From Gordonia polyisoprenivorans (GTDB lineage Bacteria; Actinomycetota; Actinomycetes; Mycobacteriales; Mycobacteriaceae): 64,000 nucleotides of DNA. Positions within the stretch are counted from its first letter, which is position 1. Each line of letters opens with the position of its first letter. The notes beneath the pieces were generated by a model. That model searched no databases, was not told the DNA's origin, and was given only the letters and a program-made list of their open reading frames with translations. The position numbers and the translations under genes were made by a program. Positions 1 to 64,000 of the stretch are shown here, piece by piece. The stretch lies in the NCBI RefSeq assembly GCF_017654315.1, contig NZ_CP072203.1, forward strand, positions 620,001 through 684,000. Direction: 5' to 3'.

Positions 1-1
1 G

Positions 2-103
2 GTGGTCGCCGCACACCCGGGAATAGTTCTGGGCCGCACCGCCTTCGGTACCACGCGGGTCATCGAACGCGACCTCGGCGAGCAACTGCCACGCATCTGC
101 TGA
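2..103 (+). CDS. C-terminal end of a gene cut by the window edge
   Basis: An open frame enters at the window edge and ends in TGA at 101-103, giving the last 33 residues of a protein (ending ...EQLPRIC). The third codon positions are mostly G or C, as in real genes here. The fragment is too short to recognise. It lies 65 bases upstream of the hydroxypyruvate isomerase gene on the same strand, so it may belong to the same glyoxylate/hydroxypyruvate operon or encode its regulator; this is only a guess from position. Confidence 0.45.
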   Translation: MVAAHPGIVLGRTAFGTTRVIERDLGEQLPRIC

Positions 104-168
104 TCCGCGGCTGCGCACAGTCTCGCCGGGCCCCGTCCACGCCCTGGCGCCGGACACGGGAAGATGAG

Positions 169-981
169 GTGGTGGACACCTCACGGATCACGGTGAACTG
201 CTCGATCCTGCTCACCGACCTGCCGCTGCTGCACCGGCCGCAGGCCGCGCGCGACGCCGGATTCGACGCCGTCGAGTACTGGTGGCCGTTCGCCGCCGCC
301 GTCCCCGCCGACCGTGACGTCGACGCCTTCGTCACCGCGGTCGAGGATGCCGGAGTGCGCCTGACACATCTGAACTTCGCCGCCGGGGATCTGTCGGCAG
401 GTGACCGTGGACTGCTGTCGCACCCGGCCGCCGGCGCCGAGTTCCGCGACAGCGTCGATGTCGCGACCGGTATCGGATCTCGGCTCGGTGTCGTCGGCTT
501 CAATGCGCTGTACGGCAACCGCATCGACGATCTGGCCGTCGCGGTCCAGGACGATCTCGCCGCCGAGAATCTCGCGTTCGCCGCCCGCGCGGCCGCGACC
601 GTCGGCGCCGGCATCCTCCTCGAACCGCTCAGTGGCATACCCTCCTATCCGCTGACGCGGGCGGCGCACGCGATCGACGTCTGCGACAGACTCGCCCGCG
701 ACCACGGCGTTGACAACGCGGCACTGCTGGCAGACCTGTACCACCTTGCGGTCAACGGAGAGAACCTCGACGACGTGATCGACACCGTCGCCGACCGGAT
801 CGGCCATATTCAGATCGCCGACGTCCCGGGCCGCGGTGAACCCGGCACCGGGAGTCTGGATCTGTCCCGACCACTGGCCGCGCTCGCCGCCCGCGGCTAT
901 GCGGGATGGATCAGCCTGGAGTACACACCCACCCGTTCCGATACCTTCGACTGGGTACCGGACTTTCCCGCATTTCGGTGA
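169..981 (+). CDS. hyi: Hydroxypyruvate isomerase
   Basis: This 270-aa TIM-barrel protein of the xylose-isomerase-like family should interconvert hydroxypyruvate and tartronate semialdehyde in the cytoplasm. The expected acidic residues of the family are visible: Glu about 152 in ILLEPLS and Glu about 251 in ISLEYTPT. Length is close to the usual 258-270 aa. The start is a GTG at 169; a second GTG follows directly at 172. The next gene, 44 bases downstream on the same strand, encodes the reductase that uses tartronate semialdehyde, so the two form a two-step route from hydroxypyruvate/glyoxylate carbon to glycerate. The pairing makes the call firm; related sugar-phosphate isomerases of the same fold are the only real alternative. 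Confidence 0.88.
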   Translation: MVDTSRITVNCSILLTDLPLLHRPQAARDAGFDAVEYWWPFAAAVPADRDVDAFVTAVEDAGVRLTHLNFAAGDLSAGDRGLLSHPAAGAEFRDSVDVATGIGSRLGVVGFNALYGNRIDDLAVAVQDDLAAENLAFAARAAATVGAGILLEPLSGIPSYPLTRAAHAIDVCDRLARDHGVDNAALLADLYHLAVNGENLDDVIDTVADRIGHIQIADVPGRGEPGTGSLDLSRPLAALAARGYAGWISLEYTPTRSDTFDWVPDFPAFR

Positions 982-1025
982 CGCAGAGAGGGTCTGGTGA
1001 GGGAGCAAATGATGGAGGAAACCCC

Positions 1026-1919
1026 ATGGCGACAATAGGATTCATCGGACTCGGCGTGATGGGTAGCCCGATGGCCATCAACCTGGTCCGTGCCGGTCAC
1101 ACCGTCGTCGGCTACAACCGGACCCCGGCCAAGGCCGCCGACCTCATCGCAGCCGGCGGTGACGCCGCCGAGTCGATCGCCGCGGCCGTCATCGGCGCCG
1201 AGTTCGTCGCACTCAACGTCCCGGCGTCCGCCGACGTCGAGGAGGTCCTCACCGGCCCCGACGGAGTCCTCGCCCACGCCGCGCCGGGCACCGTGGTCAT
1301 CGACTTCTCCACCATCGATCCCGCGACCGCGATCCGCATGGCCGAAACAGCGGCAGCACAAGGCTGTTCGTTCCTCGACGCCCCGGTGTCGGGCGGGCAG
1401 GAGGGCGCGGTCGCCGGCAGCCTGTCGATCATGGTCGGCGGCAACGACGACACCTACCAGCGCGCACTGCCGGTCCTCGACGCGGTCGGTGACACCATCG
1501 CCCACGTCGGGCCGAGTGGCAGCGGTCAGATCGTGAAGGCGGCCAACCAGCTCATCGTCGCCGCGAACATCCAGGCACTCGCCGAGGCGGTGGTCTTCCT
1601 CGAAGCCCACGACGTCGACACCTCCGCCGCCGTTAATGTTCTCGCCGGCGGACTGGCCGGCTCCACCGTCCTCGACCACAAGGCGCACCGCATGATCGAG
1701 CGTGACTTCGCGCCGGGCGGTCGGATCGAGTTGCACCACAAGGACCTCGGGATCGTCACGGCCGCAGCCCGCGATGCCGGTGTGGTCACCCCGGTCGGGT
1801 CACTCGTGGCGACGCTGATGGCCTCAGCCCGCGCCAACGGCGACGGAGGCCTGGACCACAGTGCGCTGTTGCGAGGGGTCCTGCGTCTGTCCGGGAAGTT
1901 GGACGAGCACGCCGAGTAA
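1026..1919 (+). CDS. glxR: 2-hydroxy-3-oxopropionate (tartronate semialdehyde) reductase
   Basis: A 297-aa beta-hydroxyacid dehydrogenase that reduces tartronate semialdehyde to D-glycerate with NAD(P)H. The N-terminal Rossmann motif GFIGLGVMGSPMA (residues 4-16), the substrate-binding stretch DAPVSGGQEGA and the catalytic Lys171 in GQIVKAANQL are all present. The frame is open upstream to about 906, but the ATG at 1026 has a strong GGAGGA ribosome site 6-12 bases before it and places the Rossmann motif at the N-terminus, so it is the true start. It is very probably co-transcribed with hyi. Other family members (3-hydroxyisobutyrate dehydrogenase) look similar; the hyi neighbour decides in favour of this substrate. 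Confidence 0.85.
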   Translation: MATIGFIGLGVMGSPMAINLVRAGHTVVGYNRTPAKAADLIAAGGDAAESIAAAVIGAEFVALNVPASADVEEVLTGPDGVLAHAAPGTVVIDFSTIDPATAIRMAETAAAQGCSFLDAPVSGGQEGAVAGSLSIMVGGNDDTYQRALPVLDAVGDTIAHVGPSGSGQIVKAANQLIVAANIQALAEAVVFLEAHDVDTSAAVNVLAGGLAGSTVLDHKAHRMIERDFAPGGRIELHHKDLGIVTAAARDAGVVTPVGSLVATLMASARANGDGGLDHSALLRGVLRLSGKLDEHAE

Positions 1920-1930
1920 GGCGAGGAGCC

Positions 1931-2407
1931 TCAGGGCCGACGGCCTGAGGCCCGCAACACATCCCGGGTGACCTGCATCTGACCGAGATGCTGGGCGAGT
2001 TCGTGCACCACGTGCAGGATCACCCACTGCGGTGAGACGGTCGCGAGGTCGACGTTGGAGGTCGTACCCGTCGCATCCCGAGCGGCGATGCCGTCACGAA
2101 GGATCTGTTCGGTCCACGTCACCATGTCGGTGCGGGTGCTTCGGATACGTGCGAGAAGCTCGGGGAGCGAGCCGGTCGCCTCGAACTCCGCGGCCCGATC
2201 CCGCGGCAGAGCGAGACCGCATCCGAAGGTTCCGAGCCACCATCGCGTCATCTCCACGCAGTGGTGGGCCACCGCATACGGCGAGTTCGACCCGTCGACG
2301 GCGAGCCGTCGGTGGACCTCGGAGTCGGTGAGTTCCTCGAGCACAGCGACCATGCCGGTCCAGCACGTGTCGGCGGTGTCCAGGGCGGCAGCGGTCCACG
2401 AATCCAT
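1931..2407 (-). CDS. DinB-like (mycothiol-dependent type) protein
   Basis: A 158-aa protein with the four-helix DinB/YfiT architecture. Metal-ligand histidines are placed as in the family: one in VAHHCVEMTRW near residue 47 and two in HELAQHLGQM near residue 135. Actinobacterial members of this group often act in mycothiol-linked transfer or detoxification, but the substrate cannot be read from sequence. It converges on the reductase gene, whose stop lies 12 bases away. The 93-bp inverted-repeat element at 2477 lies just upstream of its start, within the divergent promoter region. Confidence 0.7.
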   Translation of the reverse strand: MDSWTAAALDTADTCWTGMVAVLEELTDSEVHRRLAVDGSNSPYAVAHHCVEMTRWWLGTFGCGLALPRDRAAEFEATGSLPELLARIRSTRTDMVTWTEQILRDGIAARDATGTTSNVDLATVSPQWVILHVVHELAQHLGQMQVTRDVLRASGRRP

Positions 2408-2476
2408 ATCGAGGACTGTCTCACATCGGCGTCCTTCGGCCTCAACAGGCGCCGCCGCACCCCATCTTCGGTTGCC

Positions 2477-2569
2477 CTCGCCTGTTTTCAGTCATTTCGA
2501 AATAGAGATTCGGCAAAACCCCAGGTAGCGGTCGATCGCTACCCACGGCAATGACTGAAAACAGGCGAG
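2477..2569. repeat. 93-bp dispersed element with 20-bp perfect terminal inverted repeats, copy 1
   Basis: The element begins CTCGCCTGTTTTCAGTCATT and ends with its exact reverse complement (2477-2496 and 2550-2569). The interior holds a conserved core around 2511-2541 that is also found, in opposite orientation, inside a second 93-bp element at 15839-15931. It lies in the intergenic space between two divergently transcribed genes. No flanking target duplication is obvious. It could be a MITE-like non-autonomous element, a structured RNA or a protein-binding repeat. Confidence 0.85.
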
Positions 2570-2600
2570 CAGGCGAGTCGGCCGTGTCACGATCCCTCTC

Positions 2601-3512
2601 GTGCGCATCGGAATGACGCTGCCCGTGATGGAGCCCGACCTGGACGCCGACGTCTTGCGGTCCTGGGCCACGGCCATCGACGACGGACCGTTCTCGTCAC
2701 TGTGCTGGGGTGAGCGAATCGCTTTCGACAACCCCGACACCCTGACGCTGCTCGGCGCACTCGCCGCCTGGACGCGCCGCGTGCGGCTGGTGACCACGGT
2801 CGTCGTCCCGCAGTTGCACGATCCGGTGATGCTGGCCAAGGCTCTGGCCACCGGCGACATGCTCAGCGGCGGCCGGCTCACCGTGGGCCTGGGTATCGGC
2901 GGCCGCCACGAGGACTATCGCGCCGTCGGCGCCGACCTCGCCACCCAACGTTTGCGCGTCCTCGGTGAACGTGCCCAGATCATGCGCCGGGTGTGGGCGG
3001 GTGAGAACCTCACCGGCGCCACCCGACCGGTCGGGCCGTCGCCCGTCCAGGCCGGCGGTCCCGAATTACACGTCGGGACAACGGGTCCGGCCACCATCCG
3101 CAGCGCCGCCGCCTGGGCGTCCGGCGTCGCCGGGGTGACCCTCGACCTCGATCTCACGCGGCAACGCGAACTCTTCGACATCGCACGCGCCGCGTGGGCC
3201 GACGCCGGGCGGCCGGCGCCGCACCTGGCCACCTCGTTCTGGTTCGCCTTCGGCGACGGTGACGTGCCGCGTGCGCAGATCCACCGACACCTGCGTCGCT
3301 ACATGAACTGGATACCGTCGGAGTTCGTCGACGCGATGGCCCCGACCACCGGCTGGGCCGGGACCGAGGACGAGTTGCGGACAGTGCTGTCGGCGTTCGC
3401 CGACATCGGAACCGACGAGGTCCAGCTGATTCCCACCAGCGCCGACCCCGACCAGCTGCACCGCGCCGCCGAGGTGGCCGCGGACTTCGCACCTGACGTG
3501 ACCGGCGCGTGA
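2601..3512 (+). CDS. LLM-class, probably F420-dependent, oxidoreductase
   Basis: A 303-aa luciferase-like monooxygenase-family TIM barrel. Seen: N-terminal MRIGMTLPVMEP strand, a VRLVTTVVVPQLHDPV block, and the GDMLSGGRLTVGLGIGGR stretch typical of F420-binding members. Family members transfer hydride between F420H2 and varied substrates; the substrate here is unknown. The start is GTG at 2601, 31 bases after the inverted-repeat element, so its leader or promoter overlaps that repeat. The gene stands alone, and the next gene downstream is unrelated. Confidence 0.8.
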   Translation: MRIGMTLPVMEPDLDADVLRSWATAIDDGPFSSLCWGERIAFDNPDTLTLLGALAAWTRRVRLVTTVVVPQLHDPVMLAKALATGDMLSGGRLTVGLGIGGRHEDYRAVGADLATQRLRVLGERAQIMRRVWAGENLTGATRPVGPSPVQAGGPELHVGTTGPATIRSAAAWASGVAGVTLDLDLTRQRELFDIARAAWADAGRPAPHLATSFWFAFGDGDVPRAQIHRHLRRYMNWIPSEFVDAMAPTTGWAGTEDELRTVLSAFADIGTDEVQLIPTSADPDQLHRAAEVAADFAPDVTGA

Positions 3513-3595
3513 CCACGTGCTCGCCGGGGTGTCGACTGCGCATCAACCTCAGCCTCTCCGGTGACGGCGCCCGATGAGCGGACCATCCTCGGCTC

Positions 3596-3802
3596 ATGTC
3601 CATCACCACCAACGACACCGTCGAATGGAACACCTCGCAGGGCACCACTCACGGTACGGCTCGCGAGAAACGCACCTCCCCGTTCACATTCGAGGGCCAG
3701 AAGTTCAACGCGTCCGATGACGAGCCCTACTGGATCGTCGAATCCGACAAGACCGGAGCAAAAGCCGCACACAAGGAGTCGTCGCTGACGAAGAGGGAGT
3801 AG
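3596..3802 (+). CDS. Small hypervirulence-associated Tudor-domain-like protein
   Basis: A 68-aa protein whose pattern (VEWNTSQGTTHGTA, then a central block, then YWIVESDKTGAKAAHK) matches the small DUF2945 / hypervirulence-associated Tudor-like family, which folds as a compact beta barrel. The name comes from a fungal relative; bacterial function is not known. The ATG at 3596 is the only start that keeps the conserved first strand. It is a single-gene unit with convergent Fic on its 3' side. Confidence 0.75.
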   Translation: MSITTNDTVEWNTSQGTTHGTAREKRTSPFTFEGQKFNASDDEPYWIVESDKTGAKAAHKESSLTKRE

Positions 3803-3827
3803 TGGTCGCCGCAAGGTACTTGCAGCT

Positions 3828-5009
3828 TTACGGCAGGCGGCGTCGCATCGCCCGCGCCGCGAAGTCATCGAGTGCTGCTGTCACCTCGACGGCTTGCCAC
3901 ATCCGGTTACGCCGGAAGCCGGTGAATTCCACCAGGACACCGGCCTCCACGAGCGGGGCGATGGCCCGGCCGGCATTTGCCGGCAAGATGCCGAGCTCGC
4001 CGGCCACCGTCTTGGTGTCCACGACCGGTTGGCGCAGAACAACATCGAGAAGCCGTTGAGCCGAGGACCCACCACGAACCCGGACGATATCGCTCCAGTG
4101 ACTGCGGATTCGCCGAAGCTCCGACACCAGGTCGGTTGCTTGCGCGATCGCAGACATCGCTGCGTTGGCCATCGTCTCGATGATGGGGACGACATCGCCT
4201 CCGCGATACGCATCGAGGGTGGCGAAATAGTGTCCGGTGTCGGCGAGTAGTCCTGCCGAGACCGGAATCGTGACGGTGTGGGTCATTCCGTGGTGGCGAA
4301 ACATGGACTGCACCAGCGCCCGACCGGTGCGTCCGTTCCCGTCCGGAAAGGGGTGGATCGTCTCGAACTGGGCATGTGCGATTGCGGTGGCGAGCAGTGG
4401 CGGCAGATCTGTGCGGCGCGCGAAAGTCAACAGATCATCGATGAGTTGGGGCACGTATCGCGCGGCGGGTGCTACGAAGTCGGCGCCGTGTGGACCCACT
4501 CCCGAGCCACCGATCCATACCTGATCGGTGCGCCAGGCGCCGGCGATCGCCGGATCGTGGTTCTCGAGCAGTGCGCGATGCATGGCAAGAATGGTGTCGG
4601 CGTCCAATCGGTCGGCCAGCGCTATCGCCGCGCTCATCGCAGCGACGTTGCCGACGATGGCGGTCGCGTTGCGCTTCTCGGTGCTCCCGAGCTGTGCGAG
4701 GGCTATCTGTTTTGCGCCGGACGAGAGGTTTTCGATCTGGGATGACGAGGCAGACTCGGAGCGGAGCAGGATGGTGGCGAACGACGCTATCTCGCTGCCG
4801 AACTCGGCGTCGAAACGGGCGATCATCGCACTTGCCTCGGATACCAGTGTCGCCAGCGGCGCCGGGACAGCCGGAGTCTTGTCGGCGATGAGCGGCACGA
4901 CGGCGGCGCGGTAGGGTCCGCGATGACGGTCCCGCTGCGCACGCGTGAGCAACTCGGCCGGAATTGTCGGTGTCCAGTCAAGGTACTCGTAGTCGATGGC
5001 CGGCCACAT
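3828..5009 (-). CDS. Fic family protein (probable AMP-transferase) with own inhibitory motif and C-terminal winged helix
   Basis: The 393-aa protein carries the full catalytic loop HPFPDGNGRTGR (about residues 219-230), so it is expected to transfer AMP (or another phosphate-linked group) to a hydroxyl side chain of a target protein. An N-terminal SSQIEN block at residues 89-94 fits the (S/T)xxxE(G/N) inhibitory helix of class II Fic proteins, meaning the activity is held in check in cis. About residues 310-380 look like a winged-helix region, common in this architecture. No separate antitoxin gene is adjacent. The target is unknown. Start is ATG at 5009. Confidence 0.85.
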   Translation of the reverse strand: MWPAIDYEYLDWTPTIPAELLTRAQRDRHRGPYRAAVVPLIADKTPAVPAPLATLVSEASAMIARFDAEFGSEIASFATILLRSESASSSQIENLSSGAKQIALAQLGSTEKRNATAIVGNVAAMSAAIALADRLDADTILAMHRALLENHDPAIAGAWRTDQVWIGGSGVGPHGADFVAPAARYVPQLIDDLLTFARRTDLPPLLATAIAHAQFETIHPFPDGNGRTGRALVQSMFRHHGMTHTVTIPVSAGLLADTGHYFATLDAYRGGDVVPIIETMANAAMSAIAQATDLVSELRRIRSHWSDIVRVRGGSSAQRLLDVVLRQPVVDTKTVAGELGILPANAGRAIAPLVEAGVLVEFTGFRRNRMWQAVEVTAALDDFAARAMRRRLP

Positions 5010-5075
5010 TCGCGACGTTCACCTATCTGAACGAAATAACTGAGAGCATGTGCCCACCATACCCTCACTTATCCG

Positions 5076-6290
5076 CTAAATGAGAATAAGGAGAGGCCTA
5101 CGGCTCATCCAGCCGGACGCATCCGGGGCCGCGGCTCGTCGTCGGGCAGGACCACCACCCGCAGCGCGGCACGGAACTTGTCGGTGGTCACCCTCCTCGT
5201 GGCGGCACGCCTGCGCCTCCTCCGGATCGTCGGCCTCCTCGGCGGACTGCGCCCACGACAGATACTGCTCCTCACACGTGCGGATCAACTGCAGCATCTC
5301 CGCGCGGTCGTACCCGCAGATCTTGGCGATCTCGCGAGGACTGAGCACAGCGTTGTCGGTGTCGAGTTGCAGCACTGCCAGCAGGGTGTCCGGCAACGGA
5401 TCCGCATCCTCGGCTTCGACCGGCGAATTCGCTTCCACACCAACGGTATCGGAGCCTGCGCGCACGCGTGCGACGATGCGCGGGGCGTCGTCGTCGATGA
5501 AGCCGAACCAGTCGGCCAGGCCGGCCCGCAGGTTGTCGCCGGAGAACACGGTGACGTCGATGACGCGGTGCGCGAACACCTGCCGTTGACGCAGCATCAC
5601 CCGGATACCGTCGCGCGAGGTCGGTTGCGCTGCGATGTAGGGTGCCGCGACGAGGGGATCGGAGACGGAATCGGTGAGCATCGCGAACGCCACCAACCGC
5701 GGCAGATCCTCGTGCACCCGCAACCACGACGGTGGCTCGGTGGGCAACACGACGTCTCCGTCGTCGTCGACCTCGATGTGCTGACCGGTGACCTCCTCGA
5801 GCATGGAGACGACGAGAGTCCGCAGATGTTCCGGACCGTGCGGGACGACCCCGGCGCGCAGTGTGGGCTCGACGCGTGGTGGTTCGTCGGCGAGGAAGGG
5901 CGCGCGCAGGAATGTCGGATGCACCGTCTCCCACACCTGACGGAAGGTGTCGACGATGGCAGCGGCCATCTCGTCGGCGCGGGCATGTCCACCCTCGAGA
6001 ATGTAGGAACCGTCCGCCAGCCGGCGCCAGCCGAGTGCGCGCAGCTGCCCGACCTGGACCCGGTAGCAGTCGACGGAGGTGTGCAAGGTGAACGGGTCCA
6101 GGGTGAGCCGCACCCGATGCGCCCGCGTGTACCGGATGTCGATCCGCCCGTGCGGGCCCTCCGGGATGCTGGGGTCCTGTTCGATCCAGGTGAGATCGGC
6201 GGCGGTCAGCTCACGGAGGAATGCAGCGAGTTCGGTGCGGAACTCCTGCCAGGCGTCGTCGATGGATGCATCGAAATCATTGGTGCGCAT
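5076..6290 (-). CDS. Two-domain conserved protein, distant secretion-chaperone/YbjN-like fold; C-terminus probably frameshifted
   Basis: As read, 404 aa starting at ATG 6290, behind a GGAGGG ribosome site. Residues 1-140 and about 165-290 each look like an alpha/beta domain of the chaperone-like (TY-Chap/YbjN) kind common in actinobacteria; this fold assignment is tentative. A shorter relative of the first domain occurs at 37841-38314. The last ~45 residues are arginine-rich nonsense-like sequence. A shift of one base near 5200-5215 gives a natural ending (...TDKFRAALRVVVLPDDE, stop at 5105-5107). So the true C-terminus is probably in the other frame, through mutation or an assembly indel. 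Function unknown. Confidence 0.5.
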   Translation of the reverse strand: MRTNDFDASIDDAWQEFRTELAAFLRELTAADLTWIEQDPSIPEGPHGRIDIRYTRAHRVRLTLDPFTLHTSVDCYRVQVGQLRALGWRRLADGSYILEGGHARADEMAAAIVDTFRQVWETVHPTFLRAPFLADEPPRVEPTLRAGVVPHGPEHLRTLVVSMLEEVTGQHIEVDDDGDVVLPTEPPSWLRVHEDLPRLVAFAMLTDSVSDPLVAAPYIAAQPTSRDGIRVMLRQRQVFAHRVIDVTVFSGDNLRAGLADWFGFIDDDAPRIVARVRAGSDTVGVEANSPVEAEDADPLPDTLLAVLQLDTDNAVLSPREIAKICGYDRAEMLQLIRTCEEQYLSWAQSAEEADDPEEAQACRHEEGDHRQVPCRAAGGGPARRRAAAPDASGWMSRRPLLILI

Positions 6291-6309
6291 CGTTTCTCCC
6301 TCCGGTCGC

Positions 6310-6327
6310 GAAGGGAACGTTCCCTTC
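6310..6327. promoter_or_regulatory. 18-bp perfect palindrome with central CG
   Basis: GAAGGGAACGTTCCCTTC is its own reverse complement. It lies 20 bases before the ATG of the chaperone-like gene and 55 bases after the end of the sucrose phosphorylase gene on the same strand. Even-length palindromes with central CG are the usual operator form of LacI-family sugar regulators, which fits the neighbouring sucrose enzyme, but no LacI gene is in the window. It could also form a small hairpin between the two genes. Confidence 0.5.
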
Positions 6328-6381
6328 ACCGATGACGATAGGGCAGGGGTACGACACTTTCGGAACGGCCGACGGTCGCCG

Positions 6382-7884
6382 TCAGCTCACCTCGGACGAC
6401 ACGCCCCACCTGCTCGCGAGCTCGGCCGCGGGCGCCGACCACTCGCGCTCGCCGTCACCCCACGCCAACTCGGTGACACCGGTCGCGAGATCGACGTCGG
6501 CGCGCGCCCATGCCTGCGCCACTGCCCGCCCGCGCCGCAGCAACCGCAGATGCCCGTCGGCGAGTGTGGTCTCACACGGCCCGTCGAACGCCGGATGGGT
6601 GTTGCGGAACCGGCACAACGCCAGCAGCGCGCCGACCACCGGGCGGCGCAGGTCCTCGGCGATCTCGGCATGCGTGTAGTGGTGGCGATTGATGTCGCGG
6701 CCGACGCCGGTCCGGTCGAGCAACTCCATGTCGTTGCCGCCGGCCAGCAGCCCGACGTAGTAGACCTGCGGGATGCCCGGCACGAACAACTGCAGCGCGC
6801 GGGCGCTCAGATAGCGCTCGTCGTCACGCCCGAGAGCATCGTAGAACGTCGAATTGACCTGGTAGATATCGACATTTGCTGCCGACGTGCCCGTGGCGAG
6901 GCGACTCGTGCTGCCGGTGCGCCGGTGGATTTCCTCGACGAGCTCGTCGACTTCCTCGGGGGTGAGCAGGCCGGGACCCTCGACCGGGTCGGGCCCGACG
7001 TCGATGACCCCGATGCCGTCGTGGGTGTCGAGCACGGTGACGGCATTGTCGGGGCGGATCTGCAGCCATCGCACCAGTGCACGCGCATCGGCGGTGTAGA
7101 GGGTGTGCAACACCAATGCGGGCAGAGCGAAGTCGTAGACGCGGTCGACCGAGCGCGCGATGGCGATCTGCCGCGCGAAATGCGAGTGCACCTCGACGAG
7201 GACCTCGACGCCGCGCGTGTGCGCTTTCGCCGCGAACTCGTCGATGAAGGCGATGGTCTCGGGTGTCATGAAACACGAGGTGCCCGGTGTTTTGATCGCG
7301 TATCCGACGGCGTCGAGACGTAGCGCGCTCACTCCGGCATCGGTGGCCGCGTCGAGGATCGAGTCGAGGTAAGCCCGGCCCGGCGCCGACCGCACGTCGA
7401 TGTCGATCTGGGCGGCGGTGAAGGTGGTCCACACGTACCGCACACGCCCGCCGAGCGCGATGGCCGTGAACGGCAACCCGGGCCGCGGCCGGTAGATGGC
7501 CGTCAGCTGGTCCTCGGTGACACCGTTCGGGAACACCGACGACAGCGTGAGAAACATTGGCGCATAGTCTGACTCATCGCCGTGGGCTACGACGTCACGG
7601 AACTGCGCCGAGTCCGCCGACACGTGGTTGATGATCTGATCGGCCATCACCTCGTGTGTGGTCGCGAGCTCGGTGATGTCGGCCCAGCTCCCCAGACGGG
7701 GGTCGACGCGGGTGTGGTCGACGGGATCGAATCCGGCGTCGGCACCGTCGAATGGGGTGAAGAACGGCAGCACATGGACGCCGCCGAACACACCGTCGAA
7801 GGGGCCTCGCAAGAGTGCGGTGAGTCCGGCGAGGCTGCCGCCGAACCGATCCGCGTACGCAATCAGATGCACCGTGTTCTGCAC
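6382..7884 (-). CDS. Sucrose phosphorylase (GH13)
   Basis: A 500-aa cytoplasmic enzyme that splits sucrose with phosphate to alpha-glucose-1-phosphate and fructose. It aligns from end to end with known sucrose phosphorylases: HVLPFFTPFDGADAGFDPVD near residue 37, then the three catalytic residues nucleophile Asp191 (ALRLDAVGYA), acid/base Glu231 (VLVEVHSH) and stabilising Asp289 (LDTHDGIG). Length matches the family (about 490-505 aa). The start is GTG at 7884. It seems a single gene, with the palindrome at 6310 behind it. Confidence 0.92.
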   Translation of the reverse strand: MQNTVHLIAYADRFGGSLAGLTALLRGPFDGVFGGVHVLPFFTPFDGADAGFDPVDHTRVDPRLGSWADITELATTHEVMADQIINHVSADSAQFRDVVAHGDESDYAPMFLTLSSVFPNGVTEDQLTAIYRPRPGLPFTAIALGGRVRYVWTTFTAAQIDIDVRSAPGRAYLDSILDAATDAGVSALRLDAVGYAIKTPGTSCFMTPETIAFIDEFAAKAHTRGVEVLVEVHSHFARQIAIARSVDRVYDFALPALVLHTLYTADARALVRWLQIRPDNAVTVLDTHDGIGVIDVGPDPVEGPGLLTPEEVDELVEEIHRRTGSTSRLATGTSAANVDIYQVNSTFYDALGRDDERYLSARALQLFVPGIPQVYYVGLLAGGNDMELLDRTGVGRDINRHHYTHAEIAEDLRRPVVGALLALCRFRNTHPAFDGPCETTLADGHLRLLRRGRAVAQAWARADVDLATGVTELAWGDGEREWSAPAAELASRWGVSSEVS

Positions 7885-7951
7885 GACGCCAACGCTACTG
7901 GGTGACGCACATCTGCGGCGGGAACCCGGCTCAGGCGAGGGGGGCGCTTCC

Positions 7952-9043
7952 TCACGCCTGCGTCATCGGTGCCACCACCGGTGAGGTGGCGGCAAGCAGC
8001 GCTGCGCCTCGCGCACAGACGAACTCGGCGTCGGCGGGGATGACGACGGGACAGTCGAACCGGGCGGCAACACTGTCGGCGAGCAGCGGGAACGTCGGGG
8101 CGGCGCCGATGAGTACGACGTGGTCGGGATCGGTGTCACCGCAGCGCTGCAGGGCACGAACGATCTCGGCCGCCTGCGGGCGGGCGAGGCCGTAGAGGTC
8201 GTCGAGGGTGAGCGTCACACCGTGCTGTTCGAGTCCGCGAATGCCCGGTGTGACAACTTCCATCCGGGTCGACATGGTGCGCAACGTGGTTCGGACTTCC
8301 GCGCAGTGCGCTCGCACCTGGGCGAGCAGCGCCGGATGCGGCGGTACTGGATGTCCGGCATGGGCGGCCTTGGCCAGGACACGATGCTCGAGGCGGTCGT
8401 CGAGGTGGCACACCCCCAATCCGGGAAAGCGGTGCGCGGTGATGGTCGTCAGGTGTCCCGAGCGTGGCCGGCGCGCATAGCCGACGACGGCGCTGTCGTC
8501 GCGCAGGTCGCAGATGGTCACGCCGTGCGCCCGGTCGAGACCGTCGCAGTGATCCACCCATTCCAGTGCGGCGTCGGTGTCGGGGACGAGCAGCAGCGCC
8601 CAATGGTCGGCGAGTCCGGCGTCGACGAGACCGCGATGGAACAGCGACACCTGCGGGACGGTCCAATAGGTCGGGTGCGCGATGAGCAGCCGAGTGACAT
8701 GTTCGCCGACAGCGGCCTCGATCTGAGCGACCACGACGACGAGCAGCCGGGCGGCGAGGTCGTCGGCGAGCCGGTCCGGACCGCCGGGTGCGCTCAGCGC
8801 GCGTGGATCACCGAGGTGGTCGACGAAGTGGCGGTAGGTGGCATCGACGTGACGCCGATCGGGCAGGGCGGCGGCTGTGTGCGCGGGCCAGCGAAGCGCG
8901 GCCGGAAAGGTGTACTGCGAGTCGATCCGGACCGAACCGACAGATCGGTCGGCGGAGGCCGTTCGGCCGCCGGGAACCGGGTCGCGGATGACCGCAACGC
9001 GCACGTGATCGGATTGGAGATGAAGTCCGACAACCACACTCAT
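7952..9043 (-). CDS. Hsp70/actin-like ATPase-domain protein
   Basis: A 363-aa protein with the nucleotide-binding fold of Hsp70 (MSVVVGLHL first strand; VVLIGAAPTFPLLADSVAARF as the second phosphate/adenosine block). The peptide-binding half of DnaK is missing, so it is not a normal chaperone. Family members are common and uncharacterised in Mycobacteriales. The ATG at 9043 is preferred over a TTG two codons earlier because GGAGG lies at the right distance before it. No operon partner is seen. Confidence 0.65.
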   Translation of the reverse strand: MSVVVGLHLQSDHVRVAVIRDPVPGGRTASADRSVGSVRIDSQYTFPAALRWPAHTAAALPDRRHVDATYRHFVDHLGDPRALSAPGGPDRLADDLAARLLVVVVAQIEAAVGEHVTRLLIAHPTYWTVPQVSLFHRGLVDAGLADHWALLLVPDTDAALEWVDHCDGLDRAHGVTICDLRDDSAVVGYARRPRSGHLTTITAHRFPGLGVCHLDDRLEHRVLAKAAHAGHPVPPHPALLAQVRAHCAEVRTTLRTMSTRMEVVTPGIRGLEQHGVTLTLDDLYGLARPQAAEIVRALQRCGDTDPDHVVLIGAAPTFPLLADSVAARFDCPVVIPADAEFVCARGAALLAATSPVVAPMTQA

Positions 9044-9179
9044 GATCAACCTCCGCAGACGCCGGTGGAACGTCGGTGGGCCCGGGAGTGGCTCACCAGC
9101 ATCTACGGTGCGCCTCTGGTCTGGTGGGCGGCTGACGACATCGTGAGGATTGCCTGGCAGACAGGTTGCGGATTGGGCA

Positions 9180-9216
9180 CGAGCACGCCCCCGACCCCGG
9201 GCCGGGGGCGTGCTCG
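9180..9216 (-). terminator. Hairpin terminator after opuAC
   Basis: A perfect 14-bp stem (CGAGCACGCCCCCG at 9180-9193 with its complement at 9203-9216) closes a 9-base loop, 18 bases after the stop of the substrate-binding protein gene. There is no T-run, as usual for actinobacterial terminators. Confidence 0.75.
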
Positions 9217-9233
9217 TCGATCGGTCGGTGTGC

Positions 9234-10238
9234 TCAGCCGAGTTGGCCGGCCACGATCTGGCTCTCGAACTGCGGATGCGTGGACAACCATTCGGTCACC
9301 GCACCGTCGGGATTGGTGCCGCCGTACTTCTGGGTCATCAGATTCTCCAGCTCCGACAGGTCGGCGTCGGGAAGGACGAGGTTCTTGAACAGTTGCGCGG
9401 CCTTGGGGTCCTTCTCACCGAAGCCCTTGGTCGCGAAGTTCCACAGGCCCTCCTTGCCGCCGAGCGCACCCTTCGGGTCCTGCAGGTCGCGGATCTTGAA
9501 CGCGGAGTACGCCCAATGCGGCTTCCACAGGGTGACCGCGACGTTGGTGTTGTCGGCTTCGGCCTTGCGGATCGAGGCGAGCATCGCCGCGGTCGATGAG
9601 GTGGTGAAGGTGAGATCCTGCAGACCGTACGCCGGGATCACCTTGTCCTTGACGATCGCGGTCTCACCGGCGCCGGGCTCGATGCCGACGAGGGTGTTGT
9701 TGTACTGCGACGCCATCGATTTCAGGTCGCCGATCGACTGCGCGGGCGACGAATCGTTGACGGCGATGGTCAGTTTCGCGTTGTCGTACCAGCAGCCGAG
9801 CGGTTCGAGCTGATCGCCGTAGCGGTCGATGTAGGTCTTGTGCGTGCTCGGCAACCACACGTCGGTCAGCACGTCGACGTCGCCCTTGGACGCCGCGGTG
9901 AAAGCGGCTGCCGCGTCGAGGGTTTTGACGTCGGCGGTGTAGCCGTTGCGTTGCAGGATGTTCTTCATCAGGTAGGCGGTGGCCGTCGACTCGTCCCATC
10001 CGCTGAACGCACCGATGGTGACGTTGGTGTCGCTGCCGGCGCCGAGGCTGCCCGCGGGTGCCTTGCCCTGCGTCAGCGAACAGTTCGCGTACTTCGACGC
10101 GAGATCGTTGGTGGCGCTGCTGGTTCCGTCGGAGCCGCTGTCGGAGTTCGAGTTCGACGCACCACAGCCGCTCAGAGCCAGTGCACCGACCGTCACCGCG
10201 GCGGCGAGCTCCCCGAGCTTTCTCGTCATCTTTCTCAT
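9234..10238 (-). CDS. opuAC: Glycine betaine/proline ABC transporter, substrate-binding lipoprotein
   Basis: A 334-aa exported lipoprotein. It has a basic N-terminus, hydrophobic stretch and lipobox LSGC (Cys about 25), then the OpuAC/ProX-type binding fold. Visible parts are GAFSGWDESTATAYLMKN, the KGDVDVLTDVWLPSTH segment with a ligand-box aromatic residue, and NVAVTLWKPHW. It should capture glycine betaine, proline or a related osmoprotectant outside the membrane and pass it to OpuAB. It is last in the order opuAA-opuAB-opuAC, 53 bases after the permease gene, and ends in a strong hairpin. Confidence 0.88.
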   Translation of the reverse strand: MRKMTRKLGELAAAVTVGALALSGCGASNSNSDSGSDGTSSATNDLASKYANCSLTQGKAPAGSLGAGSDTNVTIGAFSGWDESTATAYLMKNILQRNGYTADVKTLDAAAAFTAASKGDVDVLTDVWLPSTHKTYIDRYGDQLEPLGCWYDNAKLTIAVNDSSPAQSIGDLKSMASQYNNTLVGIEPGAGETAIVKDKVIPAYGLQDLTFTTSSTAAMLASIRKAEADNTNVAVTLWKPHWAYSAFKIRDLQDPKGALGGKEGLWNFATKGFGEKDPKAAQLFKNLVLPDADLSELENLMTQKYGGTNPDGAVTEWLSTHPQFESQIVAGQLG

Positions 10239-10291
10239 CTCTACCTACCCTCTTTCCCTACTTCACTTCACTACTTCACGGTCTCGGGTGT

Positions 10292-11152
10292 TCAGAGTTG
10301 TGCGACGCGGCCGCGGTTGCCGATCGCCGAACTCAGCCGGTCGAGGTAGACGGCGATGATCACCACGGCCAGACCGGCTTCGGAACCGAGCGAGAGGTTG
10401 AGCGTCTGCAACGCCTCGTTGACCTGGCCGCCGAGCCCGCCGGCGCCGGCGAATCCGGCGATGACGACCATCGACAGCGCCAGCATGATGACCTGATTGA
10501 TACCCGCCATGATCGTGGGCATGGCCAACGGGATCTGTATCTGGCCGAGGATGCGAGCCGGGCTGGAGCCGAAAGCCTGTCCGGCCTCGACCACTTCGGG
10601 ATCGACCTGACGGATCGCCAACTCGGTCAAGCGGATACCCGGGGGCATGGCGAAGATGAGTGTCGACACCACACCCGGGGTGGGACCGATGCCGAAGACG
10701 ATGATCACCGGGACCAGGTAGACCAGCCCGGGCAGCGTCTGCATCAGGTCGAGAACGGGGCGCACGATCGAGGACACCACCCGGCTGCGGGCGGCGAGGA
10801 TACCGATGGGCAGTGCGATGATCAGCGCGATGATCACCGAGACAAGGACCAGCGCAATGGTGTTCATCGCGTTGACCCACTGGTCGAAGGCGCGGATGAA
10901 GTAGAAGCCGATCACCGCGAAGATCGCGAGCTTCCACCCCTGCCGCCAGCCGGCGGCCAGCAGTGCCAGCACCGCGAAGATCACGATCATCACGTAGTAC
11001 GGCGGACTCGACAGCACCGTGTTGAACGCATCGTAGAGACCGGTGATGACCGTCTTGATGGCGTCGAACAGCCAACCGGCATGGTCGGTCAGCCAATTGA
11101 AGGCCGACTCGATGGCGTCGCCGACGTGGATGCGCGGGTTGACGAAGCTCAT
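10292..11152 (-). CDS. opuAB: Glycine betaine/proline ABC transporter, permease
   Basis: A 286-aa integral membrane protein with the binding-protein-dependent permease layout. About six to seven hydrophobic segments are seen, and the EAA-type cytoplasmic loop that contacts the ATPase is visible (VEAGQAFGSSPARILGQIQI, then PLAMPTIMAGINQVIMLALS). It is very close to OpuAB/ProW proteins. Its start overlaps the stop of the ATPase gene by four bases (ATGA), so the two are translationally coupled. Because the ATPase gene upstream is interrupted, coupling may be affected. Confidence 0.9.
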   Translation of the reverse strand: MSFVNPRIHVGDAIESAFNWLTDHAGWLFDAIKTVITGLYDAFNTVLSSPPYYVMIVIFAVLALLAAGWRQGWKLAIFAVIGFYFIRAFDQWVNAMNTIALVLVSVIIALIIALPIGILAARSRVVSSIVRPVLDLMQTLPGLVYLVPVIIVFGIGPTPGVVSTLIFAMPPGIRLTELAIRQVDPEVVEAGQAFGSSPARILGQIQIPLAMPTIMAGINQVIMLALSMVVIAGFAGAGGLGGQVNEALQTLNLSLGSEAGLAVVIIAVYLDRLSSAIGNRGRVAQL

Positions 11153-12381
11153 ACGTTGTCCTCCTCACGCGGGGCGAGCGCGGCCAGCAGGCCGGTCCGT
11201 GGGATCACACCGCGCAGCCGGCCGTCGTCGTCGGTCACCACCAGCGGCGCTGCGGATCGCGCTGACGGGGCGAACAATTCCGCGATCGGCGTCGAGGCGC
11301 CGACCCGGACCAGCGAGTCGGTGCGGACGAGCGGCCGCAGATCCGGCGGATCGTCGGGCATGGTGGCGATGTCGTCGTCGGTGAGGTAACCCAGCAGTCG
11401 GCCGTCGTCGGTGACCAGCGCGCGATCGGTCTGGTGGTGACGCATCGCGAGGATCGCCTCCCGCGGTCCGGCGGTGACGGGCAGTACCACCGGCGCGGGT
11501 TGCAGCACCGACGCTGCGGTCAGCACGCGGGTGCGGTCGACCTCGGCGGTGAACTTGGCGACGTAGTCGTTGGCGGGCTCGGTGAGAATCTGTTCGGCCG
11601 AACCGATCTGGACGATGCGGCCGGACCGCATGACGGCGATCCGGTCGCCGACGTACATCGCCTCGTTGAGATCATGGGTGATGAACACGATCGTCTTGCC
11701 CAGGGACGCCTGCAATTCGACGAGTTGATCCTGCATCTCCCGGCGGATCAGCGGGTCGAGTGCCGAAAAGGCCTCGTCCATCAACAGGATCGGCGTCTCG
11801 GCGGCCAGAGCACGCGCCAATCCGACGCGCTGTTGCATACCGCCGGACAACTGGCGGGGATAACGGTCGCCCCACCCGTGCAGGCCGACCGTCTCGAGCC
11901 AGTGGTCGGCGCGCTCGAGCCGCTCGGTCTTGGCGATTCCCCTCTCCCGCAGCGCATAGGCCGCGTTGTCACGCACACTGCGGTGCGGCAGAAGCGCAAA
12001 GTGCTGGAACACCATGGAGATCGAGTCGCGGCGGATCTGCCGCAGGTGCTTGTCGTTCACCGCGGCGAGGTCGACGTCGCCGATGAACACCTAACCGGCC
12101 GAAGGTTTCCACAGTCCGTTGAGGGTGCGGATCAACGTCGACTTGCCCGATCCGGACAGACCCACCACGACGAAGATCTCACCGGGCGCGACATCGAAGG
12201 TGGCGTCGATGACTGCGGCGGTACCGAGGTCCTTCACGTCGTCGGCGTCAGCGCCCCCGCGCAGGCGGGTGACGGCCTCGTCGGGTCGGCGTCCGAACAC
12301 CTTGTAGACATGCTCGGCGCGTAGCGCGGGCCCGGCTGCGGACGCGGTGGTCGCGCTGTCGGTCTCGGGCGAGATGGTCAC
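11149..12381 (-). pseudogene. opuAA: Glycine betaine/proline ABC transporter ATPase, split by an in-frame amber codon
   Basis: Read through, this is a complete ~410-aa OpuAA/ProV ATPase. It has Walker A GLSGSGKST, signature [15 protein letters not shown], Walker [14 protein letters not shown], switch His in FITHDLNEA, and two CBS-like blocks (about residues 290-405). A single TAG at 12091-12093 cuts the frame after ...LWKPSAG, just where relatives carry a polar residue; the frame continues unchanged as VFIGDVDLA. Upstream of the stop lies a 96-aa fragment with Walker A; downstream is a 313-aa fragment with the rest. A CAG-to-TAG change explains it. A GTG directly follows the stop, so re-initiation could give two pieces. 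The gene may be dead, recently mutated, or a base-call error. Confidence 0.85.
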
Positions 12382-12410
12382 ATCTCCTCCTTCCAGCAGG
12401 CACCCAGGTT

Positions 12411-12448
12411 TTGCGCATCACGCAACAAACTGTGCCAACGGCAATTGC
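12411..12448. promoter_or_regulatory. Palindromic sites upstream of the opuA operon
   Basis: Two short inverted repeats lie 30-67 bases before the opuAA start: TTGCGCATCACGCAA (12411-12425) and a stretch centred on GCAATTGC (12441-12448). They are placed as operators of the osmoprotectant operon would be. Between the divergent ends 12382 and 12676 no gene was recognised. Confidence 0.4.
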
Positions 12449-12675
12449 GGCACCTTTTAGTCACCCTAAATAGAAGCTGTGTGGCGCATGGGCGGTACTA
12501 CGAAATGAGCAACCCACCACCGCCGTGTCGGATTTGTCGGAGATCAGGGAAATGCTGGTGAGTTCTATCGTCCGAACACACGAATTCGGGCACGTGCCAG
12601 GCCGATCAGCCGGCTGCAGGGTTGCTGCGCTGTTACGCTCCGGGCCTGCGCCGCAGGAACTTTCAAGGAGACACG

Positions 12676-13656
12676 ATGCGATTTGCCCGGGCGATGCTCA
12701 CTCTTGGTTGTGCGGCACTGCTCACCGCGACGGCGGCGTGCACGTCGGTGAACGGATCGCCGTCCGGGGAGCAGTCGTCTGCCGTTGACCCGACTGCGTC
12801 ATCGAGTACGGCGCCACTGGTGGTCAACGCGACGCTCGGCCAGGTGTGGAGCCCCTATCAAAAGGGATACGGCGAGGTCCGGCCGTCGGAGATCTTCAAC
12901 GGTGGTGATCCCACCGGGATCGTCAACAACGTGGTGTGGTCGTCATGGGGCGGCCCGCAGGCCACCGGAACCGGCTCGGCCCTGTACGGAGGCTCCGGTG
13001 AGATCGTTGCCGAGCAACATGCCGAACAAGCAACCGTCGTCGCCTTCGACCTCGGTACCTGCGACGGTGCCCAGCGGTATCGGGCCATCGAATGGTTCTT
13101 CCCGCAGCACGGCGAACACTTCGACCCGAGCCGATCCATCAAGATCTGCTAGGGCGACTACGTCGACCCGACTTCGCCCGACACCGGCTCATCGACAGCC
13201 GCCATCAGCAACGGCCGCATCGGGTTCCGGTGCCTGGTCCGGAAATCAGCTGACGCCCACGTCATCGGGGGTGGTCAAGGTCGGCATGTCGGTACAAGCA
13301 GCCGTCGCAGCAACGGGATTGACGTTCCCAAGGGTGACGGAGCACGCGGTCCTGCGGTGCGCGGGCAGAACGAGTTCTACGTCGACGGCGATCCCGTCCG
13401 GTGCGTGGTGGCCACCGGTACCAGCGCCACCGGTCCCGCGGTCACCACCGAGAAGGGTGTCGGACTCGGCGACCCGCAAAGTGCCGTGACCGCCGCCTAC
13501 CCTGACGCTCAACCGATTCCGCAGAACGGTCCCTTCGCCCGACCGGGTTACTTCGCCACAGTCCCTGGTGGACAACTCTCGTTTACCATCAGCAATGGCG
13601 TCGTCAGCCGGATCGCCGGCGGAGCGGACGTGACCTCGCCGAACTGCTCGGTCTGA
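12676..13656 (+). pseudogene. Decayed lipoprotein gene (one amber codon, about two frameshifts)
   Basis: A good start (AAGGAG, then ATG at 12676) opens a lipoprotein: MRFARAMLTLGCAAL, lipobox ATAAC (Cys about 24), then ~135 more residues ending ...SRSIKIC at a TAG (13150). Sense then continues in pieces. A neighbouring frame gives VVKVGMSVQAAVAATGLTF (about 13270-13360). The first frame resumes with NEFYVDGDPVRCVVATG and runs to TGA at 13656, ending TSPNCSV. Together these look like one ~325-aa exported protein broken three times. No function is recognised. The neighbouring opuAA has the same kind of amber change. Confidence 0.65.
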
Positions 13657-13670
13657 GAGCAGCGCCCGCA

Positions 13671-15182
13671 TCAGGCACTCAGCGACGCCGCCGATTCTCG
13701 GGCCGCAACATAGGTGCGTTCGGCCTCGTCCGGTGAATCCACCTGTGGTGGAGAGCCGTTCAGCGGTTGCCGGGCGGATTCGCGGAGGAACACGACGGCA
13801 ACCAGACCGACGATCCCGCTACCGATCAGATAAAAGCCGGGCATCAGGTGATTGCCGGTGGCGCTCACCAGCGCCGAGGTGACCAGCGGGGTGGTACCGC
13901 CGAATGCCGAGACCGCGATGTTGAATCCGATCGACAGCGCTCCGTAGCGTACCGAGGTCGGGAACAGGGCGGGCAGCGTCGAGGCGGTCGGCGCGGCGAA
14001 GCATGCCAGGATGACGCCGAACACCACGCATGCGACGATCGGCGTCCAGATGGTGTCCATTCCGAACAGGATGAAACACGGTACGGCGACCACGATTTGG
14101 CCGATCGCGCCGATCGCGAAGATGGGTCGGCGGCCGATGTGGTCGCTCAGCCGACCGAGGAAGACGATCAGGGCGACCACCACCAGCATCGACAGCAAGA
14201 CCAGGAGGTCGGAGCTGAGCTGGCCGCGACCGACGACGTCGGTGAAATAGGTTGGTAGATAAGCGGTGATCATGTAGTTGGTGACGTTGTAGAGAATGAC
14301 CAGGCCGATACACACCAGCAGCGGTCGCCAGAAGCGAACGAAGATGGTGCCGATCTCGCGGCCGGCGCTCTCGGTCTGTTTGACCTTGGCGTCGTGCTCG
14401 TCGAGCTGTCTCTGAAATGCCGGTGTGTCTTCCAACCGCATCCGCAGGTAGAGGCCGATCAGTCCCATCGGACCCGCGATGAAGAACGGAATGCGCCACC
14501 CCCACGACGTCATTGTGTCGTCGCCGAGCGCAGCATTGAGCACGGTCACCATCAGGGAGCCGAGCGAGTAACCGATGAACGTGCCGAAATCGAGCCAGCT
14601 GCCCAGGAATCCGCGTCGGCGATCGGGGGAGTACTCCGCGATGAAGGTGGTGGCTCCACCGTATTCACCTCCGGTGGAGAACCCCTGGATCATGCGCGCC
14701 ACGAGCAAAAGGATCGGTGCCCAGATTCCGATGGCGCCGTAGGACGGGATGCAGCCGACCGCGAAGGTGCCGGCGGCCATCATGATCATCGTGACGGCGA
14801 GCACCTTCTGCCTGCCGACCCGATCACCGAGCGGGCCGAAGAAGAATCCGCCGAGCGGACGCACGAGGAACGCCGCGGCGAAGGTCGCGAAGGTGGCCAG
14901 CAGCTGCGCGCTCGACGACGCATCCGGATAGAAGACCTTGCCGAGAGTGGCGGCGAGGTAGCCGTACACACCGAAGTCGAACCACTCCATCATGTTTCCC
15001 AGCGCCGCCGCCCCGATCGCTCGCTTGAGCATCGGCTGGTCGACGACGGTGATCGACTCCTGTGTCAGCGGAGGCTTGCGGCGGATGAGCGCGGCCAACG
15101 AATGCAGATGACGCTCGACGACGTGGGCGTGCGCCCAGTGCAGAGGCGACGGCCTGTGGCCGGCAGGTGCAGGGTCAGGCAT
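13671..15182 (-). CDS. ProP-type MFS metabolite:proton symporter
   Basis: A 503-aa, 12-helix major facilitator protein of the metabolite:H+ symporter branch. The family marks are clear: GNMMEWFDFGVYG in helix 1, GDRVGRQKVLA in the loop between helices 2 and 3, and ARMIQGFSTGGEYGGATTF in helix 4-5. Relatives carry proline/glycine betaine, shikimate or dicarboxylates; location next to opuA favours an osmoprotectant. About 50 residues precede helix 1, so a later start is possible. It converges on the broken lipoprotein gene, 14 bases away. Confidence 0.8.
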   Translation of the reverse strand: MPDPAPAGHRPSPLHWAHAHVVERHLHSLAALIRRKPPLTQESITVVDQPMLKRAIGAAALGNMMEWFDFGVYGYLAATLGKVFYPDASSSAQLLATFATFAAAFLVRPLGGFFFGPLGDRVGRQKVLAVTMIMMAAGTFAVGCIPSYGAIGIWAPILLLVARMIQGFSTGGEYGGATTFIAEYSPDRRRGFLGSWLDFGTFIGYSLGSLMVTVLNAALGDDTMTSWGWRIPFFIAGPMGLIGLYLRMRLEDTPAFQRQLDEHDAKVKQTESAGREIGTIFVRFWRPLLVCIGLVILYNVTNYMITAYLPTYFTDVVGRGQLSSDLLVLLSMLVVVALIVFLGRLSDHIGRRPIFAIGAIGQIVVAVPCFILFGMDTIWTPIVACVVFGVILACFAAPTASTLPALFPTSVRYGALSIGFNIAVSAFGGTTPLVTSALVSATGNHLMPGFYLIGSGIVGLVAVVFLRESARQPLNGSPPQVDSPDEAERTYVAARESAASLSA

Positions 15183-15295
15183 TTTCTTAGCCTAGGTAAT
15201 GGTCCACGCTTTCCGCGAATCCGTAAGCGTTATGGGCGAATTTGGCAATATGCGCGCTAAGTCCGACCCTTTGCTGGGGATCGATGGCCTGCGGT

Positions 15296-15460
15296 TGTCC
15301 CCACCTGCTGGTCGAGCGCCCGCTTGCCGTCAATGTCCCGCTGTCGCTGGTGTCCCCACCCGCTGGTTGAGCGCCCGCTCGCCGACAATGTCCCGCTGTC
15401 GCTGGTGTCCCCACCCGCTGGTCGAGGTGCCGAGGAGCGCCAGCGACGAGCCTCGAGACC
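15296..15460. repeat. 55-bp tandem repeat plus a REP-like palindrome
   Basis: Two nearly identical 55-base units start at 15296 and 15351. A third begins at 15406 but diverges after about 20 bases into an imperfect inverted repeat, GGTCGAGG (15420-15427) with CCTCGAGACC (15451-15460). Similar GGTCGAGG...CCTCGAGACC palindromes are common intergenic repeats in actinobacteria. The 345-base space 15183-15527 between the MFS gene and the next small gene holds only this. Confidence 0.75.
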
Positions 15461-15527
15461 CCTTGTGCCGAAGCTGGTTTCGTACCACGTCCATCCCGAC
15501 GGCGAGTCGGACGCATCCCACATGTCG

Positions 15528-15767
15528 TCAAGTGGTGACATCCTCATCGGGAGGGTGCTGCTCGATTGTCGTTGTCCACGCAGCACTGTCGGTACGTGCT
15601 GGTGGATCGTAGGCGGGAACCCCGCCGTAGGTGTAGCCCAGTACGGCACTGTTGTAACCCCCGAGGGTGCGCTGCCGTTGTCGGCGCCGAAGATGTCTGG
15701 CAAACAGCGCGAGCAGGGCGGCGGGTAGCACGAGCGATCCGGCCCCGATGAGTATCCCCAGCCACAT
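15528..15767 (-). CDS. Small membrane protein, unknown
   Basis: A 79-aa protein with one N-terminal transmembrane helix (MWLGILIGAGSLVLPAALLA) followed by a strongly basic stop-transfer stretch (RHLRRRQRQR) and a ~45-residue cytoplasmic tail rich in Gly, Tyr and Pro. Codon use is ordinary. No family was recognised. The second 93-bp inverted-repeat element lies 70 bases upstream of its start. Confidence 0.5.
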   Translation of the reverse strand: MWLGILIGAGSLVLPAALLALFARHLRRRQRQRTLGGYNSAVLGYTYGGVPAYDPPARTDSAAWTTTIEQHPPDEDVTT

Positions 15768-15838
15768 CGATTCAGCATAGAGAATCTCCGGTGCGTTATC
15801 GACACTTCATGGCCAGTTCAGAGGCGCAGCCACGACCA

Positions 15839-15931
15839 CTCGCCTGTTTTCAGTCATTCGTAAAGTAGCCAGCGCTCGCGACCTGGGCTTTTGCCGCAGA
15901 GCTGCTCGCAGAATGACTGAAAACAGGCGAG
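15839..15931. repeat. 93-bp dispersed element with 20-bp perfect terminal inverted repeats, copy 2
   Basis: Same length and the same perfect 20-bp ends (15839-15858 and 15912-15931) as the element at 2477. The interior core lies in the opposite orientation: reversed, it reads CGGCAAAAGCCCAGGT where copy 1 reads CGGCAAAACCCCAGGT, followed in both by a GCG...CGCT stretch. The rest of the interior differs. It sits between the end of the 382-aa membrane protein gene and the small membrane protein gene. Confidence 0.85.
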
Positions 15932-15959
15932 GCCGGGCTCGGCTGCAGCCGAATCCTCG

Positions 15960-17108
15960 CTAACCGACGTCCGCCGACTCCGGATCGTCGACAAGCCGGC
16001 GCAACCCCATCGACTGGAATGCGACGACGTAGATCAGTGTCCACAGCACCAGCCAGTCGACGAATCCCAATGCATTACCGGACAATCCGGAGGCGACGGC
16101 GGGCTCGTGGAGGACGTGACCGGCCGCGAACCGGTAGTAGAGCAGGAAGGTTCCGATGGCCAGGACGAAGGTCAGTACGGCACGGACCCCGGGTGCGAAT
16201 CGGTTGCCGAAGCCGTTCGCCCAGAAGATCATCCAGAATGCCCAGCACACACCGATCTGTGCGGGGAACTGATGGATGGTGTTGCCCAACTCGGCCGAGG
16301 CCTGGGAACCGACGAGCAGTTTGGCCAACGGGAGCATCACGAAGTAGATCGCCGTCCCCAGCAGGGCGTTGCCGATCGTCGCGGCAAGTGCCGTCCGACC
16401 ACCGCCGCCGAACAGCTTCCATGGCCAGTTGTCGAGTGTCTGACCGGTCAGGATCACCGACACCACAATCGAATAGAACCATCCGAGTACGGTGTCGAGC
16501 GACATCATCGGATTGGTCACCGACGACGATACGGCCGGCAGTCCGATGACGATGTAGAGCGCCAGCGTGGGGATGGCCACGAATGCGATCTCGCACAGTC
16601 CGATCAACGGTTGCTTCATCCCCAGCGCGGTCCATGGCCAGTGCTGCCAGTTGAGCACCACCATCACCCACGTCCCGAACCCGAACAACACGAACAGGGC
16701 GCCCGAGAAGTAGCCCATGCCGCCGGCGCGGGAACCGGCGAAGTCGGGGAACAGCGCACCCAGGCCGCTACCGAGCAGCCAGGTCACCGCGACGGCGAAG
16801 ACCGCCGTCGAAACGAGAACGGCGATGCCGCGCATCGGCTGTCGGAGTCGGTCGAATCCGACGAACTCGGAGTTGAAGCCGATGAACACGATGAACAGAA
16901 TCGCCCAGAACAGTGCCGCGTTGAACGGCAACGGATAGAAGTGCCACGGGCTCGACGTCGGATCGGCGAGCAGATACCAGCTGAGCACCGAGACCACCAC
17001 CACGACCGCGAGGTTGGACACCCCGAACAGCAGCCATCGTCGCGAGTCCGGCGGTGGCGCCGGATTCTGCTGGTCGGCGGGCGGTTCGACACCGGTGGTC
17101 ATCGTCAT
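15960..17108 (-). CDS. Polytopic membrane protein, unknown
   Basis: A 382-aa protein with about ten hydrophobic segments, among them LAVVVVVSVLSWYLL and LVLWTLIYVVAF. A ~25-residue Pro-rich N-terminal tail and a short acidic C-terminal tail are cytoplasmic or peripheral. Several Trp-rich loops are present (NWQHWPWTALG, DNWPWKLFGGG). No transporter family was recognised. It is divergent from the alpha/beta hydrolase gene at 17290 and shares with it a symmetric set of GTTGC sites. The carotenoid-oxygenase operon nearby also includes a membrane protein, but the two are not alike. Confidence 0.65.
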   Translation of the reverse strand: MTMTTGVEPPADQQNPAPPPDSRRWLLFGVSNLAVVVVVSVLSWYLLADPTSSPWHFYPLPFNAALFWAILFIVFIGFNSEFVGFDRLRQPMRGIAVLVSTAVFAVAVTWLLGSGLGALFPDFAGSRAGGMGYFSGALFVLFGFGTWVMVVLNWQHWPWTALGMKQPLIGLCEIAFVAIPTLALYIVIGLPAVSSSVTNPMMSLDTVLGWFYSIVVSVILTGQTLDNWPWKLFGGGGRTALAATIGNALLGTAIYFVMLPLAKLLVGSQASAELGNTIHQFPAQIGVCWAFWMIFWANGFGNRFAPGVRAVLTFVLAIGTFLLYYRFAAGHVLHEPAVASGLSGNALGFVDWLVLWTLIYVVAFQSMGLRRLVDDPESADVG

Positions 17109-17180
17109 GGCACTGCGCTCCTCGAGTTCTGCGTTGGGCAGTCCGCAACACTATGAGCTGCATCACAAGGTGGTGACAGG

Positions 17181-17227
17181 GTTGCGGAGCGTTGCACGAC
17201 CTCCAGGTGCGGGCAACCCCCTGCAAC
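17181..17227. promoter_or_regulatory. Four symmetric GTTGC/GCAAC sites in a divergent promoter
   Basis: GTTGC at 17181 and 17191 faces GCAAC at 17213 and 17223. Each pair is spaced exactly 10 bp, about one helical turn, and the whole set is symmetric around 17204. The longer arms GGGTTGC/GCAACCC and GCGTTGC/GCAACGC strengthen the pattern. It lies between the starts of the 15960-17108 and 17290-18084 genes, so one regulator bound as two dimers could control both. Confidence 0.55.
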
Positions 17228-17289
17228 GCTTGCCCCTGCGCGTAAGCCGACGACAGCGCCACGACAGCCACCTGCGCGACCCTCTCGGT

Positions 17290-18084
17290 ATGACAACGCT
17301 GACCGCGATCGCCGACGACGGACACATCCTGTCGGCGCACATCTACGGTGCCGGTCCCACGATCCTCGTCGTGCCACCCGGCGGTGGGGACGCGACCTCG
17401 TGGAGCGCCGTTGCCGAGCACCTCGCCGACGCGCATCGGATGGTGATCATGAACCGGCGGATCTACGAGCCAGACGCGATGATCACACTGCCGCACACCA
17501 TGAGCCGAGAGGTGAGCGACATCGCGGCGGTGGTGTGGGCCAGTGGTGCACCGGTCATCGGGGTCGGGCACTCGTCAGGAGCGACGGCCCTTCTGTGTGC
17601 GGCCGTCGAGCATCCGAACCTGTTCTCCGAGTTGGTGCTCTACGAGCCGCCGGTCCCCACCACCAGTCTGATCGGTGGCAGCGCGGGACAGGCCGCGCGG
17701 GCAGCCTTCGATGCCGGTGACGCCGCACAGGCCATGCGGATCCATCTGCGCGACATCGTCGGCATGCCCGACCACCTGGTGACGCATCTGTTGGGCAACC
17801 CCACCACGGCCGAGTACATGACCCGCCACGCAGCCGGGCAACTCGCCGACACCGAGGCCATCGACGGCCTCGGCGTCGGCGTCGACCGCTATCGCACGGT
17901 CGGGCTGCCGGTGACCTTCATCGAAGGCGAGGACAGCCCACCACACCTGCGCCGACGTCTGGCAGAACTCGGCGGCGTGCTACCCGATGTCGTTGCACAC
18001 CAAATACTCTCGGGACAGGGACATGCTGCGAATGTGACGGGACCGGCGTACCTGGCCGAGGTCGTCACGGCGAGTCTGCACTGA
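17290..18084 (+). CDS. Alpha/beta hydrolase
   Basis: A 264-aa alpha/beta hydrolase-fold enzyme. Nucleophile elbow GHSSGA (Ser near residue 98), oxyanion block VVPPGGGDATSW near residue 23 and catalytic His in SGQGHAANV near the C-terminus are present. The frame is open far upstream, but the ATG at 17290 begins exactly where the fold starts, and the upstream part overlaps the divergent gene. No signal peptide, so cytoplasmic. Substrate unknown. Confidence 0.75.
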   Translation: MTTLTAIADDGHILSAHIYGAGPTILVVPPGGGDATSWSAVAEHLADAHRMVIMNRRIYEPDAMITLPHTMSREVSDIAAVVWASGAPVIGVGHSSGATALLCAAVEHPNLFSELVLYEPPVPTTSLIGGSAGQAARAAFDAGDAAQAMRIHLRDIVGMPDHLVTHLLGNPTTAEYMTRHAAGQLADTEAIDGLGVGVDRYRTVGLPVTFIEGEDSPPHLRRRLAELGGVLPDVVAHQILSGQGHAANVTGPAYLAEVVTASLH

Positions 18085-18105
18085 TCCGGTTGCGCAACCA
18101 GCTTC

Positions 18106-19509
18106 TCAGTCCCCGGCCACCCACGCCCCGTGTAGTCCCGCCGGCACGCGGATCGGCAGGTCGACCGTTGCGATCGGTCCGTCGGCCGGCCGGTCGGCGT
18201 CGAGGAGATAGAACCTCGAGCGCATCGAGTCGGGATCGGTGCCGATCGCACCCCAGTAGTCGTGGCTCTCGCCTGGGATGAAGATCTGCTCACCGATGGC
18301 AACGCCAGGGGTCCAACAGATTTCGGTGTCGGCGGCCAGATCGTGGAACCAGAGGCTGTCGCGGACGCCGCTGTCGTGGGGTCCGTGCCCGACGGTGGCG
18401 ATCCGGCGATGGTTTTCGGTGAGCAGTCGGTCGTCGACGCGCGGGAACTCCATGTTGTGTGCGTGGTCGCTCAGGACTGTGCGCACGATCCCGCAGTTCG
18501 GGTCGATCACCGCCCGGGTCAGCGTCGACGACGCCGGGCGCTTCACGTCGGCGAAGCCTCCGGGGTAGGTCCACTCGACGTAGTCGACGGTGATGGTGCC
18601 GTCGGCATTGTCGAAGGCGTTCGCGAAGTGCCACACCCAGAACGGGTCGGTCTGCACCCATCGGATCGGGCCGCCGTCGCGGGGGATCAGCGCGATCCGG
18701 GTGCCGTCGTCGGGACGCCACGACAGCAGTGACCCACCGGTGAGCATCGCCTCGATGTCGAAGACGAGAGGGCACACGAACAGCACCACATACCGTGCGG
18801 TGAGCGCCATGTCGTGAATCATCACCGGCTCGGTCAGTCCGTCGACGGGAGTGGGTGTGCGGGTGACGGTTCCGTCGGCGGCGATCACCGACCACGTGAG
18901 GTATGGCGCGTCGAGGGCGTAGTTGAACAGGACCAGCTCACCGGTCGTCGGATCGAGCTTCGGGTGGGCGGTACTGCCCACGGTCATCGCGCCCGCGCAG
19001 TCGGTGGGGCCCAGCGTCGAGAGATCTGCCGGGTCGAGCAGGTAGGGGCGGTCGGATTCGGCCATCGCCATCAGACGTCCCGAGTGCGAGACGATGTTGA
19101 TGTCGGGCAATTGGCGGAAGGTGCCCGCGAGCTCCGGTCCGACCTCGTCGGCGCCCGGCGCGTAGCCGTCGGTGATTCCCGACCAGAGTGCTTGTCCGGC
19201 AGCCTCTTCGGCGACCACCATCGGCGTGCGGACGAACCTGTTGGTGTAACGCACCGCGCCGTCGGCGATGCTGATGCGGTGCACCATCGCGTCGCCGTCG
19301 AGCGGGTAGACGTAGGAGCCGATCGGGTCGAAGCGCGGGTTGGGGCCGTTGCGAAGATAGCTGCCGCGCAGGTTGTTTGGCAGGTCACCGTGGACGGTGA
19401 GATCGGCGACGTCGACCTCCTCGCGTTGCGGGGCGAACACCCCGGTGAGGTGGCTGTGGTGAGCGAGGTCGACCGGGGCCGGCCGGGTGGAGGGCGAGGT
19501 GAGACTCAT
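18106..19509 (-). CDS. Carotenoid oxygenase (retinal pigment epithelium protein family)
   Basis: A 467-aa seven-bladed propeller dioxygenase that cleaves a conjugated double bond in carotenoids, apocarotenoids or stilbene-like phenols with O2 and a non-haem Fe(II). All four iron-binding histidines can be placed: His182 (STAHPK), His232 (MIHDMA), His294 (VWHFANA) and His460 (GLHGAW). The YLRNGPNPRF block near residue 51 is typical. It is the second gene of a two-gene operon after a membrane protein (12 bases apart), which could hold it at the membrane where lipophilic substrates lie. Whether carotenoid or aromatic is the substrate cannot be told. Confidence 0.88.
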   Translation of the reverse strand: MSLTSPSTRPAPVDLAHHSHLTGVFAPQREEVDVADLTVHGDLPNNLRGSYLRNGPNPRFDPIGSYVYPLDGDAMVHRISIADGAVRYTNRFVRTPMVVAEEAAGQALWSGITDGYAPGADEVGPELAGTFRQLPDINIVSHSGRLMAMAESDRPYLLDPADLSTLGPTDCAGAMTVGSTAHPKLDPTTGELVLFNYALDAPYLTWSVIAADGTVTRTPTPVDGLTEPVMIHDMALTARYVVLFVCPLVFDIEAMLTGGSLLSWRPDDGTRIALIPRDGGPIRWVQTDPFWVWHFANAFDNADGTITVDYVEWTYPGGFADVKRPASSTLTRAVIDPNCGIVRTVLSDHAHNMEFPRVDDRLLTENHRRIATVGHGPHDSGVRDSLWFHDLAADTEICWTPGVAIGEQIFIPGESHDYWGAIGTDPDSMRSRFYLLDADRPADGPIATVDLPIRVPAGLHGAWVAGD

Positions 19510-19521
19510 GGCGGGCGCCTT

Positions 19522-20133
19522 TCAGGCCTGATGTGAGGTGGTGGTGGCCGTGGCGGGGACCTGGGCACCGGCGATGCGCTGGGTCTGCTTGACGGCCAGG
19601 ACGATCAGCACGATCGGGATCACCCAGTTGAGGATGACGTTGCCCGGAGCGGTGCCGGGTGCGGCGTTGTCGGCGAGAACTCCGGCGACGACGTGGGAGC
19701 AGCCCATGAGGAACACCGCGCCCGCCCACACCAGGCTGATCCGACGGTTTTTCTCACGGAAGATCGGTGAATGCCACAGTGCCGGGTCGACGCTCTCGCG
19801 GGCGTACTGCTCGGTGAAGGGAATGGTGAACACCGAGATCAGCATGATTGCCGCCAGCACGAACGTCAGTCCGCCGCGGGCGAAGTTGGCGAGCGTGTCG
19901 GCGAGTTGCGGGCCGGTGAAGAGCCCGACCACGGCGAGGATGCCGAAGACGGCGATGGCGGTGACGTCGAGGATCTTCCAGCTGCGGCCGCGGAAGGCGC
20001 CCCAGGCGGCCATCGCGAAGGCAATCGCGCACGCGACCCCTGCCGCGAGGGCGACGTTGTCGCCGTTGTTCTGGGCGACGAGCGAGAAGACGAACCAGGG
20101 GGCGAGCCCCAGGATCATGAGGAGTGCGTTCAT
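19522..20133 (-). CDS. Membrane protein in operon with the carotenoid oxygenase
   Basis: A 203-aa protein with about six transmembrane helices (for example VALAAGVACAIAFAMAAWGA and LISVFTIPFTEQYARE at a loop). A conserved-looking polar loop, ESVDPALWHSPIFREKNRR, lies near residue 115. No family name is certain. The promoter region before it (20134-20281) has an imperfect 24-bp palindrome and a 21-bp direct repeat, so the operon is likely tightly regulated. Confidence 0.65.
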   Translation of the reverse strand: MNALLMILGLAPWFVFSLVAQNNGDNVALAAGVACAIAFAMAAWGAFRGRSWKILDVTAIAVFGILAVVGLFTGPQLADTLANFARGGLTFVLAAIMLISVFTIPFTEQYARESVDPALWHSPIFREKNRRISLVWAGAVFLMGCSHVVAGVLADNAAPGTAPGNVILNWVIPIVLIVLAVKQTQRIAGAQVPATATTTSHQA

Positions 20134-20201
20134 GGCGTGTGTCCTTGTCGGAGTGGTCGGGCTGGTGGTGTGCCGTTCTGTTGTCCACTCTCGTCCGTGC
20201 C

Positions 20202-20266
20202 GATGACGCAGACATCTGTGTCATCACGGAGATTTCTCTGCCAACCACGGAGATTTCTCTGCCAAC
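20202..20266 (-). promoter_or_regulatory. 24-bp imperfect palindrome and 2 x 21-bp direct repeat upstream of the carotenoid-oxygenase operon
   Basis: 20202-20225 is an inverted repeat (GATGACGCAGAC, then ATCTGTGTCATC; 10 of 12 positions pair). Directly next to it, two identical 21-base units run 20225-20245 and 20246-20266. Read on the operon strand, each unit holds GGCAGAGAAATCTCCGT. The units end about 93 bases before the operon start. A close relative of the motif occurs at 31517, upstream of a secreted-protein gene and of the second LuxR-type regulator. Confidence 0.6.
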
Positions 20267-20281
20267 GGGACCTGGGTAGGG

Positions 20282-23041
20282 TCAGTCCCGATGCCTACCG
20301 GCGACGTAAGCGGCCAGCTCAACGCGGGTTTTCAGCCCCAGTTTCGCCAGTGCGTGCGACACATGGGTCTGGACGGTGCGCGGCGAGATGAACAGTTGGT
20401 CGGCGACGTCGGCGCCGGAGGCTCCCGTCGCCACCAGGTCGGCGACAGTGCGTTCGGTGGGCGTCAGACTGTCCCAGCCGTGGGTGGGCCGATCGCGGAC
20501 CGTGTTCGGGTCCATGCGCACCCCCATCGGCCGCAGGCGCGAGACGATCCGGGATGACGCGGTGACCGCTCCCATGCCCTGGGTGAGCATCAGCGCGGCC
20601 CGCGCGTACTCCCGAGCGGCTTCGGTGTCACCCAGAGCTGCTGCGGCACAAGCAGTTTCTTCCCAGGCGGATGCCTCGACCAATTGATCGCCCGCGGCGT
20701 GCAGGACCTCCGCCGATTCTTGGCCCACCTCGACCACCGCGCGCAGATCACGGCGCCCGAGCGACGCATCGCAGCGGGCGCCGGCCAACGCCGCGACGGC
20801 TCGGAGGTAGGGCAGCTCGGTGGCTCCGGATGCGGCGAGGCCGTCGGCCACCGCCTCGACAAGGTTCAGGTCCTGGGCTCGGGTGCCGATCCGGGCGAAG
20901 TCGAGGGAGAACGTCGTGGCGTGGGTGAACAGCCGTCGCTGCATCAGTGAGGCCCAGTTGGCGGTGGCCGCCGCGGCGGCGGGACGCAGTTTGCGCCGGG
21001 ATTCCAGCAGCAGGGTCTGCACGCGGTCGTGCACCTTGATGCCGAACTGGTCGGGCGCGTCGCCGGATGACCAGTCGTCGAGTCGTGCGGCTGCTGCGGC
21101 GAGGTCACCGCGCAGGACGTCGATCATCGCGCGCCCGCCGTCGGCCAGCGACGTCCACCCCATGTCGGCGCCGGCGGCGAGCTCCAGTCCGGCATCCCAT
21201 GTGGCGGCCGCATTGTCGAGGTGTCCGAGTCCGAGTTCTATTCCTGCCCTGGTGAATTCGTGATATGCGGTCATCCAGTCGGTGCCACGACTGGTCCGTA
21301 GTCGGGTCATGCCGGTGAGGAGATCGGCGGCCGCGGCCGGGCCGCGTGCGTACAGCTCGATCAGCGGCGGCCAGATGTCGGCGGAGGTGGGGTGCGGTCC
21401 ACGGCCGGCCGGGTCGGTGGTCTCGCGGGCCGAGGCCTGCAAGGTCAGCTGCAGCCCGGCGTCGAGATGTCCCAAGAGGAACAGACGCAGCCCCTCGGTG
21501 GTCAATCCGGGTGCCGAGCGTCGGCTCAGGTCGGTGGAGACGTCGACGAACGGAGTCGTCGGGACCGGCGAGAGCCCCTCGAGGAGCCCGACGTGTCGCC
21601 GGAGATCACCGAGGCGTTCGGCGACGGCGTCATCGATGGGCAGGGCGAGGGTCTCGTCGACGAGCGCCCGGGCTTGGTGGGTCTCGCCGCGCGCGACGAG
21701 CGCGAACAGCTGGACACCGCGCAGGCCGGCGAATTCCTCGGGGTCGGTGCTGTGCGCGAGCCCCTCGGTGGCGGTGGTGGCCGCGCGAGTGAGCTGTCCG
21801 GTGCGCGCGAGGGCGACCGAGAGCGGCAGGTGCACGCCCGTTGCGGTGTCGCCCTGCCGGGCGAGGGGATCGAGGAGGTCGACGACCACTGCGGGCGAGT
21901 GGGTGAGGTCATCTCGGGCCCGGCGGACCGCGTCGGCGATGGCGTTCGGGTCGGTCCCGGAGGCGAGTCGGTGATGGGTTTCGCGCTGGTGATCGCCGCG
22001 GGTCTGTGGCAGGTCGGCGATGGCGTCGTGCAGGATCGTGCGGAATGCCGGCGCGAGCTGCTGGTAGGTGACGTCGGCGTACAGGTCGTGGGTGAACGAC
22101 AGGGTTCCGTCCTCGTCGGCGGTGAGGATGCCGGCATCGGTGGCCGACTGGGCGGCACCGATCAGAGAGGCCGGCGCTGCGTTGTCGATGGCGGCGAGGT
22201 CGATGAGGGTCGCCGGTCCGCCCCACACTGCGAGCTTCTGCGTCAGGTCGCGAGCCCGCGAATCCAGCAGTGCCAGATGCTCGGCGACGGCATCGCGATC
22301 GCCCGTCGACACGCGGGCACTCGCCCCGGCGCCCAGGGTGGCGCGGCCGTCGGTGATGATCAGATCACCCGACTGATCGAGGGTGCGCAGCAGCGAGATC
22401 GCGTGCATCGGATTGCCGTGGGCGGCGGCCAGCGCGCCGAGCAGGGCGCGGTCCGGCTCGGCGCCGATGACCTCGCGGCACACTGCGGCGATCTCGTTGC
22501 CCGACATCGCCGGTAGTGACCATTCGCGTGCTGTCGGGCGAGCAGCCAAGCGGGTCAACAGTTCTCGCTCGGGCAGCGGTCGGCGTCCGACGACCACCAC
22601 CAGCGGTAGATCACGCGCCGCCGCCGACAACCGCGTGAGCAGGGTGAGGGACTCCGCATCGGCATGATGCGCGTCGTCGAGGAACAGCGCGAGCGGACCG
22701 TCGGCACACATCGCGTCGACGCGGTCGTACAGGCTGTCGCCGTAGCCGTCGGGGATCACCGCGGGCAGGTCGGCGCCGACGAGTGCGGCGGCCACCGCGA
22801 ACGGCTGCCGCCACGACAACTCGTGGGCCGAGGTCCACGTCGCCCGCACATTGACCTCGGACCGCAACTGCGCCAGCGTGTGCGACTTACCGGCACCCGG
22901 GCCGGCGGTGAGGATCAGCGTCGTCGGCGCCGGGGCCTTCGCGGCACCACGAGAGGTGCCGGTCGGCGCGAGTGCCGTGGACAGGGCCGCGCGAAGATCG
23001 TCGATCAGCTCGCGACGGCCCTGCTTGTGCACTCGCGCCAT
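20282..23041 (-). CDS. Large ATP-binding LuxR-family regulator (LAL type), paralogue 1
   Basis: A 919-aa regulator. An N-terminal AAA/NB-ARC-like domain has Walker A TAGPGAGKSHT (about residues 46-56) and Walker B-like LALFLDDAHHADA. A long helical, TPR-like middle (about 300-830) follows, then a C-terminal LuxR helix-turn-helix (LTPTERTVADLVATGASG ... SPRTVQTHVSHALAKLGL, about 855-915). Such proteins use ATP and an inducer to bind DNA and activate neighbouring genes. It is strikingly similar along its whole length to the 28729-31479 protein, an ancient local duplication. The carotenoid-oxygenase operon downstream is a plausible target. Confidence 0.87.
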   Translation of the reverse strand: MARVHKQGRRELIDDLRAALSTALAPTGTSRGAAKAPAPTTLILTAGPGAGKSHTLAQLRSEVNVRATWTSAHELSWRQPFAVAAALVGADLPAVIPDGYGDSLYDRVDAMCADGPLALFLDDAHHADAESLTLLTRLSAAARDLPLVVVVGRRPLPERELLTRLAARPTAREWSLPAMSGNEIAAVCREVIGAEPDRALLGALAAAHGNPMHAISLLRTLDQSGDLIITDGRATLGAGASARVSTGDRDAVAEHLALLDSRARDLTQKLAVWGGPATLIDLAAIDNAAPASLIGAAQSATDAGILTADEDGTLSFTHDLYADVTYQQLAPAFRTILHDAIADLPQTRGDHQRETHHRLASGTDPNAIADAVRRARDDLTHSPAVVVDLLDPLARQGDTATGVHLPLSVALARTGQLTRAATTATEGLAHSTDPEEFAGLRGVQLFALVARGETHQARALVDETLALPIDDAVAERLGDLRRHVGLLEGLSPVPTTPFVDVSTDLSRRSAPGLTTEGLRLFLLGHLDAGLQLTLQASARETTDPAGRGPHPTSADIWPPLIELYARGPAAAADLLTGMTRLRTSRGTDWMTAYHEFTRAGIELGLGHLDNAAATWDAGLELAAGADMGWTSLADGGRAMIDVLRGDLAAAAARLDDWSSGDAPDQFGIKVHDRVQTLLLESRRKLRPAAAAATANWASLMQRRLFTHATTFSLDFARIGTRAQDLNLVEAVADGLAASGATELPYLRAVAALAGARCDASLGRRDLRAVVEVGQESAEVLHAAGDQLVEASAWEETACAAAALGDTEAAREYARAALMLTQGMGAVTASSRIVSRLRPMGVRMDPNTVRDRPTHGWDSLTPTERTVADLVATGASGADVADQLFISPRTVQTHVSHALAKLGLKTRVELAAYVAGRHRD

Positions 23042-23069
23042 GGGGTTCAGGGTAGACGGACCCCCACCC

Positions 23070-24689
23070 TCAGAGCTGCGTCACCGACAACCCGCCGTCG
23101 TGGTACTGCGAGCGCAGGCGCTTCTTGTCGAACTTGCCGACACTGGTCTTCGGGACCTCGTTGATGACCGTCCAGTTCTCCGGCAGCTGCCACTTGGCGA
23201 CCTTGTCGGACAAGAACTCTCGCAGCGAGTCCGGTGTCGCGTCGGAGCCCTCGCGCAGCACCACGGCCACCAGCGGCCGCTCGTCCCACTTGGGGTCGGG
23301 CACGCCGATGACGGCGGCTTCGATGACGTCGGGATGCCCCATGACGGCGTTCTCCAGATCCACCGACGAGATCCACTCGCCGCCGGACTTGATGATGTCC
23401 TTGGTGCGGTCGGTCAGCGTGAGGTAGCCGTCGGGGGTGATGGTGCCGACGTCGCCGGTGCGCAGCCAGCCGTCGTCGAACTTCTCGGGTGCGTCGACGC
23501 CGTAGTAGGCGCCGGTGATCCACGGTCCGCGGACCTCGAGTTCGCCAACGCTCTCACCATCATTCGGCAACACGGTGCCGTCGTCGACGATGCGCGCCTG
23601 CACCGACGCCGGGAACCGGCCCTGCGTGTAGCGGTAGCGCCAGCGCTCCTCACCCTCGGTGCCGGCCGGCGGGCGTGCGACCGACCCCAACGGGGAGGTC
23701 TCGGTCATGCCCCAGGCGTGCAACACCTGGATGTCGTGTTGCTCCTGGAAGATGTGCATCAGCGATGGCGGCACCGCCGACCCGCCGATGAGGACGTCAT
23801 GCATGCACGAGATGTCCTGCGGATGCTGCTCGAGATACTGGTGCAGGCCCTGCCAGATGGTCGGGACGGCCGCGGCGAACGTCGGCTGCTCGGCGGCGAT
23901 CAGGGCGGCCAGCGGCTCGGGCTGCAAGAACCTGTCGGGCATGATCAGTGACGCACCGATCATGAACGCCGCGTAGGGAAGTCCCCACGACATGGCGTGG
24001 AACTGCGGGACCACGGCCAGCGCCCGGTCGCCCTGCTTGAGTGCCGGGCCCTCGGTCATGCACACCTGCATCGAATGCAGATAGATCGAACGATGGGAGT
24101 AGGCAACACCTTTCGGGTCGCCGGTGGTGCCGGAGGTGTAACACATCGCGGCGGCGTCACGCTCGTCGACCTCGGGCCAGTCGAAGGTGCCCGGCTGATC
24201 GGCGATCAACGCCTCGTACGAGTGGACCGTCATGCCCTCGGGCGCCTCGACGCCGGAGGTGTCCTCGCCGGTGACGATGATGTGCTTGACGGTGCTCAGC
24301 TCGGGCAGTTGCGGGTTGAGCAGTGGCAGCAGCGTCGGGTCGACGATGATGACGTGATCCTCGCCGTGGTTGGCGACGAACACCAGCTGCTCGGGGAACA
24401 GCCGGATGTTGAGGGTGTGCAGCACCGCGCCCATCGCCGGCACCGCCAGGTAGGCCTCGAGATGCTCGGCGTTGTTCCACATGAAGGTGCCCACCCGCTG
24501 ATCGCCGGTGACGCCGAGTCCGCGCAGAGCGTTGGCGAGTGCGGCGCTGCGGCGCCCCACCTCGGCGTAGCTGCGGCGGCGCGATTCGGTTCCCATCCAC
24601 GTGATGACCTCGGCGGTGCCGTGGACGGTACTGCCGTGGCGCAGGATCTGCGCGATCGACAACGGGACGTCTTGCATGGTGCTGCGCAT
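23070..24689 (-). CDS. Fatty-acid/acyl-CoA ligase (FadD type)
   Basis: A 539-aa adenylate-forming enzyme that should activate a medium- or long-chain fatty acid (or similar carboxylic acid) with ATP and CoA. The AMP-binding motif YTSGTTGDPKG (about residues 188-198), the HAWGMTETSPLG block (about 335) and the hinge/Lys end PKTSVGKFDKKRLR (about 515) are intact. Length is normal for the family. The start is ATG at 24689. It ends 28 bases before the start of the LuxR-type regulator gene on the same strand, so the two may be one transcript. Confidence 0.86.
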   Translation of the reverse strand: MRSTMQDVPLSIAQILRHGSTVHGTAEVITWMGTESRRRSYAEVGRRSAALANALRGLGVTGDQRVGTFMWNNAEHLEAYLAVPAMGAVLHTLNIRLFPEQLVFVANHGEDHVIIVDPTLLPLLNPQLPELSTVKHIIVTGEDTSGVEAPEGMTVHSYEALIADQPGTFDWPEVDERDAAAMCYTSGTTGDPKGVAYSHRSIYLHSMQVCMTEGPALKQGDRALAVVPQFHAMSWGLPYAAFMIGASLIMPDRFLQPEPLAALIAAEQPTFAAAVPTIWQGLHQYLEQHPQDISCMHDVLIGGSAVPPSLMHIFQEQHDIQVLHAWGMTETSPLGSVARPPAGTEGEERWRYRYTQGRFPASVQARIVDDGTVLPNDGESVGELEVRGPWITGAYYGVDAPEKFDDGWLRTGDVGTITPDGYLTLTDRTKDIIKSGGEWISSVDLENAVMGHPDVIEAAVIGVPDPKWDERPLVAVVLREGSDATPDSLREFLSDKVAKWQLPENWTVINEVPKTSVGKFDKKRLRSQYHDGGLSVTQL

Positions 24690-24850
24690 CAGTTCTCCTG
24701 ATCGGTGGTGCCTGATTTACGAGGATGACATTGCACCCCGCGACCATGGGCGAGATTACGCCGATCACATCCGTGACCAGCATGCACACCAGCCACAGCC
24801 CTCCGCGTCGTGCCCCGAGAATGTCGGAGCCCCTCGATACTCTCGGGCGC

Positions 24851-27800
24851 ATGGCACCACTGCAGCCACTGGATATGGACGAGAGCTACCTCCGCGCGGA
24901 GTTCGACGGACCGACCGTCTCCCGCGGGGTGGCCTATGCCGACGAGGGGCGGATCTCCGGTCTCACCTGGACGGCGGACGGTCGGCATCTGGTGGGGCAG
25001 TGTGATGGCTCGCGCGGCATGGTCTATGACGTCGAGGCCAGCTTCTCGAGAGTCGGCGGCGAGTACGACCTCACCGACGCGTGGTGCACGTGCCCTGTCG
25101 GTGTCGACTGCAAACACCTCGTCGCGTTGCTGTTGACCGCGAGTGCGGCCGCACAGCCGCGGCGCGCCACCACCTCGATCGCCCCCTGGCGATTGCTCCT
25201 CGACGGACTCGTCCGCGACGAGGCGACAACCACTGTCGGGACCGCACCCCTGGGCATTCTGATCGAGATGCCCGGCGGCGGACCGAAGAAGATGACCGGG
25301 CCCACCCTGCGCCTGGTGACGCCGGGAAAGACCGGCTCGTGGGTACGTACCGGGGTGTCGTGGAATTCGATCGAGCCGGAGGTTCGGCCGGTGTGGGGAT
25401 CGTCCGGACAGGACCGCGCGGTCGAGGATTTCGTGCCCGAGCACCTCCGCCGGGTACGGGCCATCGGCCGTGCGATGCGGATCGGTGACCGATACGCCCG
25501 TGACCAGGTCTTTCGGCTCGAGGACGCACCTGCCGACATCTGGGACCTGCTCGCAGCCGCGGTCGACGCCGGGGTGGTCCTGGTGCCGCACGCCAAGACC
25601 ACCCGCACCTCCGAGGTCCAGCTGGTCAAGGAGTCGTCGGCGCAACTCGTGGTGACGCGCGATGACGACGGACTCGTCGTCTCGCCGAACCTCGTGATCG
25701 ACGGCCACATCTGGGACGGATCGCCCGCCGGGCTCCTCGGCGACCCCGAGCCACACGGGATCTTCGCGCGATCCGACAAGACGTTGCTCATGGGTCCGTT
25801 CACCCCGCCGGCGTCTATCGAGGCGCTCAAGAACTTGTTCGCGAATCGTTCGGCGCGCATCCCCGCAGCCGACATCGACGAGTTCGCCACCGAGATGCTT
25901 CCGCGGCTGGCCGAGTCGATGGCGGTCGAGGTGGTCGAGGATGCGCTGGTCGACGCCGAGGTCAGCGGCCCACAACTGCAGCTCACCGTCCGCTCCGACG
26001 ACGGGGGCTCCGAGGTGACCTGGGAGGTCGCCTACGACGTCAACGGACGCCAACGGGTCTTTCCCGTCGATCACCCGTCGCGGCTTCGTGATCTCGACGC
26101 GGAGCAGCAGGCGTGGGCGAGCATCAGGCCGCTCCTGATGCACGCGGCGACGCTGTGCGGCGACTGGCGGAGGCAAGCCGTCCGCCACCGCATCGCGTCG
26201 TCGAATCACGCGACGGACCTGAACCGCGCGACGGACCTGAACCGTCTGCTCGTCACCCCGGCCAAGTCGCTGATCGAGGCCGCCGACATCCCGGCGCTCA
26301 CCCGGCCGTTGCGATTCGCGCCGCTGGAGGCGGCGATGCTGCACGTCGAGGTGCTGCCACAACTTCGGGAGCTCGGGGTGGAGGTGATCTTCGAGGGTGA
26401 GGTGCTCGATTACCGTGAGGCGGACTCACCACCGCAGATCTCGTTCGGCGGGAAGGACTTCGGCAATTCCGACTGGTTCGGGCTGACCATCACCATCGAC
26501 ATCGGTGGCAACAAGGTCGCCCTCGCCGACATCGTGCGGGAACTGTCCGGCAAGGCCACCCACATGCTGCTACCCAACGGCATCTACTTCGCGTTGGATA
26601 ACCCGGAACTGAAGCGGCTGGCCGAACTCATCGACGAGGCCCGTGCGCTCGGCGAACTCGAGAACGGCAAGGTACGCCAACGCTCCCACAACGCCACCCT
26701 GTGGGACGAGCTGATGGCACTCGGCGTCGTCGACAAGGAACTCGCCGAGTGGGAGGCGCGGATGAAACGCCTCGCCGCAGCGCAACCGCCCGCACCGTGC
26801 GCGCTCCCCGAGGGCTTCACCGCCGAACTCCGCGATTATCAGGCCGAAGGTTTGAACTGGCTGAACTTTCTGTGGGAGAACAGGATCGGTGGCATCCTCG
26901 CCGACGACATGGGGCTGGGCAAGACGGTGCAGACCCTCGCGATGATCGCGTCGGCGCTCCACGACGAACCGGACGGACGTTTCCTGGTGGTCGCACCCAC
27001 CAGCGTCATCTCCAACTGGGCCGCCGAGGCCGCGCGCTTCACCCCTGACCTCGAGGTTCTCACCGTCACCGCGACCAGCGCCCGCGTCGGGGTCCCGCTC
27101 GCCGAGCGGATCGCCGGCAAGCAGATCGTCATCACCTCGTATGCGTTGATGCGCATCGGGTTCGAGGAGTTCGACGAGGCCGACTGGACCGGCGTCATCT
27201 TCGACGAAGCCCAGTTCGTCAAGAACCACAACTCCAAGGGCCACCAGTGTGCTCGACGGTTGCGGGCCGATTTCAAACTCGCCATTACCGGCACCCCGAT
27301 GGAGAACAACCTGATGGAGTTGTGGTCGTTGCTGTCGCTGACCGCGCCCGGGTTGTTCTCCTCACCGAAGACGTTCACCGAGTATTTCCGCAAGCCCATC
27401 GAATCCGGGGTGGCGCCCGAGCGGCTGGCGTTGCTGCGCCGCCGGATTCGGCCCGTCATGCTGCGCCGCACCAAGGAGCAGGTCGCCGCGGATCTGCCCG
27501 CCAAGCAGGAGCAGGTTCTCTCCATCGATCTGAACACCAAGCACGACAAGATCTATCAGACCCGCCTGACCCGGGAACGGCAGAAGGTGCTCGGGCTGCT
27601 CGGCGACTTCGATGAGAACCGCTTCGCGATCTTCCGGTCGCTGACCATGCTGCGGCAGCTGAGTTTGCACGCCGGGCTCGTCGAGGATCAGCATGCCGGG
27701 ATCGCGTCGGCGAAGATCGACTACCTGGCCGAACAACTCCCGGACCTCATCGCAGAAGGCCACTCCGCGTTGGTGTTCAGCCAGTTCACCGGATTCCTGC

Positions 27801-28222
27801 GGCTCATCGAGGAGCGGCTGGTCGATATGGGTCTCGACGTCAGCTACCTCGACGGGTCGATGTCGGCGACCCAGCGCGCCACGGAGATCAAGCGGTTCAC
27901 CGGCGGTAAGACGCAGGTGTTCCTGATCAGCCTCAAGGCCGGTGGGTTTGGCCTGAACCTCACCGAGGCCGACTACTGCTTCGTCTGCGACCCATGGTGG
28001 AACCCCGCGACCGAAGCGCAAGCCGTCGACCGCGCCCACCGCATCGGACAGACCCGCCCGGTCAACGTCTACCGCCTGGTGTCGGCGGGCACCATCGAGG
28101 AGAAAGTCGTTGCGCTACAAGAACGCAAGCGCGAACTGTTCACCGCCGTGGTCGACGACGGCGACCTGTTCGGGTCGGCGATCGGCGCCGACGACATTCG
28201 GGAGTTGATCGGGGGGAAGTAG
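24851..28222 (+). CDS. SNF2-family helicase with N-terminal SWIM zinc finger
   Basis: An 1123-aa ATP-dependent DNA translocase of the bacterial SNF2 (RapA/HepA-like) group. The SWIM motif is seen near residue 79 (WCTCPVGVDCKHLVALL). The helicase core has Walker A DDMGLGKTVQT (about 688), DEAQ box (about 785), TGTPMENN, and motifs V-VI near the end (GGFGLNLTEADY, DRAHRIGQTRPVNVYRL). The frame is open from 24725, but the ATG at 24851 best fits the start of conserved sequence; 24875 is another option. A short in-frame duplication (ATDLNR twice) occurs near residue 455. Role may be RNA polymerase recycling, repair or defence; the next small gene is coupled to it. Confidence 0.88.
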   Translation: MAPLQPLDMDESYLRAEFDGPTVSRGVAYADEGRISGLTWTADGRHLVGQCDGSRGMVYDVEASFSRVGGEYDLTDAWCTCPVGVDCKHLVALLLTASAAAQPRRATTSIAPWRLLLDGLVRDEATTTVGTAPLGILIEMPGGGPKKMTGPTLRLVTPGKTGSWVRTGVSWNSIEPEVRPVWGSSGQDRAVEDFVPEHLRRVRAIGRAMRIGDRYARDQVFRLEDAPADIWDLLAAAVDAGVVLVPHAKTTRTSEVQLVKESSAQLVVTRDDDGLVVSPNLVIDGHIWDGSPAGLLGDPEPHGIFARSDKTLLMGPFTPPASIEALKNLFANRSARIPAADIDEFATEMLPRLAESMAVEVVEDALVDAEVSGPQLQLTVRSDDGGSEVTWEVAYDVNGRQRVFPVDHPSRLRDLDAEQQAWASIRPLLMHAATLCGDWRRQAVRHRIASSNHATDLNRATDLNRLLVTPAKSLIEAADIPALTRPLRFAPLEAAMLHVEVLPQLRELGVEVIFEGEVLDYREADSPPQISFGGKDFGNSDWFGLTITIDIGGNKVALADIVRELSGKATHMLLPNGIYFALDNPELKRLAELIDEARALGELENGKVRQRSHNATLWDELMALGVVDKELAEWEARMKRLAAAQPPAPCALPEGFTAELRDYQAEGLNWLNFLWENRIGGILADDMGLGKTVQTLAMIASALHDEPDGRFLVVAPTSVISNWAAEAARFTPDLEVLTVTATSARVGVPLAERIAGKQIVITSYALMRIGFEEFDEADWTGVIFDEAQFVKNHNSKGHQCARRLRADFKLAITGTPMENNLMELWSLLSLTAPGLFSSPKTFTEYFRKPIESGVAPERLALLRRRIRPVMLRRTKEQVAADLPAKQEQVLSIDLNTKHDKIYQTRLTRERQKVLGLLGDFDENRFAIFRSLTMLRQLSLHAGLVEDQHAGIASAKIDYLAEQLPDLIAEGHSALVFSQFTGFLRLIEERLVDMGLDVSYLDGSMSATQRATEIKRFTGGKTQVFLISLKAGGFGLNLTEADYCFVCDPWWNPATEAQAVDRAHRIGQTRPVNVYRLVSAGTIEEKVVALQERKRELFTAVVDDGDLFGSAIGADDIRELIGGK

Positions 28223-28699
28223 GTGGCGGTGCACTATTCCCGGAGGTTCGGGGTGTCCGGCTCGGCCTGTACGAGTGAGCTGACGATGAGTGAGGTCGAG
28301 TCCGCGGTGACCACGCGGACCGAGTTGCTGTTGCGCTCTGTCGACGTCACGTGGGCCGGCCGCGTGGGGCACACGCCGACTACTTACGGGTCCGTGTCGT
28401 CGTACGTGACTGCCTCGCCGGAGATGCTGGTCGAGGTCGATGTGATCGAGGACGCCGGATTCGCATGTGCGACCTTCGAGGTGCCCGACAGTGTTCTTGC
28501 TCAACGTATCTCGAAGGTGCTGCTCGATCTCGAATTCGACGACGATCAGGCGGTCCGCATTCGCACCGGTACGTCGCACCCGATCTCGGGGCACATGGCC
28601 GACACGCTTCGGGTCCTCTTCGATGAACTCGACCGCCGTCGGGTGCTGCTCGAGTACGACGGACCGATCACCGACGATGAGGGGCGGTCGCTGGAATGA
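28223..28699 (+). CDS. Hypothetical protein coupled to the SNF2 helicase
   Basis: A 158-aa protein, acidic at the C-terminus, with no family recognised. The GTG at 28223 follows directly on the helicase stop codon and has a GGGGGGAAG ribosome site at the end of the helicase gene, so it is translationally coupled; a start at ATG 28286 is possible. The sequence suggests a mixed alpha/beta domain (VTWAGRVGHTPTTYGSVSS early, MADTLRVLFDELDRRRVLLE late). Confidence 0.55.
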   Translation: MAVHYSRRFGVSGSACTSELTMSEVESAVTTRTELLLRSVDVTWAGRVGHTPTTYGSVSSYVTASPEMLVEVDVIEDAGFACATFEVPDSVLAQRISKVLLDLEFDDDQAVRIRTGTSHPISGHMADTLRVLFDELDRRRVLLEYDGPITDDEGRSLE

Positions 28700-28728
28700 G
28701 GCGAGCAGCGCCTGGCGGGAACTCCGCC

Positions 28729-31479
28729 TTACTCTTGCTGATTCGTCGTCACATACGCTGCGAGCTCTACGCGGGTCCGCAGGCCTAACTTGGTCAGGGC
28801 GTGCGACACGTGGGTTTGCACGGTCCGGGTGGAGATCACCAGCTGACTGGCGATGTCGGGTCCCGAGGCGCCGGTGGCCACCAACTCGGCGACCGTCCGC
28901 TCTGTCGGGGTCAGGGCCTTCCAGCCATGGGTGGGACGTTCTCGAATCTTGCTCGGATCCAACCGCAGGCCCATGGGCCGCAGGCGGGATGCGATGCGCG
29001 TTGACACCGTCACCGCACCCATACCCTGAGTCAGCGCCAACGCCGATCGTCCGTACTCTCGGCCTTTGTCTCTGTCGCCGAGAGTTGCCGTTGCACAGGC
29101 GATCTCCTCCAGCGCCCAAGATCGGAGCACCTGGTCGCCCGAGGCGCGGAATACCTCGGCCGACTCCAGGCCGACCGCGATCAACGCGTGTAGGTCGATT
29201 CGTCCGAGCGACGCAGCGCACCGCGCCAGCGCCAGCGAGGTATGCGCGCCCGCATAGGAGGTGGAGGGCTCACCCAAATCCTCGAGGGTGTCGGCGACCA
29301 TCTCCAGGAGCGCCAGGTCCTGTGCCCGGACTCCCAGTCGTGCGCAGTCCACCGCCAGAGTTGGCAGCTGCGCGTATAGCCGTCGCGACACCGCGCGCGT
29401 GAAGACCGCTCCCATACCCGCGGCGGCCGGTCTCAGTTTCCGGCGCGCCTCGAGCAGGAGGTTCGCCACGCGCGCGTGGATATCGATCCCGAATTGGTCG
29501 GGAAGGGCGTTGCCCGCCCATGCCTCGAGGCGGCTCGATGCTGCGGCAAGGTCTCCACGCAAGACGTCGACCAGTGCGCGTCCGCCGTCGGCGATCGAGG
29601 TCCAGCCCATGTCGGCGGAGGCCGCAAGATCCAGTCCGGCATCCCACGTTGCGGCCGCATTGTCCAGCCGTCCGAGGCCCAGTTCGATTCCGGCGTTGGT
29701 GAATTCGTGATAGGCAGCCATCCAGTCGGTGCCCCGCGCGGTACGCACATGCGTTATCCCCGCCAACAGGTCGGCGGCAGCTGCCGGACCTCGAGCGAAG
29801 AGCTCGATCAGCGGTGGCCAGATGTCGGCCGAGGAGGTGCCCAGTGTCCGGTTGGTCTGATCGGATGGTTGCTGCGCCGACGCCCGCAAGGTCAGCTTGA
29901 GGCCGTCGTTGAGACGGCCGGTGAGGAACAACCGCAGTCCCTCCGAGGTCAGCGCCGGCGCGGGCAGCGTACTGAGGTCCGTGTCGGCGCTGAAGAATGG
30001 CTGATCGGGCACCGGCGCGGAACCCTCCAAGAGATCGACGTGCCAGCGCAGCGCCTGCAGGCGTTGGGCCACGTCGTCATCGACGGGTAACGCGAGGGTG
30101 TCATCGATGAGATCACGCGCGCTGGCGGTGTCGCCGCGCGCGGTGTGTGAGAACAACTGCACGGCGCGCAGCGAGGCGAATTCGTCTAGGTCGGCGGTGT
30201 GGATCAGGCCCTCGGCTGCGGCGTCCGCGGCGCGATTGAACTGGCCGGTGCGGGCAAGCGCCACCGCGAGGGGCAGATGAACGCCGGCCGAACCGGTGGT
30301 GGTGGCGGCCGGACGTTCGGCGAGGGTGTCGAGGAGGTCGACGGTCACCGCGGGGGCGTTTTCCAACTCGGATCGGGCGCGCTGCACCGCGGTGCGCGTC
30401 GCCTGCTCATCGGTCCCCGATGCCAGCCGGTGATGGGCCTCACGGTGCGGACTGGCTGTCGTTTGCGGGAGATCGGCAATCGCGTCGTGCAAGACCGACC
30501 GGAAAGCCGGCGCGAGATGCTCGTAGGTGACCTCGGCGTAGAGGTCGTGTGTGAAGGCCAGGGTGCCGTCGTCGGCGGCGACGAGGATGCCGGCATCGAC
30601 GGCCGACTGGGCGGCGGCGACCAACGACGCGGGCCGGGTGTCGTCGATGGCGGCGAGGTCGGCGAGGGTGGCCGGGGTACCCCAGACCGCGAGACGTTGG
30701 GTGAGGTCGCGACCTTGTGGGTCGAGTAGGGCGAGATGCTCGGCGACGGCGTCGTGGTCATCCTCGGGCTGTCGGACCGACGCATCGTCGGACACACCGA
30801 CGCGGCCACCGGAGACGCGTAGCCCGCCGGACTGTTCGAGGGTGCGGAGCAAGGAGATCGCGTGCAACGGATTGCCGCCGGCCGGCGCGAGTGCGGCAAC
30901 CAGGGAGTCGTCGGGGTCGGCGCCGAGAAGGTCGCGACACAGCTGGGCGATCTCCTTGTCCCGCATCGGCGGCAACGACCACTGCGCCACCTGAGGCCGC
31001 GCGATGAGGCGGCTCAGCAGCTCACGCTCGGGTAGGGGGCGGCGCCCCACCACCAGGACGAGCGGCAGATCCCGTGCCGCCGCGGACAACTGCAACAGCA
31101 GTTCCAGCGATGACGCGTCGGCATGGTGCGCGTCGTCGATAAGCAGAAGGAGCGGGCCGTCGGAGCACAACGCGTCGACCTCGGCGTAGAGCACGTCGGC
31201 GAACCCATCGGGGATCGTCGAGGGCAGGTCCACCCCTACGAGGGCAGCAGCCAGCATGAACGGTTGCCGCCACGACAGATCGTCGGCGCAGGCGTATCGA
31301 CTGCGCACCGGGAGCTCCGAGCGCAGCAGGGCGAGCGTGTGCGATTTTCCGGTGCCCGGACCAGCGGTGAGGACCAGGGTGGTGGGCGCGGAGGGCGACG
31401 TCCCGGCAACGGCCGTGGCAAGGGCGGCGTATAACGCCTTGATCGTCGTCTGACGATCCGGCTTGAGCGTCCGCACCAT
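28729..31479 (-). CDS. Large ATP-binding LuxR-family regulator (LAL type), paralogue 2
   Basis: A 916-aa paralogue of the regulator at 20282-23041, with the same layout: Walker A TAGPGTGKSHT (about residues 40-50), LLLLIDDAHHADASSLELLL, helical middle, and C-terminal LuxR HTH (ALTPTERTVAELVATG ... TRTVQTHVSHALTKLGL). The two agree most in the ATPase and HTH parts, so they may bind related DNA sites but sense different signals. A motif like the direct repeats at 20225 lies 38 bases before its start. The gene downstream is unrelated (convergent). Confidence 0.87.
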   Translation of the reverse strand: MVRTLKPDRQTTIKALYAALATAVAGTSPSAPTTLVLTAGPGTGKSHTLALLRSELPVRSRYACADDLSWRQPFMLAAALVGVDLPSTIPDGFADVLYAEVDALCSDGPLLLLIDDAHHADASSLELLLQLSAAARDLPLVLVVGRRPLPERELLSRLIARPQVAQWSLPPMRDKEIAQLCRDLLGADPDDSLVAALAPAGGNPLHAISLLRTLEQSGGLRVSGGRVGVSDDASVRQPEDDHDAVAEHLALLDPQGRDLTQRLAVWGTPATLADLAAIDDTRPASLVAAAQSAVDAGILVAADDGTLAFTHDLYAEVTYEHLAPAFRSVLHDAIADLPQTTASPHREAHHRLASGTDEQATRTAVQRARSELENAPAVTVDLLDTLAERPAATTTGSAGVHLPLAVALARTGQFNRAADAAAEGLIHTADLDEFASLRAVQLFSHTARGDTASARDLIDDTLALPVDDDVAQRLQALRWHVDLLEGSAPVPDQPFFSADTDLSTLPAPALTSEGLRLFLTGRLNDGLKLTLRASAQQPSDQTNRTLGTSSADIWPPLIELFARGPAAAADLLAGITHVRTARGTDWMAAYHEFTNAGIELGLGRLDNAAATWDAGLDLAASADMGWTSIADGGRALVDVLRGDLAAASSRLEAWAGNALPDQFGIDIHARVANLLLEARRKLRPAAAGMGAVFTRAVSRRLYAQLPTLAVDCARLGVRAQDLALLEMVADTLEDLGEPSTSYAGAHTSLALARCAASLGRIDLHALIAVGLESAEVFRASGDQVLRSWALEEIACATATLGDRDKGREYGRSALALTQGMGAVTVSTRIASRLRPMGLRLDPSKIRERPTHGWKALTPTERTVAELVATGASGPDIASQLVISTRTVQTHVSHALTKLGLRTRVELAAYVTTNQQE

Positions 31480-31516
31480 GAACTCAGATTAGTGCGAATC
31501 GGTCGCGGCGGGCAGT

Positions 31517-31533
31517 GGCAAGAAAATCTCTGT
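31517..31533 (+). promoter_or_regulatory. Operator-like motif shared with the carotenoid-oxygenase promoter
   Basis: GGCAAGAAAATCTCTGT agrees at 13 of 17 positions with GGCAGAGAAATCTCCGT of the direct repeats at 20225-20266. It has the same orientation towards its downstream gene (here 31618) and nearly the same distance (85 against about 93 bases). It also lies just before the start of the divergent regulator gene. Confidence 0.45.
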
Positions 31534-31617
31534 CATTGCACGGACGCCTGGCACCTGTGCAGTAGAGCACAGTTGGTGCACCGATCACTGATCCTCCCGA
31601 CAGGAAGAACCACCGTC

Positions 31618-31926
31618 ATGACGAAGACCATCCTCCGTGCCCTCGCCGCCACCGCAATGACAGGTGCGGCCCTCCTCGGAACCGCGGGCGTGGCGTCGGC
31701 CAACCCGGTGAACGTGCCCAAGCCCCCGACGCCGCCGTGGTCGCGCACCGCAGACGGCCTGACCTACTGCTTCGAGGGGCACTGCCTGAACTGGGACAAA
31801 ACCGGGCACTATGTGTGCCAGACGGGCGTCCCCAGCGGGCTCGTCTGCGACGCCATCATGGTCGCCGTCCGTGCGCTGCCGCCGACCAACATCGGTGACC
31901 TCGTACCGCACAACATCATCCGCTGA
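31618..31926 (+). CDS. Small secreted protein, unknown
   Basis: A 102-aa protein with a clear Sec signal peptide (MTKTILRALAATAMTGAALL, cleavage after VASA near residue 28). The mature part of ~74 residues has four Cys in a compact region (YCFEGHC, VCQTG, LVCDA), which suggests two disulphides outside the cell. ATG at 31618 is chosen because it begins the signal peptide. Such small Cys-pair secreted proteins are frequent in Mycobacteriales and mostly uncharacterised. It is divergent from the second LuxR-type regulator. Confidence 0.65.
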   Translation: MTKTILRALAATAMTGAALLGTAGVASANPVNVPKPPTPPWSRTADGLTYCFEGHCLNWDKTGHYVCQTGVPSGLVCDAIMVAVRALPPTNIGDLVPHNIIR

Positions 31927-31995
31927 TCGGCGGCAGTCGTCCGACACCAGCTCCTGCCCCATCGGGGTACGCACGAGAGAAAGTGCATCAGCACC

Positions 31996-33231
31996 ATGCG
32001 CACTCCGCACGCCATCCACACCGCCTACGGCAACGGCTTCTATAACGATGCCGGCCGGGACTTCGACGTTCGCTGTTTGCTCGGCTACTGCACATCGGGC
32101 GCCGCCGATGTGGGCGAGATCTTTGCCACCATCAACGGCATCGGCGAAGGCCACGATCGCGACTGGTTCACCGCCTGGCACAACCTCGGCCGCCGGCTCC
32201 GCAGCGAGGCCGACGCCTCCGCGGCATCCGGGCACCGCTACAGCGCGGGATTCGCCTACCTCCGGGCCGCCACCTACCTGGCGCAGGCATTCGACGCGCT
32301 CGAGGGTATTGCCGACGACGACGACAGGATGCCGATCTTCGCCGAACACCGCGCGGCGTGGGAGAAGTTCATCGACCACGGACCGTTTGATGCGCAACGA
32401 CTTTCGATCCCGTACGAGAACACCCGGCTACCCGGCTGGTATCTCTCGCCGGCCGGCGCGGGCGACTCGCCGCGACCGACACTGGTGATGGTCAACGGCA
32501 GCGACGGCGCCGTCACCGGCCAGTGGTCGGCGGCTGCACACGGCGCGCTCGCCCGCGGCTATCGGGTGGTGATGTTCGATGGGCCCGGTCAGCAGTCGAT
32601 GCTCTTCGAGCAGGGCATGCTGTTCCGCCCGGACTGGGAGGCCGTGCTGACGCCGGTCACCGATGTCGTCGTCGGACTCCCCGGAGTCGATACCCGCCGA
32701 CTTGCCGTGTACGGCATCAGCCAGGCCGGCTACTGGGTGCCTCGCGCGTTGGCGTACGAACATCGTTATGCCGCAGCCATTGCCGACCCGGGCGTGGTGC
32801 GCGTCGAGACGTCGTGGCTGGAGAACGTCGGGCACTCGCTGGCCAAGAAGATCGAAGACGGCAAGGACCACGACTTCGACCAGATGATGGCCATCGGCAT
32901 GAAGATGAGCAAATCCACCAAGAAGATGTGGGACTGGCGTGCACGACCCTACGGCCAAGCGGGCTACGCGGACACGATGAAAGCTGTTGCGCGCTACACA
33001 CTCACGCCCGAGATCGCCGGCTTGATCCGGACACCGATGTTCATCACCGCACCCGAGGGCGAACAGTTCTGGCCCGGACAATCCCAGCAGCTGGCCGACA
33101 TGTCCGGTGCCGCCACCACTCTTGTCGAGTTCACCGCGGCCGAAGGTGCCAGCTGGCACTGCCAGCCCATGGCGCGAGCCCTGACCGGCCAGAGGATGTT
33201 CGACTGGCTCGACGAGCAGATCGGTCACTGA
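31996..33231 (+). CDS. Alpha/beta hydrolase of the esterase/pseudooxynicotine-hydrolase group
   Basis: A 411-aa enzyme. About 145 helical residues (a lid/cap) precede the alpha/beta hydrolase core: LVMVNGSDGAVTGQW (oxyanion side), VVMFDGPGQQ, nucleophile elbow GISQAGYWVPRAL (Ser about 240). The expected His is near the C-terminus (SWHCQPMA). This layout is that of C-C bond or ester hydrolases such as dihydropseudooxynicotine hydrolase. Substrate unknown. The gene ends by overlapping the convergent isochorismatase-like gene by seven bases. Confidence 0.75.
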   Translation: MRTPHAIHTAYGNGFYNDAGRDFDVRCLLGYCTSGAADVGEIFATINGIGEGHDRDWFTAWHNLGRRLRSEADASAASGHRYSAGFAYLRAATYLAQAFDALEGIADDDDRMPIFAEHRAAWEKFIDHGPFDAQRLSIPYENTRLPGWYLSPAGAGDSPRPTLVMVNGSDGAVTGQWSAAAHGALARGYRVVMFDGPGQQSMLFEQGMLFRPDWEAVLTPVTDVVVGLPGVDTRRLAVYGISQAGYWVPRALAYEHRYAAAIADPGVVRVETSWLENVGHSLAKKIEDGKDHDFDQMMAIGMKMSKSTKKMWDWRARPYGQAGYADTMKAVARYTLTPEIAGLIRTPMFITAPEGEQFWPGQSQQLADMSGAATTLVEFTAAEGASWHCQPMARALTGQRMFDWLDEQIGH

Positions 33232-33803
33232 CGGCGGGCGGCGACCGCGGGGAGGAGTGCGAGAACGTCTGCTGTTGAACCGGTCTCGGAGATCTGCGGG
33301 AAGATCGACTCGACGCTGTGCGCGTGACGCTCGGCGTTCGAGTCGGTCATCGCATCCGTCGGTAGTGACACATGGAAGCCCGCTTCGTGGGCGTCGCGGG
33401 CGGTCGACTCCACGCCTGCGCCGCTGGCGATACCGGCCACGACGACCTGCGTGACGCCACGCGCCCGCAGCGTCTCGGCCAGCCCGGTACCGACGAATGC
33501 GCTGCGCGAGTGTTTGGTGACGACGATGTCGCCGGGCTCGGGAGCGAGCTCGTCGATGAACTCGGTGGTCTCCGGTGCGATGGTGCGCGCCGGCTGCCCG
33601 GCGTTGCGGTCGGTTCGGCCGAGCGGAATGCCCGTGACGTTGACCATCACCACCGGCAGATCGTGCGCGCGGAAGGCGGTGACCAGCTCGCCGATCCGAT
33701 CGATGACCTGCGCCGTCGGGTGCGGCGCCAGATCGTCACGGAACGCGATCCCGCGCTGCATGTCGATGACGATCAGCGCGGTCATCGGGTCGAGAGTGGT
33801 CAT
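33225..33803 (-). CDS. Isochorismatase-like hydrolase lacking the catalytic Cys
   Basis: A 192-aa isochorismatase-fold protein: ALIVIDMQRG (catalytic Asp), VVTKHSRSAFVGTGL (catalytic Lys), VVVAGIASGAGVESTARDA. The position that holds Cys in nicotinamidase-type members is Gly here, as in true isochorismatases (EntB/PhzD type), so hydrolysis of a vinyl ether rather than an amide is possible. The ATG at 33803 begins the fold; the frame is open beyond it. It is divergent from the secretory lipase. Confidence 0.75.
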   Translation of the reverse strand: MTTLDPMTALIVIDMQRGIAFRDDLAPHPTAQVIDRIGELVTAFRAHDLPVVMVNVTGIPLGRTDRNAGQPARTIAPETTEFIDELAPEPGDIVVTKHSRSAFVGTGLAETLRARGVTQVVVAGIASGAGVESTARDAHEAGFHVSLPTDAMTDSNAERHAHSVESIFPQISETGSTADVLALLPAVAARRQ

Positions 33804-33915
33804 GGTCACGATGGTTCTCCTTGCGTGCGCGTCGACTCGTCGAACCTGAAAGTACGCCCTGAACCTGGCAATGCTGGAATGGCTGTGCGGCCCCCAACCG
33901 TTGAAGAACGTAGAG

Positions 33916-33951
33916 GGCACCTGCACCCGCCTGACCTGGTGTGCGGGTGCC
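33916..33951. promoter_or_regulatory. Imperfect inverted repeat before the lipase gene
   Basis: GGCACCTGCAC (from 33916) pairs with GTGCGGGTGCC (to 33951) with one mismatch in the 11-base arms, around a 14-base centre. It ends 23 bases before the lipase ATG and lies in the 171-base promoter shared with the isochorismatase-like gene, so it may be an operator or a leader hairpin. Confidence 0.4.
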
Positions 33952-33974
33952 GCGACACGGAAAAGAGGTGTGTG

Positions 33975-35279
33975 ATGGTTGCCGACCTGAGCACGGCGAA
34001 TGCAGCGGCGCACGACGCGGACGCCGTGGACGAGGCTCCTGCGCCGATCCTGCCCACCGAGGACGATTTCTACGACGCGCCGAAGGGCTTGGAGAGCCTG
34101 AAGCCGGGCGAGATCATCCGGACGCGGCAGGTGGAGCTCAAGGACTTCTGGACCTCGCATCACCGCAACATGGGCTGGCAGGTGCTGTACCGCTCCACCG
34201 ACCTCAACGGTGTGGCCTGCGTCGCCGCGACCACCATCGTCCTGCCGCGACGCCGAGCGACCGGGGCCAAGTTCCAGCTGCTGTCGTTCCAGTGCGCGAT
34301 CGACGCCGTCACGTCGAGTTGTTTCCCGTCGTACGCGTTACGCAAGGGGACAGGGGCGCGGCGCGCGGTCGCGCCGTTTGAGTTCCTGGTGGTGCGGCGC
34401 GCACTCGCGAAGGGATGGGCGGTGTCGATTCCCGACCACGAGGGCATGCTCGGTGCGTGGGGTGCGCCCCGTGAACCCGGATATCGCACGCTCGACGGTA
34501 TCCGCGCGGCCCTCGCACTCCCCGAACTCGACCTGGCCCCCGACGTGCCGGTCGGTATGTGGGGCTACTCCGGTGGCGGACTGGCCACCGCGTGGGCTGC
34601 CGAAATGGCACCGACGTACGCACCGGAACTGAACCTGATCGGCGCGGTCCTCGGCTCGCCGGTCGGCAACATGGCCTCCGCGCTGCTGCGTCTCAACGGT
34701 GGATTCCACGCCGCGCTGCCGATCATGGTGATCGCCGGGCTGCGGCGCGTCTACCCCGCGCTCGACGCCGCCATCAACGAGCACGCCACCGAGGCGGGCC
34801 GGCGCAACCTCGACGCGATCGCCCGCACCGGAACACCGGAAGCATTGCGCGAATTCAAGAATCATGACGTCGACGATTACCTCGACATCCCGGTCGCCGA
34901 CATGCTCGCGCAGCCCGAGATCGCCGAGATGATGACCGACATCCAACTCGGCAGCCACACACCGACCATCCCGCTGCTGGTGGTGCAGGCGGTGCGCGAC
35001 GAGGTGATCGACGTCGACGACATCGACAGCCTGGTTGAGCGTTACCGCGAGAACGGGGCGTCGGTGATGTATGTGCGTGATCAACTCAGTGAGCACTACT
35101 CGCTGCTGCCGCTGTCGGGGCCGCTGGCTGTCTCGTGGCTCTCGCACCGACTCGCCGGCCGTCCGGCCCGCGACCGCACGGTGACCTCTGTTGCCGGACA
35201 ACCGGAACCGCGGATCTCGCGGCAGTGGGTGACGGGCCCGTTCCGCAAGGCCGAGGCGGCGCCGACGCCGAAGGCGTGA
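33975..35279 (+). CDS. Secretory lipase (LIP family)
   Basis: A 434-aa alpha/beta hydrolase of the LIP family of triacylglycerol lipases found in fungi and Mycobacteriales. Marks: DFYDAPKGLESLKPGEIIR near the N-terminus, AWGAPREPGYRTLDGIRAA, nucleophile elbow GYSGGGLATAW (Ser about 198), Asp/His region QAVRDEVIDVDD and SEHYSL. Unlike typical members no signal peptide is seen: the N-terminus (MVADLSTANAAAHDADAVDE) is polar. The enzyme may therefore be intracellular or leave by another route. The ATG at 33975 has an AGAGGTG ribosome site. Confidence 0.82.
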   Translation: MVADLSTANAAAHDADAVDEAPAPILPTEDDFYDAPKGLESLKPGEIIRTRQVELKDFWTSHHRNMGWQVLYRSTDLNGVACVAATTIVLPRRRATGAKFQLLSFQCAIDAVTSSCFPSYALRKGTGARRAVAPFEFLVVRRALAKGWAVSIPDHEGMLGAWGAPREPGYRTLDGIRAALALPELDLAPDVPVGMWGYSGGGLATAWAAEMAPTYAPELNLIGAVLGSPVGNMASALLRLNGGFHAALPIMVIAGLRRVYPALDAAINEHATEAGRRNLDAIARTGTPEALREFKNHDVDDYLDIPVADMLAQPEIAEMMTDIQLGSHTPTIPLLVVQAVRDEVIDVDDIDSLVERYRENGASVMYVRDQLSEHYSLLPLSGPLAVSWLSHRLAGRPARDRTVTSVAGQPEPRISRQWVTGPFRKAEAAPTPKA

Positions 35280-35281
35280 GA

Positions 35282-36058
35282 TCACTCGATTCCGAAGCGG
35301 CGCTCAAGGAGTCGTTCCCGGCTGCGCCGGTCTGCGAGCTCGTCCCGTGCTTGCGGATGCTGCCAGTAGTAGTGCAGCAGTGTGTGCAGGGTGAGTGGTC
35401 CCACGCATGACAGCGATGCGTCGTAGTCGGTTCGGCCTGCCAGGGAACGCACTTCGACGCGCATCGTTGCTTTGAACCGCACGGGCCGCAGCTCCAGAAG
35501 TGCCTCCCACGGTGTGGTGAATTCCCGCCTGGTGCCCGGTTCGAAGGTCACTGTTGTCGGCGTCAGGATCACTGCGACGCCCGTGCGTGGTCGGAACGCG
35601 GCGACGATTCCGCAGAAGCAGAGAGCTGCACCAACCAGCATCATGATCGTCACCGGCGTCTCGTCTCCGGGTTCGGCCATGTTGGTGACCGTCCCGGTGT
35701 GTACGCCGTAACCGATTGCCAGACAACCGATGAACGCTGCGAGCGAGCTCGGCAATAGTGCCCATGACCGCGGACGCACGTCGATCACCAGCCCGCTGGC
35801 GGTCGATCGCACCGGTGCGCGGGCAAGCGAACGTCTGTCGATGGACAGCAGGACGAACATGTTGAGGCCGAGGATGGTGAACGTGACACCCCAGGACAGC
35901 AGATAGATCTCGTGCGCCGGTGTGCGATCCTGCGCTCCGATCGCCGCCACCACCAGGATCCAGACGCCGCACACAGTGACCATCAGACCGAAGAGTGCGG
36001 TCAGTTGTTGCGCCCGCTTCCACACCGTGGGCAGCGGAAGTTGTTGTCGTGTCGTCAT
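35282..36058 (-). CDS. Membrane protein at the end of a secretion-type cassette
   Basis: A 258-aa protein. Four hydrophobic segments occupy the first ~155 residues (LTALFGLMVTVCGVWILVVA and others), then a soluble ~100-residue C-terminal part with a PH-like pattern (VAVILTPTTVTFEPGTRREF). Its ATG overlaps the stop of the WXG-like gene by four bases, so it is translationally coupled. By position it is a candidate immunity or accessory protein for that gene; no family was recognised. Confidence 0.6.
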   Translation of the reverse strand: MTTRQQLPLPTVWKRAQQLTALFGLMVTVCGVWILVVAAIGAQDRTPAHEIYLLSWGVTFTILGLNMFVLLSIDRRSLARAPVRSTASGLVIDVRPRSWALLPSSLAAFIGCLAIGYGVHTGTVTNMAEPGDETPVTIMMLVGAALCFCGIVAAFRPRTGVAVILTPTTVTFEPGTRREFTTPWEALLELRPVRFKATMRVEVRSLAGRTDYDASLSCVGPLTLHTLLHYYWQHPQARDELADRRSRERLLERRFGIE

Positions 36059-37449
36059 TTCGGGCACACCAACCGCCCGATCTCGTCGCCTGCTTTGCCG
36101 AATACCCAGGTGCCGGCGGCAGCGCCGGCACCGGCACCGAGTACGGCCAAGGGGCCGGCCGGGGCTGACAGCCCGGCTACTGCCGCGCCCATGGCCCATC
36201 CGCCCGCGCCGCCCATGACCCCGCTCATCAGTGTCCGGCATGCCTCGTAGTTGTTGTCGGCGTTGATGATGTCGGAGGCGGTCACCGCGATTGACAGCGC
36301 GGGGCCGCCGAACTTCATCCCCGATGCTATGCCGGCGCGGGCGATCGGGCCGGCTTCGAGGTGTCCGTTCTTGGCGGCCACTTCCATCGACGTCATGCCT
36401 GCGCCGAACAGTGTTTCGCTCGGATGGGTGAAGTAGCCGGCGTCGGCCGGCAGGTCTTCGTTGCGGGTGCCGTCGGGGTTGAGCGTCCACCCCTTCTTGG
36501 CGCCGTCGGCGGCCACCACCTTGTACGCACCGCCCGACGGGACTTGGACGCGTGTGGCAACGGTTCCCGAACGGTCGCCGCGGGTTTCGTTGATGGCGAC
36601 CACCAGGTTGCCCTGCGGATCGTACTGAGTTTCGGTGTGCGAGGCGAGAGTGTCGTCCGCGGCGAACCCCGCCTCGACGACGCCGTCGTTCCCGACCGCC
36701 GACGTCGTGCGGTCGGTGATCACGGTCCGACCACCGTCCTGCATGAGCACAGTCGTCGTCGAGCCGTTGACGACGGTGTCGGTGTCGACGCGGGCGATCG
36801 TGGTCGCGGCGTCGACGTCGCGGATCTGGCCCTGCCGGAGCTGCCCCATGAGTTCAGCCGGATTGGGTACCTCGTCCTGCGGAGGAGCCGCACGGGTGTT
36901 GATCATCGCCTCCATCATGGTGGGCGCCTGCGGCAGGGTGACGGCATGTGACTGTGCCGCCGCGCGCAGGCTGTTGGCAGTCGAGTCGTCGGCGGTGCCG
37001 ACGGCGAGGAGTTTGGAATTGGTCGCCGCCTGCGCCGAATCCCGTTGCTTACGTAGCTCCACCAGCGCCGCCGACGTGTACTCCTTCGGTCGGATCAGGA
37101 CCACCCAGAGGTCGTTCACCCATAGATCGCCGGACTCCACAGCGGTCACGTGATCGAGCAGCGACGACCGTGCCCACGCAAGATCGTGTGCCCCGATCGT
37201 CAATGCACCCGAGACGGCCTCGGCCGCATCGGCGATCGCATACGCCGCACGCTTGGCCTGATCGAACGACTGCTGGGCAGCGGTTTGCGCCGGACCCGTC
37301 CACCCCTGGTACTCGGGCAGTCCGGCGCATTGCCCCGCCGCGTACTCTGCCGCGGTCTCTATGGCCGACCCCGCGGTCTTTACGGTGTCGGCGGCTTCGG
37401 TGAGTTGTTCGGGTTGCCAGCTCTGCAGGCGAGAACGACTGGGCAGCAT
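36055..37449 (-). CDS. WXG-like type VII secretion-associated protein, possible effector
   Basis: A 464-aa protein. The first ~100 residues are helical with a WxG-like turn (YQGWTGPAQTAAQQSF) as in WXG100/LXG-type substrates of ESX secretion. The middle (about 190-340) is beta-rich with RHS-like phrasing (SHTETQYDPQGNLVVAINE). The last ~90 residues are very rich in Gly and Ala with hydrophobic stretches (MSGVMGGAGGWAMGAAVAGL), like membrane-inserting toxin ends. It follows an EspC-like small gene by six bases and is coupled to a membrane-protein gene. No known toxin domain was recognised, so effector is an inference. Confidence 0.55.
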   Translation of the reverse strand: MLPSRSRLQSWQPEQLTEAADTVKTAGSAIETAAEYAAGQCAGLPEYQGWTGPAQTAAQQSFDQAKRAAYAIADAAEAVSGALTIGAHDLAWARSSLLDHVTAVESGDLWVNDLWVVLIRPKEYTSAALVELRKQRDSAQAATNSKLLAVGTADDSTANSLRAAAQSHAVTLPQAPTMMEAMINTRAAPPQDEVPNPAELMGQLRQGQIRDVDAATTIARVDTDTVVNGSTTTVLMQDGGRTVITDRTTSAVGNDGVVEAGFAADDTLASHTETQYDPQGNLVVAINETRGDRSGTVATRVQVPSGGAYKVVAADGAKKGWTLNPDGTRNEDLPADAGYFTHPSETLFGAGMTSMEVAAKNGHLEAGPIARAGIASGMKFGGPALSIAVTASDIINADNNYEACRTLMSGVMGGAGGWAMGAAVAGLSAPAGPLAVLGAGAGAAAGTWVFGKAGDEIGRLVCPK

Positions 37450-37455
37450 GCGGTG

Positions 37456-37749
37456 TCAGGACTCCCACACCGATGAGAGAGCGGTGGCGACATCGGTGTC
37501 TTGGGCGACGTAGTTGTTGGCGCTGCCCCGCACGGCCGCACCCATCGCGTCGAGGTGGCGGGCAAAGGTGTCGACGAGATCGACGAATCCCTCGCCGACG
37601 AGAGCTGCGGTGTACGCCGTGGTCGACCCGGGAATGCACCGCCCGGCACCCGTGATCGCGTCGGCTAGGTGGGCGTCGGCCACCGCCTGCGACGTCTGCG
37701 TCACCTGTGTTCCGAATGCGCGCAACGCATCTGGATCGACGTCCACCAC
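37456..37749 (-). CDS. EspC-like type VII secretion target
   Basis: A 97-aa helical protein of the small DUF2580/EspC type (MVDVDPDALRAFGTQVTQTS ... DTFARHLDAMGAAVRGSANNY). Relatives dimerise or pair with a larger partner for ESX export and are commonly coded just before a large effector, as here (six bases to the next start). The C-terminus ends TDVATALSSVWES. Confidence 0.65.
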   Translation of the reverse strand: MVDVDPDALRAFGTQVTQTSQAVADAHLADAITGAGRCIPGSTTAYTAALVGEGFVDLVDTFARHLDAMGAAVRGSANNYVAQDTDVATALSSVWES

Positions 37750-37788
37750 ACCCCCGTATGTCCCGTTTGTCCGGTCGGGGATGAACCT

Positions 37789-37815
37789 AACACGGCCCGC
37801 GGGTGGGGCCGTGTT
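37789..37815 (-). terminator. Hairpin between two leftward genes
   Basis: A perfect 10-bp stem (AACACGGCCC at 37789-37798, GGGCCGTGTT at 37806-37815) with a 7-base loop lies after the 37841-38314 gene and before the EspC-like gene. It separates the secretion cassette from the upstream genes. Confidence 0.6.
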
Positions 37816-37840
37816 GGTTATCCACAGGACGGTGTGGGGG

Positions 37841-38314
37841 TCAGTCCTCGAGGTCGGGTACCGCCCACAGATGGCGTTTGGTGGCGGCCGAGTACAGTGG
37901 CGCGTCGCACGCGAACGGTGTTGCAGTCCTGCAGGCGTCGCGCAGCAACAGGAACGTGGGAAACGGGATGTCCCAGGTCTCGCGCAGGAGTCGGATGCAG
38001 TGGACGGCGGTCACTCCGTGCTGGTGTCGGGTGATGTCGAGGACGTGTTCACGGCGGCTGGGTAGGTGACGGAAACCGGCGCTGGTCAGCGCCGCATCGC
38101 TGTGGCCGTCGTCGCCCAGCGCGTCGTCGGTAATGGTGCAGCGAATGCGTCCGGGTTTGGTGGCGCGGAAGGTGATGAGCTGGAGACGATCTGAGGCACG
38201 GAAGCATTCGAGGAAGTCGAATCGTCCGGGGGCGAGGTCGCCGAGTCGGCCGACGAGATCCTCGGTGAACTCTCGCCAGGTGTCGGTGATGATCTGTTCG
38301 GGAGAGGTGGTCAT
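37841..38314 (-). CDS. Chaperone-like conserved protein
   Basis: A 157-aa protein of the same tentative chaperone-like (TY-Chap/YbjN-like) type as the first domain of the 5076-6290 protein. Both open with a D.W.EF helix (ITDTWREFTEDLV here, IDDAWQEFRTELA there) and share the rhythm strand-GFRHL/GWRRL-helix. As it stands directly upstream of an ESX-type cassette, a role in holding an exported protein is conceivable, but that is inference. Confidence 0.5.
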   Translation of the reverse strand: MTTSPEQIITDTWREFTEDLVGRLGDLAPGRFDFLECFRASDRLQLITFRATKPGRIRCTITDDALGDDGHSDAALTSAGFRHLPSRREHVLDITRHQHGVTAVHCIRLLRETWDIPFPTFLLLRDACRTATPFACDAPLYSAATKRHLWAVPDLED

Positions 38315-38340
38315 GCAGCTCCATCGTCAGCGGTGAGTGT

Positions 38341-38357
38341 CCCCGCAGGTGGCGGGG
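38341..38357 (-). terminator. Short GC hairpin after the HNH gene
   Basis: CCCCGC (38341-38346) and GCGGGG (38352-38357) form a 6-bp stem with a 5-base loop, 38 bases after the HNH gene stop and before the next leftward gene. Weak but well placed. Confidence 0.4.
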
Positions 38358-38395
38358 TGACTTGCACAGTAGACGTGGGTACCGACAGGGTCGGG

Positions 38396-39394
38396 TCAGA
38401 GCTGAGCGTCCGTCCACCGGAAGTCGCCGCGCTGCAGGGGTTCGATGCGTTTGGGGGCGTACCACGTCGGCGTGGTGGAGGGTTGCGTCGAGTACAGGCC
38501 GTGGGAGGCGGAGACGATGCGATCGAATTGGCTTGGCCAGTGGATGGTTTCGGTGAGGGAGTCGAGGACGGAGCGACCGCGGTCGAGTGCCCGTATGACG
38601 TGTGCCGGCGCTGGGAGGAGGTCGGACTTGCTGCTGTTGCAGGATTGGCATGCCAGCACGAGGTTGGTCAGTCCGTCGATGCCGACGCGCGACCACGGGA
38701 GTACGTGATCGACGTGGCATCCCGCGCGTAGCCGCGTGTTGCAGTAGAAGCAGTCGTTGCCGAAGTGGTCGGCAAGGACTTCGGCCGGTCGGGCGAGGGA
38801 GACGCGTTCGGTGCCGAAGAGGTGCGCGGCGATATCGGGCTCATCGCCGAGAACCTCACGGTTCATGCGTCGCACGTCGTCGACCCAGGCGAGCTGGAAC
38901 GCAGGCTTGACCAGCGGGGCGAGGCGGGCGAGGGTGTGGCAGACACCGGGGAACAGTTCGATCTGATTGCCGTGAGCGTCGATGACGCGCGTCGAATCGG
39001 TGCCCAACCACGAGTCGTCGTAGAGGAAACACTCATAAGTGCCGGTGCCGACGCGTTGCAGGAGCTTCAGCGGATAACGCACCAGGTTCTTCTTGATCGC
39101 CGACTGCGCTGCCTGGTACTCCTGTGGCACAGCCATTTTGGCGCTCTCGATCGGAATCTGACGCAGCCGCGCCGTGGCACACGCAGCACGCAGTGCAGTG
39201 AGCTGACTGAACACGACGCCGCGCCCGTCGTTGGACTGGCGGAGGATTACGTGCGACTTTTCGTCCAGCGGCCGAAGCTGCGTCCAGTAGAGCGCCATCA
39301 CCCGCTCGGTGAGGTCGTCGAGATCGATTGACACCGCGGCACCCGGATCGTCGGGTACCGACTCGACCGCGAGATCCAGTAACGCAACCATCAC
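38396..39394 (-). CDS. HNH endonuclease-domain protein; N-terminus probably longer
   Basis: A 332-aa protein with a C-terminal HNH nuclease domain (CYCNT-like FYCNTRLR, HVDHVLPWSRVGIDGLTNLV, ACQSCNSSKSDLL, about residues 215-265). The first ~200 residues are helical. From the GTG at 39394 the frame stays open upstream for 50 more codons, back to the TGA of the PASTA gene. The upstream codons read LTLGQQLVAVLEGGH then RTATYKLAV, which looks like the true beginning of this protein type. There is no ATG, GTG or TTG in that stretch, so the start is lost, non-standard, or shifted by an indel. Confidence 0.7.
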   Translation of the reverse strand: MMVALLDLAVESVPDDPGAAVSIDLDDLTERVMALYWTQLRPLDEKSHVILRQSNDGRGVVFSQLTALRAACATARLRQIPIESAKMAVPQEYQAAQSAIKKNLVRYPLKLLQRVGTGTYECFLYDDSWLGTDSTRVIDAHGNQIELFPGVCHTLARLAPLVKPAFQLAWVDDVRRMNREVLGDEPDIAAHLFGTERVSLARPAEVLADHFGNDCFYCNTRLRAGCHVDHVLPWSRVGIDGLTNLVLACQSCNSSKSDLLPAPAHVIRALDRGRSVLDSLTETIHWPSQFDRIVSASHGLYSTQPSTTPTWYAPKRIEPLQRGDFRWTDAQL

Positions 39395-39541
39395 CGCGAG
39401 CTTGTAAGTCGCCGTGCGGTGCCCGCCCTCCAGGACCGCGACCAGTTGTTGGCCGAGGGTGAGGGGATCGGTGGAGTGTAGTGCGGGTGGTGGCGCTGCA
39501 GGCGGAGCTCCCGGGTGAGACGAAGCTGGGCGGCTCAGTGC

Positions 39542-39994
39542 TCAGCAGGGATTCGGCTCGCCGATCTTCACCGCCGACAATACGGCCTGGCCCTCGGTCA
39601 CTGGGCTACCCGCGGGAGGGGTCTGCGACACGACGATCCAGTTGCTGTCGACGATTTGGCTTCGGCCCTCGCCGGTTGCATCCTCGCTGCGGGAGAAGAA
39701 CACTCCGGCTCGCTGGATGGCGTTCTGCGCGGCCTGCAGGTTCATACAGACGACGTTCGGCATGGTTGCCGGTTCGGCCGCTGCGGTCGTGGTTGCCGCC
39801 GGCGGAACCGCACTCTGCGTCGTGGCGACCGTGGTCGAAGGCAGGACCTCGGTGGTCGTGGTGACCGTATTCGGCACGACAGCGGGTGTGGTCGTCGAGG
39901 TGGCGTCCGAGGACGAGGTGCTACACGCGGACGCTGTAAGTATGACGGCGAAGGTCACCGATAGAGCTGCCACACAACGAGATACCGTCTTCAT
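39542..39994 (-). CDS. PASTA-domain lipoprotein
   Basis: A 150-aa exported protein with a lipobox (VILTASAC, Cys about 24), a Thr/Ser/Ala-rich linker (~60 residues) and one C-terminal PASTA domain (TMPNVVCMNLQAAQNAIQRA ... VVSQTPPAGSPVTEG). PASTA domains bind peptidoglycan or its precursors, so it should sit on the outer face of the membrane. The frame opens earlier, but ATG 39994 begins the signal peptide. Confidence 0.72.
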   Translation of the reverse strand: MKTVSRCVAALSVTFAVILTASACSTSSSDATSTTTPAVVPNTVTTTTEVLPSTTVATTQSAVPPAATTTAAAEPATMPNVVCMNLQAAQNAIQRAGVFFSRSEDATGEGRSQIVDSNWIVVSQTPPAGSPVTEGQAVLSAVKIGEPNPC

Positions 39995-40059
39995 CGTTAC
40001 CGATCCTCCTGATGTTCCACGCCCACGGTGGGGTGCATCGCCAGAACGGTACGCACTCA

Positions 40060-40437
40060 TTACGTCCGAAGAGTCCGATTTCGCGGGAGGTTCCTCCGGG
40101 TGGTGGACATGCGGGGAGATGATCGGCGGGTTGGGTTGTCAGTTCTGTGTCCCCATCGTCGAGTCTGGGTGCAGTGCTGAGAGATAGCGCTCCGGATCGG
40201 CGTCGTATCGCTTGTTCTCTTCCTCGCAACGCGCCAGCATCGCGGTCTTTCGGCCTCGAGATGTTCACGTCGCGCGGCGTTCCGTTGGGCCAACTTGATC
40301 ACGACGAACACAAGGGCCCCGGCTACGATCAGTCCGACGACGAGGTACCAGAAATGGATCACGAACCAGATGACTGCGCCGATCACCAACACCGCGCCGA
40401 CGAGCAGCGGATTTGTGTCAGAACTCTTGGAAGACAT
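40060..40437 (-). CDS. Small membrane protein with a probable frameshift
   Basis: As read, 125 aa starting at ATG 40437. Two transmembrane helices (LLVGAVLVIGAVIWFVIHFW and VGLIVAGALVFVVIKLA) are followed by a basic tail. From about 40255 the read frame is Arg/Thr-rich and unlike a natural protein. The next frame gives KTAMLARCEEENKRYDADPE and a natural end at a TGA (40139-40141). A one-base indel in the GAAAGACC run is the simple explanation, so the intended protein is about 99 aa. Function unknown. Confidence 0.55.
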   Translation of the reverse strand: MSSKSSDTNPLLVGAVLVIGAVIWFVIHFWYLVVGLIVAGALVFVVIKLAQRNAARREHLEAERPRCWRVARKRTSDTTPIRSAISQHCTQTRRWGHRTDNPTRRSSPRMSTTRRNLPRNRTLRT

Positions 40438-40444
40438 GATTTTC

Positions 40445-41371
40445 CTAGATTCTTGGACCGAGCACAATCGGCGTCGGTGGCGTGAAGGTGGGGTTGTCGG
40501 GCAGTGGTTGCTCGCACAGGGAGTCACCGACGTGTTTCACCGTTCGTGCGGATGCGAAGGGCGACTCCCCTTGGCGTGCCAAGGAATCGTCGTACCAAGC
40601 AAACCACGGGTATCCGTAAGCGCGGTACTCGTCGATGGTCAGGGGAGGGTGATGCGGTGGCTCGTCTGTGAGCGTCTGCCACGCAGTTGAGTTCACGATC
40701 TTCACCGTTGCACTCGACTGGGCGGTGTCGCACCAGTTGTCGTGTGACTCGAGGGGAGTGGCGATCGACTGTTTGATACTTCCGCCGGCGCCGAAGCCCA
40801 TGCCGTCACCGTCCGCGGGTGGGCACGCGCAGAAGTCCAGTGTGGGAGGCGCTATGACTTCGCGCTGGGCCCAGACCTCGGCCTTGATCGGCACGACGGA
40901 GAACTCGATGGTTCCGGTGTCTTTGCCGGAGAGTTGTTCGGCGACGGTGTAGCCCGTGCCCAGAGGCATCGCGACGAACTGTCGCACGGTGGTGTCGTCG
41001 ACACGGAATCCGTCGAGCCACGGCTGGGTATCGGATTCCAGATAGTCCTCCGACCCGAAGTCGGGAACGGGGGAGTACGGGTCACCAGTGATCGCATTGA
41101 CCCCACCGACGCCCACCTTGATCAGGAACGGATACTGCGTGGGTGAGGAGAAGCCGATCCAGGAGGCCTCGGCCTGCCACATCGGCATGATGACGTCGTT
41201 GCGCTCACCCACCTGCCGCAGGTCGAACTCGCCGAGACCAGGCGGAAGGCCGTAAGTGGTCGCGTCATCGGGCACACGCAGCGTCCGGTGGAAGGTGATG
41301 TGCAGGATCGCGGCCTGGTCGATCTCCGGGAACGAAAAGTTCAGGGAGCCATCAACAATGGTTGTAGCCAT
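40445..41371 (-). CDS. Hypothetical protein, unknown family
   Basis: A 308-aa protein with no signal peptide or membrane segment. Start ATG 41371 is supported by an AGGAGG ribosome site. The sequence is rich in beta-type stretches (SLNFSFPEIDQAAILHITFH) and has a CAC-PP patch (DFCACPPADGDGMGFGAGG) near residue 195 and an aromatic stretch (YRAYGYPWFAWYDDS) near 265. It precedes the small membrane gene by seven bases, so the two are one operon. No function can be assigned. Confidence 0.55.
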   Translation of the reverse strand: MATTIVDGSLNFSFPEIDQAAILHITFHRTLRVPDDATTYGLPPGLGEFDLRQVGERNDVIMPMWQAEASWIGFSSPTQYPFLIKVGVGGVNAITGDPYSPVPDFGSEDYLESDTQPWLDGFRVDDTTVRQFVAMPLGTGYTVAEQLSGKDTGTIEFSVVPIKAEVWAQREVIAPPTLDFCACPPADGDGMGFGAGGSIKQSIATPLESHDNWCDTAQSSATVKIVNSTAWQTLTDEPPHHPPLTIDEYRAYGYPWFAWYDDSLARQGESPFASARTVKHVGDSLCEQPLPDNPTFTPPTPIVLGPRI

Positions 41372-41465
41372 GAGACCTCCTAGGTGTTCTGAACACACGG
41401 TAGGCGAGGCCTACGACAGAATCGGGTTCACCGGGAGCACTGGGACCTGGAGCCGGTGTTCGTAG

Positions 41466-42089
41466 TCACCGAAGCCGCTCTGCCACATCGGCTATCGCAG
41501 CCTCGAACCGCTCTCGTCCGCCCGCAGTGTTGAGTCCCCGCATCGAGCAGTGGGGGATGTTGCCCGCGGGAACGTACAGTCCGTCGCGCGTGATGGCGGC
41601 CCGCTTCCAACCGTCGCGGGCTGCGGCCCCGAGGAGGAGCACGATCTCGAGATCGGGGAGGAGATCGACCACTTCCCGGGTCCAGCGCACGCCTCGGGCG
41701 CGTTCGTCTGGCGTTGAACCGCCGTTCTTCACACCCGAGACCGGGAACGGCACGACATTCCAGTGCACGACGTCCGACCATGCAACGCCGTGCCGCGCGT
41801 ACGCCTCTCGGCAGTAGCGGGCGGTTCGATCGTTGTTGTCCAGGCTCAGCAGCCCCGAACCCGAGCCGGACTCGGCCTTGGTCGAGGGGTTGTCCAGCAG
41901 CACGAGCGTCCGGGCGTGGATACCGCCGGTGTCCGGGTCGACGTAGGGCACCTCACGGCGCTGGAAGCCCTCCGCGTTGGCGATGCGGTCGGCGAGCTCG
42001 TTGAGCAATCGAACATGCGGCTCACGAATCCGGTCCATCTTGCTGGCGACAACGCGTGAGTCGGCGTTGCGGCCGTTGATATTTCCCAT
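41466..42089 (-). CDS. Uracil-DNA glycosylase-like protein
   Basis: A 207-aa protein with the layout of the uracil-DNA-glycosylase superfamily: LVLLDNPSTKAESG (nucleotide-binding loop), VVHWNVVPFPVSG (the WN-P motif), VLLLGAAARDGW, and the C-terminal PHCSMRGLN loop that would carry the DNA-inserting His/Ser. The first motif lacks the classical Asp-Pro-Tyr form, so the base that it excises, or whether it cuts at all, is open. Start ATG 42089. Confidence 0.65.
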   Translation of the reverse strand: MGNINGRNADSRVVASKMDRIREPHVRLLNELADRIANAEGFQRREVPYVDPDTGGIHARTLVLLDNPSTKAESGSGSGLLSLDNNDRTARYCREAYARHGVAWSDVVHWNVVPFPVSGVKNGGSTPDERARGVRWTREVVDLLPDLEIVLLLGAAARDGWKRAAITRDGLYVPAGNIPHCSMRGLNTAGGRERFEAAIADVAERLR

Positions 42090-42108
42090 TGCGTCCCAGC
42101 TTCTCGAA

Positions 42109-43406
42109 TCAGCCGGCCAGTGCGGGAAAGACGGTGACCGAGCCGTCCTGCTCCTGGGCGATCTCGATGGTCACGTCCGGGCGATGCGCGGGGAGTGTTG
42201 CCAAGTCTCCGAGCTGGCGGAGGTTCTCACCCGTGTTGATCAGCTTGTCGACGTCTCCCGAGGAAAAGACAAAGTCTCGGATGCCGTGAGAGCGGTCAAG
42301 CCGCAGCGACGACAAGTGCAGGAGCACCTTTCGCATGCGCCCATCGAGCGCGTCGATCTCGCGTTGCTCCACCTCAAGGGTCTGCAGGAAGCGTTCGAAC
42401 GGGTTGCTCTGGGAGAGCTGAGCGTGCTCGAGGGCCTGCAGGACGAGGGTGCGTCGCTTCATCGCAATGGCGGCTTGGGCAAGTTCGAGATGCGCATAGA
42501 ACTCGCTGTTGCGCTGATCGATGCCGGGAATGGCCTTCGTCAGCTCGTTGACTTCGACCTTTCCGTCGCCGAGCCCGTCGAGCGACTTCTCCAGCTTCGA
42601 AGCCGCGATTCGGCCTTGACCATGGCCGTGTCGATGATGTTGACCGCGGGTTCGAGGCCGAGCGTGACGCCGAGCTTGCCCTCGTCGAGCAGAATGGCGG
42701 TGGCCTTGGTGATGGCGCTGCGGCATCCCTCCAGACGATGCTGTTCGTCTTCGAGATTGTGTGCGTCGAGTTTCTCGAGGAGCTCGGTCATCCGCTCCAT
42801 CGCCTGACGGCGTTGCTGATCGGCGTACGCGCTCACTCCGACCGCGACAGCCATCAGCACCAGCGGCGCGGCCACGGTCAGCGCGCCGGCCCCCGCAGCC
42901 GCGACACCGGCGGTGGCAGCGGAACCACCGGCAGCTCCGGCGGTCGCGGCCTTTCCCGCGGCGACGGGGACGAACGTCGCCTGGCCGGCGATCTTCGATC
43001 CTCCGACGAGCGCGCTGTGAATGCCGTTGGCTGCGGCCTTGGACGCCATCGGCTTGACGATCCCGCTGCCCATCGGCGCGGCGACCTTGGCCGGCACGAC
43101 CATGCGGTAGAGGGTCTCTGCACCATCGTGGGTGACCTTTGGAGTCTGCTTGACCAGCTGCGCCAAGTGCTGCGCGAGCGGGCTGGCACTGGCCAGGTGA
43201 ATGCCACTCGAGCGCTCGACCTTCTTGGGCAGCGCGTACGCCTCCAACGTCGCGATCGGCGCCTCGCTGAACGCGGCCAGCGCGTTGCGGAGACTGTCCA
43301 GCCGCTCGGGTGTCATCGACGCCTTGTCGTCGACGATGGACGGGATCTGGACCTCGCGGGTGGCGAGGGTCCACACCGGAACCGGCTCGAGTGCGTGTTC
43401 GGTCAT
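42109..43406 (-). pseudogene. Membrane/coiled-coil protein interrupted by one frameshift
   Basis: From ATG 43406 the first frame reads about 265 residues: MTEHALEPVPVWTLATREV, a Gly/Ala-rich hydrophobic region near residue 165 (GALTVAAPLVLMAVAVGVSA) and a charged helix. It then loses sense after KAESR near 42605. The neighbouring frame takes over exactly there (IAASKLEKSLDGLGDGKVEV) and continues 165 residues to a stop at 42109, ending VFPALAG. Joined, this is one ~430-aa membrane-anchored, helix-rich protein. Either the gene is broken or one base is missing in the assembly. Function unknown. Confidence 0.65.
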
Positions 43407-43523
43407 GAGGCTCTCCGTACTGCTGTGGGGGTGGACCGAATGTAACCGACACATCCGACAAGGCGGACGGATCGTCTGATCGGGGACAGCCTGAAATTGG
43501 TGACGATCCGAGTCAACTCTCGA

Positions 43524-43788
43524 TCAGCGTCGAGCGGCCAGCCAGATCGCGTGGTCGATCTCCCACGGCGTGACGTTGTGGCCAAGCTCTTTCGAGCACA
43601 CGGGAGCCGCAGCCAGGAATGTAGTCCTTCGTGAGCTGAGGATCGACCGGGACGCCGAGATCGCTGAACCACCGGCGCACTTTGCGGTCGGGTTTGATCC
43701 GGTCGTCAGGCTGGAGTCGGCACGATGGCTCGCCGAAGAGTCGAACCACCCTCCGACCCATGGCTTGGATCGAATTGTCCGCACGCAA
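43524..43788 (-). pseudogene. Short protein broken by a frameshift
   Basis: The first part (MGRRVVRLFGEPSCRL ... VPVDPQLTKDYI; ATG at 43761, TTG at 43788) is natural-looking. Near 43615-43625 sense moves to the next frame, which gives VCSKELGHNVTPWEIDHAIW and stops at 43524-43526. The joined ~85-aa product looks like a small basic protein ending in a conserved TPWEIDHAIW helix. It is divergent from the 43816 gene, 27 bases away. Confidence 0.5.
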
Positions 43789-43815
43789 AGAATCGGTGCC
43801 GGGTATTCTCTACTT

Positions 43816-44502
43816 ATGGAATGGGTTTCGGCGACGACCGCTGCGGTGGCAGCAGTTGGTGCAGCAGCTTCGGCATGGTTTACTCGGCAAACGACTAAAG
43901 CCAGCCGACGATCGCTCGTGTCCGGGCGTCTCTTGTCTGCCTATGCCGAAATGACGCGTGCACTTACCGAGATTGTGTACGCGGACCGCGACCGACGGTC
44001 AGCAATATATCAGCGATTCGTTGCGGCCCGTTACGACGCCGAGGTTGTGGAGTCAGCTGCTCTCGCTGGAACGGAATTGAATCGGGAGATCGAGACTACT
44101 GGGACCTGGCTGCGCGACGTTGCAAGTAGCCTCTGTGTCGCAATAATCGATGACAACTTTGAAGATTCGCGCAATATTCAGTTACAGGTGGAGGGTGGAC
44201 GGCGGACGAACGAACCGACGGAGCTGAATGATGATGAGCGAGCACTTGTGACTAAGAGTTCCTATTATCTGCTTGTGACCAACGTGCTCTCCGATCTACC
44301 GCAGCCGGAATCGCGTTTACTCCCTGGCTGGGAGGCGTATGCGCGGAAGAAGATTACCGTTGGGGCCGGATCGGCGAATCCCAGAGGTGTGGACGCGCCA
44401 ACTTCCGACTACTCATTACAGCGACAGCGGGTACTGAGCGATTTCATCGAGAGTTGGTTCCGATGCTGGTGCATACAGGCGGCACGCTCCCTTTCTAAGT
44501 AG
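43816..44502 (+). CDS. Membrane-anchored protein, unknown, at the edge of the AT-richer insert
   Basis: A 228-aa protein from ATG 43816. One N-terminal transmembrane segment (VSATTAAVAAVGAAASAWF) is followed by a ~200-residue cytoplasmic helical part (SGRLLSAYAEMTRALTEIVY ... DFIESWFRCWCIQAA). Codons use A and T in third positions far more than genes to the left, as does the following NACHT gene, so both were probably gained together. The 184 bases between them hold no gene. A helper or sensor role for the NACHT protein is a guess from position. Confidence 0.55.
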   Translation: MEWVSATTAAVAAVGAAASAWFTRQTTKASRRSLVSGRLLSAYAEMTRALTEIVYADRDRRSAIYQRFVAARYDAEVVESAALAGTELNREIETTGTWLRDVASSLCVAIIDDNFEDSRNIQLQVEGGRRTNEPTELNDDERALVTKSSYYLLVTNVLSDLPQPESRLLPGWEAYARKKITVGAGSANPRGVDAPTSDYSLQRQRVLSDFIESWFRCWCIQAARSLSK

Positions 44503-44686
44503 ATGAGAGCTGACTCGTAGTTCAAGAACAGAGTGTGCGCACGCATTACCTATGCTAGGTTACTATGCTCGCGAAATTGACCCTATTGCGAACAACCAAG
44601 GACTAGTGCGCGGCCCGGAGGGCGGATGACCTCGTATGAGCGGCTAAAATGTGAGCAGAACTATCCAAATGCGTTAGACCAACAGC

Positions 44687-47600
44687 GTGCGACGCATACA
44701 AGCGAAGGATGAACTGTTGTCGGAGCTGGCGGCCACCGAAGTCTATGACACGATGTATCACTCTTATGCAGAATCCGAGAATCCGCATCGAACAATCTAT
44801 CACGCCCTCCCAATTCTCGACTTTCAACTGCGGTTTGTCGCAATTCTGGCTACCGGCTACGTTCGGCACTCCGGTATATCAGGGGCAAAGCTGAACAGAT
44901 CACTCGGTTTCGGGACCTTGATCGCAACCCTGAAAGGTATCTCGAAAGATATAGACGAAGGTACGCAGAATCTGTCTAGGATCCAGAGCCTGGTGGATCA
45001 GGTGATTGGTGTGATAGGGACACCGGTCAAACTGCCGGACTCCGGTAAGCCGAGAACTATAACTAGCATCAGAAATCTTGCCTCTCACAGCTCGCCGATT
45101 CCGGATGATATCGATATAAACCGTGAAGTCGACGCAGTCTCAGACCTGATTGTCAATTTTCTTTCATCATGCAGGGTTGAATACTCTGGAGGAGAGTGTT
45201 CCATCATTGATGATCAGGAAAATTCCGTGATCGATATCTACCCTTTGATACACTCGACTTCAGCTGGCACATGGAACCTCTACTCCAGGGCGAAACAGTC
45301 ATCCTACACTTTCAGTGTGCATGGTGGCTCCTCTTTCGATACAAGTATTGGTGAAAAATCTAAACCGGAGATTGTCAAATTTATTAGGGAACACGATCTA
45401 TCCCGAAATGATGAGTTGCAGATATCGGCCTTCCATTCGGACGCCATAAACGATTTGTCCACCTTTGCCGAGGCTGATACGAAGCCGACCTTCCTCGACC
45501 AGCAAAGTGAGTTCACGGTTTTCTGGACCCGTGCATTCGGTACAGGATCACAGAATCGAGCTGATACATTCCGTCTGGCCGCTGATTTTCAGCGGCTATG
45601 GCGAGATGACAGCGGATCATGGACCCCTTACTCACGACTTCTTACGGAAATAACTGGATGGTCTAACGTAGCTAAGAGACTGTCGCATTTCTACAGAAGA
45701 GAGCTGGATAGCATTATTGCTCAGGAAGCGGAAATGCTGGGCTTCAGACTTGCATCAGATCGATCACTTGTGTACCCCGAGGTGCGGGTCACAGACTTGG
45801 ATGGATCGCGACCTAGACGTACTGACTTTTCGGACGTGATCAAAAAAATGCTCGAGGACCTAGGCGGCCTTAGCGGTCAGACGCATATCCTCTTCATAAA
45901 TGCTGACGCTGGTGCAGGAAAGACTAGGTGCATGTTGCAGGCTGCAATCGACCAGAGCGATAAGGTTGCAGAATCCAACGATGGGTACAGTTTACCCCTG
46001 CTTCTGTATGTGCGCGCCCACGGGAATGCGATGTCGAATATTAACGACGCAATAGACGCGGCAGTTGCCACCACCAGAGCGTTAACCCAGCAATCTGTCG
46101 GCACCCTGTCTCGAAACGGGCTCCTAGCCATAATGATTGACGGCTTCGACGAGTTTGTTGGTGATTCCTCGTATTCTGATGCGATCGGATCGCTTAAAGG
46201 TTGGCTGGCTGCGCTGGGCGGTAGAGGGGCAATGGTGATTTCCGCACGATCAAGCTACTATCTGAACCAGTACCGGTCCAGCGTTAACCGTGCGGTTGGT
46301 CCGGACGCGCCAGCAGTTCGACATCGTATAGCGACGCTATTGCCGTGGACTGAGGCAAAGGTAATTGAGTATGCGGCAACTTTCGGCCTGGAGGGACATC
46401 TAGTCCGTTCCTTACCCAAGGGTGAAAGGCATGCTCTTCGTCTCCCATTCTTCGCGCACGCCTTCGTAGAGTTGCACCTAAGTGATGAAGCATCATCGAA
46501 TGGTACCTCAGCACTGAGTTACCTCGTAAGTAGCTACATTAAGAGAGAGTCTGGGAAACTTACAGATTCTATCGGGGATGGGGCGCTAATGACCGCTGTG
46601 GAGATCGAACAATTATTCGAACATGCTGCGGAAACAATGTCAGAGAACTCGGAGCGGATCATCACATTGCCAGAGCTCGAGTATCTCGCTGAGATGGCAA
46701 TTGGCGAAGAGCTGCGCGCACGGAAGGGGCTGCGAGAGCGTCTTTCTACAATGTGTACAATTGCTGCGCAGTCCGGTCAAAGGCATCAATTCGGGTTCAC
46801 CCACGAAGTGTTTTATGACTTCTTTCTTGCCGGTTCCATAATCCGGTATCTTGCAGGTTCCGACTCGCGTACCGCGGACGTGCAGCGACTCTTGCGGGCC
46901 TCTCCATGGAGAGATGGGACGGTAGACCGAATCATTTCAGATGAGACTTCGCGATCTCATTTGATCGAAATAGCTGATCGGCGTTACGGCGGGATGGTAT
47001 CAGAGCTGGGCTCAAATCAGTCAGTAAACATCGGAAGCATTATCTCGGCCGTGATTGAGCGAGGAGAGTCGGTCGATGGGCAGTGGGAAATATCTGGTGC
47101 AACCGTATCTGATGAACTCAACTTGTCGGGATTCAGCGGTAAACTGTTGTTAGGCAACTGTCAGCTGGAGTCGCTCAAGCTGCCTGGAAAGAAGGGGTGG
47201 GGCGTCGACCTGAGTGGAACATCTATCCGGCAACTTACCGTTAATGGACAGAACCTCGCCGGGGCGACGAATATCTCATCGAATCTAGTTGAGAATGTTG
47301 TTTGCTCAGGAGAGTTCATCTACCGGCCATCGGAAATTGCAGCCGTGCTTGTCGATAGAGGTGCGGAGGTTGTCGATAGAAAGATTGAAGTGACGACGCC
47401 CAATGCTGAGCTAGATACCTACAAGGCGATTCTTAGGGTTCTCATCAGTAGAGGTGCCACGACTGTGATCATAAAAGCGGATGACTGGTCGCTAATTGAT
47501 GCAAGGCTTGATTCTGATATCCCAAATCACAAGGAGTGGCGGGAGTTCGCGCGGCGACTAATGCGCAACGAGCTAGCAAAGAGAGAATCATTTGCATCTA

Positions 47601-47698
47601 GTGGGCGGGCGAAGTATCGGCTCAGACTGACGGTCTCCGCGGAAGACATTCTCGCGCAAAAGGACGACCCAAGGATAAGTCAGTTTTGGGTAGAATAG
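44687..47698 (+). CDS. STAND/NACHT NTPase with N-terminal HEPN-like RNase motif (candidate antiphage protein)
   Basis: A 1003-aa cytoplasmic protein. N-terminus (1-170): helical, with R129-N-L-A-S-H134, the Rx4H signature of HEPN ribonucleases. Residues 180-380: unknown. NACHT core: Walker A NADAGAGKTRCML (about 405-417) and Walker B IMIDGFDEF (about 482-490), with the two-acid DGFDE form typical of NACHT. Then a helical arm (FFAHAFVELHL ... FGFTHEVFYDFFLAG, about 595-720). C-terminal third: beta-solenoid-like (ATVSDELNLSGFSGKLLLGN), the usual place for a ligand sensor. Known bacterial NACHT/STAND proteins detect phage products and fire an effector; here an RNase would be the effector. Start GTG 44687. 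AT-rich codons and the adjoining restriction system support horizontal gain. Exact architecture not recognised. Confidence 0.75.
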   Translation: MRRIQAKDELLSELAATEVYDTMYHSYAESENPHRTIYHALPILDFQLRFVAILATGYVRHSGISGAKLNRSLGFGTLIATLKGISKDIDEGTQNLSRIQSLVDQVIGVIGTPVKLPDSGKPRTITSIRNLASHSSPIPDDIDINREVDAVSDLIVNFLSSCRVEYSGGECSIIDDQENSVIDIYPLIHSTSAGTWNLYSRAKQSSYTFSVHGGSSFDTSIGEKSKPEIVKFIREHDLSRNDELQISAFHSDAINDLSTFAEADTKPTFLDQQSEFTVFWTRAFGTGSQNRADTFRLAADFQRLWRDDSGSWTPYSRLLTEITGWSNVAKRLSHFYRRELDSIIAQEAEMLGFRLASDRSLVYPEVRVTDLDGSRPRRTDFSDVIKKMLEDLGGLSGQTHILFINADAGAGKTRCMLQAAIDQSDKVAESNDGYSLPLLLYVRAHGNAMSNINDAIDAAVATTRALTQQSVGTLSRNGLLAIMIDGFDEFVGDSSYSDAIGSLKGWLAALGGRGAMVISARSSYYLNQYRSSVNRAVGPDAPAVRHRIATLLPWTEAKVIEYAATFGLEGHLVRSLPKGERHALRLPFFAHAFVELHLSDEASSNGTSALSYLVSSYIKRESGKLTDSIGDGALMTAVEIEQLFEHAAETMSENSERIITLPELEYLAEMAIGEELRARKGLRERLSTMCTIAAQSGQRHQFGFTHEVFYDFFLAGSIIRYLAGSDSRTADVQRLLRASPWRDGTVDRIISDETSRSHLIEIADRRYGGMVSELGSNQSVNIGSIISAVIERGESVDGQWEISGATVSDELNLSGFSGKLLLGNCQLESLKLPGKKGWGVDLSGTSIRQLTVNGQNLAGATNISSNLVENVVCSGEFIYRPSEIAAVLVDRGAEVVDRKIEVTTPNAELDTYKAILRVLISRGATTVIIKADDWSLIDARLDSDIPNHKEWREFARRLMRNELAKRESFASSGRAKYRLRLTVSAEDILAQKDDPRISQFWVE

Positions 47699-47745
47699 TC
47701 CCGCGCGCAGAGTGGTCTAAATGGACTGAGCGTTGAATAGCCTGG

Positions 47746-48018
47746 ATGGTGGGTTTGGTTTTATCGGACGATTTCCTAACGTGGATAGACAGATTTCAAC
47801 AAAGCGCGGCGCATCTGATGCGCCTTGGCGGCGAACGCTACACGGCCGAGGCATCTCTATTTGTCGGGGTGTTCTGTTGGGCGACTCGTCGTGGATTGTC
47901 TTTCGAGGCAATCGGAATACCTAGCTCACGCAGTAGTCTTTGCTGCAACGCAGAGTTACGGCTCCACTTGTTCGAGGGGATAGCGTACCGGCGGTCATGG
48001 ACTTGCGGTCGGCGTTAG
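47746..48018 (+). CDS. Possible small gene or gene remnant
   Basis: A 90-aa frame from GTG 47746. The first ~60 residues (DDFLTWIDRFQQSAAHLMRL ... FVGVFCWATRRGLSFEAIG) look like natural helical protein; the last ~30 do not. No family recognised. It may be the end of a lost gene between the NACHT gene and the remnant at 48244. Nothing else was seen in 47699-48243. Confidence 0.25.
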   Translation: MVGLVLSDDFLTWIDRFQQSAAHLMRLGGERYTAEASLFVGVFCWATRRGLSFEAIGIPSSRSSLCCNAELRLHLFEGIAYRRSWTCGRR

Positions 48019-48243
48019 CCACAGGTTGTCATCAATGAGTTCTTGATAGATCAGACGCAAGGGTAGGCTCTCTGACCGCTTCGTGTTGGAGGTTCTGGGT
48101 AGAGAACGAATCTAAGCTGTGCGCCGCATCAAACGTGCCCCGATCGAATGCAACACATCGCACAAGGTGTTGAGCAGTCCTCGGTCTGTCGGTAGGGAAT
48201 CGCGATTGCCGGAGAATTCAGCATACCTCCGGTGAGTCGTCCG

Positions 48244-48441
48244 TTAACGCGCGTCACAGACACCAAGCGTGAACTCATCGACGGTCTCGCCGAAATCCAC
48301 GTAGCAGCGCAACGTCCCGTACTTCTCCTTGATCTGTGCATAGGTGAAATCGGAGGTAATGCAGGTGGGCGTCCGGTGTAGCCGAGACAGCAACGGATAC
48401 CAGCCGATGTGGACCGTGCAGTCCACCTCCGGCGATGCCAT
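48244..48441 (-). pseudogene. Remnant of a small conserved protein
   Basis: 65 codons resemble the middle of a family of small phage/accessory proteins: VHIGWYPLLSRLHRT, then FTYAQIKEKYGTLRCYVDF. Relatives usually continue into a Cys-pair tail, absent here. The N-terminus also seems short. It lies at the right border of the AT-richer insert and is probably decayed. Confidence 0.35.
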
Positions 48442-48471
48442 CGCCGGAGGCAGCTGTGTCAGGTTCGGCTA

Positions 48472-49890
48472 TCAGGCTGCCCCACGGTCCGACTCGGGCT
48501 GGGCCTCGTCGTCGGCGACCCCTGCCAGCGCGGCCAGCGCCTCACTTAAGAGCCGGTCGATAACCGAGTAAACCGTGCTGCAGGACTTCTCGATCTTCTG
48601 TGCGTTCTTCTCGATGGCACCGGCGGTCTTCTTAATGTCGTCGATTCCGCTCAGCTGCTCGACGGCGGCGGTGATCTTCTCTTCGGCTGTCGCGATCTCG
48701 TGCGCTCCGGATCGGTTCGCTGCGGTGAGCGCAGACGCGCGCAGCAGCATGATGACGGTGCGCAGGAGATCGGAGTCGTCGTTGAGCGGGTCGAAGGCGA
48801 GGACGATCCGGCGCTTTCCCAGCACACGGATCGTCTCACCGCAGTTCTGCTCGGCGCTCCGGACGAGCCCGACAGCCGCGTCGGCCTGGCGGTTGCGCTC
48901 GGCTTCGTCGAAGTACGCACCCCACCCATCTCGCTTGGAGTCGGTCACCTCGACGACCACACGGGCAGCGCCCCCGTCAACGGTAAGTACTCCGTCTCCC
49001 TTCTTCGATCGAGGGATTGCGCCGACGACGGTTCCGGTCTCGCAGTACTCGTCACCCATACCGGCGGCGATGGTCTGAAGGACCTCGTGGATCTCGTTCT
49101 CGTAGGTACCGCCCTTGATGGGGGAGACCTTGCTGACCGATGCCTTCGCCTCGGCGACCCGCAACGCAGTCACCACGATGTCGAGACGCTCGGACAGCTC
49201 CGAGTGCTGCTTCGTCAGCTGCTCGGTGAGCGACTCCTGGCGCTTGGCGAGCTCAGCGGAGTGCTTGGCCATCGGCGACGCAGGATCGGTGGGATCGAAC
49301 TGCTTGGCGGCCTTGGTCAACAGCTCGGTGGTGTTCGCAGCCGCTCGCTTGTCCAGATTGGCGGCGAACTGCTCGAGCAACGGTGCGAACCGGTCGATCA
49401 CCTCCGGGTCGGTGCCGCCAAAAAGACGCTTGAGTTCCGCTTCGGTCTCTTGCCGCATGGTGGCGATCGCCTCGGTCAGCGACTTGCGCGTCGCCTCGTC
49501 CGCCTCCCGGAACGCCTTCTGCGCGTCGGCGGCTGCCTTGGTCACGGCCTCCGACGCGGCTTTGACGCTACGGTCGGTCATCGCTGCGGCTTCCGCGGTC
49601 GACGTGCTGGCCTTCTCGCCGAGCTCAGTGATCATTCGTTCCAGTGCCTGCGCTTCCTGCGCTTGGCCGGTGGCCGAGAGCGCATGGGCTCCGACAGTGA
49701 GCGCCTTGGCAACAAACCCGGCGAGATCGGCCTCGGCCAAGGTGGCGGGGTCATCGACAAGTGCACCGCGTTCCCCGGTTGTCCATCGCTGGGCTTCGCG
49801 CACGACGGCCTTGTCGGTCACCGTCACGTTCTCGATCACCACCGAGGTGGTGTCGGCATCGAAGTGCGCGGAGCTGGGTGAATCGATCAT
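48472..49890 (-). CDS. Coiled-coil protein with restriction-nuclease-like C-terminal domain
   Basis: A 472-aa protein. About residues 70-265 are a long coiled coil of heptads (EAAAMTDRSVKAASEAVTKA, LAKRQESLTEQLTKQHSELS). A globular domain follows (about 275-385) with the order E (GGTYENEIHEVL), GDG (KKGDGVLTV) and VVVEVTDSK, which fits a PD-(D/E)xK nuclease core, then GWGAYFDEAERNR. This resembles DUF2130-type and RmuC-like proteins. It is divergent from the type I restriction operon and shares with it a 44-bp near-palindrome, so it is probably co-regulated and part of the defence island. Start ATG 49890. Confidence 0.6.
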   Translation of the reverse strand: MIDSPSSAHFDADTTSVVIENVTVTDKAVVREAQRWTTGERGALVDDPATLAEADLAGFVAKALTVGAHALSATGQAQEAQALERMITELGEKASTSTAEAAAMTDRSVKAASEAVTKAAADAQKAFREADEATRKSLTEAIATMRQETEAELKRLFGGTDPEVIDRFAPLLEQFAANLDKRAAANTTELLTKAAKQFDPTDPASPMAKHSAELAKRQESLTEQLTKQHSELSERLDIVVTALRVAEAKASVSKVSPIKGGTYENEIHEVLQTIAAGMGDEYCETGTVVGAIPRSKKGDGVLTVDGGAARVVVEVTDSKRDGWGAYFDEAERNRQADAAVGLVRSAEQNCGETIRVLGKRRIVLAFDPLNDDSDLLRTVIMLLRASALTAANRSGAHEIATAEEKITAAVEQLSGIDDIKKTAGAIEKNAQKIEKSCSTVYSVIDRLLSEALAALAGVADDEAQPESDRGAA

Positions 49891-49963
49891 GTTGGCCTCC
49901 TACGGCTCGTGGCGGTCGCGGATCGGCTGCCGCACCCAGATTGCGATGGCGCATTTAGGATCA

Positions 49964-50007
49964 CAAGTGCATTCACTGTTAAGCCCCCTTACCAGTGAAT
50001 CAACTTG
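49964..50007. promoter_or_regulatory. 44-bp near-palindrome in the divergent defence promoter
   Basis: The 22-base left half CAAGT..ATTCACTG.TAAG is repeated inverted in the right half (17 of 22 positions pair). The core ATTCACTG/CAGTGAAT arms are perfect. It lies between the coiled-coil nuclease-like gene (start 49890) and the restriction operon (start 50077), with room for both promoters. The HTH at the N-terminus of the first operon protein makes autoregulation plausible. Confidence 0.65.
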
Positions 50008-50076
50008 TAGGCGGCGATCGAGCGATTAAGGTTCTCGGTATTGCCTGCAACGACGCCACGAGGAGGTGACCGACCG

Positions 50077-51975
50077 GTGAGCACACTGACGATGCAGGAC
50101 ATCGCAGTCCTGGCGAGGGTATCGCGGCCGGCCGTCAGCCAGTGGCGGAAACGTCCGGTGGTGCGTGGAGAACTGATCCCGTTTCCGACGCCGGTCACCA
50201 CCGTCGACACAGTCGAGCACTTCGATGAAGCAGACATCATGGCGTGGTTGGAGCGGACCGGCAGGGGGAAGAACCGAGAGGAACAGCACCTTGACGTCGG
50301 TGCATACTCTCTGACCGACGGCGTCCGGTACGACGACGTGGTACTCCTGTTGGCGCTGTACGCGCTGGCAGGCGTGGACTTGGCAAGAGCGTCACACGCA
50401 GACCTTGTGGCCGCGGCAGTGGCAGCCGACCCGGCCGATGAGCTGATCGTCAGCGAGGTCGAGTCGCTCGATGTCGACACCGATACGTTGACGTTCACCG
50501 AGCAGCTCATCGATGCGTCCCTCGGTACCCCCGATGCCCTTGCACGGTTGGAGCGAGGACGCCTCGGCCGAGCCCGGGGCGCCCGAGACCTGACCGATGA
50601 GGCGATGGAGCTAATGCGCCACGTTGTCGAGGTCGCGGTGGCTCACGTCGGCGACGACGTAGCCATCGTGCCCGCCGGTGCACCTGATCTGGCGCTTGCC
50701 GTCGCAGATGTCGGTGGTCGGCTTGTGGTCGACGGACAAGTGGGCGATCCACGTAGTCTCAGGCGGCGAGCCATCATCGCTGAGGTGGAGACAGACACCG
50801 CTCCACGCGGCCCGGCGGTATCGGTCACCTCGCTGCTCGGAGCCGAGATCGCGGACGTCCTGGAGGCCGTCGATGGGGTCCTGCTCGAGCTGAACGACGG
50901 AGACGTGGGGGTGATCGTGGCCTCGGCAGCCGCGTTGACCGATCATCTCGCCGGCGACCTTCAGCGGCGCAGGTCGGAGACGCTCAAAATCAGCAATACG
51001 GTTGCGGCGCTGCGTCTCCCGCGCGGCATATGGCGCGAGGCGCACCGACAGAGTCAGGCGATGTGGATCTGCAAGGGCGGCGCAGGGGTCGACCGCCTAC
51101 AGGTGGCAGACCTCAACACGCTCGACCCGACGGAGCTCGGTGACCTCGCGAGCGACATCGCCGCGGCACTTGACCATGACGTCCGCAGAGCGTTCCGGTT
51201 CACTCGACCGCGGGAGATGTTGCGCATCCGAACCAGCGGAACCGTTGTCCCGCAGGGTACTCAGGCCCAGCGTCTGCATCCCCGACGTGCCGCATCGCAT
51301 GCTGATCGGGTCCATGAGGCCACGCTGCAGACGTCTGAACCGGCACCAACCGTCGACATCCTGATCTCCCCGTCGGCAGGTCGGTTTCGGACACAACAGT
51401 TTTCGATCGACGAGTTGATCGAACAGAAGCTGGTCAAGGTCATGTCCGGCAATAGGATCGGCCCGGAGGATGCCGACCCGGAGGGGACGGTCGCTGTGCT
51501 ACCCGATCGTCCGTTTCGGCTGGACCCGTTCGATGCTGCCCAGCGCTACCGCAGGGCCCGCCGGACCGAGCCCGGCGACATCGTTTTTGTCGAGAAGCCA
51601 ACGCCGCGTGCCGTCATCGACGCGGCCGGTGGGTCGCTCGTCGCGACGCCGGCAAAGATTCTGCGCATCAATCGCAATGCGCCGTTCGGACCGCACACCA
51701 TCGCGGCGATCATCAACACACGGTGCGCACCAGGCAGTGGATGGCGGAAGTGGTGCGTGCCCGAACTCGCGGCGGACGAAGCCGCTCGCTTGGAAGCAGC
51801 CTTGGCGGAGGTCACCGGCTACCAGCGCGCCGTCGAACAGAAGGCCGCCGCAGCGACGGACTTGATTGGCGCACTCATTGATGGGATCGCCGAAGGCGAG
51901 ATCTCGCTGGACGCCGACAAGACCACCGTTGGGATAACGGCAACAGCAACCACAGTAACCACCGATACAGCGTGA
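50077..51975 (+). CDS. HTH protein with type I specificity-like C-terminus, first gene of the restriction operon
   Basis: A 632-aa protein from GTG 50077 (AGGAGGTG ribosome site). Residues 1-60 form a DNA-binding HTH (TMQDIAVLARVSRPAVSQWR). Residues 85-330 resemble, in layout, the N6-methylase fold of class I methylases, but there is no NPPF or DxFxGxG motif, so it should not methylate. The C-terminal ~190 residues read like an HsdS half: a target-recognition-type stretch (GDIVFVEKPTPRAVIDAAGG, ILRINRNAPFGPHTIAAIIN) and the closing helix (LAEVTGYQRAVEQKAAAATD). It overlaps hsdM's open frame start. It may tune expression or recognition of the restriction system; the function is unknown. Confidence 0.6.
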   Translation: MSTLTMQDIAVLARVSRPAVSQWRKRPVVRGELIPFPTPVTTVDTVEHFDEADIMAWLERTGRGKNREEQHLDVGAYSLTDGVRYDDVVLLLALYALAGVDLARASHADLVAAAVAADPADELIVSEVESLDVDTDTLTFTEQLIDASLGTPDALARLERGRLGRARGARDLTDEAMELMRHVVEVAVAHVGDDVAIVPAGAPDLALAVADVGGRLVVDGQVGDPRSLRRRAIIAEVETDTAPRGPAVSVTSLLGAEIADVLEAVDGVLLELNDGDVGVIVASAAALTDHLAGDLQRRRSETLKISNTVAALRLPRGIWREAHRQSQAMWICKGGAGVDRLQVADLNTLDPTELGDLASDIAAALDHDVRRAFRFTRPREMLRIRTSGTVVPQGTQAQRLHPRRAASHADRVHEATLQTSEPAPTVDILISPSAGRFRTQQFSIDELIEQKLVKVMSGNRIGPEDADPEGTVAVLPDRPFRLDPFDAAQRYRRARRTEPGDIVFVEKPTPRAVIDAAGGSLVATPAKILRINRNAPFGPHTIAAIINTRCAPGSGWRKWCVPELAADEAARLEAALAEVTGYQRAVEQKAAAATDLIGALIDGIAEGEISLDADKTTVGITATATTVTTDTA

Positions 51976-51995
51976 TGAGAAGGGAATTTACACAG

Positions 51996-53621
51996 ATGGC
52001 TGCACGACGAAAGGCGGAGCTGACGGCTCCGTCCACGATGAAGGAACTCAAGGACACGTTGTGGAAGGCTGCCGACAAGCTGCGGGGCTCGCTGTCGGCG
52101 AGCCAGTACAAGGACGTGATCCTCGGGTTGGTTTTCCTCAAGTACGTGTCCGACTCCTATGACGAGCGACGCGAAGAGATTCGGCGTGAACTGACTGCCG
52201 ACGGCTTCGACGAGGAGCAGATAGACGAAGTCATCGACGACACCACCGAGTATCACGGCGCGGGCGTCTTCGTCGTCCCGCCGATCGCGCGGTGGTCGTT
52301 CCTCGCGGACAACGCCAAAGGCTTCACTCCCGGTGACGGTACTCCCGACAAGAACATCGGCCAGCTGATCGACGAGGCCATGGATGCGGTGATCGCAGCC
52401 AACAAGTCGCTGGGCGGAACGCTGCCGCGAATCTACAACCGCGACAACATCGATCAACGACGCCTCGGTGAACTCGTTGACCTGTTCAACAGCGCTCGAT
52501 TCAGTCGCCAGGGCGACCACAAGGCTCGCGACCTGATGGGCGAGGTGTACGAGTACTTCCTCGGCAACTTCGCTCGAGCGGAAGGCAAGCGGGGTGGCGA
52601 GTTCTTCACGCCACGCAGCGTGGTTCGGGTGATTGTCGAGGTCCTTGAGCCGACCAAGGGTCGCGTGTACGACCCGTGCTGCGGTTCGGGCGGCATGTTC
52701 GTGCAGACCGAACAGTTCATCTATGAGCACGACGGCGACCCAAAGCAGGTCTCGGTCTATGGCCAGGAGGCTATTGAGGAAACCTGGCGGATGGCGAAGA
52801 TGAACCTGGCCATCCACGGCATCGACAACAACGGCCTCGGTTCTCGCTGGGGCGACACCTTCGCGCGAGACCAGCACGCAGATGTACAGATGGACTACGT
52901 AATGGCCAACCCGCCGTTCAACATCAAAGACTGGTCGCGAAACGAAGAGGACCCCCGCTGGCGTTTCGGCGTTCCGCCGGCTCGCAATGCCAACTACGCG
53001 TGGCTGCAACACATCCTGTACAAGCTCGCCCCCGGTGGCAAGGCCGGCGTGGTACTCGCCAATGGGTCGATGTCGTCGAACAGCAACGGCGAAGACGATA
53101 TTCGTGCCGAGATCGTTGATGCAGACCTCGTCTCGTGCATGATTGCGCTACCCACACAGTTGTTCCGTAGCACCGGAATCCCGGTGTGCCTGTGGTTCTT
53201 CGCCAAGGATAAGACAAAGGGCCCGCAGGGCTCGATTGACCGCAGTGGTCAGGTGCTGTTCATCGATGCCCGCGAGATGGGCTACATGGTGGATCGCGCC
53301 GAGCGGGCACTCACGGAAGATGAGATCGTCAAGATCGGCGACACCTTCCATGCGTGGCGTGGGTCTTCCTCTGCCGCGGCGAAAGGCCTCGAGTACGAGG
53401 ATGTTCCGGGCTTCTGCAGGTCGGCGACGCTCGAGGAGATCAAAGCTGCCGGCTACGCACTCACGCCTGGCCGGTATGTCGGGGCGGCCGTGGTCGAAGA
53501 CGACGGTGAGCCGATCGACGAGAAGATTGCGCGGCTGAAGACCGAACTGTTTGCGGCGCTGGATGAGTCGGCGCGAATGGAGAAGGTTGTACGGATGCAA
53601 ATGGAGCGGGTCGATGGGTGA
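51996..53621 (+). CDS. hsdM: Type I restriction-modification, methyltransferase subunit
   Basis: A 541-aa N6-adenine methyltransferase of type I systems. The HsdM N-terminal helical domain (TMKELKDTLWKAADKLRGSL), SAM motif DPCCGSGGMF (about residue 226) and catalytic NPPF (about 305) are intact. It works with HsdS to methylate the recognition site and with HsdR to cut unmodified DNA. The frame runs in from 51972 (GTG overlapping the previous stop), and ATG at 51975 is another option; 51996 gives the usual N-terminus. It overlaps hsdS by eight bases. Confidence 0.93.
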   Translation: MAARRKAELTAPSTMKELKDTLWKAADKLRGSLSASQYKDVILGLVFLKYVSDSYDERREEIRRELTADGFDEEQIDEVIDDTTEYHGAGVFVVPPIARWSFLADNAKGFTPGDGTPDKNIGQLIDEAMDAVIAANKSLGGTLPRIYNRDNIDQRRLGELVDLFNSARFSRQGDHKARDLMGEVYEYFLGNFARAEGKRGGEFFTPRSVVRVIVEVLEPTKGRVYDPCCGSGGMFVQTEQFIYEHDGDPKQVSVYGQEAIEETWRMAKMNLAIHGIDNNGLGSRWGDTFARDQHADVQMDYVMANPPFNIKDWSRNEEDPRWRFGVPPARNANYAWLQHILYKLAPGGKAGVVLANGSMSSNSNGEDDIRAEIVDADLVSCMIALPTQLFRSTGIPVCLWFFAKDKTKGPQGSIDRSGQVLFIDAREMGYMVDRAERALTEDEIVKIGDTFHAWRGSSSAAAKGLEYEDVPGFCRSATLEEIKAAGYALTPGRYVGAAVVEDDGEPIDEKIARLKTELFAALDESARMEKVVRMQMERVDG

Positions 53622-54786
53622 GTGGACTAGGGTGCGGCTCGGAGATCTCATTGAGGTCTACAACTCTCAGAGGAGGCCAATTAAGTCGACGGACCGCGTG
53701 AGTGGCGAAACCCCATACTATGGGGCAAGTGGAGTGGTTGACTCGGTCGACGGCTACACCCACGAGGGTGAATTTCTGTTGATTGCCGAGGACGGGGAGA
53801 ATCTCAGATCGCGTTCGACGCCGATCGCGTTTCGCGCAGACGGAAAGATCTGGGTGAATAATCACGCTCATGTGGTGACAGGAAAGTATTCGTTCGATAC
53901 GAGGTTTCTGGAGCATGCTCTCGCGTTGAGCGATATCTCTGGATACTTGACCGGTAGTGCACAGCCGAAGCTGTCGAGAGCGGCTATGGAGTCCATTGCC
54001 TTGACTGTGCCACTGCCCAGTACCAGAAAGGCCATCGCCGAAGTCCTCGGCGCCCTCGACGACAAGATCGTGGCGAACGGTCGTGTCTCCAGGCGGGCAG
54101 CGGAACTGGCCGCCTCATCGTTCGGCGAGTCGTTCTCAACGACTTTGGAGAATGCGAATTCCCTGGCCGAGCTTTTCGCCAAAGGGCAACTTGAATACGG
54201 TGATGGATACCGGACCAAGAAGTCAGAACTCGCGATGTCCGGTTTCCGGATCATCCGTGCCGCCGATGTGAAGGATTCGGTGGTTCGTTTGTCGGGTTCG
54301 GACTTTGTCTCGGCCGCCTTCTCCCGGCAGATGGGTAGGAAGGTGGCGCTGCCTCGAGACATCGTGCTCACCACGAAGGGCACAGTTGGAAGAATTGCGA
54401 TTGTGCCTGAGTCAGTCGGAAATGCGGTTTACAGCCCGCAGTGCTGCTACTTCCGACTGCCAGAGGCCTCGGCATTGGACTATGGGTACCTGGTCGGTTG
54501 GTCTCTCAGTGACGATATTCAGCGTCAGCTGGCTTTGGTCATGCATAAGAGCGACATGGCGCCCTATGTGAATCTCAAAGACATCGGGTCACTGTCTATC
54601 CCTGTTCCAGACGAGGCCACGCAACGTCGAATTGGCGCTGAACAGCGCGCCTTGATTGAGCTGCAGCACGCTTGCTCGGCGGAGAACGAAGCTCTCGCCC
54701 ACACCCGCGACCAACTCCTCCCCCTCCTCATGTCCGGCAAGGTAACAGTCAAGGAAGCTGAGGAAGAGGTCGGCGGGCTGGTCTGA
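53614..54786 (+). CDS. hsdS: Type I restriction-modification, specificity subunit
   Basis: A 390-aa protein with two target-recognition domains, each followed by a conserved helix. The first half begins GEWTRVRLGDLIEVYNSQR and ends LPSTRKAIAEVLGALDDKIV. The second ends IPVPDEATQRRIGAEQRAL and LLPLLMSGKVTVKEAEE. It determines the two halves of the DNA site for HsdM and HsdR. Codon use is less GC-rich than in hsdM, as often seen where specificity genes are exchanged. ATG at 53614 overlaps the end of hsdM. Confidence 0.92.
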   Translation: MGEWTRVRLGDLIEVYNSQRRPIKSTDRVSGETPYYGASGVVDSVDGYTHEGEFLLIAEDGENLRSRSTPIAFRADGKIWVNNHAHVVTGKYSFDTRFLEHALALSDISGYLTGSAQPKLSRAAMESIALTVPLPSTRKAIAEVLGALDDKIVANGRVSRRAAELAASSFGESFSTTLENANSLAELFAKGQLEYGDGYRTKKSELAMSGFRIIRAADVKDSVVRLSGSDFVSAAFSRQMGRKVALPRDIVLTTKGTVGRIAIVPESVGNAVYSPQCCYFRLPEASALDYGYLVGWSLSDDIQRQLALVMHKSDMAPYVNLKDIGSLSIPVPDEATQRRIGAEQRALIELQHACSAENEALAHTRDQLLPLLMSGKVTVKEAEEEVGGLV

Positions 54787-54836
54787 CGCCGAGGTCGAGC
54801 GAATCCCGTCAGAGTGTCAGAGTCGGAGGAGGTGAG

Positions 54837-56600
54837 ATGAACACAGTCGATCTCGTTGCGCGTTTGCGCAGGTTATGGACCGACCTCACACAGGTGGAGG
54901 TCAAGTCGGCGGCGGGCGGTCTGCCCAAGGACGTCGTGGAGTCGCTAAGCGCATTCGCGAACGGAGACGGCGGAATTCTGCTCCCCGGGCTCTCCGAAGC
55001 TGACGGGTTCGCGCCGGCGCCCGGCTTCAACGTCCGGGCGATGCGTGACGCGTTGGCCACGGCCTGTGCCGACCAGATGGAGCCACCGCTGCGGCCGGCG
55101 ATCGAGATCGAGGAGTTCGAGGGCGCGCTCATCGTCCGAGCGGACATCGACGTGATCGACCCGCTGGACAAGCCGTGCTACGTCAAGATGCGCGGTCACC
55201 ATCAGGGCTCGTTCACCCGCGGCGGCGACGGTGACCGCGTCCTGTCCGCCTACGAAGTTGCCCAGCTGCTGGCCAACCGCACGCAGCCGAAGCACGACCT
55301 CGAACCGATCACCGACGCCACGCTGGACGACCTCGACAGCGAGCTCGTCGATCGACTGATCCGCCGGGCCCGAGATCGGCATCCGCGGACCTTTCGCAAT
55401 CTGGAAGCCAAGGAGGCGTTGGCGCGACTGAACGTGGTCACCCGTGTCTACGGTCAGTGTGTGCCAACCCTGGCCGGCGTCATCTCGCTCGGCAACTACC
55501 CACAGCAGTTCCTCCCGCAACTCTTCGTCGCCGTCGTCGTGTCACCAGGCATCCAGATCGGCGACCAGTCCCCCGACGGAGTGCGGTTCCTGGACAACGT
55601 GACCGTCGACGGTCCGATCTCCGACATGGTGGCGACCGTGGAGGAGGCGCTGCGTCGTAACGTGCGCAAGGCGGCGGTCGTGAAGGGTCTCTACCGCGAG
55701 GACCGCTACGACTACCCGCTGGACGTCATCCGCGAACTCGTCGTCAACGCCATCATGCACCGGGATTACAGCCCGGCATCGCGAGGCATGCACGTCCAGA
55801 TCGAGCTCTACCTCGATCGACTCGTCGTCAACAGCCCCGGCGGACTGTTCGGCGATGTTTCTGCACGCTCCCTTGGCACGGCAGAACAACGCTCGTCGTC
55901 TCGAAACGCCGCAGTGGCCAAGCTGCTGGCTGACATTCCGGTCGACGCACACAGCAACGAGTCGATCGGGGAGAACCGTGAAAGCGGACTTCCCAACGCG
56001 ATGCGGTCGCTGCGTCAGGCAGGCATGAGTCCAGCGCGATTCGACGTCAGCCCCGGACATGTGCGGGTCACTGTGACTGGACATGGCCTTCTCGGTGTCG
56101 ACGTGACCGAGTGGATCAGCAGCCTCGGCGAAGCTGATCTGACGTCGACCCAAGATCTCGCACTAGCAATGGCGCGGGTGACCGGGCGGGTAACCAACGT
56201 CATGCTGCAGGCGTGGGGTCTCGATCGGCTCGCGGCCGGTTCGGCGCTGCGAGATTTGGTGGACCGGGACTTGTTGGTGGTCATCGGTGGCAAGCGGTAC
56301 GCGAGCTATCAGCTGTCGGATCGGGCTATCGCGGTGGCAGAGTCACCGATGTCCCATAAGCGTTCAGCCGATTCGTCGTACTCGAGCACAGAGGGGATAG
56401 CCGCCGACCTCGATGCTGTCGAACAGGCCATAGGCACGGGCCATGTGACCGCCCGCGCCATCGAGGCCGCACTGGGAATGAACTATCGGGCGGTCCTACG
56501 CCGCCTCACCAAACTAATCGACGCGGGCCGTGTCCAGCGAATCGGGCAGCGGCACAGCAGTCGTCAGACATATCGACTCACGAATGAGGACTCAAAATGA
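54837..56600 (+). CDS. AlbA_2 (Schlafen-like) ATP-binding protein within the restriction operon
   Basis: A 587-aa protein. The N-terminal AlbA_2/Schlafen-like domain (about 1-140) has TQVEVKSAAGGLPKDVVESL and FANGDGGILLPGL. A middle GHKL-ATPase-like part follows (YPLDVIRELVVNAIMHRDYS, about 300; YLDRLVVNSPGGLF), and a C-terminal winged helix (about 520-587; ALGMNYRAVLRRLTKLIDAG). It lies between hsdS and hsdR, with a GGAGGAGGTG ribosome site, and overlaps hsdR by four bases, so it is made with the enzyme. Related proteins occur in other type I loci as optional, uncharacterised extras. It could sense nucleic acid or nucleotide and control restriction. Confidence 0.75.
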   Translation: MNTVDLVARLRRLWTDLTQVEVKSAAGGLPKDVVESLSAFANGDGGILLPGLSEADGFAPAPGFNVRAMRDALATACADQMEPPLRPAIEIEEFEGALIVRADIDVIDPLDKPCYVKMRGHHQGSFTRGGDGDRVLSAYEVAQLLANRTQPKHDLEPITDATLDDLDSELVDRLIRRARDRHPRTFRNLEAKEALARLNVVTRVYGQCVPTLAGVISLGNYPQQFLPQLFVAVVVSPGIQIGDQSPDGVRFLDNVTVDGPISDMVATVEEALRRNVRKAAVVKGLYREDRYDYPLDVIRELVVNAIMHRDYSPASRGMHVQIELYLDRLVVNSPGGLFGDVSARSLGTAEQRSSSRNAAVAKLLADIPVDAHSNESIGENRESGLPNAMRSLRQAGMSPARFDVSPGHVRVTVTGHGLLGVDVTEWISSLGEADLTSTQDLALAMARVTGRVTNVMLQAWGLDRLAAGSALRDLVDRDLLVVIGGKRYASYQLSDRAIAVAESPMSHKRSADSSYSSTEGIAADLDAVEQAIGTGHVTARAIEAALGMNYRAVLRRLTKLIDAGRVQRIGQRHSSRQTYRLTNEDSK

Positions 56601-59600
56601 GCATGATCTCCGAATCTGAATGGGAAGCACAGGCATTGGAGTGGCTGGGCGACCAGGAATGGCGACCGATGCACGGTACCGACATCGCGCCAGGAACCGA
56701 GAACGGCCGCACCTCCTGGGACGACATCGTCCTACCCGATCGGTTGCTCGCCAAGATGCGGGAGCTCAACCCGGCTGTGCCGTACGAGTATCTGGTGCAG
56801 GCACGGGCAGCGATCTTGGCGCCGCAATCACAGGACGCGATCGCCGAGAACCACCGCCTCCATGAGTATCTGGTCAAGGGCTACCGCGGCATCAGTTATA
56901 TCGACCACGAGGGGCTCGAGCAGACCCCGACGATCGGGCTCGTCGGAACACGCCCCGAGGACAACGAGCTACTCGCCGTAAAACAGGTGACCGTCCGCAA
57001 CTCCGAGCACCATCGACGCTTTGATGTGGTGCTGTACCTCAACGGTCTGCCGGTCGCCTTCTTCGAACTCAAGCAAGCCGGTTCCGAGCACGCTGATCTC
57101 GCGTCTGCGCACGCCCAGCTGGAGACGTACCTCCACGAGTTCCCTATGGTGTTTCGCTTCACGGTCGTATCCGTGATCAGCGACGGGATCACCGCCAAGT
57201 ACGGCACACCATTCACCCCGCTCGAGCACTATGCGCCCTGGAACGTCGACGACGACGGGACACCGGTCACCACCGGCCACGCGACGGATCCAGACAAGAT
57301 GGGTCTCGAACTCGAGTACCTAATCGACGGTGTGTTCAACCCGGAGCGGTTTCTGCAACTTCAACGCAACTTTACCGCGTTCGACACCGGCGCTGACGGG
57401 TACGTCAAGCGAATTGCCAAGCCGCATCAGTACTTCGCGGTCACCAAGGCGGTGGGCAACACAGTTGCGGCGGCGGAGAGCACTGGTAAGGCCGGAGTCG
57501 TCTGGCACACCCAGGGCTCGGGCAAGTCGATGGAGATGGAGCTCTACGCACACCTTGTCGCGCGTCAACCGAAACTCAAGAACCCGACCTTGGTCGTTGT
57601 CACCGACCGGCGGGAGCTCGATGGCCAATTGTTCGAGACGTTCAATCGCTCCGAACTCCTGGATGAGTCGCCGGTCAAGGTGACGAAGCGTGAGCAACTG
57701 CGCGATGAACTGTCGAACCGCACCACCGGTGGCATCTACTTCACCACGTTGCAGAAGTTCAGTCGCACCCAGGAAGAACGAGAAGCAGGTGCGGATCATC
57801 CGCTCCTGACCGATCGTCGCAACGTCATCGTGATCGTGGATGAAGCACATCGCAGCCACTACGACGACCTCGACGGCTATGCGAGACACCTCGCCGACGC
57901 GGTCCCCAACGCCACCCTGATCGCGTTCACCGGAACGCCGATCTCCTTTGCCGAACGCAACACCCGCGAAGTGTTCGGCCCCTATATCGACATCTATGAC
58001 CTCACGCGTGCGGTCGAAGACGGCGCCACCGTTCCGGTCTACTTCGAGCCGCGACTGATCAAGGTCGGACTCGCCGACGACGTCACCGAAGGTGATCTCG
58101 ACCGGGCAGCGGATGAGGCAACCGCCGGGCTCGACGATGCCGAGCGGGCACAGATCGAGCAATCCGTTGCGGTCATCAACGCCGTATACGGTGCGCCGGA
58201 ACGTCTCAAGTCGCTGGCCGCCGACATCGTCGGCCATTGGGACGGGCGATCCGAATCGATGGAGTGCTTCATCTCCACCCGCGGAAAGGCATTCATCGTC
58301 GCCGCCACCCGTGACATCGCGGCAAGACTGTACGAGGAAATCGTCGCGCTGCACCCCGAGTGGCATGACGACGCGGTCGACAAAGGCGTCATCAAGGTCG
58401 TCTACTCGGGCAGCGCCAAGGATCAGGGGCTGGTCGCCAAACACGTACGACGCGATGCGCAGAACAAGATCATCCAGAAACGTCTGAAGGACGCTGACGA
58501 CGAGCTGCAACTCGTCATCGTCAAGGACATGATGCTGACCGGGTTCGATGCACCTCCCCTGCACACGCTGTACCTGGACCGGCCGCTCAAGGGTGCGCTG
58601 TTGATGCAGACCCTGGCACGTGTGAACCGGACGTTCCGCGGCAAGCCGTCAGGACTCTTGGTCGCGTACGCGCCCCTCGCCGACAATCTGCAACAGGCCC
58701 TGGCCGAGTACACCGAGACCGACCAAGCCAAGCAGCCCGTCGGTCGCGACATCGACGAAGCGGTCGCGCTCACCCGGGAACTCCTCAAACAACTCGACGC
58801 AGTGTGTGCAGGCTACGACTGGCGCGCCAAGGTCAACGAGTCGGACCGCGGTTGGATGAAGGCCGCGGTCGGCCTGACCGACTATCTGAGATCTCCCGAG
58901 ACACCCGGCAACCAGGTGAATGACGACGAAGAGACACTCGGCGCGCGGTACCGCTCACTCGCAGCGAACCTAGCGCGGGCCTGGGCACTCGCAGGCGGTA
59001 AGCGGACGATGGAAGAGCTGCGGCCGACGGTCCAGTTCTATGAAGAAGTTCGAGTGTGGATGGGCAAGTTCGACGCCGCCGAGCGGCAGGCCGGGGGAAG
59101 ACCCGTACCCGAAGAGGTCAAGCGGCTGCTGTCCAAGCTGGTCGCGTCGTCCACGGCGAGTGGTGAGATCGTCGACATCTACGACGCCGCCGGCCTTCCG
59201 AAGCCGTCGCTGTCGGATCTCGGTCCCGACTTCGAGGCCAAGGCCAAAGCCGCATCCAACCCGCACCTGGCGATCGAGGCGCTGCGGGCAACACTGAACG
59301 AGGAATCTACCCGAGCCACCAAGAACAACATCATTCGACAGCGCGACTTCTCGGAACGAATCACAAAGCTGATGAACAAGTACACCAATCAGCAGATCAC
59401 GTCCGCGGAGGTAATCGCTGAACTGATCGAGATGGCCAAAGAAGTTGCTGCCGAAGGTAATCGCGGAAAGCGCTTCACGCCCGCTTTGTCGGAGGACGAG
59501 CTAGCGTTCTATGACGCCGTCGCCAAGAACGAATCGGCGGTCGAATTTCAGGGCGACGATGTTCTCGCTCAGATCGCGAGGGATTTGGTCGGCATCATGC

Positions 59601-59797
59601 AGCGGGATACGAAGTTCGACTGGACCGTACGCGACGATGTACGCGCCAAGCTGCGGTCCTCGATCAAGCGTCTGTTGGTTAAGTACAAGTACCCGCCTGA
59701 CAAACAGCCGGCGGCCATCACCACGGTGTTCGAGCAGATGGAGATGATGGCGCCGCGGTTTGCCCAACAGAACAGTCCGGTGGGTGATTATGCCTAA
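56597..59797 (+). CDS. hsdR: Type I restriction-modification, restriction/translocase subunit
   Basis: A 1066-aa motor and nuclease. N-terminal nuclease region has FDVVLYLNGLPVAFFELKQA (D..E-x-K, about 140-160). The helicase core has Walker A WHTQGSGKSMEME (about 305), DEAHRSHYDD (about 414), FTGTPIS, and later LARVNRTFRGK. The C-terminal helical part binds HsdM. Length is normal. The ATG at 56597 overlaps the AlbA_2 gene stop. All catalytic parts look intact, so the system is likely active. Confidence 0.93.
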   Translation: MSMISESEWEAQALEWLGDQEWRPMHGTDIAPGTENGRTSWDDIVLPDRLLAKMRELNPAVPYEYLVQARAAILAPQSQDAIAENHRLHEYLVKGYRGISYIDHEGLEQTPTIGLVGTRPEDNELLAVKQVTVRNSEHHRRFDVVLYLNGLPVAFFELKQAGSEHADLASAHAQLETYLHEFPMVFRFTVVSVISDGITAKYGTPFTPLEHYAPWNVDDDGTPVTTGHATDPDKMGLELEYLIDGVFNPERFLQLQRNFTAFDTGADGYVKRIAKPHQYFAVTKAVGNTVAAAESTGKAGVVWHTQGSGKSMEMELYAHLVARQPKLKNPTLVVVTDRRELDGQLFETFNRSELLDESPVKVTKREQLRDELSNRTTGGIYFTTLQKFSRTQEEREAGADHPLLTDRRNVIVIVDEAHRSHYDDLDGYARHLADAVPNATLIAFTGTPISFAERNTREVFGPYIDIYDLTRAVEDGATVPVYFEPRLIKVGLADDVTEGDLDRAADEATAGLDDAERAQIEQSVAVINAVYGAPERLKSLAADIVGHWDGRSESMECFISTRGKAFIVAATRDIAARLYEEIVALHPEWHDDAVDKGVIKVVYSGSAKDQGLVAKHVRRDAQNKIIQKRLKDADDELQLVIVKDMMLTGFDAPPLHTLYLDRPLKGALLMQTLARVNRTFRGKPSGLLVAYAPLADNLQQALAEYTETDQAKQPVGRDIDEAVALTRELLKQLDAVCAGYDWRAKVNESDRGWMKAAVGLTDYLRSPETPGNQVNDDEETLGARYRSLAANLARAWALAGGKRTMEELRPTVQFYEEVRVWMGKFDAAERQAGGRPVPEEVKRLLSKLVASSTASGEIVDIYDAAGLPKPSLSDLGPDFEAKAKAASNPHLAIEALRATLNEESTRATKNNIIRQRDFSERITKLMNKYTNQQITSAEVIAELIEMAKEVAAEGNRGKRFTPALSEDELAFYDAVAKNESAVEFQGDDVLAQIARDLVGIMQRDTKFDWTVRDDVRAKLRSSIKRLLVKYKYPPDKQPAAITTVFEQMEMMAPRFAQQNSPVGDYA

Positions 59798-60152
59798 GCC
59801 TCGATCCATCGATCAGCTTTGAAGGGTGTGGTGAGTTGTGTTGAGCGGGTGCAGGTCGGCATTGGGTGCGGGCGTGTCGCCGATCTCTGACGTCTGCGTG
59901 TTTCACCGGGCTTCGGCGTCGGGACTGGTGGGCCGGCCGGGCTAGCTTCAAGCTGGATGTTGTCGCGCGATCATGCTGTTCAACAACAGGTCTAGGGTCT
60001 CCGTCACGACAGACTCGTAAATGCCAGGAACGAGCGGATCGGTCACGATTGGGAGTAGATCACGAGTGGCCGACATCAATAGGCACAACTCGCCTTTGCT
60101 TCGTTTGTCGACTGCAGCCGTACAACGAGGTCACGGTCTAGGGTTGATACGC
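59798..60152. other. Intergenic space after the restriction operon
   Basis: About 355 bases without a convincing gene. It must hold the end of the restriction operon and the promoter of the gamma-glutamyltransferase gene. No clear hairpin, direct repeat or attachment-site-like duplication was found. Confidence 0.4.
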
Positions 60153-62114
60153 ATGCGCCGTCCACCTCGCACCACCCACCTGCTGCGGGTCGCTGCTCTC
60201 GTCGTTGCGCCCGCACTCATCTTCGCTGCCTGCTCGACCGACAACTTGGAGTCGACTGCCAAGCCCGTGACCTGCGGAGAGATCGCCACTGGCACACAAC
60301 TCGATGCCAGCGGTTCCCCGCAGCCGTCGGCCGACATCTCCACCCGCCCCGAGACGGCCACCGGCTACCGCACCGGCATGCAGCCCGTGCAGACCGAGTC
60401 CTACGCCGCCGCGACCGCCAATCCGCTCGCCACCCAGGCGGCCTGCGATGTGCTGCGGGACGGCGGTACCGCCGCCGATGCCCTCGTCGCCGCGCAAACG
60501 GTCCTCGGACTGGTCGAGCCGCAATCGTCGGGCGTCGGCGGGGGAGCGTTCGCCCTCTACTACGACGCTGCCAGCCATTCCGTCAGCGCGTTCGACGGCC
60601 GCGAAACCGCACCTGCCGCGGCCACCGAGGACTACCTGCGCTACATCAGTCCCACCGATCAGCGGGCGCCACAGCCGAACGCGCGGGCATCGGGTCGCTC
60701 CATCGGCGTGCCCGGCGCCGTCCGAATGCTCGAGCTGATGCACAACCAGTACGGGCGGACGTCGTGGAAGTCGCTGTTCGATCCGGCGATACAGCTGTCG
60801 GACAACGGCTTCGACATCTCACCCCGACTGGCTGCCGCGATCGCCGACTCGTCGAAACAACTCGCCGTCGACGACGAGGCGCGCAGTTACTTCCTCAACC
60901 CCGACGGCACACCCAAGACCACCGGGACCCGTCTAGCCAATCCGGCCTACGCCAAGACCCTCGGAGCGCTCGCCACCGACGGCGCGCAGGCGCTCTACAC
61001 CGGACCGATCGCGCAGGCCATCGTCGAGAAGTCCGGATCGACGGCCGCCGGGATGACGCCCAGCCTGATGACCACCGCCGACCTCGCCAATTACCAGGCC
61101 AAGCGCCGCGACCCGGTCTCCACCAACTACCGCGGTTACCGCATCGTCGCGATGCCCGGTCCGTCGTCGGGCGGCATCACCGTCGCCTCCACTATGGGCA
61201 TCCTGTCGAACTTCGACCTGCCGGCCATGGGACCCACCGACGTGAACCGTGACGGCGGACGGCCCAATCCCGCGGCCGTGCATCTGGTGGACGAGGCCGA
61301 ACGCCTCGCGTACGCCGACCGAGACAAGTACGTCGCCGACCCCGACTTCATACCGCTGCCCGGCCGCGGCGTGGCCACCATGCTCGACCCGGCCTACCTC
61401 AAACAGCGTGCCGCACTAATCCGCCCGAACACCTCGCTCGGCGAGGCCCAGCCCGGCAACCTGGGCGACGTCCCACTCGGCGCCTATCCTGGCACCGAGC
61501 ACGGCACCAGCCACATCACCGTCGCCGACCGCTACGGCAACGTCGCCACGATGACCACCACCGTCGAGTCGGCGTTCGGCAGCTTCCACATGGTCGACGG
61601 GTTCATCCTCAACAACCAACTCACCGACTTCTCCGCCGAACCCCGCGACGCCTCCGGTGCGCTGCTGGCCAACCGGGTGTCGCCGGGCAAGCGGCCGCGC
61701 TCATCGATGGCGCCGACGATCGTGATGAGACCCGGCACCAACGGCGCCCCGGACACCCTCGTCGGCGCACTCGGTTCGCCCGGCGGGTCGGTGATCATCC
61801 AGTTCGTCGTGAAAACACTTGTCGGCATGCTCGATTGGAACCTCAACCCGCAGCAGGCGGTGTCGATGATCGACTTCGGCACGGCCAACACGCCGGTGTC
61901 GAACGTCGGTGGTGAGCATCCGTTGGTCAACACCGCCGACGATGGCGCGAACGATCCACTCGTCATGGGTCTGCGGCAACGCGGTGAGCAGGTGTCGGTA
62001 GCCGATCAGTCCAGCGGACTGAGTGCCCTGTGGCGATCGGGAGGCGGGTGGATCGGCGGAGCCGACCCGCGTCGCGAGGGAGCGGTGATGGGGGATGGGG
62101 CGCAGGTGAAGTAG
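60153..62114 (+). CDS. ggt: Gamma-glutamyltransferase, lipoprotein form
   Basis: A 653-aa proenzyme that should cut itself before Thr452 (HGTSHITVAD) and then hydrolyse or transfer gamma-glutamyl groups from glutathione-like compounds. Marks: GGTAADALVAAQTVLGLVEP, SGVGGGAFALYY, SSGGITVASTMGI and SRSSMAP-like RPRSSMAPTIVM near 530. The N-terminus carries a signal peptide with lipobox IFAAC (Cys about 25), so it is anchored outside. The start is ATG 60153. The frame is open further upstream, but without signal-peptide features. Confidence 0.9.
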   Translation: MRRPPRTTHLLRVAALVVAPALIFAACSTDNLESTAKPVTCGEIATGTQLDASGSPQPSADISTRPETATGYRTGMQPVQTESYAAATANPLATQAACDVLRDGGTAADALVAAQTVLGLVEPQSSGVGGGAFALYYDAASHSVSAFDGRETAPAAATEDYLRYISPTDQRAPQPNARASGRSIGVPGAVRMLELMHNQYGRTSWKSLFDPAIQLSDNGFDISPRLAAAIADSSKQLAVDDEARSYFLNPDGTPKTTGTRLANPAYAKTLGALATDGAQALYTGPIAQAIVEKSGSTAAGMTPSLMTTADLANYQAKRRDPVSTNYRGYRIVAMPGPSSGGITVASTMGILSNFDLPAMGPTDVNRDGGRPNPAAVHLVDEAERLAYADRDKYVADPDFIPLPGRGVATMLDPAYLKQRAALIRPNTSLGEAQPGNLGDVPLGAYPGTEHGTSHITVADRYGNVATMTTTVESAFGSFHMVDGFILNNQLTDFSAEPRDASGALLANRVSPGKRPRSSMAPTIVMRPGTNGAPDTLVGALGSPGGSVIIQFVVKTLVGMLDWNLNPQQAVSMIDFGTANTPVSNVGGEHPLVNTADDGANDPLVMGLRQRGEQVSVADQSSGLSALWRSGGGWIGGADPRREGAVMGDGAQVK

Positions 62115-62283
62115 GTAGCGCCGGCGAAAATCGATGGCCCGCAATATAGTCGTTAGCGGTTCACCGTTTCGTCGGCTCCCATCCTCGGGCGAGATCGGCA
62201 GTTATCTTCGCGCAGCAATATCGTGTCGAGTGACGGTCGCGGAATAGTTAGGACGCGACGTCGATTCACGACGGCAATCCCAT

Positions 62284-62332
62284 GGGCACCGGCAACCGGA
62301 CGGGCAGGGTGAGGAACCTGCCCGGTGCTCAT
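62284..62332. terminator. Hairpin between convergent ggt and DUF3761 genes
   Basis: GGGCAGG (62302-62308) and CCTGCCC (62317-62323) form a 7-bp stem with an 8-base loop. Outer GCACC and GGTGC extend it after an internal bulge. It lies between two convergent genes and may serve both. Confidence 0.55.
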
Positions 62333-62394
62333 GCGCTGGCGTTGGTGCGGTTCAGCTTTCGAATCGAGCGATTAGTGTCGGCCGCGACCTGAAT

Positions 62395-62760
62395 CTAACT
62401 GCTACCAAACAGCGCGCCGAGGCTGCCGTTTCCGTCTCCGCTGTTCGCGGGCCCGGCGATGCCCCCGTGCCGAGAGCACGCTCCCTGCCGATGTTGCGCG
62501 TGGCTGTAGGTGCCGTCCTTGCATCGGAAGGTCGCACCGCCGGAGTTGCCGTCCGGAACGTGCACACATCGGCCATTGGAGTTGCGGTAGTAGCCAGATT
62601 TGCAGCTCGTAGCCTTGGCCTGGCTGGCGCCGGGAAGCGTCTGGGCATGGGCTGCGCCGAGATCACTGACCAGTGCGGGGCCGGCCAAGACGCCAAGGGT
62701 GAGGGCGATGGCTGCTGTCGCGCCCGCGAGAGCACGTCGAATGCTGTTCCTGTTCTGCAC
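62395..62760 (-). CDS. Secreted DUF3761-domain protein
   Basis: A 121-aa protein with a Sec signal peptide (AGATAAIALTLGVLAGPAL, cleavage near AHA-QT at residue 39). A Cys-rich part (CKSGYYRNSNGRCVHVP) precedes the DUF3761 motif TFRCKDGTYSHAQHRQGACS, HGGI. Many actinobacterial and proteobacterial secreted proteins end this way; the function is unknown. Start ATG 62760. Confidence 0.75.
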   Translation of the reverse strand: MQNRNSIRRALAGATAAIALTLGVLAGPALVSDLGAAHAQTLPGASQAKATSCKSGYYRNSNGRCVHVPDGNSGGATFRCKDGTYSHAQHRQGACSRHGGIAGPANSGDGNGSLGALFGSS

Positions 62761-63314
62761 CGATCAGGTGTATCAGTCTTCACACCCAAGGCTGGTATTT
62801 CTGAACCAGATTCCACCGCTCGAGGGACACTCGACGACGAGCTTGGATAGCTGGCATCGGCAAGATTTCGGGAAGTGAGGATGGGTTATCAAAGAGCCGC
62901 TGCATTGTGCATACTCCGGTATGCAGACGGTTGGCGGGAACGCGGAACTGCCGCCGCATCGTTCAGCGAGAAGTTCTGTGTGCCTGACGATTCAAAGATC
63001 GACGATCATGTGCCGAAATTCGCAAAGCGCCTGTTGAGCCGAAATGAGTGAGTGCCCGCGACCTCGAAGACCACTTGGCTGGACGCAAGAAAATGACCGG
63101 CTATTGGCACGAAACGGAGATAACCGGCGTCGCGTGCGCCCGGACCTGCGCTTGACGTCGATCGGCGCAAGGACCTGCGCCACCGACCGGACGGCCCGCT
63201 GGTTTAGTCTTTCTACAGATATGCCGAGCCCGCGCGCTTCAGGTGGTGAACTCGGTGTGGCGACGACGTCTCGATCGGCGGCGTCGCTGTTCATCGAAGG
63301 CGAAGGGGAACGTC
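62761..63314. other. Non-coding space before the MmpS-like gene
   Basis: About 550 bases with no convincing gene on either strand; codon-position bias is absent. The part 63044-63200 is open in several frames, but none looks natural. It holds the promoters of the divergent DUF3761 and MmpS-like genes. No hairpin or repeat stands out. Confidence 0.4.
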
Positions 63315-63986
63315 ATGTCCGGCCCGCAGAATCCGTGGAACGACCCGAATCAGGGCCCGTCACAGTTCGACCAGCCGACGCAGCTGGGTCAGCCGGTGCA
63401 GCAACCCGGGTACTCCCAGCAGCCTGGATATTCGCAGCCGCCGGGCTATCAGCAACCCGGATACCCCGAGCAGGGATATGCGCAGCAGGGTTATCCGCAA
63501 CAGGGATATCCGGGATACGCGCAACCCGGTTACCAGCAGCCCGGGTATCCGCAACCCGGCCAGGGCGGTCCGGGCTTTCCGCCGCCGAAGAAGCGTCCGG
63601 TGTGGCCGTGGATTCTCGGTGGCGGAGTCACCCTCCTCATCGTTGTCGTGGTGGCGGTCGTCGCGCTGGTCGGCTTCGGCAAGAGTGTCGAGAACAAGGT
63701 CAATGGGCCGGTGACGGTGACCTACCAGGTCACCGGCGACGGGTCGAGCGCCTTCATCGCGTACATGACATCGGGTGGCACGGTCTCCGAGGCGCAGAGT
63801 GAGTCGGTGCCATGGACGATGGACGTCTCGTTCGCCGGCTCGCTCAAACCCGTGAGCCTGGCCGCCAGTAACGGCGTCGACGACTCGGGAAGCATCACCT
63901 GCACCATCAAAGAAGGCGGCAAAGTGATTGCCACCGACACGAAGTCGGGTGAGGGCGCCGTCGCCGCGTGTGGCGGCACCACCTAA
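63315..63986 (+). CDS. MmpS-like membrane protein with a Gln-Pro-Gly-Tyr repeat tail
   Basis: A 223-aa protein. Residues 1-95 are a cytoplasmic low-complexity tail with about ten QQPGY-type repeats. One transmembrane helix follows ([20 protein letters not shown]), then a ~110-residue external beta domain ([20 protein letters not shown] ... [20 protein letters not shown]), as in MmpS proteins that assist MmpL lipid exporters. No mmpL gene is nearby in the window. The ATG at 63315 is preferred; the frame is open 24 codons earlier. Confidence 0.75.
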
Positions 63987-64000
63987 ACCGCATCAGTATG

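Follow-up and report, generated by a model that had tools for sequence, protein, structure and literature searches.

A gene of Gordonia polyisoprenivorans probably encodes a member of a hitherto unrecognised family of STAND immunity proteins, in which one NTPase core drives two unrelated RNases, either a HEPN domain fused in cis or a NYN enzyme supplied by a close-coupled upstream gene. For the HEPN-bearing protein itself we favour, with somewhat less assurance, a single-protein immune switch in which the sensing of infection leads to assembly of the HEPN domains, cutting of RNA and a halted cell. If the family is as proposed, the exchange of effectors implies that selection acts on the destruction of RNA and not on any one enzyme fold, and that the core could activate its effector whether the two are fused or meet at a protein-protein interface.

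The DNA analysed is a stretch of 64,000 nt (the window) from assembly GCF_017654315.1, contig NZ_CP072203.1, positions 620,001-684,000 of the forward strand. An open reading frame at 44687-47698 on the plus strand encodes 1003 amino acids from a GTG codon with no internal stops, and residue numbering here follows that frame. The likelier true start is the TTG at 44717, which gives 993 residues: it is preceded by AAGGA at a spacing of 7 nt, and the database copy of the protein (P0002) begins there. R129-N-L-A-S-H134, GAGKT (409-413) and DGFDE (485-489) lie where the preliminary description had placed them. The features of the gene are as follows.

44717..47698, plus strand: gene for the predicted HEPN-NACHT STAND protein, probable TTG start, 993 aa
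44732..45196, plus strand: HEPN-like effector domain, residues 16-170, from R/H conservation and marginal profile matches
45071..45088, plus strand: R-N-L-A-S-H, R129-H134, predicted RNase catalytic pair, from motif and conservation
45197..45421, plus strand: linker, residues 171-245, outside the NYN-branch alignment, no match found
45422..45700, plus strand: pre-NACHT module, residues ~246-338, common to the NYN branch, from hhalign
45902..45925, plus strand: Walker A, A-D-A-G-A-G-K-T, residues 406-413, from motif and alignment
46139..46153, plus strand: Walker B/NACHT motif D-G-F-D-E, residues 485-489, from motif and alignment
46241..46252, plus strand: S-A-R-S, residues 519-522, invariant
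47075..47266, plus strand: pentapeptide-repeat-like stretch, residues ~797-860, from profile A6 against the PDB
47267..47695, plus strand: C-terminal domain, residues ~861-1003, alignable in both branches, no family found

Searches of 5.8 billion protein sequences, with 7,999 candidates scored in each, returned the window's own protein and just two relatives, and relatives were therefore taken from a scan of genome contigs, limited to loci in which one of two peptide patterns occurs, the first around DGFDE and the second around RSSYYLNQ. Locus L012, the source of P0004, was counted once. L015 was omitted from the alignments and the tree because one in-frame stop breaks its reading frame, although its R and H are present, and L055, at a contig edge, was omitted from the tree. 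Alignment A2 lacks L015 and L020 (a near-copy of L021), A5 lacks P0003, L015, L021 and L023, and A6 and A7 lack P0003, L015, L021, L026 and L028. Near-copies (L020/L021, L041/L043 and L050/L051) mean that the counts given below are not wholly independent. Within the genus the gene occurs in 1 of 59 genomes, its own, and is absent from the 58 others. Among 394 genomes of the class, 39 gave matches at E<=0.001; all except that in the own genome were partial (<=45 bits), mostly over the NACHT segment, and were not accepted as family members.

The gene lies in a segment that varies between genomes, bounded and occupied as follows.

43695..48253, no strand assigned: low-GC block; collinearity with genome G514 ends at 43694 and collinearity with G508 starts at 48254
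43695..59988, no strand assigned: variable defence hotspot, replaced in G514 by ~41 kb
51972-53621, 53551-54786 and 56597-59797: type I restriction genes HsdM, HsdS and HsdR, respectively

The AT-rich codons and the adjoining restriction system of the preliminary description were both borne out: the GC content of the gene is 51.0%, against 65.7% for the window outside the low-GC block, a value as low as the gene's is reached in 4 of 611 sliding 3-kb windows, and the neighbouring system is of type I. Among the repeats around the low-GC block the most suggestive is an imperfect inverted pair of 28 nt, with one copy at 43868-43895 and the other at 48556-48583, close to the block's borders and 79% complementary.

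This setting bears on whether the same architecture might instead serve as a general suicide or stress device, called on in starvation, in development or under attack by other bacteria, instead of sensing phage. Such a role would suit the distribution of the HEPN branch, in which 24 of 27 loci carry actinobacterial names (the other three are Betaproteobacteria), many of them from filamentous genera. It would also suit the failure of searches of IMG/VR and of 50,697 phage records to find relatives, and the poverty of defence genes around the other members; 72,556 plasmid records were likewise searched and gave no relative. When the flanks of 22 of the 27 HEPN-branch loci were compared with PADLOC models at E<=1e-30, each family among the 25 of 63 listed, several of which probably represent the same protein, matched 1 or 2 of 108 proteins, which is weak evidence. 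Against a general stress device stand the adjoining type I system, the DISARM, Zac and type IV restriction genes that occupy the same hotspot in G514, and the combination of patchy distribution with foreign base composition. We consider it unlikely, and retain the anti-phage switch as the preferred reading.

The STAND core of the family consists of the pre-NACHT module, the NACHT domain, the pentapeptide-like stretch and the C-terminal domain. The NACHT clade of STAND NTPases is marked by a Walker A motif and a Walker B motif of the form D-G-x-D-E, and AGxGKT, DGFDE and SARS are invariant across 28 aligned sequences, an invariance that is partly built in for DGFDE and part of SARS because these were used in the search patterns. 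S-A-R-S presumably occupies a sensor-1-like position. Residue 406 of Walker A is Ala in the window protein, unique among 27 rows, and Gly elsewhere. Pfam NACHT matches 26 of the 27 rows of the family alignment at E<=1, most strongly at 1.3e-7, and the relative P0003 exceeds the curated cut-off; the window protein itself has no Pfam NACHT match at E<=1. Motifs and profiles thus support the original assignment of the protein as a NACHT-type STAND NTPase, as judged from sequence.

Of the ~200 residues between the effector and NACHT parts that had been described as unrecognised, one portion proved to belong to the core. Residues ~246-338 align with the NYN branch (hhalign of A7 against A8, probability 97, E 9.8e-11), so that residues 171-395 cannot be regarded as one novel domain, and residues 171-245 did remain unmatched. 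A solenoid-like C-terminal third had also been proposed, of which a short pentapeptide-type stretch (~797-860) was recovered and the remainder gave no such matches. The 11 best PDB matches of profile A6 (E 3.9e-4 to 0.029) were to synthetic solenoids, presumably of 'beta1' type, McbG-like proteins (7.1e-4), MfpA and Qnr. In most of these pentapeptide-type matches no single stretch passes alone, and Pfam Pentapeptide_4 appeared in 2 of 27 rows, below threshold. The C-terminal profile also hit 60S L34 and a bacterial metalloprotease toxin at E 0.06-0.14, which was regarded as chance.

The sister branch has residues ~246-1003 in common with the window protein and lacks the HEPN part. A gene for a NYN/PIN-like nuclease lies directly upstream of the core, or is fused to it, at 25 of 27 HEPN-less loci, compared with 0 of 27 HEPN-branch loci; the absence is weaker where little upstream sequence is available (none at L023, ~1.3 to 4 kb at L006, L020 and L021). 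L043, whose core reading frame has an altered start, is without a NYN neighbour and was scored as a miss, and part of the examination took in 24 of the 27 short-branch loci, leaving out L047, L051 and L055. The contig labels of the NYN branch include Acidobacteria, Gemmatimonadetes, Methylobacteriaceae and Myxococcota, among others, and 26 of 27 are metagenome bins. Eight of ten NYN-like proteins match Pfam PF01936, with E from 1.4e-4 to 0.053 and all short of its cut-off (best 22.8 of 24.2 bits), and a profile of the partner found no NYN or PIN match in the PDB; D10, D171, D177, D196 and D198 are invariant in all 19 aligned. A tree of the core (midpoint rooting) separated 28 HEPN and 26 HEPN-less sequences into two clades with support of 1.0 and 0.973, so that a single exchange of effector suffices and repeated swaps need not be invoked. 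The effector alone is often an ambiguous guide to the action of an immune NTPase. Here the pairing of one core with two unrelated predicted RNases gives independent support for RNA cutting, and for RNA as the target, without relying on a single weak domain call.

HEPN RNases are marked by a conserved Rx4-6H within a four-helix fold that brings R and H into one pocket. The N-terminus is predicted to be a HEPN-type RNase effector, and this prediction is partly supported. One Rx4H motif is observed in the window protein, where shuffles lead one to expect 1.69; the motif alone is therefore at chance level, and the weight rests on its conservation. R129 and H134, which lie outside all search patterns used to collect relatives, are present without exception in all 28 aligned sequences, counting that of the window, among relatives of 21-34% identity, and G74 is the only other invariant position in residues 1-170. 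Profile searches added marginal evidence. The four best PDB matches of the N-terminal profile are the CRISPR-associated chains 8y7f, 8y75, 8y7g and 8y6z (E 0.066-0.12), with R and H aligned in register with the window's Rx4H; judging from the motif, these chains are HEPN enzymes. By hhalign the N-terminal profile meets HEPN_Apea at the motif (probability 24.7, E 7.9e-4, against E 0.17-0.55 for three control pairings of that HEPN profile), and a full-length profile led to the same site (probability 5.9, E 0.0064); HEPN_Apea seeds came from ten loci, nine of them in alignment A9, and HEPN_MAE_28990 seeds numbered 0 of 100. A Pfam HEPN model matched 1 of 25 family members (E 0.073), with unrelated models equal or better elsewhere (best 0.011), and the window's own N-terminus matched no Pfam model at an E limit of 10. 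Of the earlier account of this region, the RNase effector thus gains from the conserved pair, the CRISPR-chain profiles and the NYN enzyme of the sister branch, and loses by the lack of a Pfam match in the window protein; its helical character has as its sole and weak basis a crude propensity calculation (37% helix, 14% strand, the rest unassigned).

The HEPN-derived domain could alternatively act as a scaffold or binding domain that cuts no RNA. The likeness to HEPN is limited to the region of the motif and the window protein lacks a Pfam HEPN match, as such a role would allow; yet R and H are kept in every sequence while almost the whole domain drifts, and in the sister branch one finds another predicted nuclease, with five invariant aspartates, so that we find a scaffold quite improbable. 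That the Rx4H is a coincidence within an unrelated helical domain, as its chance expectation of ~1.7 and the marginal profile E-values might suggest, is very hard to credit when the sole Rx4H is invariant at both ends in a protein where invariance extends to just 5 of 75 Arg and 2 of 22 His, and when R and H fall in register in the four best PDB profile matches.

The motifs, their conservation, the make-up of the family, its NYN partner and the place of the gene in a hotspot are all observed; for the favoured immune switch we infer RNase activity, oligomer-driven activation, C-terminal sensing and a role in defence. The C-terminal part, comprising the pentapeptide-like stretch and the end domain, would hold the NACHT NTPase off until an infection cue is met. 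ATP-dependent assembly of several copies would then gather the N-terminal HEPN domains, and R129/H134 pairs from these copies would make a composite site at which RNA (tRNA, mRNA or rRNA) is cut, halting the cell and stopping phage growth. In the sister branch, an equivalent core would control the unrelated NYN/PIN-like RNase encoded directly in front of it.

Several known systems share parts of this plan. In the Avs (AVAST) antiviral proteins a STAND NTPase lies between effector and sensor, an order that the window protein would share; it differs in that it has no match to any PADLOC model at E<=1. Three of ten further proteins had PADLOC matches, all weak (best HEC-01B, 0.0053), two of them to Avs2 (E 0.02-0.06, over 24-111 residues), and the remaining seven had none. 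NCBIfam and Pfam gave nothing above cut-off for the window protein. With no strong PADLOC match among these eleven proteins and none from NCBIfam for the window's, surveys that use these collections would probably miss the family. The CRISPR-associated chains offer the best PDB match on R-x4-H and differ in their regulatory part. PrrC/RloC-type HEPN proteins are known for their anticodon-nuclease biology. They likewise join HEPN to an NTPase, often with restriction systems, but their ATPase is ABC-type instead of NACHT, according to a survey of the HEPN superfamily (PMC3710099). The same survey notes bacterial HEPN-STAND fusions and discusses them in relation to defence or cell death (PMC3710099); these are alike in their N-terminal HEPN RNase domain and STAND NTPase and are set apart, by their descriptions there, by TPR, S1 or cold-shock-like ends, whereas the window family combines a distinct pre-NACHT module with a pentapeptide-like stretch and an end that is uncharacterised, and has a NYN sister branch. 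The bNACHT proteins, such as bNACHT25, have the same order of N-terminal effector, central NACHT and C-terminal sensor, but the effectors of bNACHT25/32 are PD-(D/E)XK DNases, and HEPN is nowhere named in the main text of that paper (PMC12169576). The architecture of HEPN plus STAND is therefore of a known kind; what is new is the sister branch with a NYN partner on the same core, and the family offers a comparison of a NACHT switch with a fused effector and one with its effector in trans, with two mutable catalytic sites.

Downstream of the STAND gene lie type I restriction genes, which bears out the restriction system that the preliminary description had placed beside it, together with a Schlafen/AlbA-type protein:

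44687-47698, plus strand: STAND ORF, intact, 1003 aa
54837-56600, plus strand: protein with Schlafen AlbA_2 and RecG-C-like parts, encoded between HsdS and HsdR of the type I system

The reading frame holds, but its proposed GTG start at 44687 is probably ten codons too early, because AAGGA stands seven bases upstream of the TTG at 44717, where the 993-aa database copy of the protein (P0002) also starts; residues are still numbered in the original 1003-aa frame. The AT-rich codons remarked on earlier are reflected in a GC content of 51.0%, versus 65.7% for the window outside the block 43695-48253. The gene is single-copy in its own 6.03-Mb genome, the only one of the 59 genomes of the genus searched to contain it.

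A search of 5.8 billion protein sequences returned at least two relatives, of 35% and 31% identity, and patterns taken from their alignment were used to scan contigs from genomes of 84,980 species. This yielded 54 loci, 27 long ones with the HEPN-like part and 27 short ones. The long-branch alignment comprises 26 of the long loci, the relative P0003 and the window protein (28 sequences). The remaining long locus, an Achromobacter member (L015:10001-12913), is broken by one in-frame stop and was excluded for that reason; both the R and the H of its Rx4H, the predicted catalytic residues, are intact. A single Rx4H in the window protein is no proof by itself, since shuffles of the same composition give 1.69 for the one observed, and the evidence is therefore its conservation. 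R129 and H134, the residues originally singled out, are kept in all 28 sequences and, with G74, are the only invariant positions within residues 1-170; over the whole protein, five of its 75 arginines and two of its 22 histidines are invariant. Because the scan patterns were built around DGFDE and RSSYYLNQ, they did not select for R129 or H134, and it is the invariance of DGFDE and SARS that is inflated.

Profile comparisons of the N-terminus support the proposed HEPN-like motif in part. When a profile of 25 rows was compared with all PDB sequences, the four best matches were CRISPR-associated chains (E 0.066-0.12), whose R and H line up with those of the profile over 'KNVKGWRNSVAHGG'. Against nine HEPN_Apea sequences, profile-profile alignment gave E 7.9e-4 at the motif with a probability of only 24.7, as compared to E 0.17-0.55 for three control pairings of that profile, and the full-length profile, at E 0.0064 and probability 5.9, also aligned there. 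Pfam returned for 25 members one sub-threshold HEPN match, no better than unrelated matches. The likeness to HEPN is thus specific but weak, and confined to the motif region.

The assignment to the NACHT STAND NTPases is supported at the level of the family. Pfam NACHT matches 26 of the 27 rows of the HEPN-branch alignment (best E 1.3e-7), P0003 lies above its curated cut-off, and AGxGKT, DGFDE and SARS are invariant across the aligned sequences, the latter two being partly built into the search patterns. The window protein has diverged too far for the Pfam NACHT model and gave no match to it. It alone among the 27 rows carries alanine at residue 406, where the P-loop has its first glycine; two short loci (L030 and L031) also have alanine at this position, and the general P-loop pattern tolerates it.

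In the short loci a core of ~755 aa occurs without the HEPN part. Its first ~110 residues correspond to window residues ~246-338 (hhalign E 9.8e-11 at probability 97, as against E 0.48 and 0.83 for two control pairings). Part of the ~200-residue stretch previously left unplaced is therefore a shared pre-NACHT module, and residues 171-245 are still without explanation. An upstream ORF of 192-352 aa (from the first in-frame start) stands directly before the core on the same strand, at a spacing of -65 to +36 nt, in 21 of 24 short loci examined; the other three are L042, L043 and L052. Its products carry LVDYxN, QKxVD and SDDDD-like motifs, and all 19 that were aligned share D10, N13, D171, D177, D196 and D198. 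Of ten compared with Pfam NYN (PF01936), eight gave matches (E 1.4e-4 to 0.053), all of them below the cut-off, and comparison with PDB sequences gave no NYN or PIN match. A NYN-like profile built from the 21 upstream proteins, L042, L047, L051 and L052 not among them, picked up this gene at 25 of the 27 short loci, but at none of the 27 long loci nor in window positions 34001-59000. The two short loci lacking a match have an altered core start (L043) or a contig edge (L055), and in L052 (8537-11941) NYN and core form one 1134-aa ORF, a cis version of the two-gene system. The branches also separate in a core tree (54 sequences, 595 columns). One core thus goes either with a HEPN in cis or, in trans, with a NYN gene. 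HEPN and NYN both belong to RNase superfamilies, so RNA cutting would be what the two branches have in common. The HEPN branch has in general no constant neighbor across the long loci; the widest cluster beyond the STAND gene, an ABC-ATPase-like ORF (by eye), is present at six of the 27 long loci and at a single short locus.

Of the beta-solenoid-like end, ~797-860 is upheld: a profile covering residues 740-1003 has its matches over this segment only, to synthetic beta-solenoids (3.9e-4), McbG-like proteins (7.1e-4), MfpA (0.010) and Qnr (0.029). The remainder to 1003, alignable in both branches, matched nothing convincing in the PDB. By analogy with other STAND proteins, the C-terminal end may be the sensor.

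The site is a defense hotspot, in which the low-GC block 43695-48253 appears to have been acquired separately; this reading rests on replacement DNA in one genome of the genus and the match limits in another. G514, the closest at the left flank (95%), is collinear in pieces (94-98% identity) up to 43694 and from 59989, and holds ~41 kb of different DNA between these points, including DISARM DrmMI, DrmA, DrmB and DrmC, ZacB, ZacC and a type IV restriction enzyme. The same stretch (contig C35, ~15.6-56.6 kb; L103/L104/L107) also has a cluster with 2146-aa and 1740-aa proteins; models of DpdF and of DinG-type helicases match the 1740-aa one. G508 matches the window at 48254-53621 and 54694-57645 (81-82%, within the 20 kb compared). 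Both lack the STAND gene. Proteins of 472 aa (minus) and 644 aa (plus) at 48472-51975, without convincing family, precede the type I genes and stay with them in G508 (~80% identity); they are possibly accessory genes of the restriction system. The low-GC block also contains, 184 nt upstream of the GTG of the STAND gene, a 228-aa ORF (43816-44502, plus; ATG at 43816) whose N-terminus is hydrophobic and which possibly belongs to the same cargo; its longer form gave no Pfam match. An inverted pair (43868-43895/48556-48583; 28 nt, 79% complementary) near both block borders may have arisen by chance or mark the eroded end of an element. Outside the hotspot, an HNH endonuclease-like protein (38396-39394, minus) lies ~4 kb from the border in the G514-collinear part, and two minus-strand ORFs (20282-23041 and 28729-31479; 919 and 916 aa) have N-termini alike by eye. 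No relatives were found in phage, plasmid and viral-contig collections. The flanks of 22 other HEPN-branch loci hold few defense genes, and the genomic association is therefore strong here and weak elsewhere.

As a rule, two HEPN RNase copies pair to form a composite R/H site, and activation makes NACHT proteins assemble. In the simplest model, a trigger would cause the STAND protein to assemble, bringing HEPN domains together to cut RNA and thereby shut down the infected cell. For the NYN branch, the model would have the core, once assembled, either recruit the NYN nuclease or set it free. The preliminary description was right in its observation and its interpretation largely stands, with a defense role and RNase activity being what we infer for the protein.

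Bacterial HEPN-STAND combinations were already noted in the accessible text of a 2013 HEPN survey (PMC3710099), and that of a 2021 study (PMC8195603) names HEPN among the variable effectors of inactive STAND modules; the portions consulted of PMC13092281, PMC10853773, PMC10952713 and PMC12169576 contain no such pairing. In the literature on NACHT, NLR and STAND proteins, supplementary files and most subscription papers aside, we found no description of a single NACHT core whose partner can be exchanged between HEPN and NYN, and it is this exchange on a single core that is new here.
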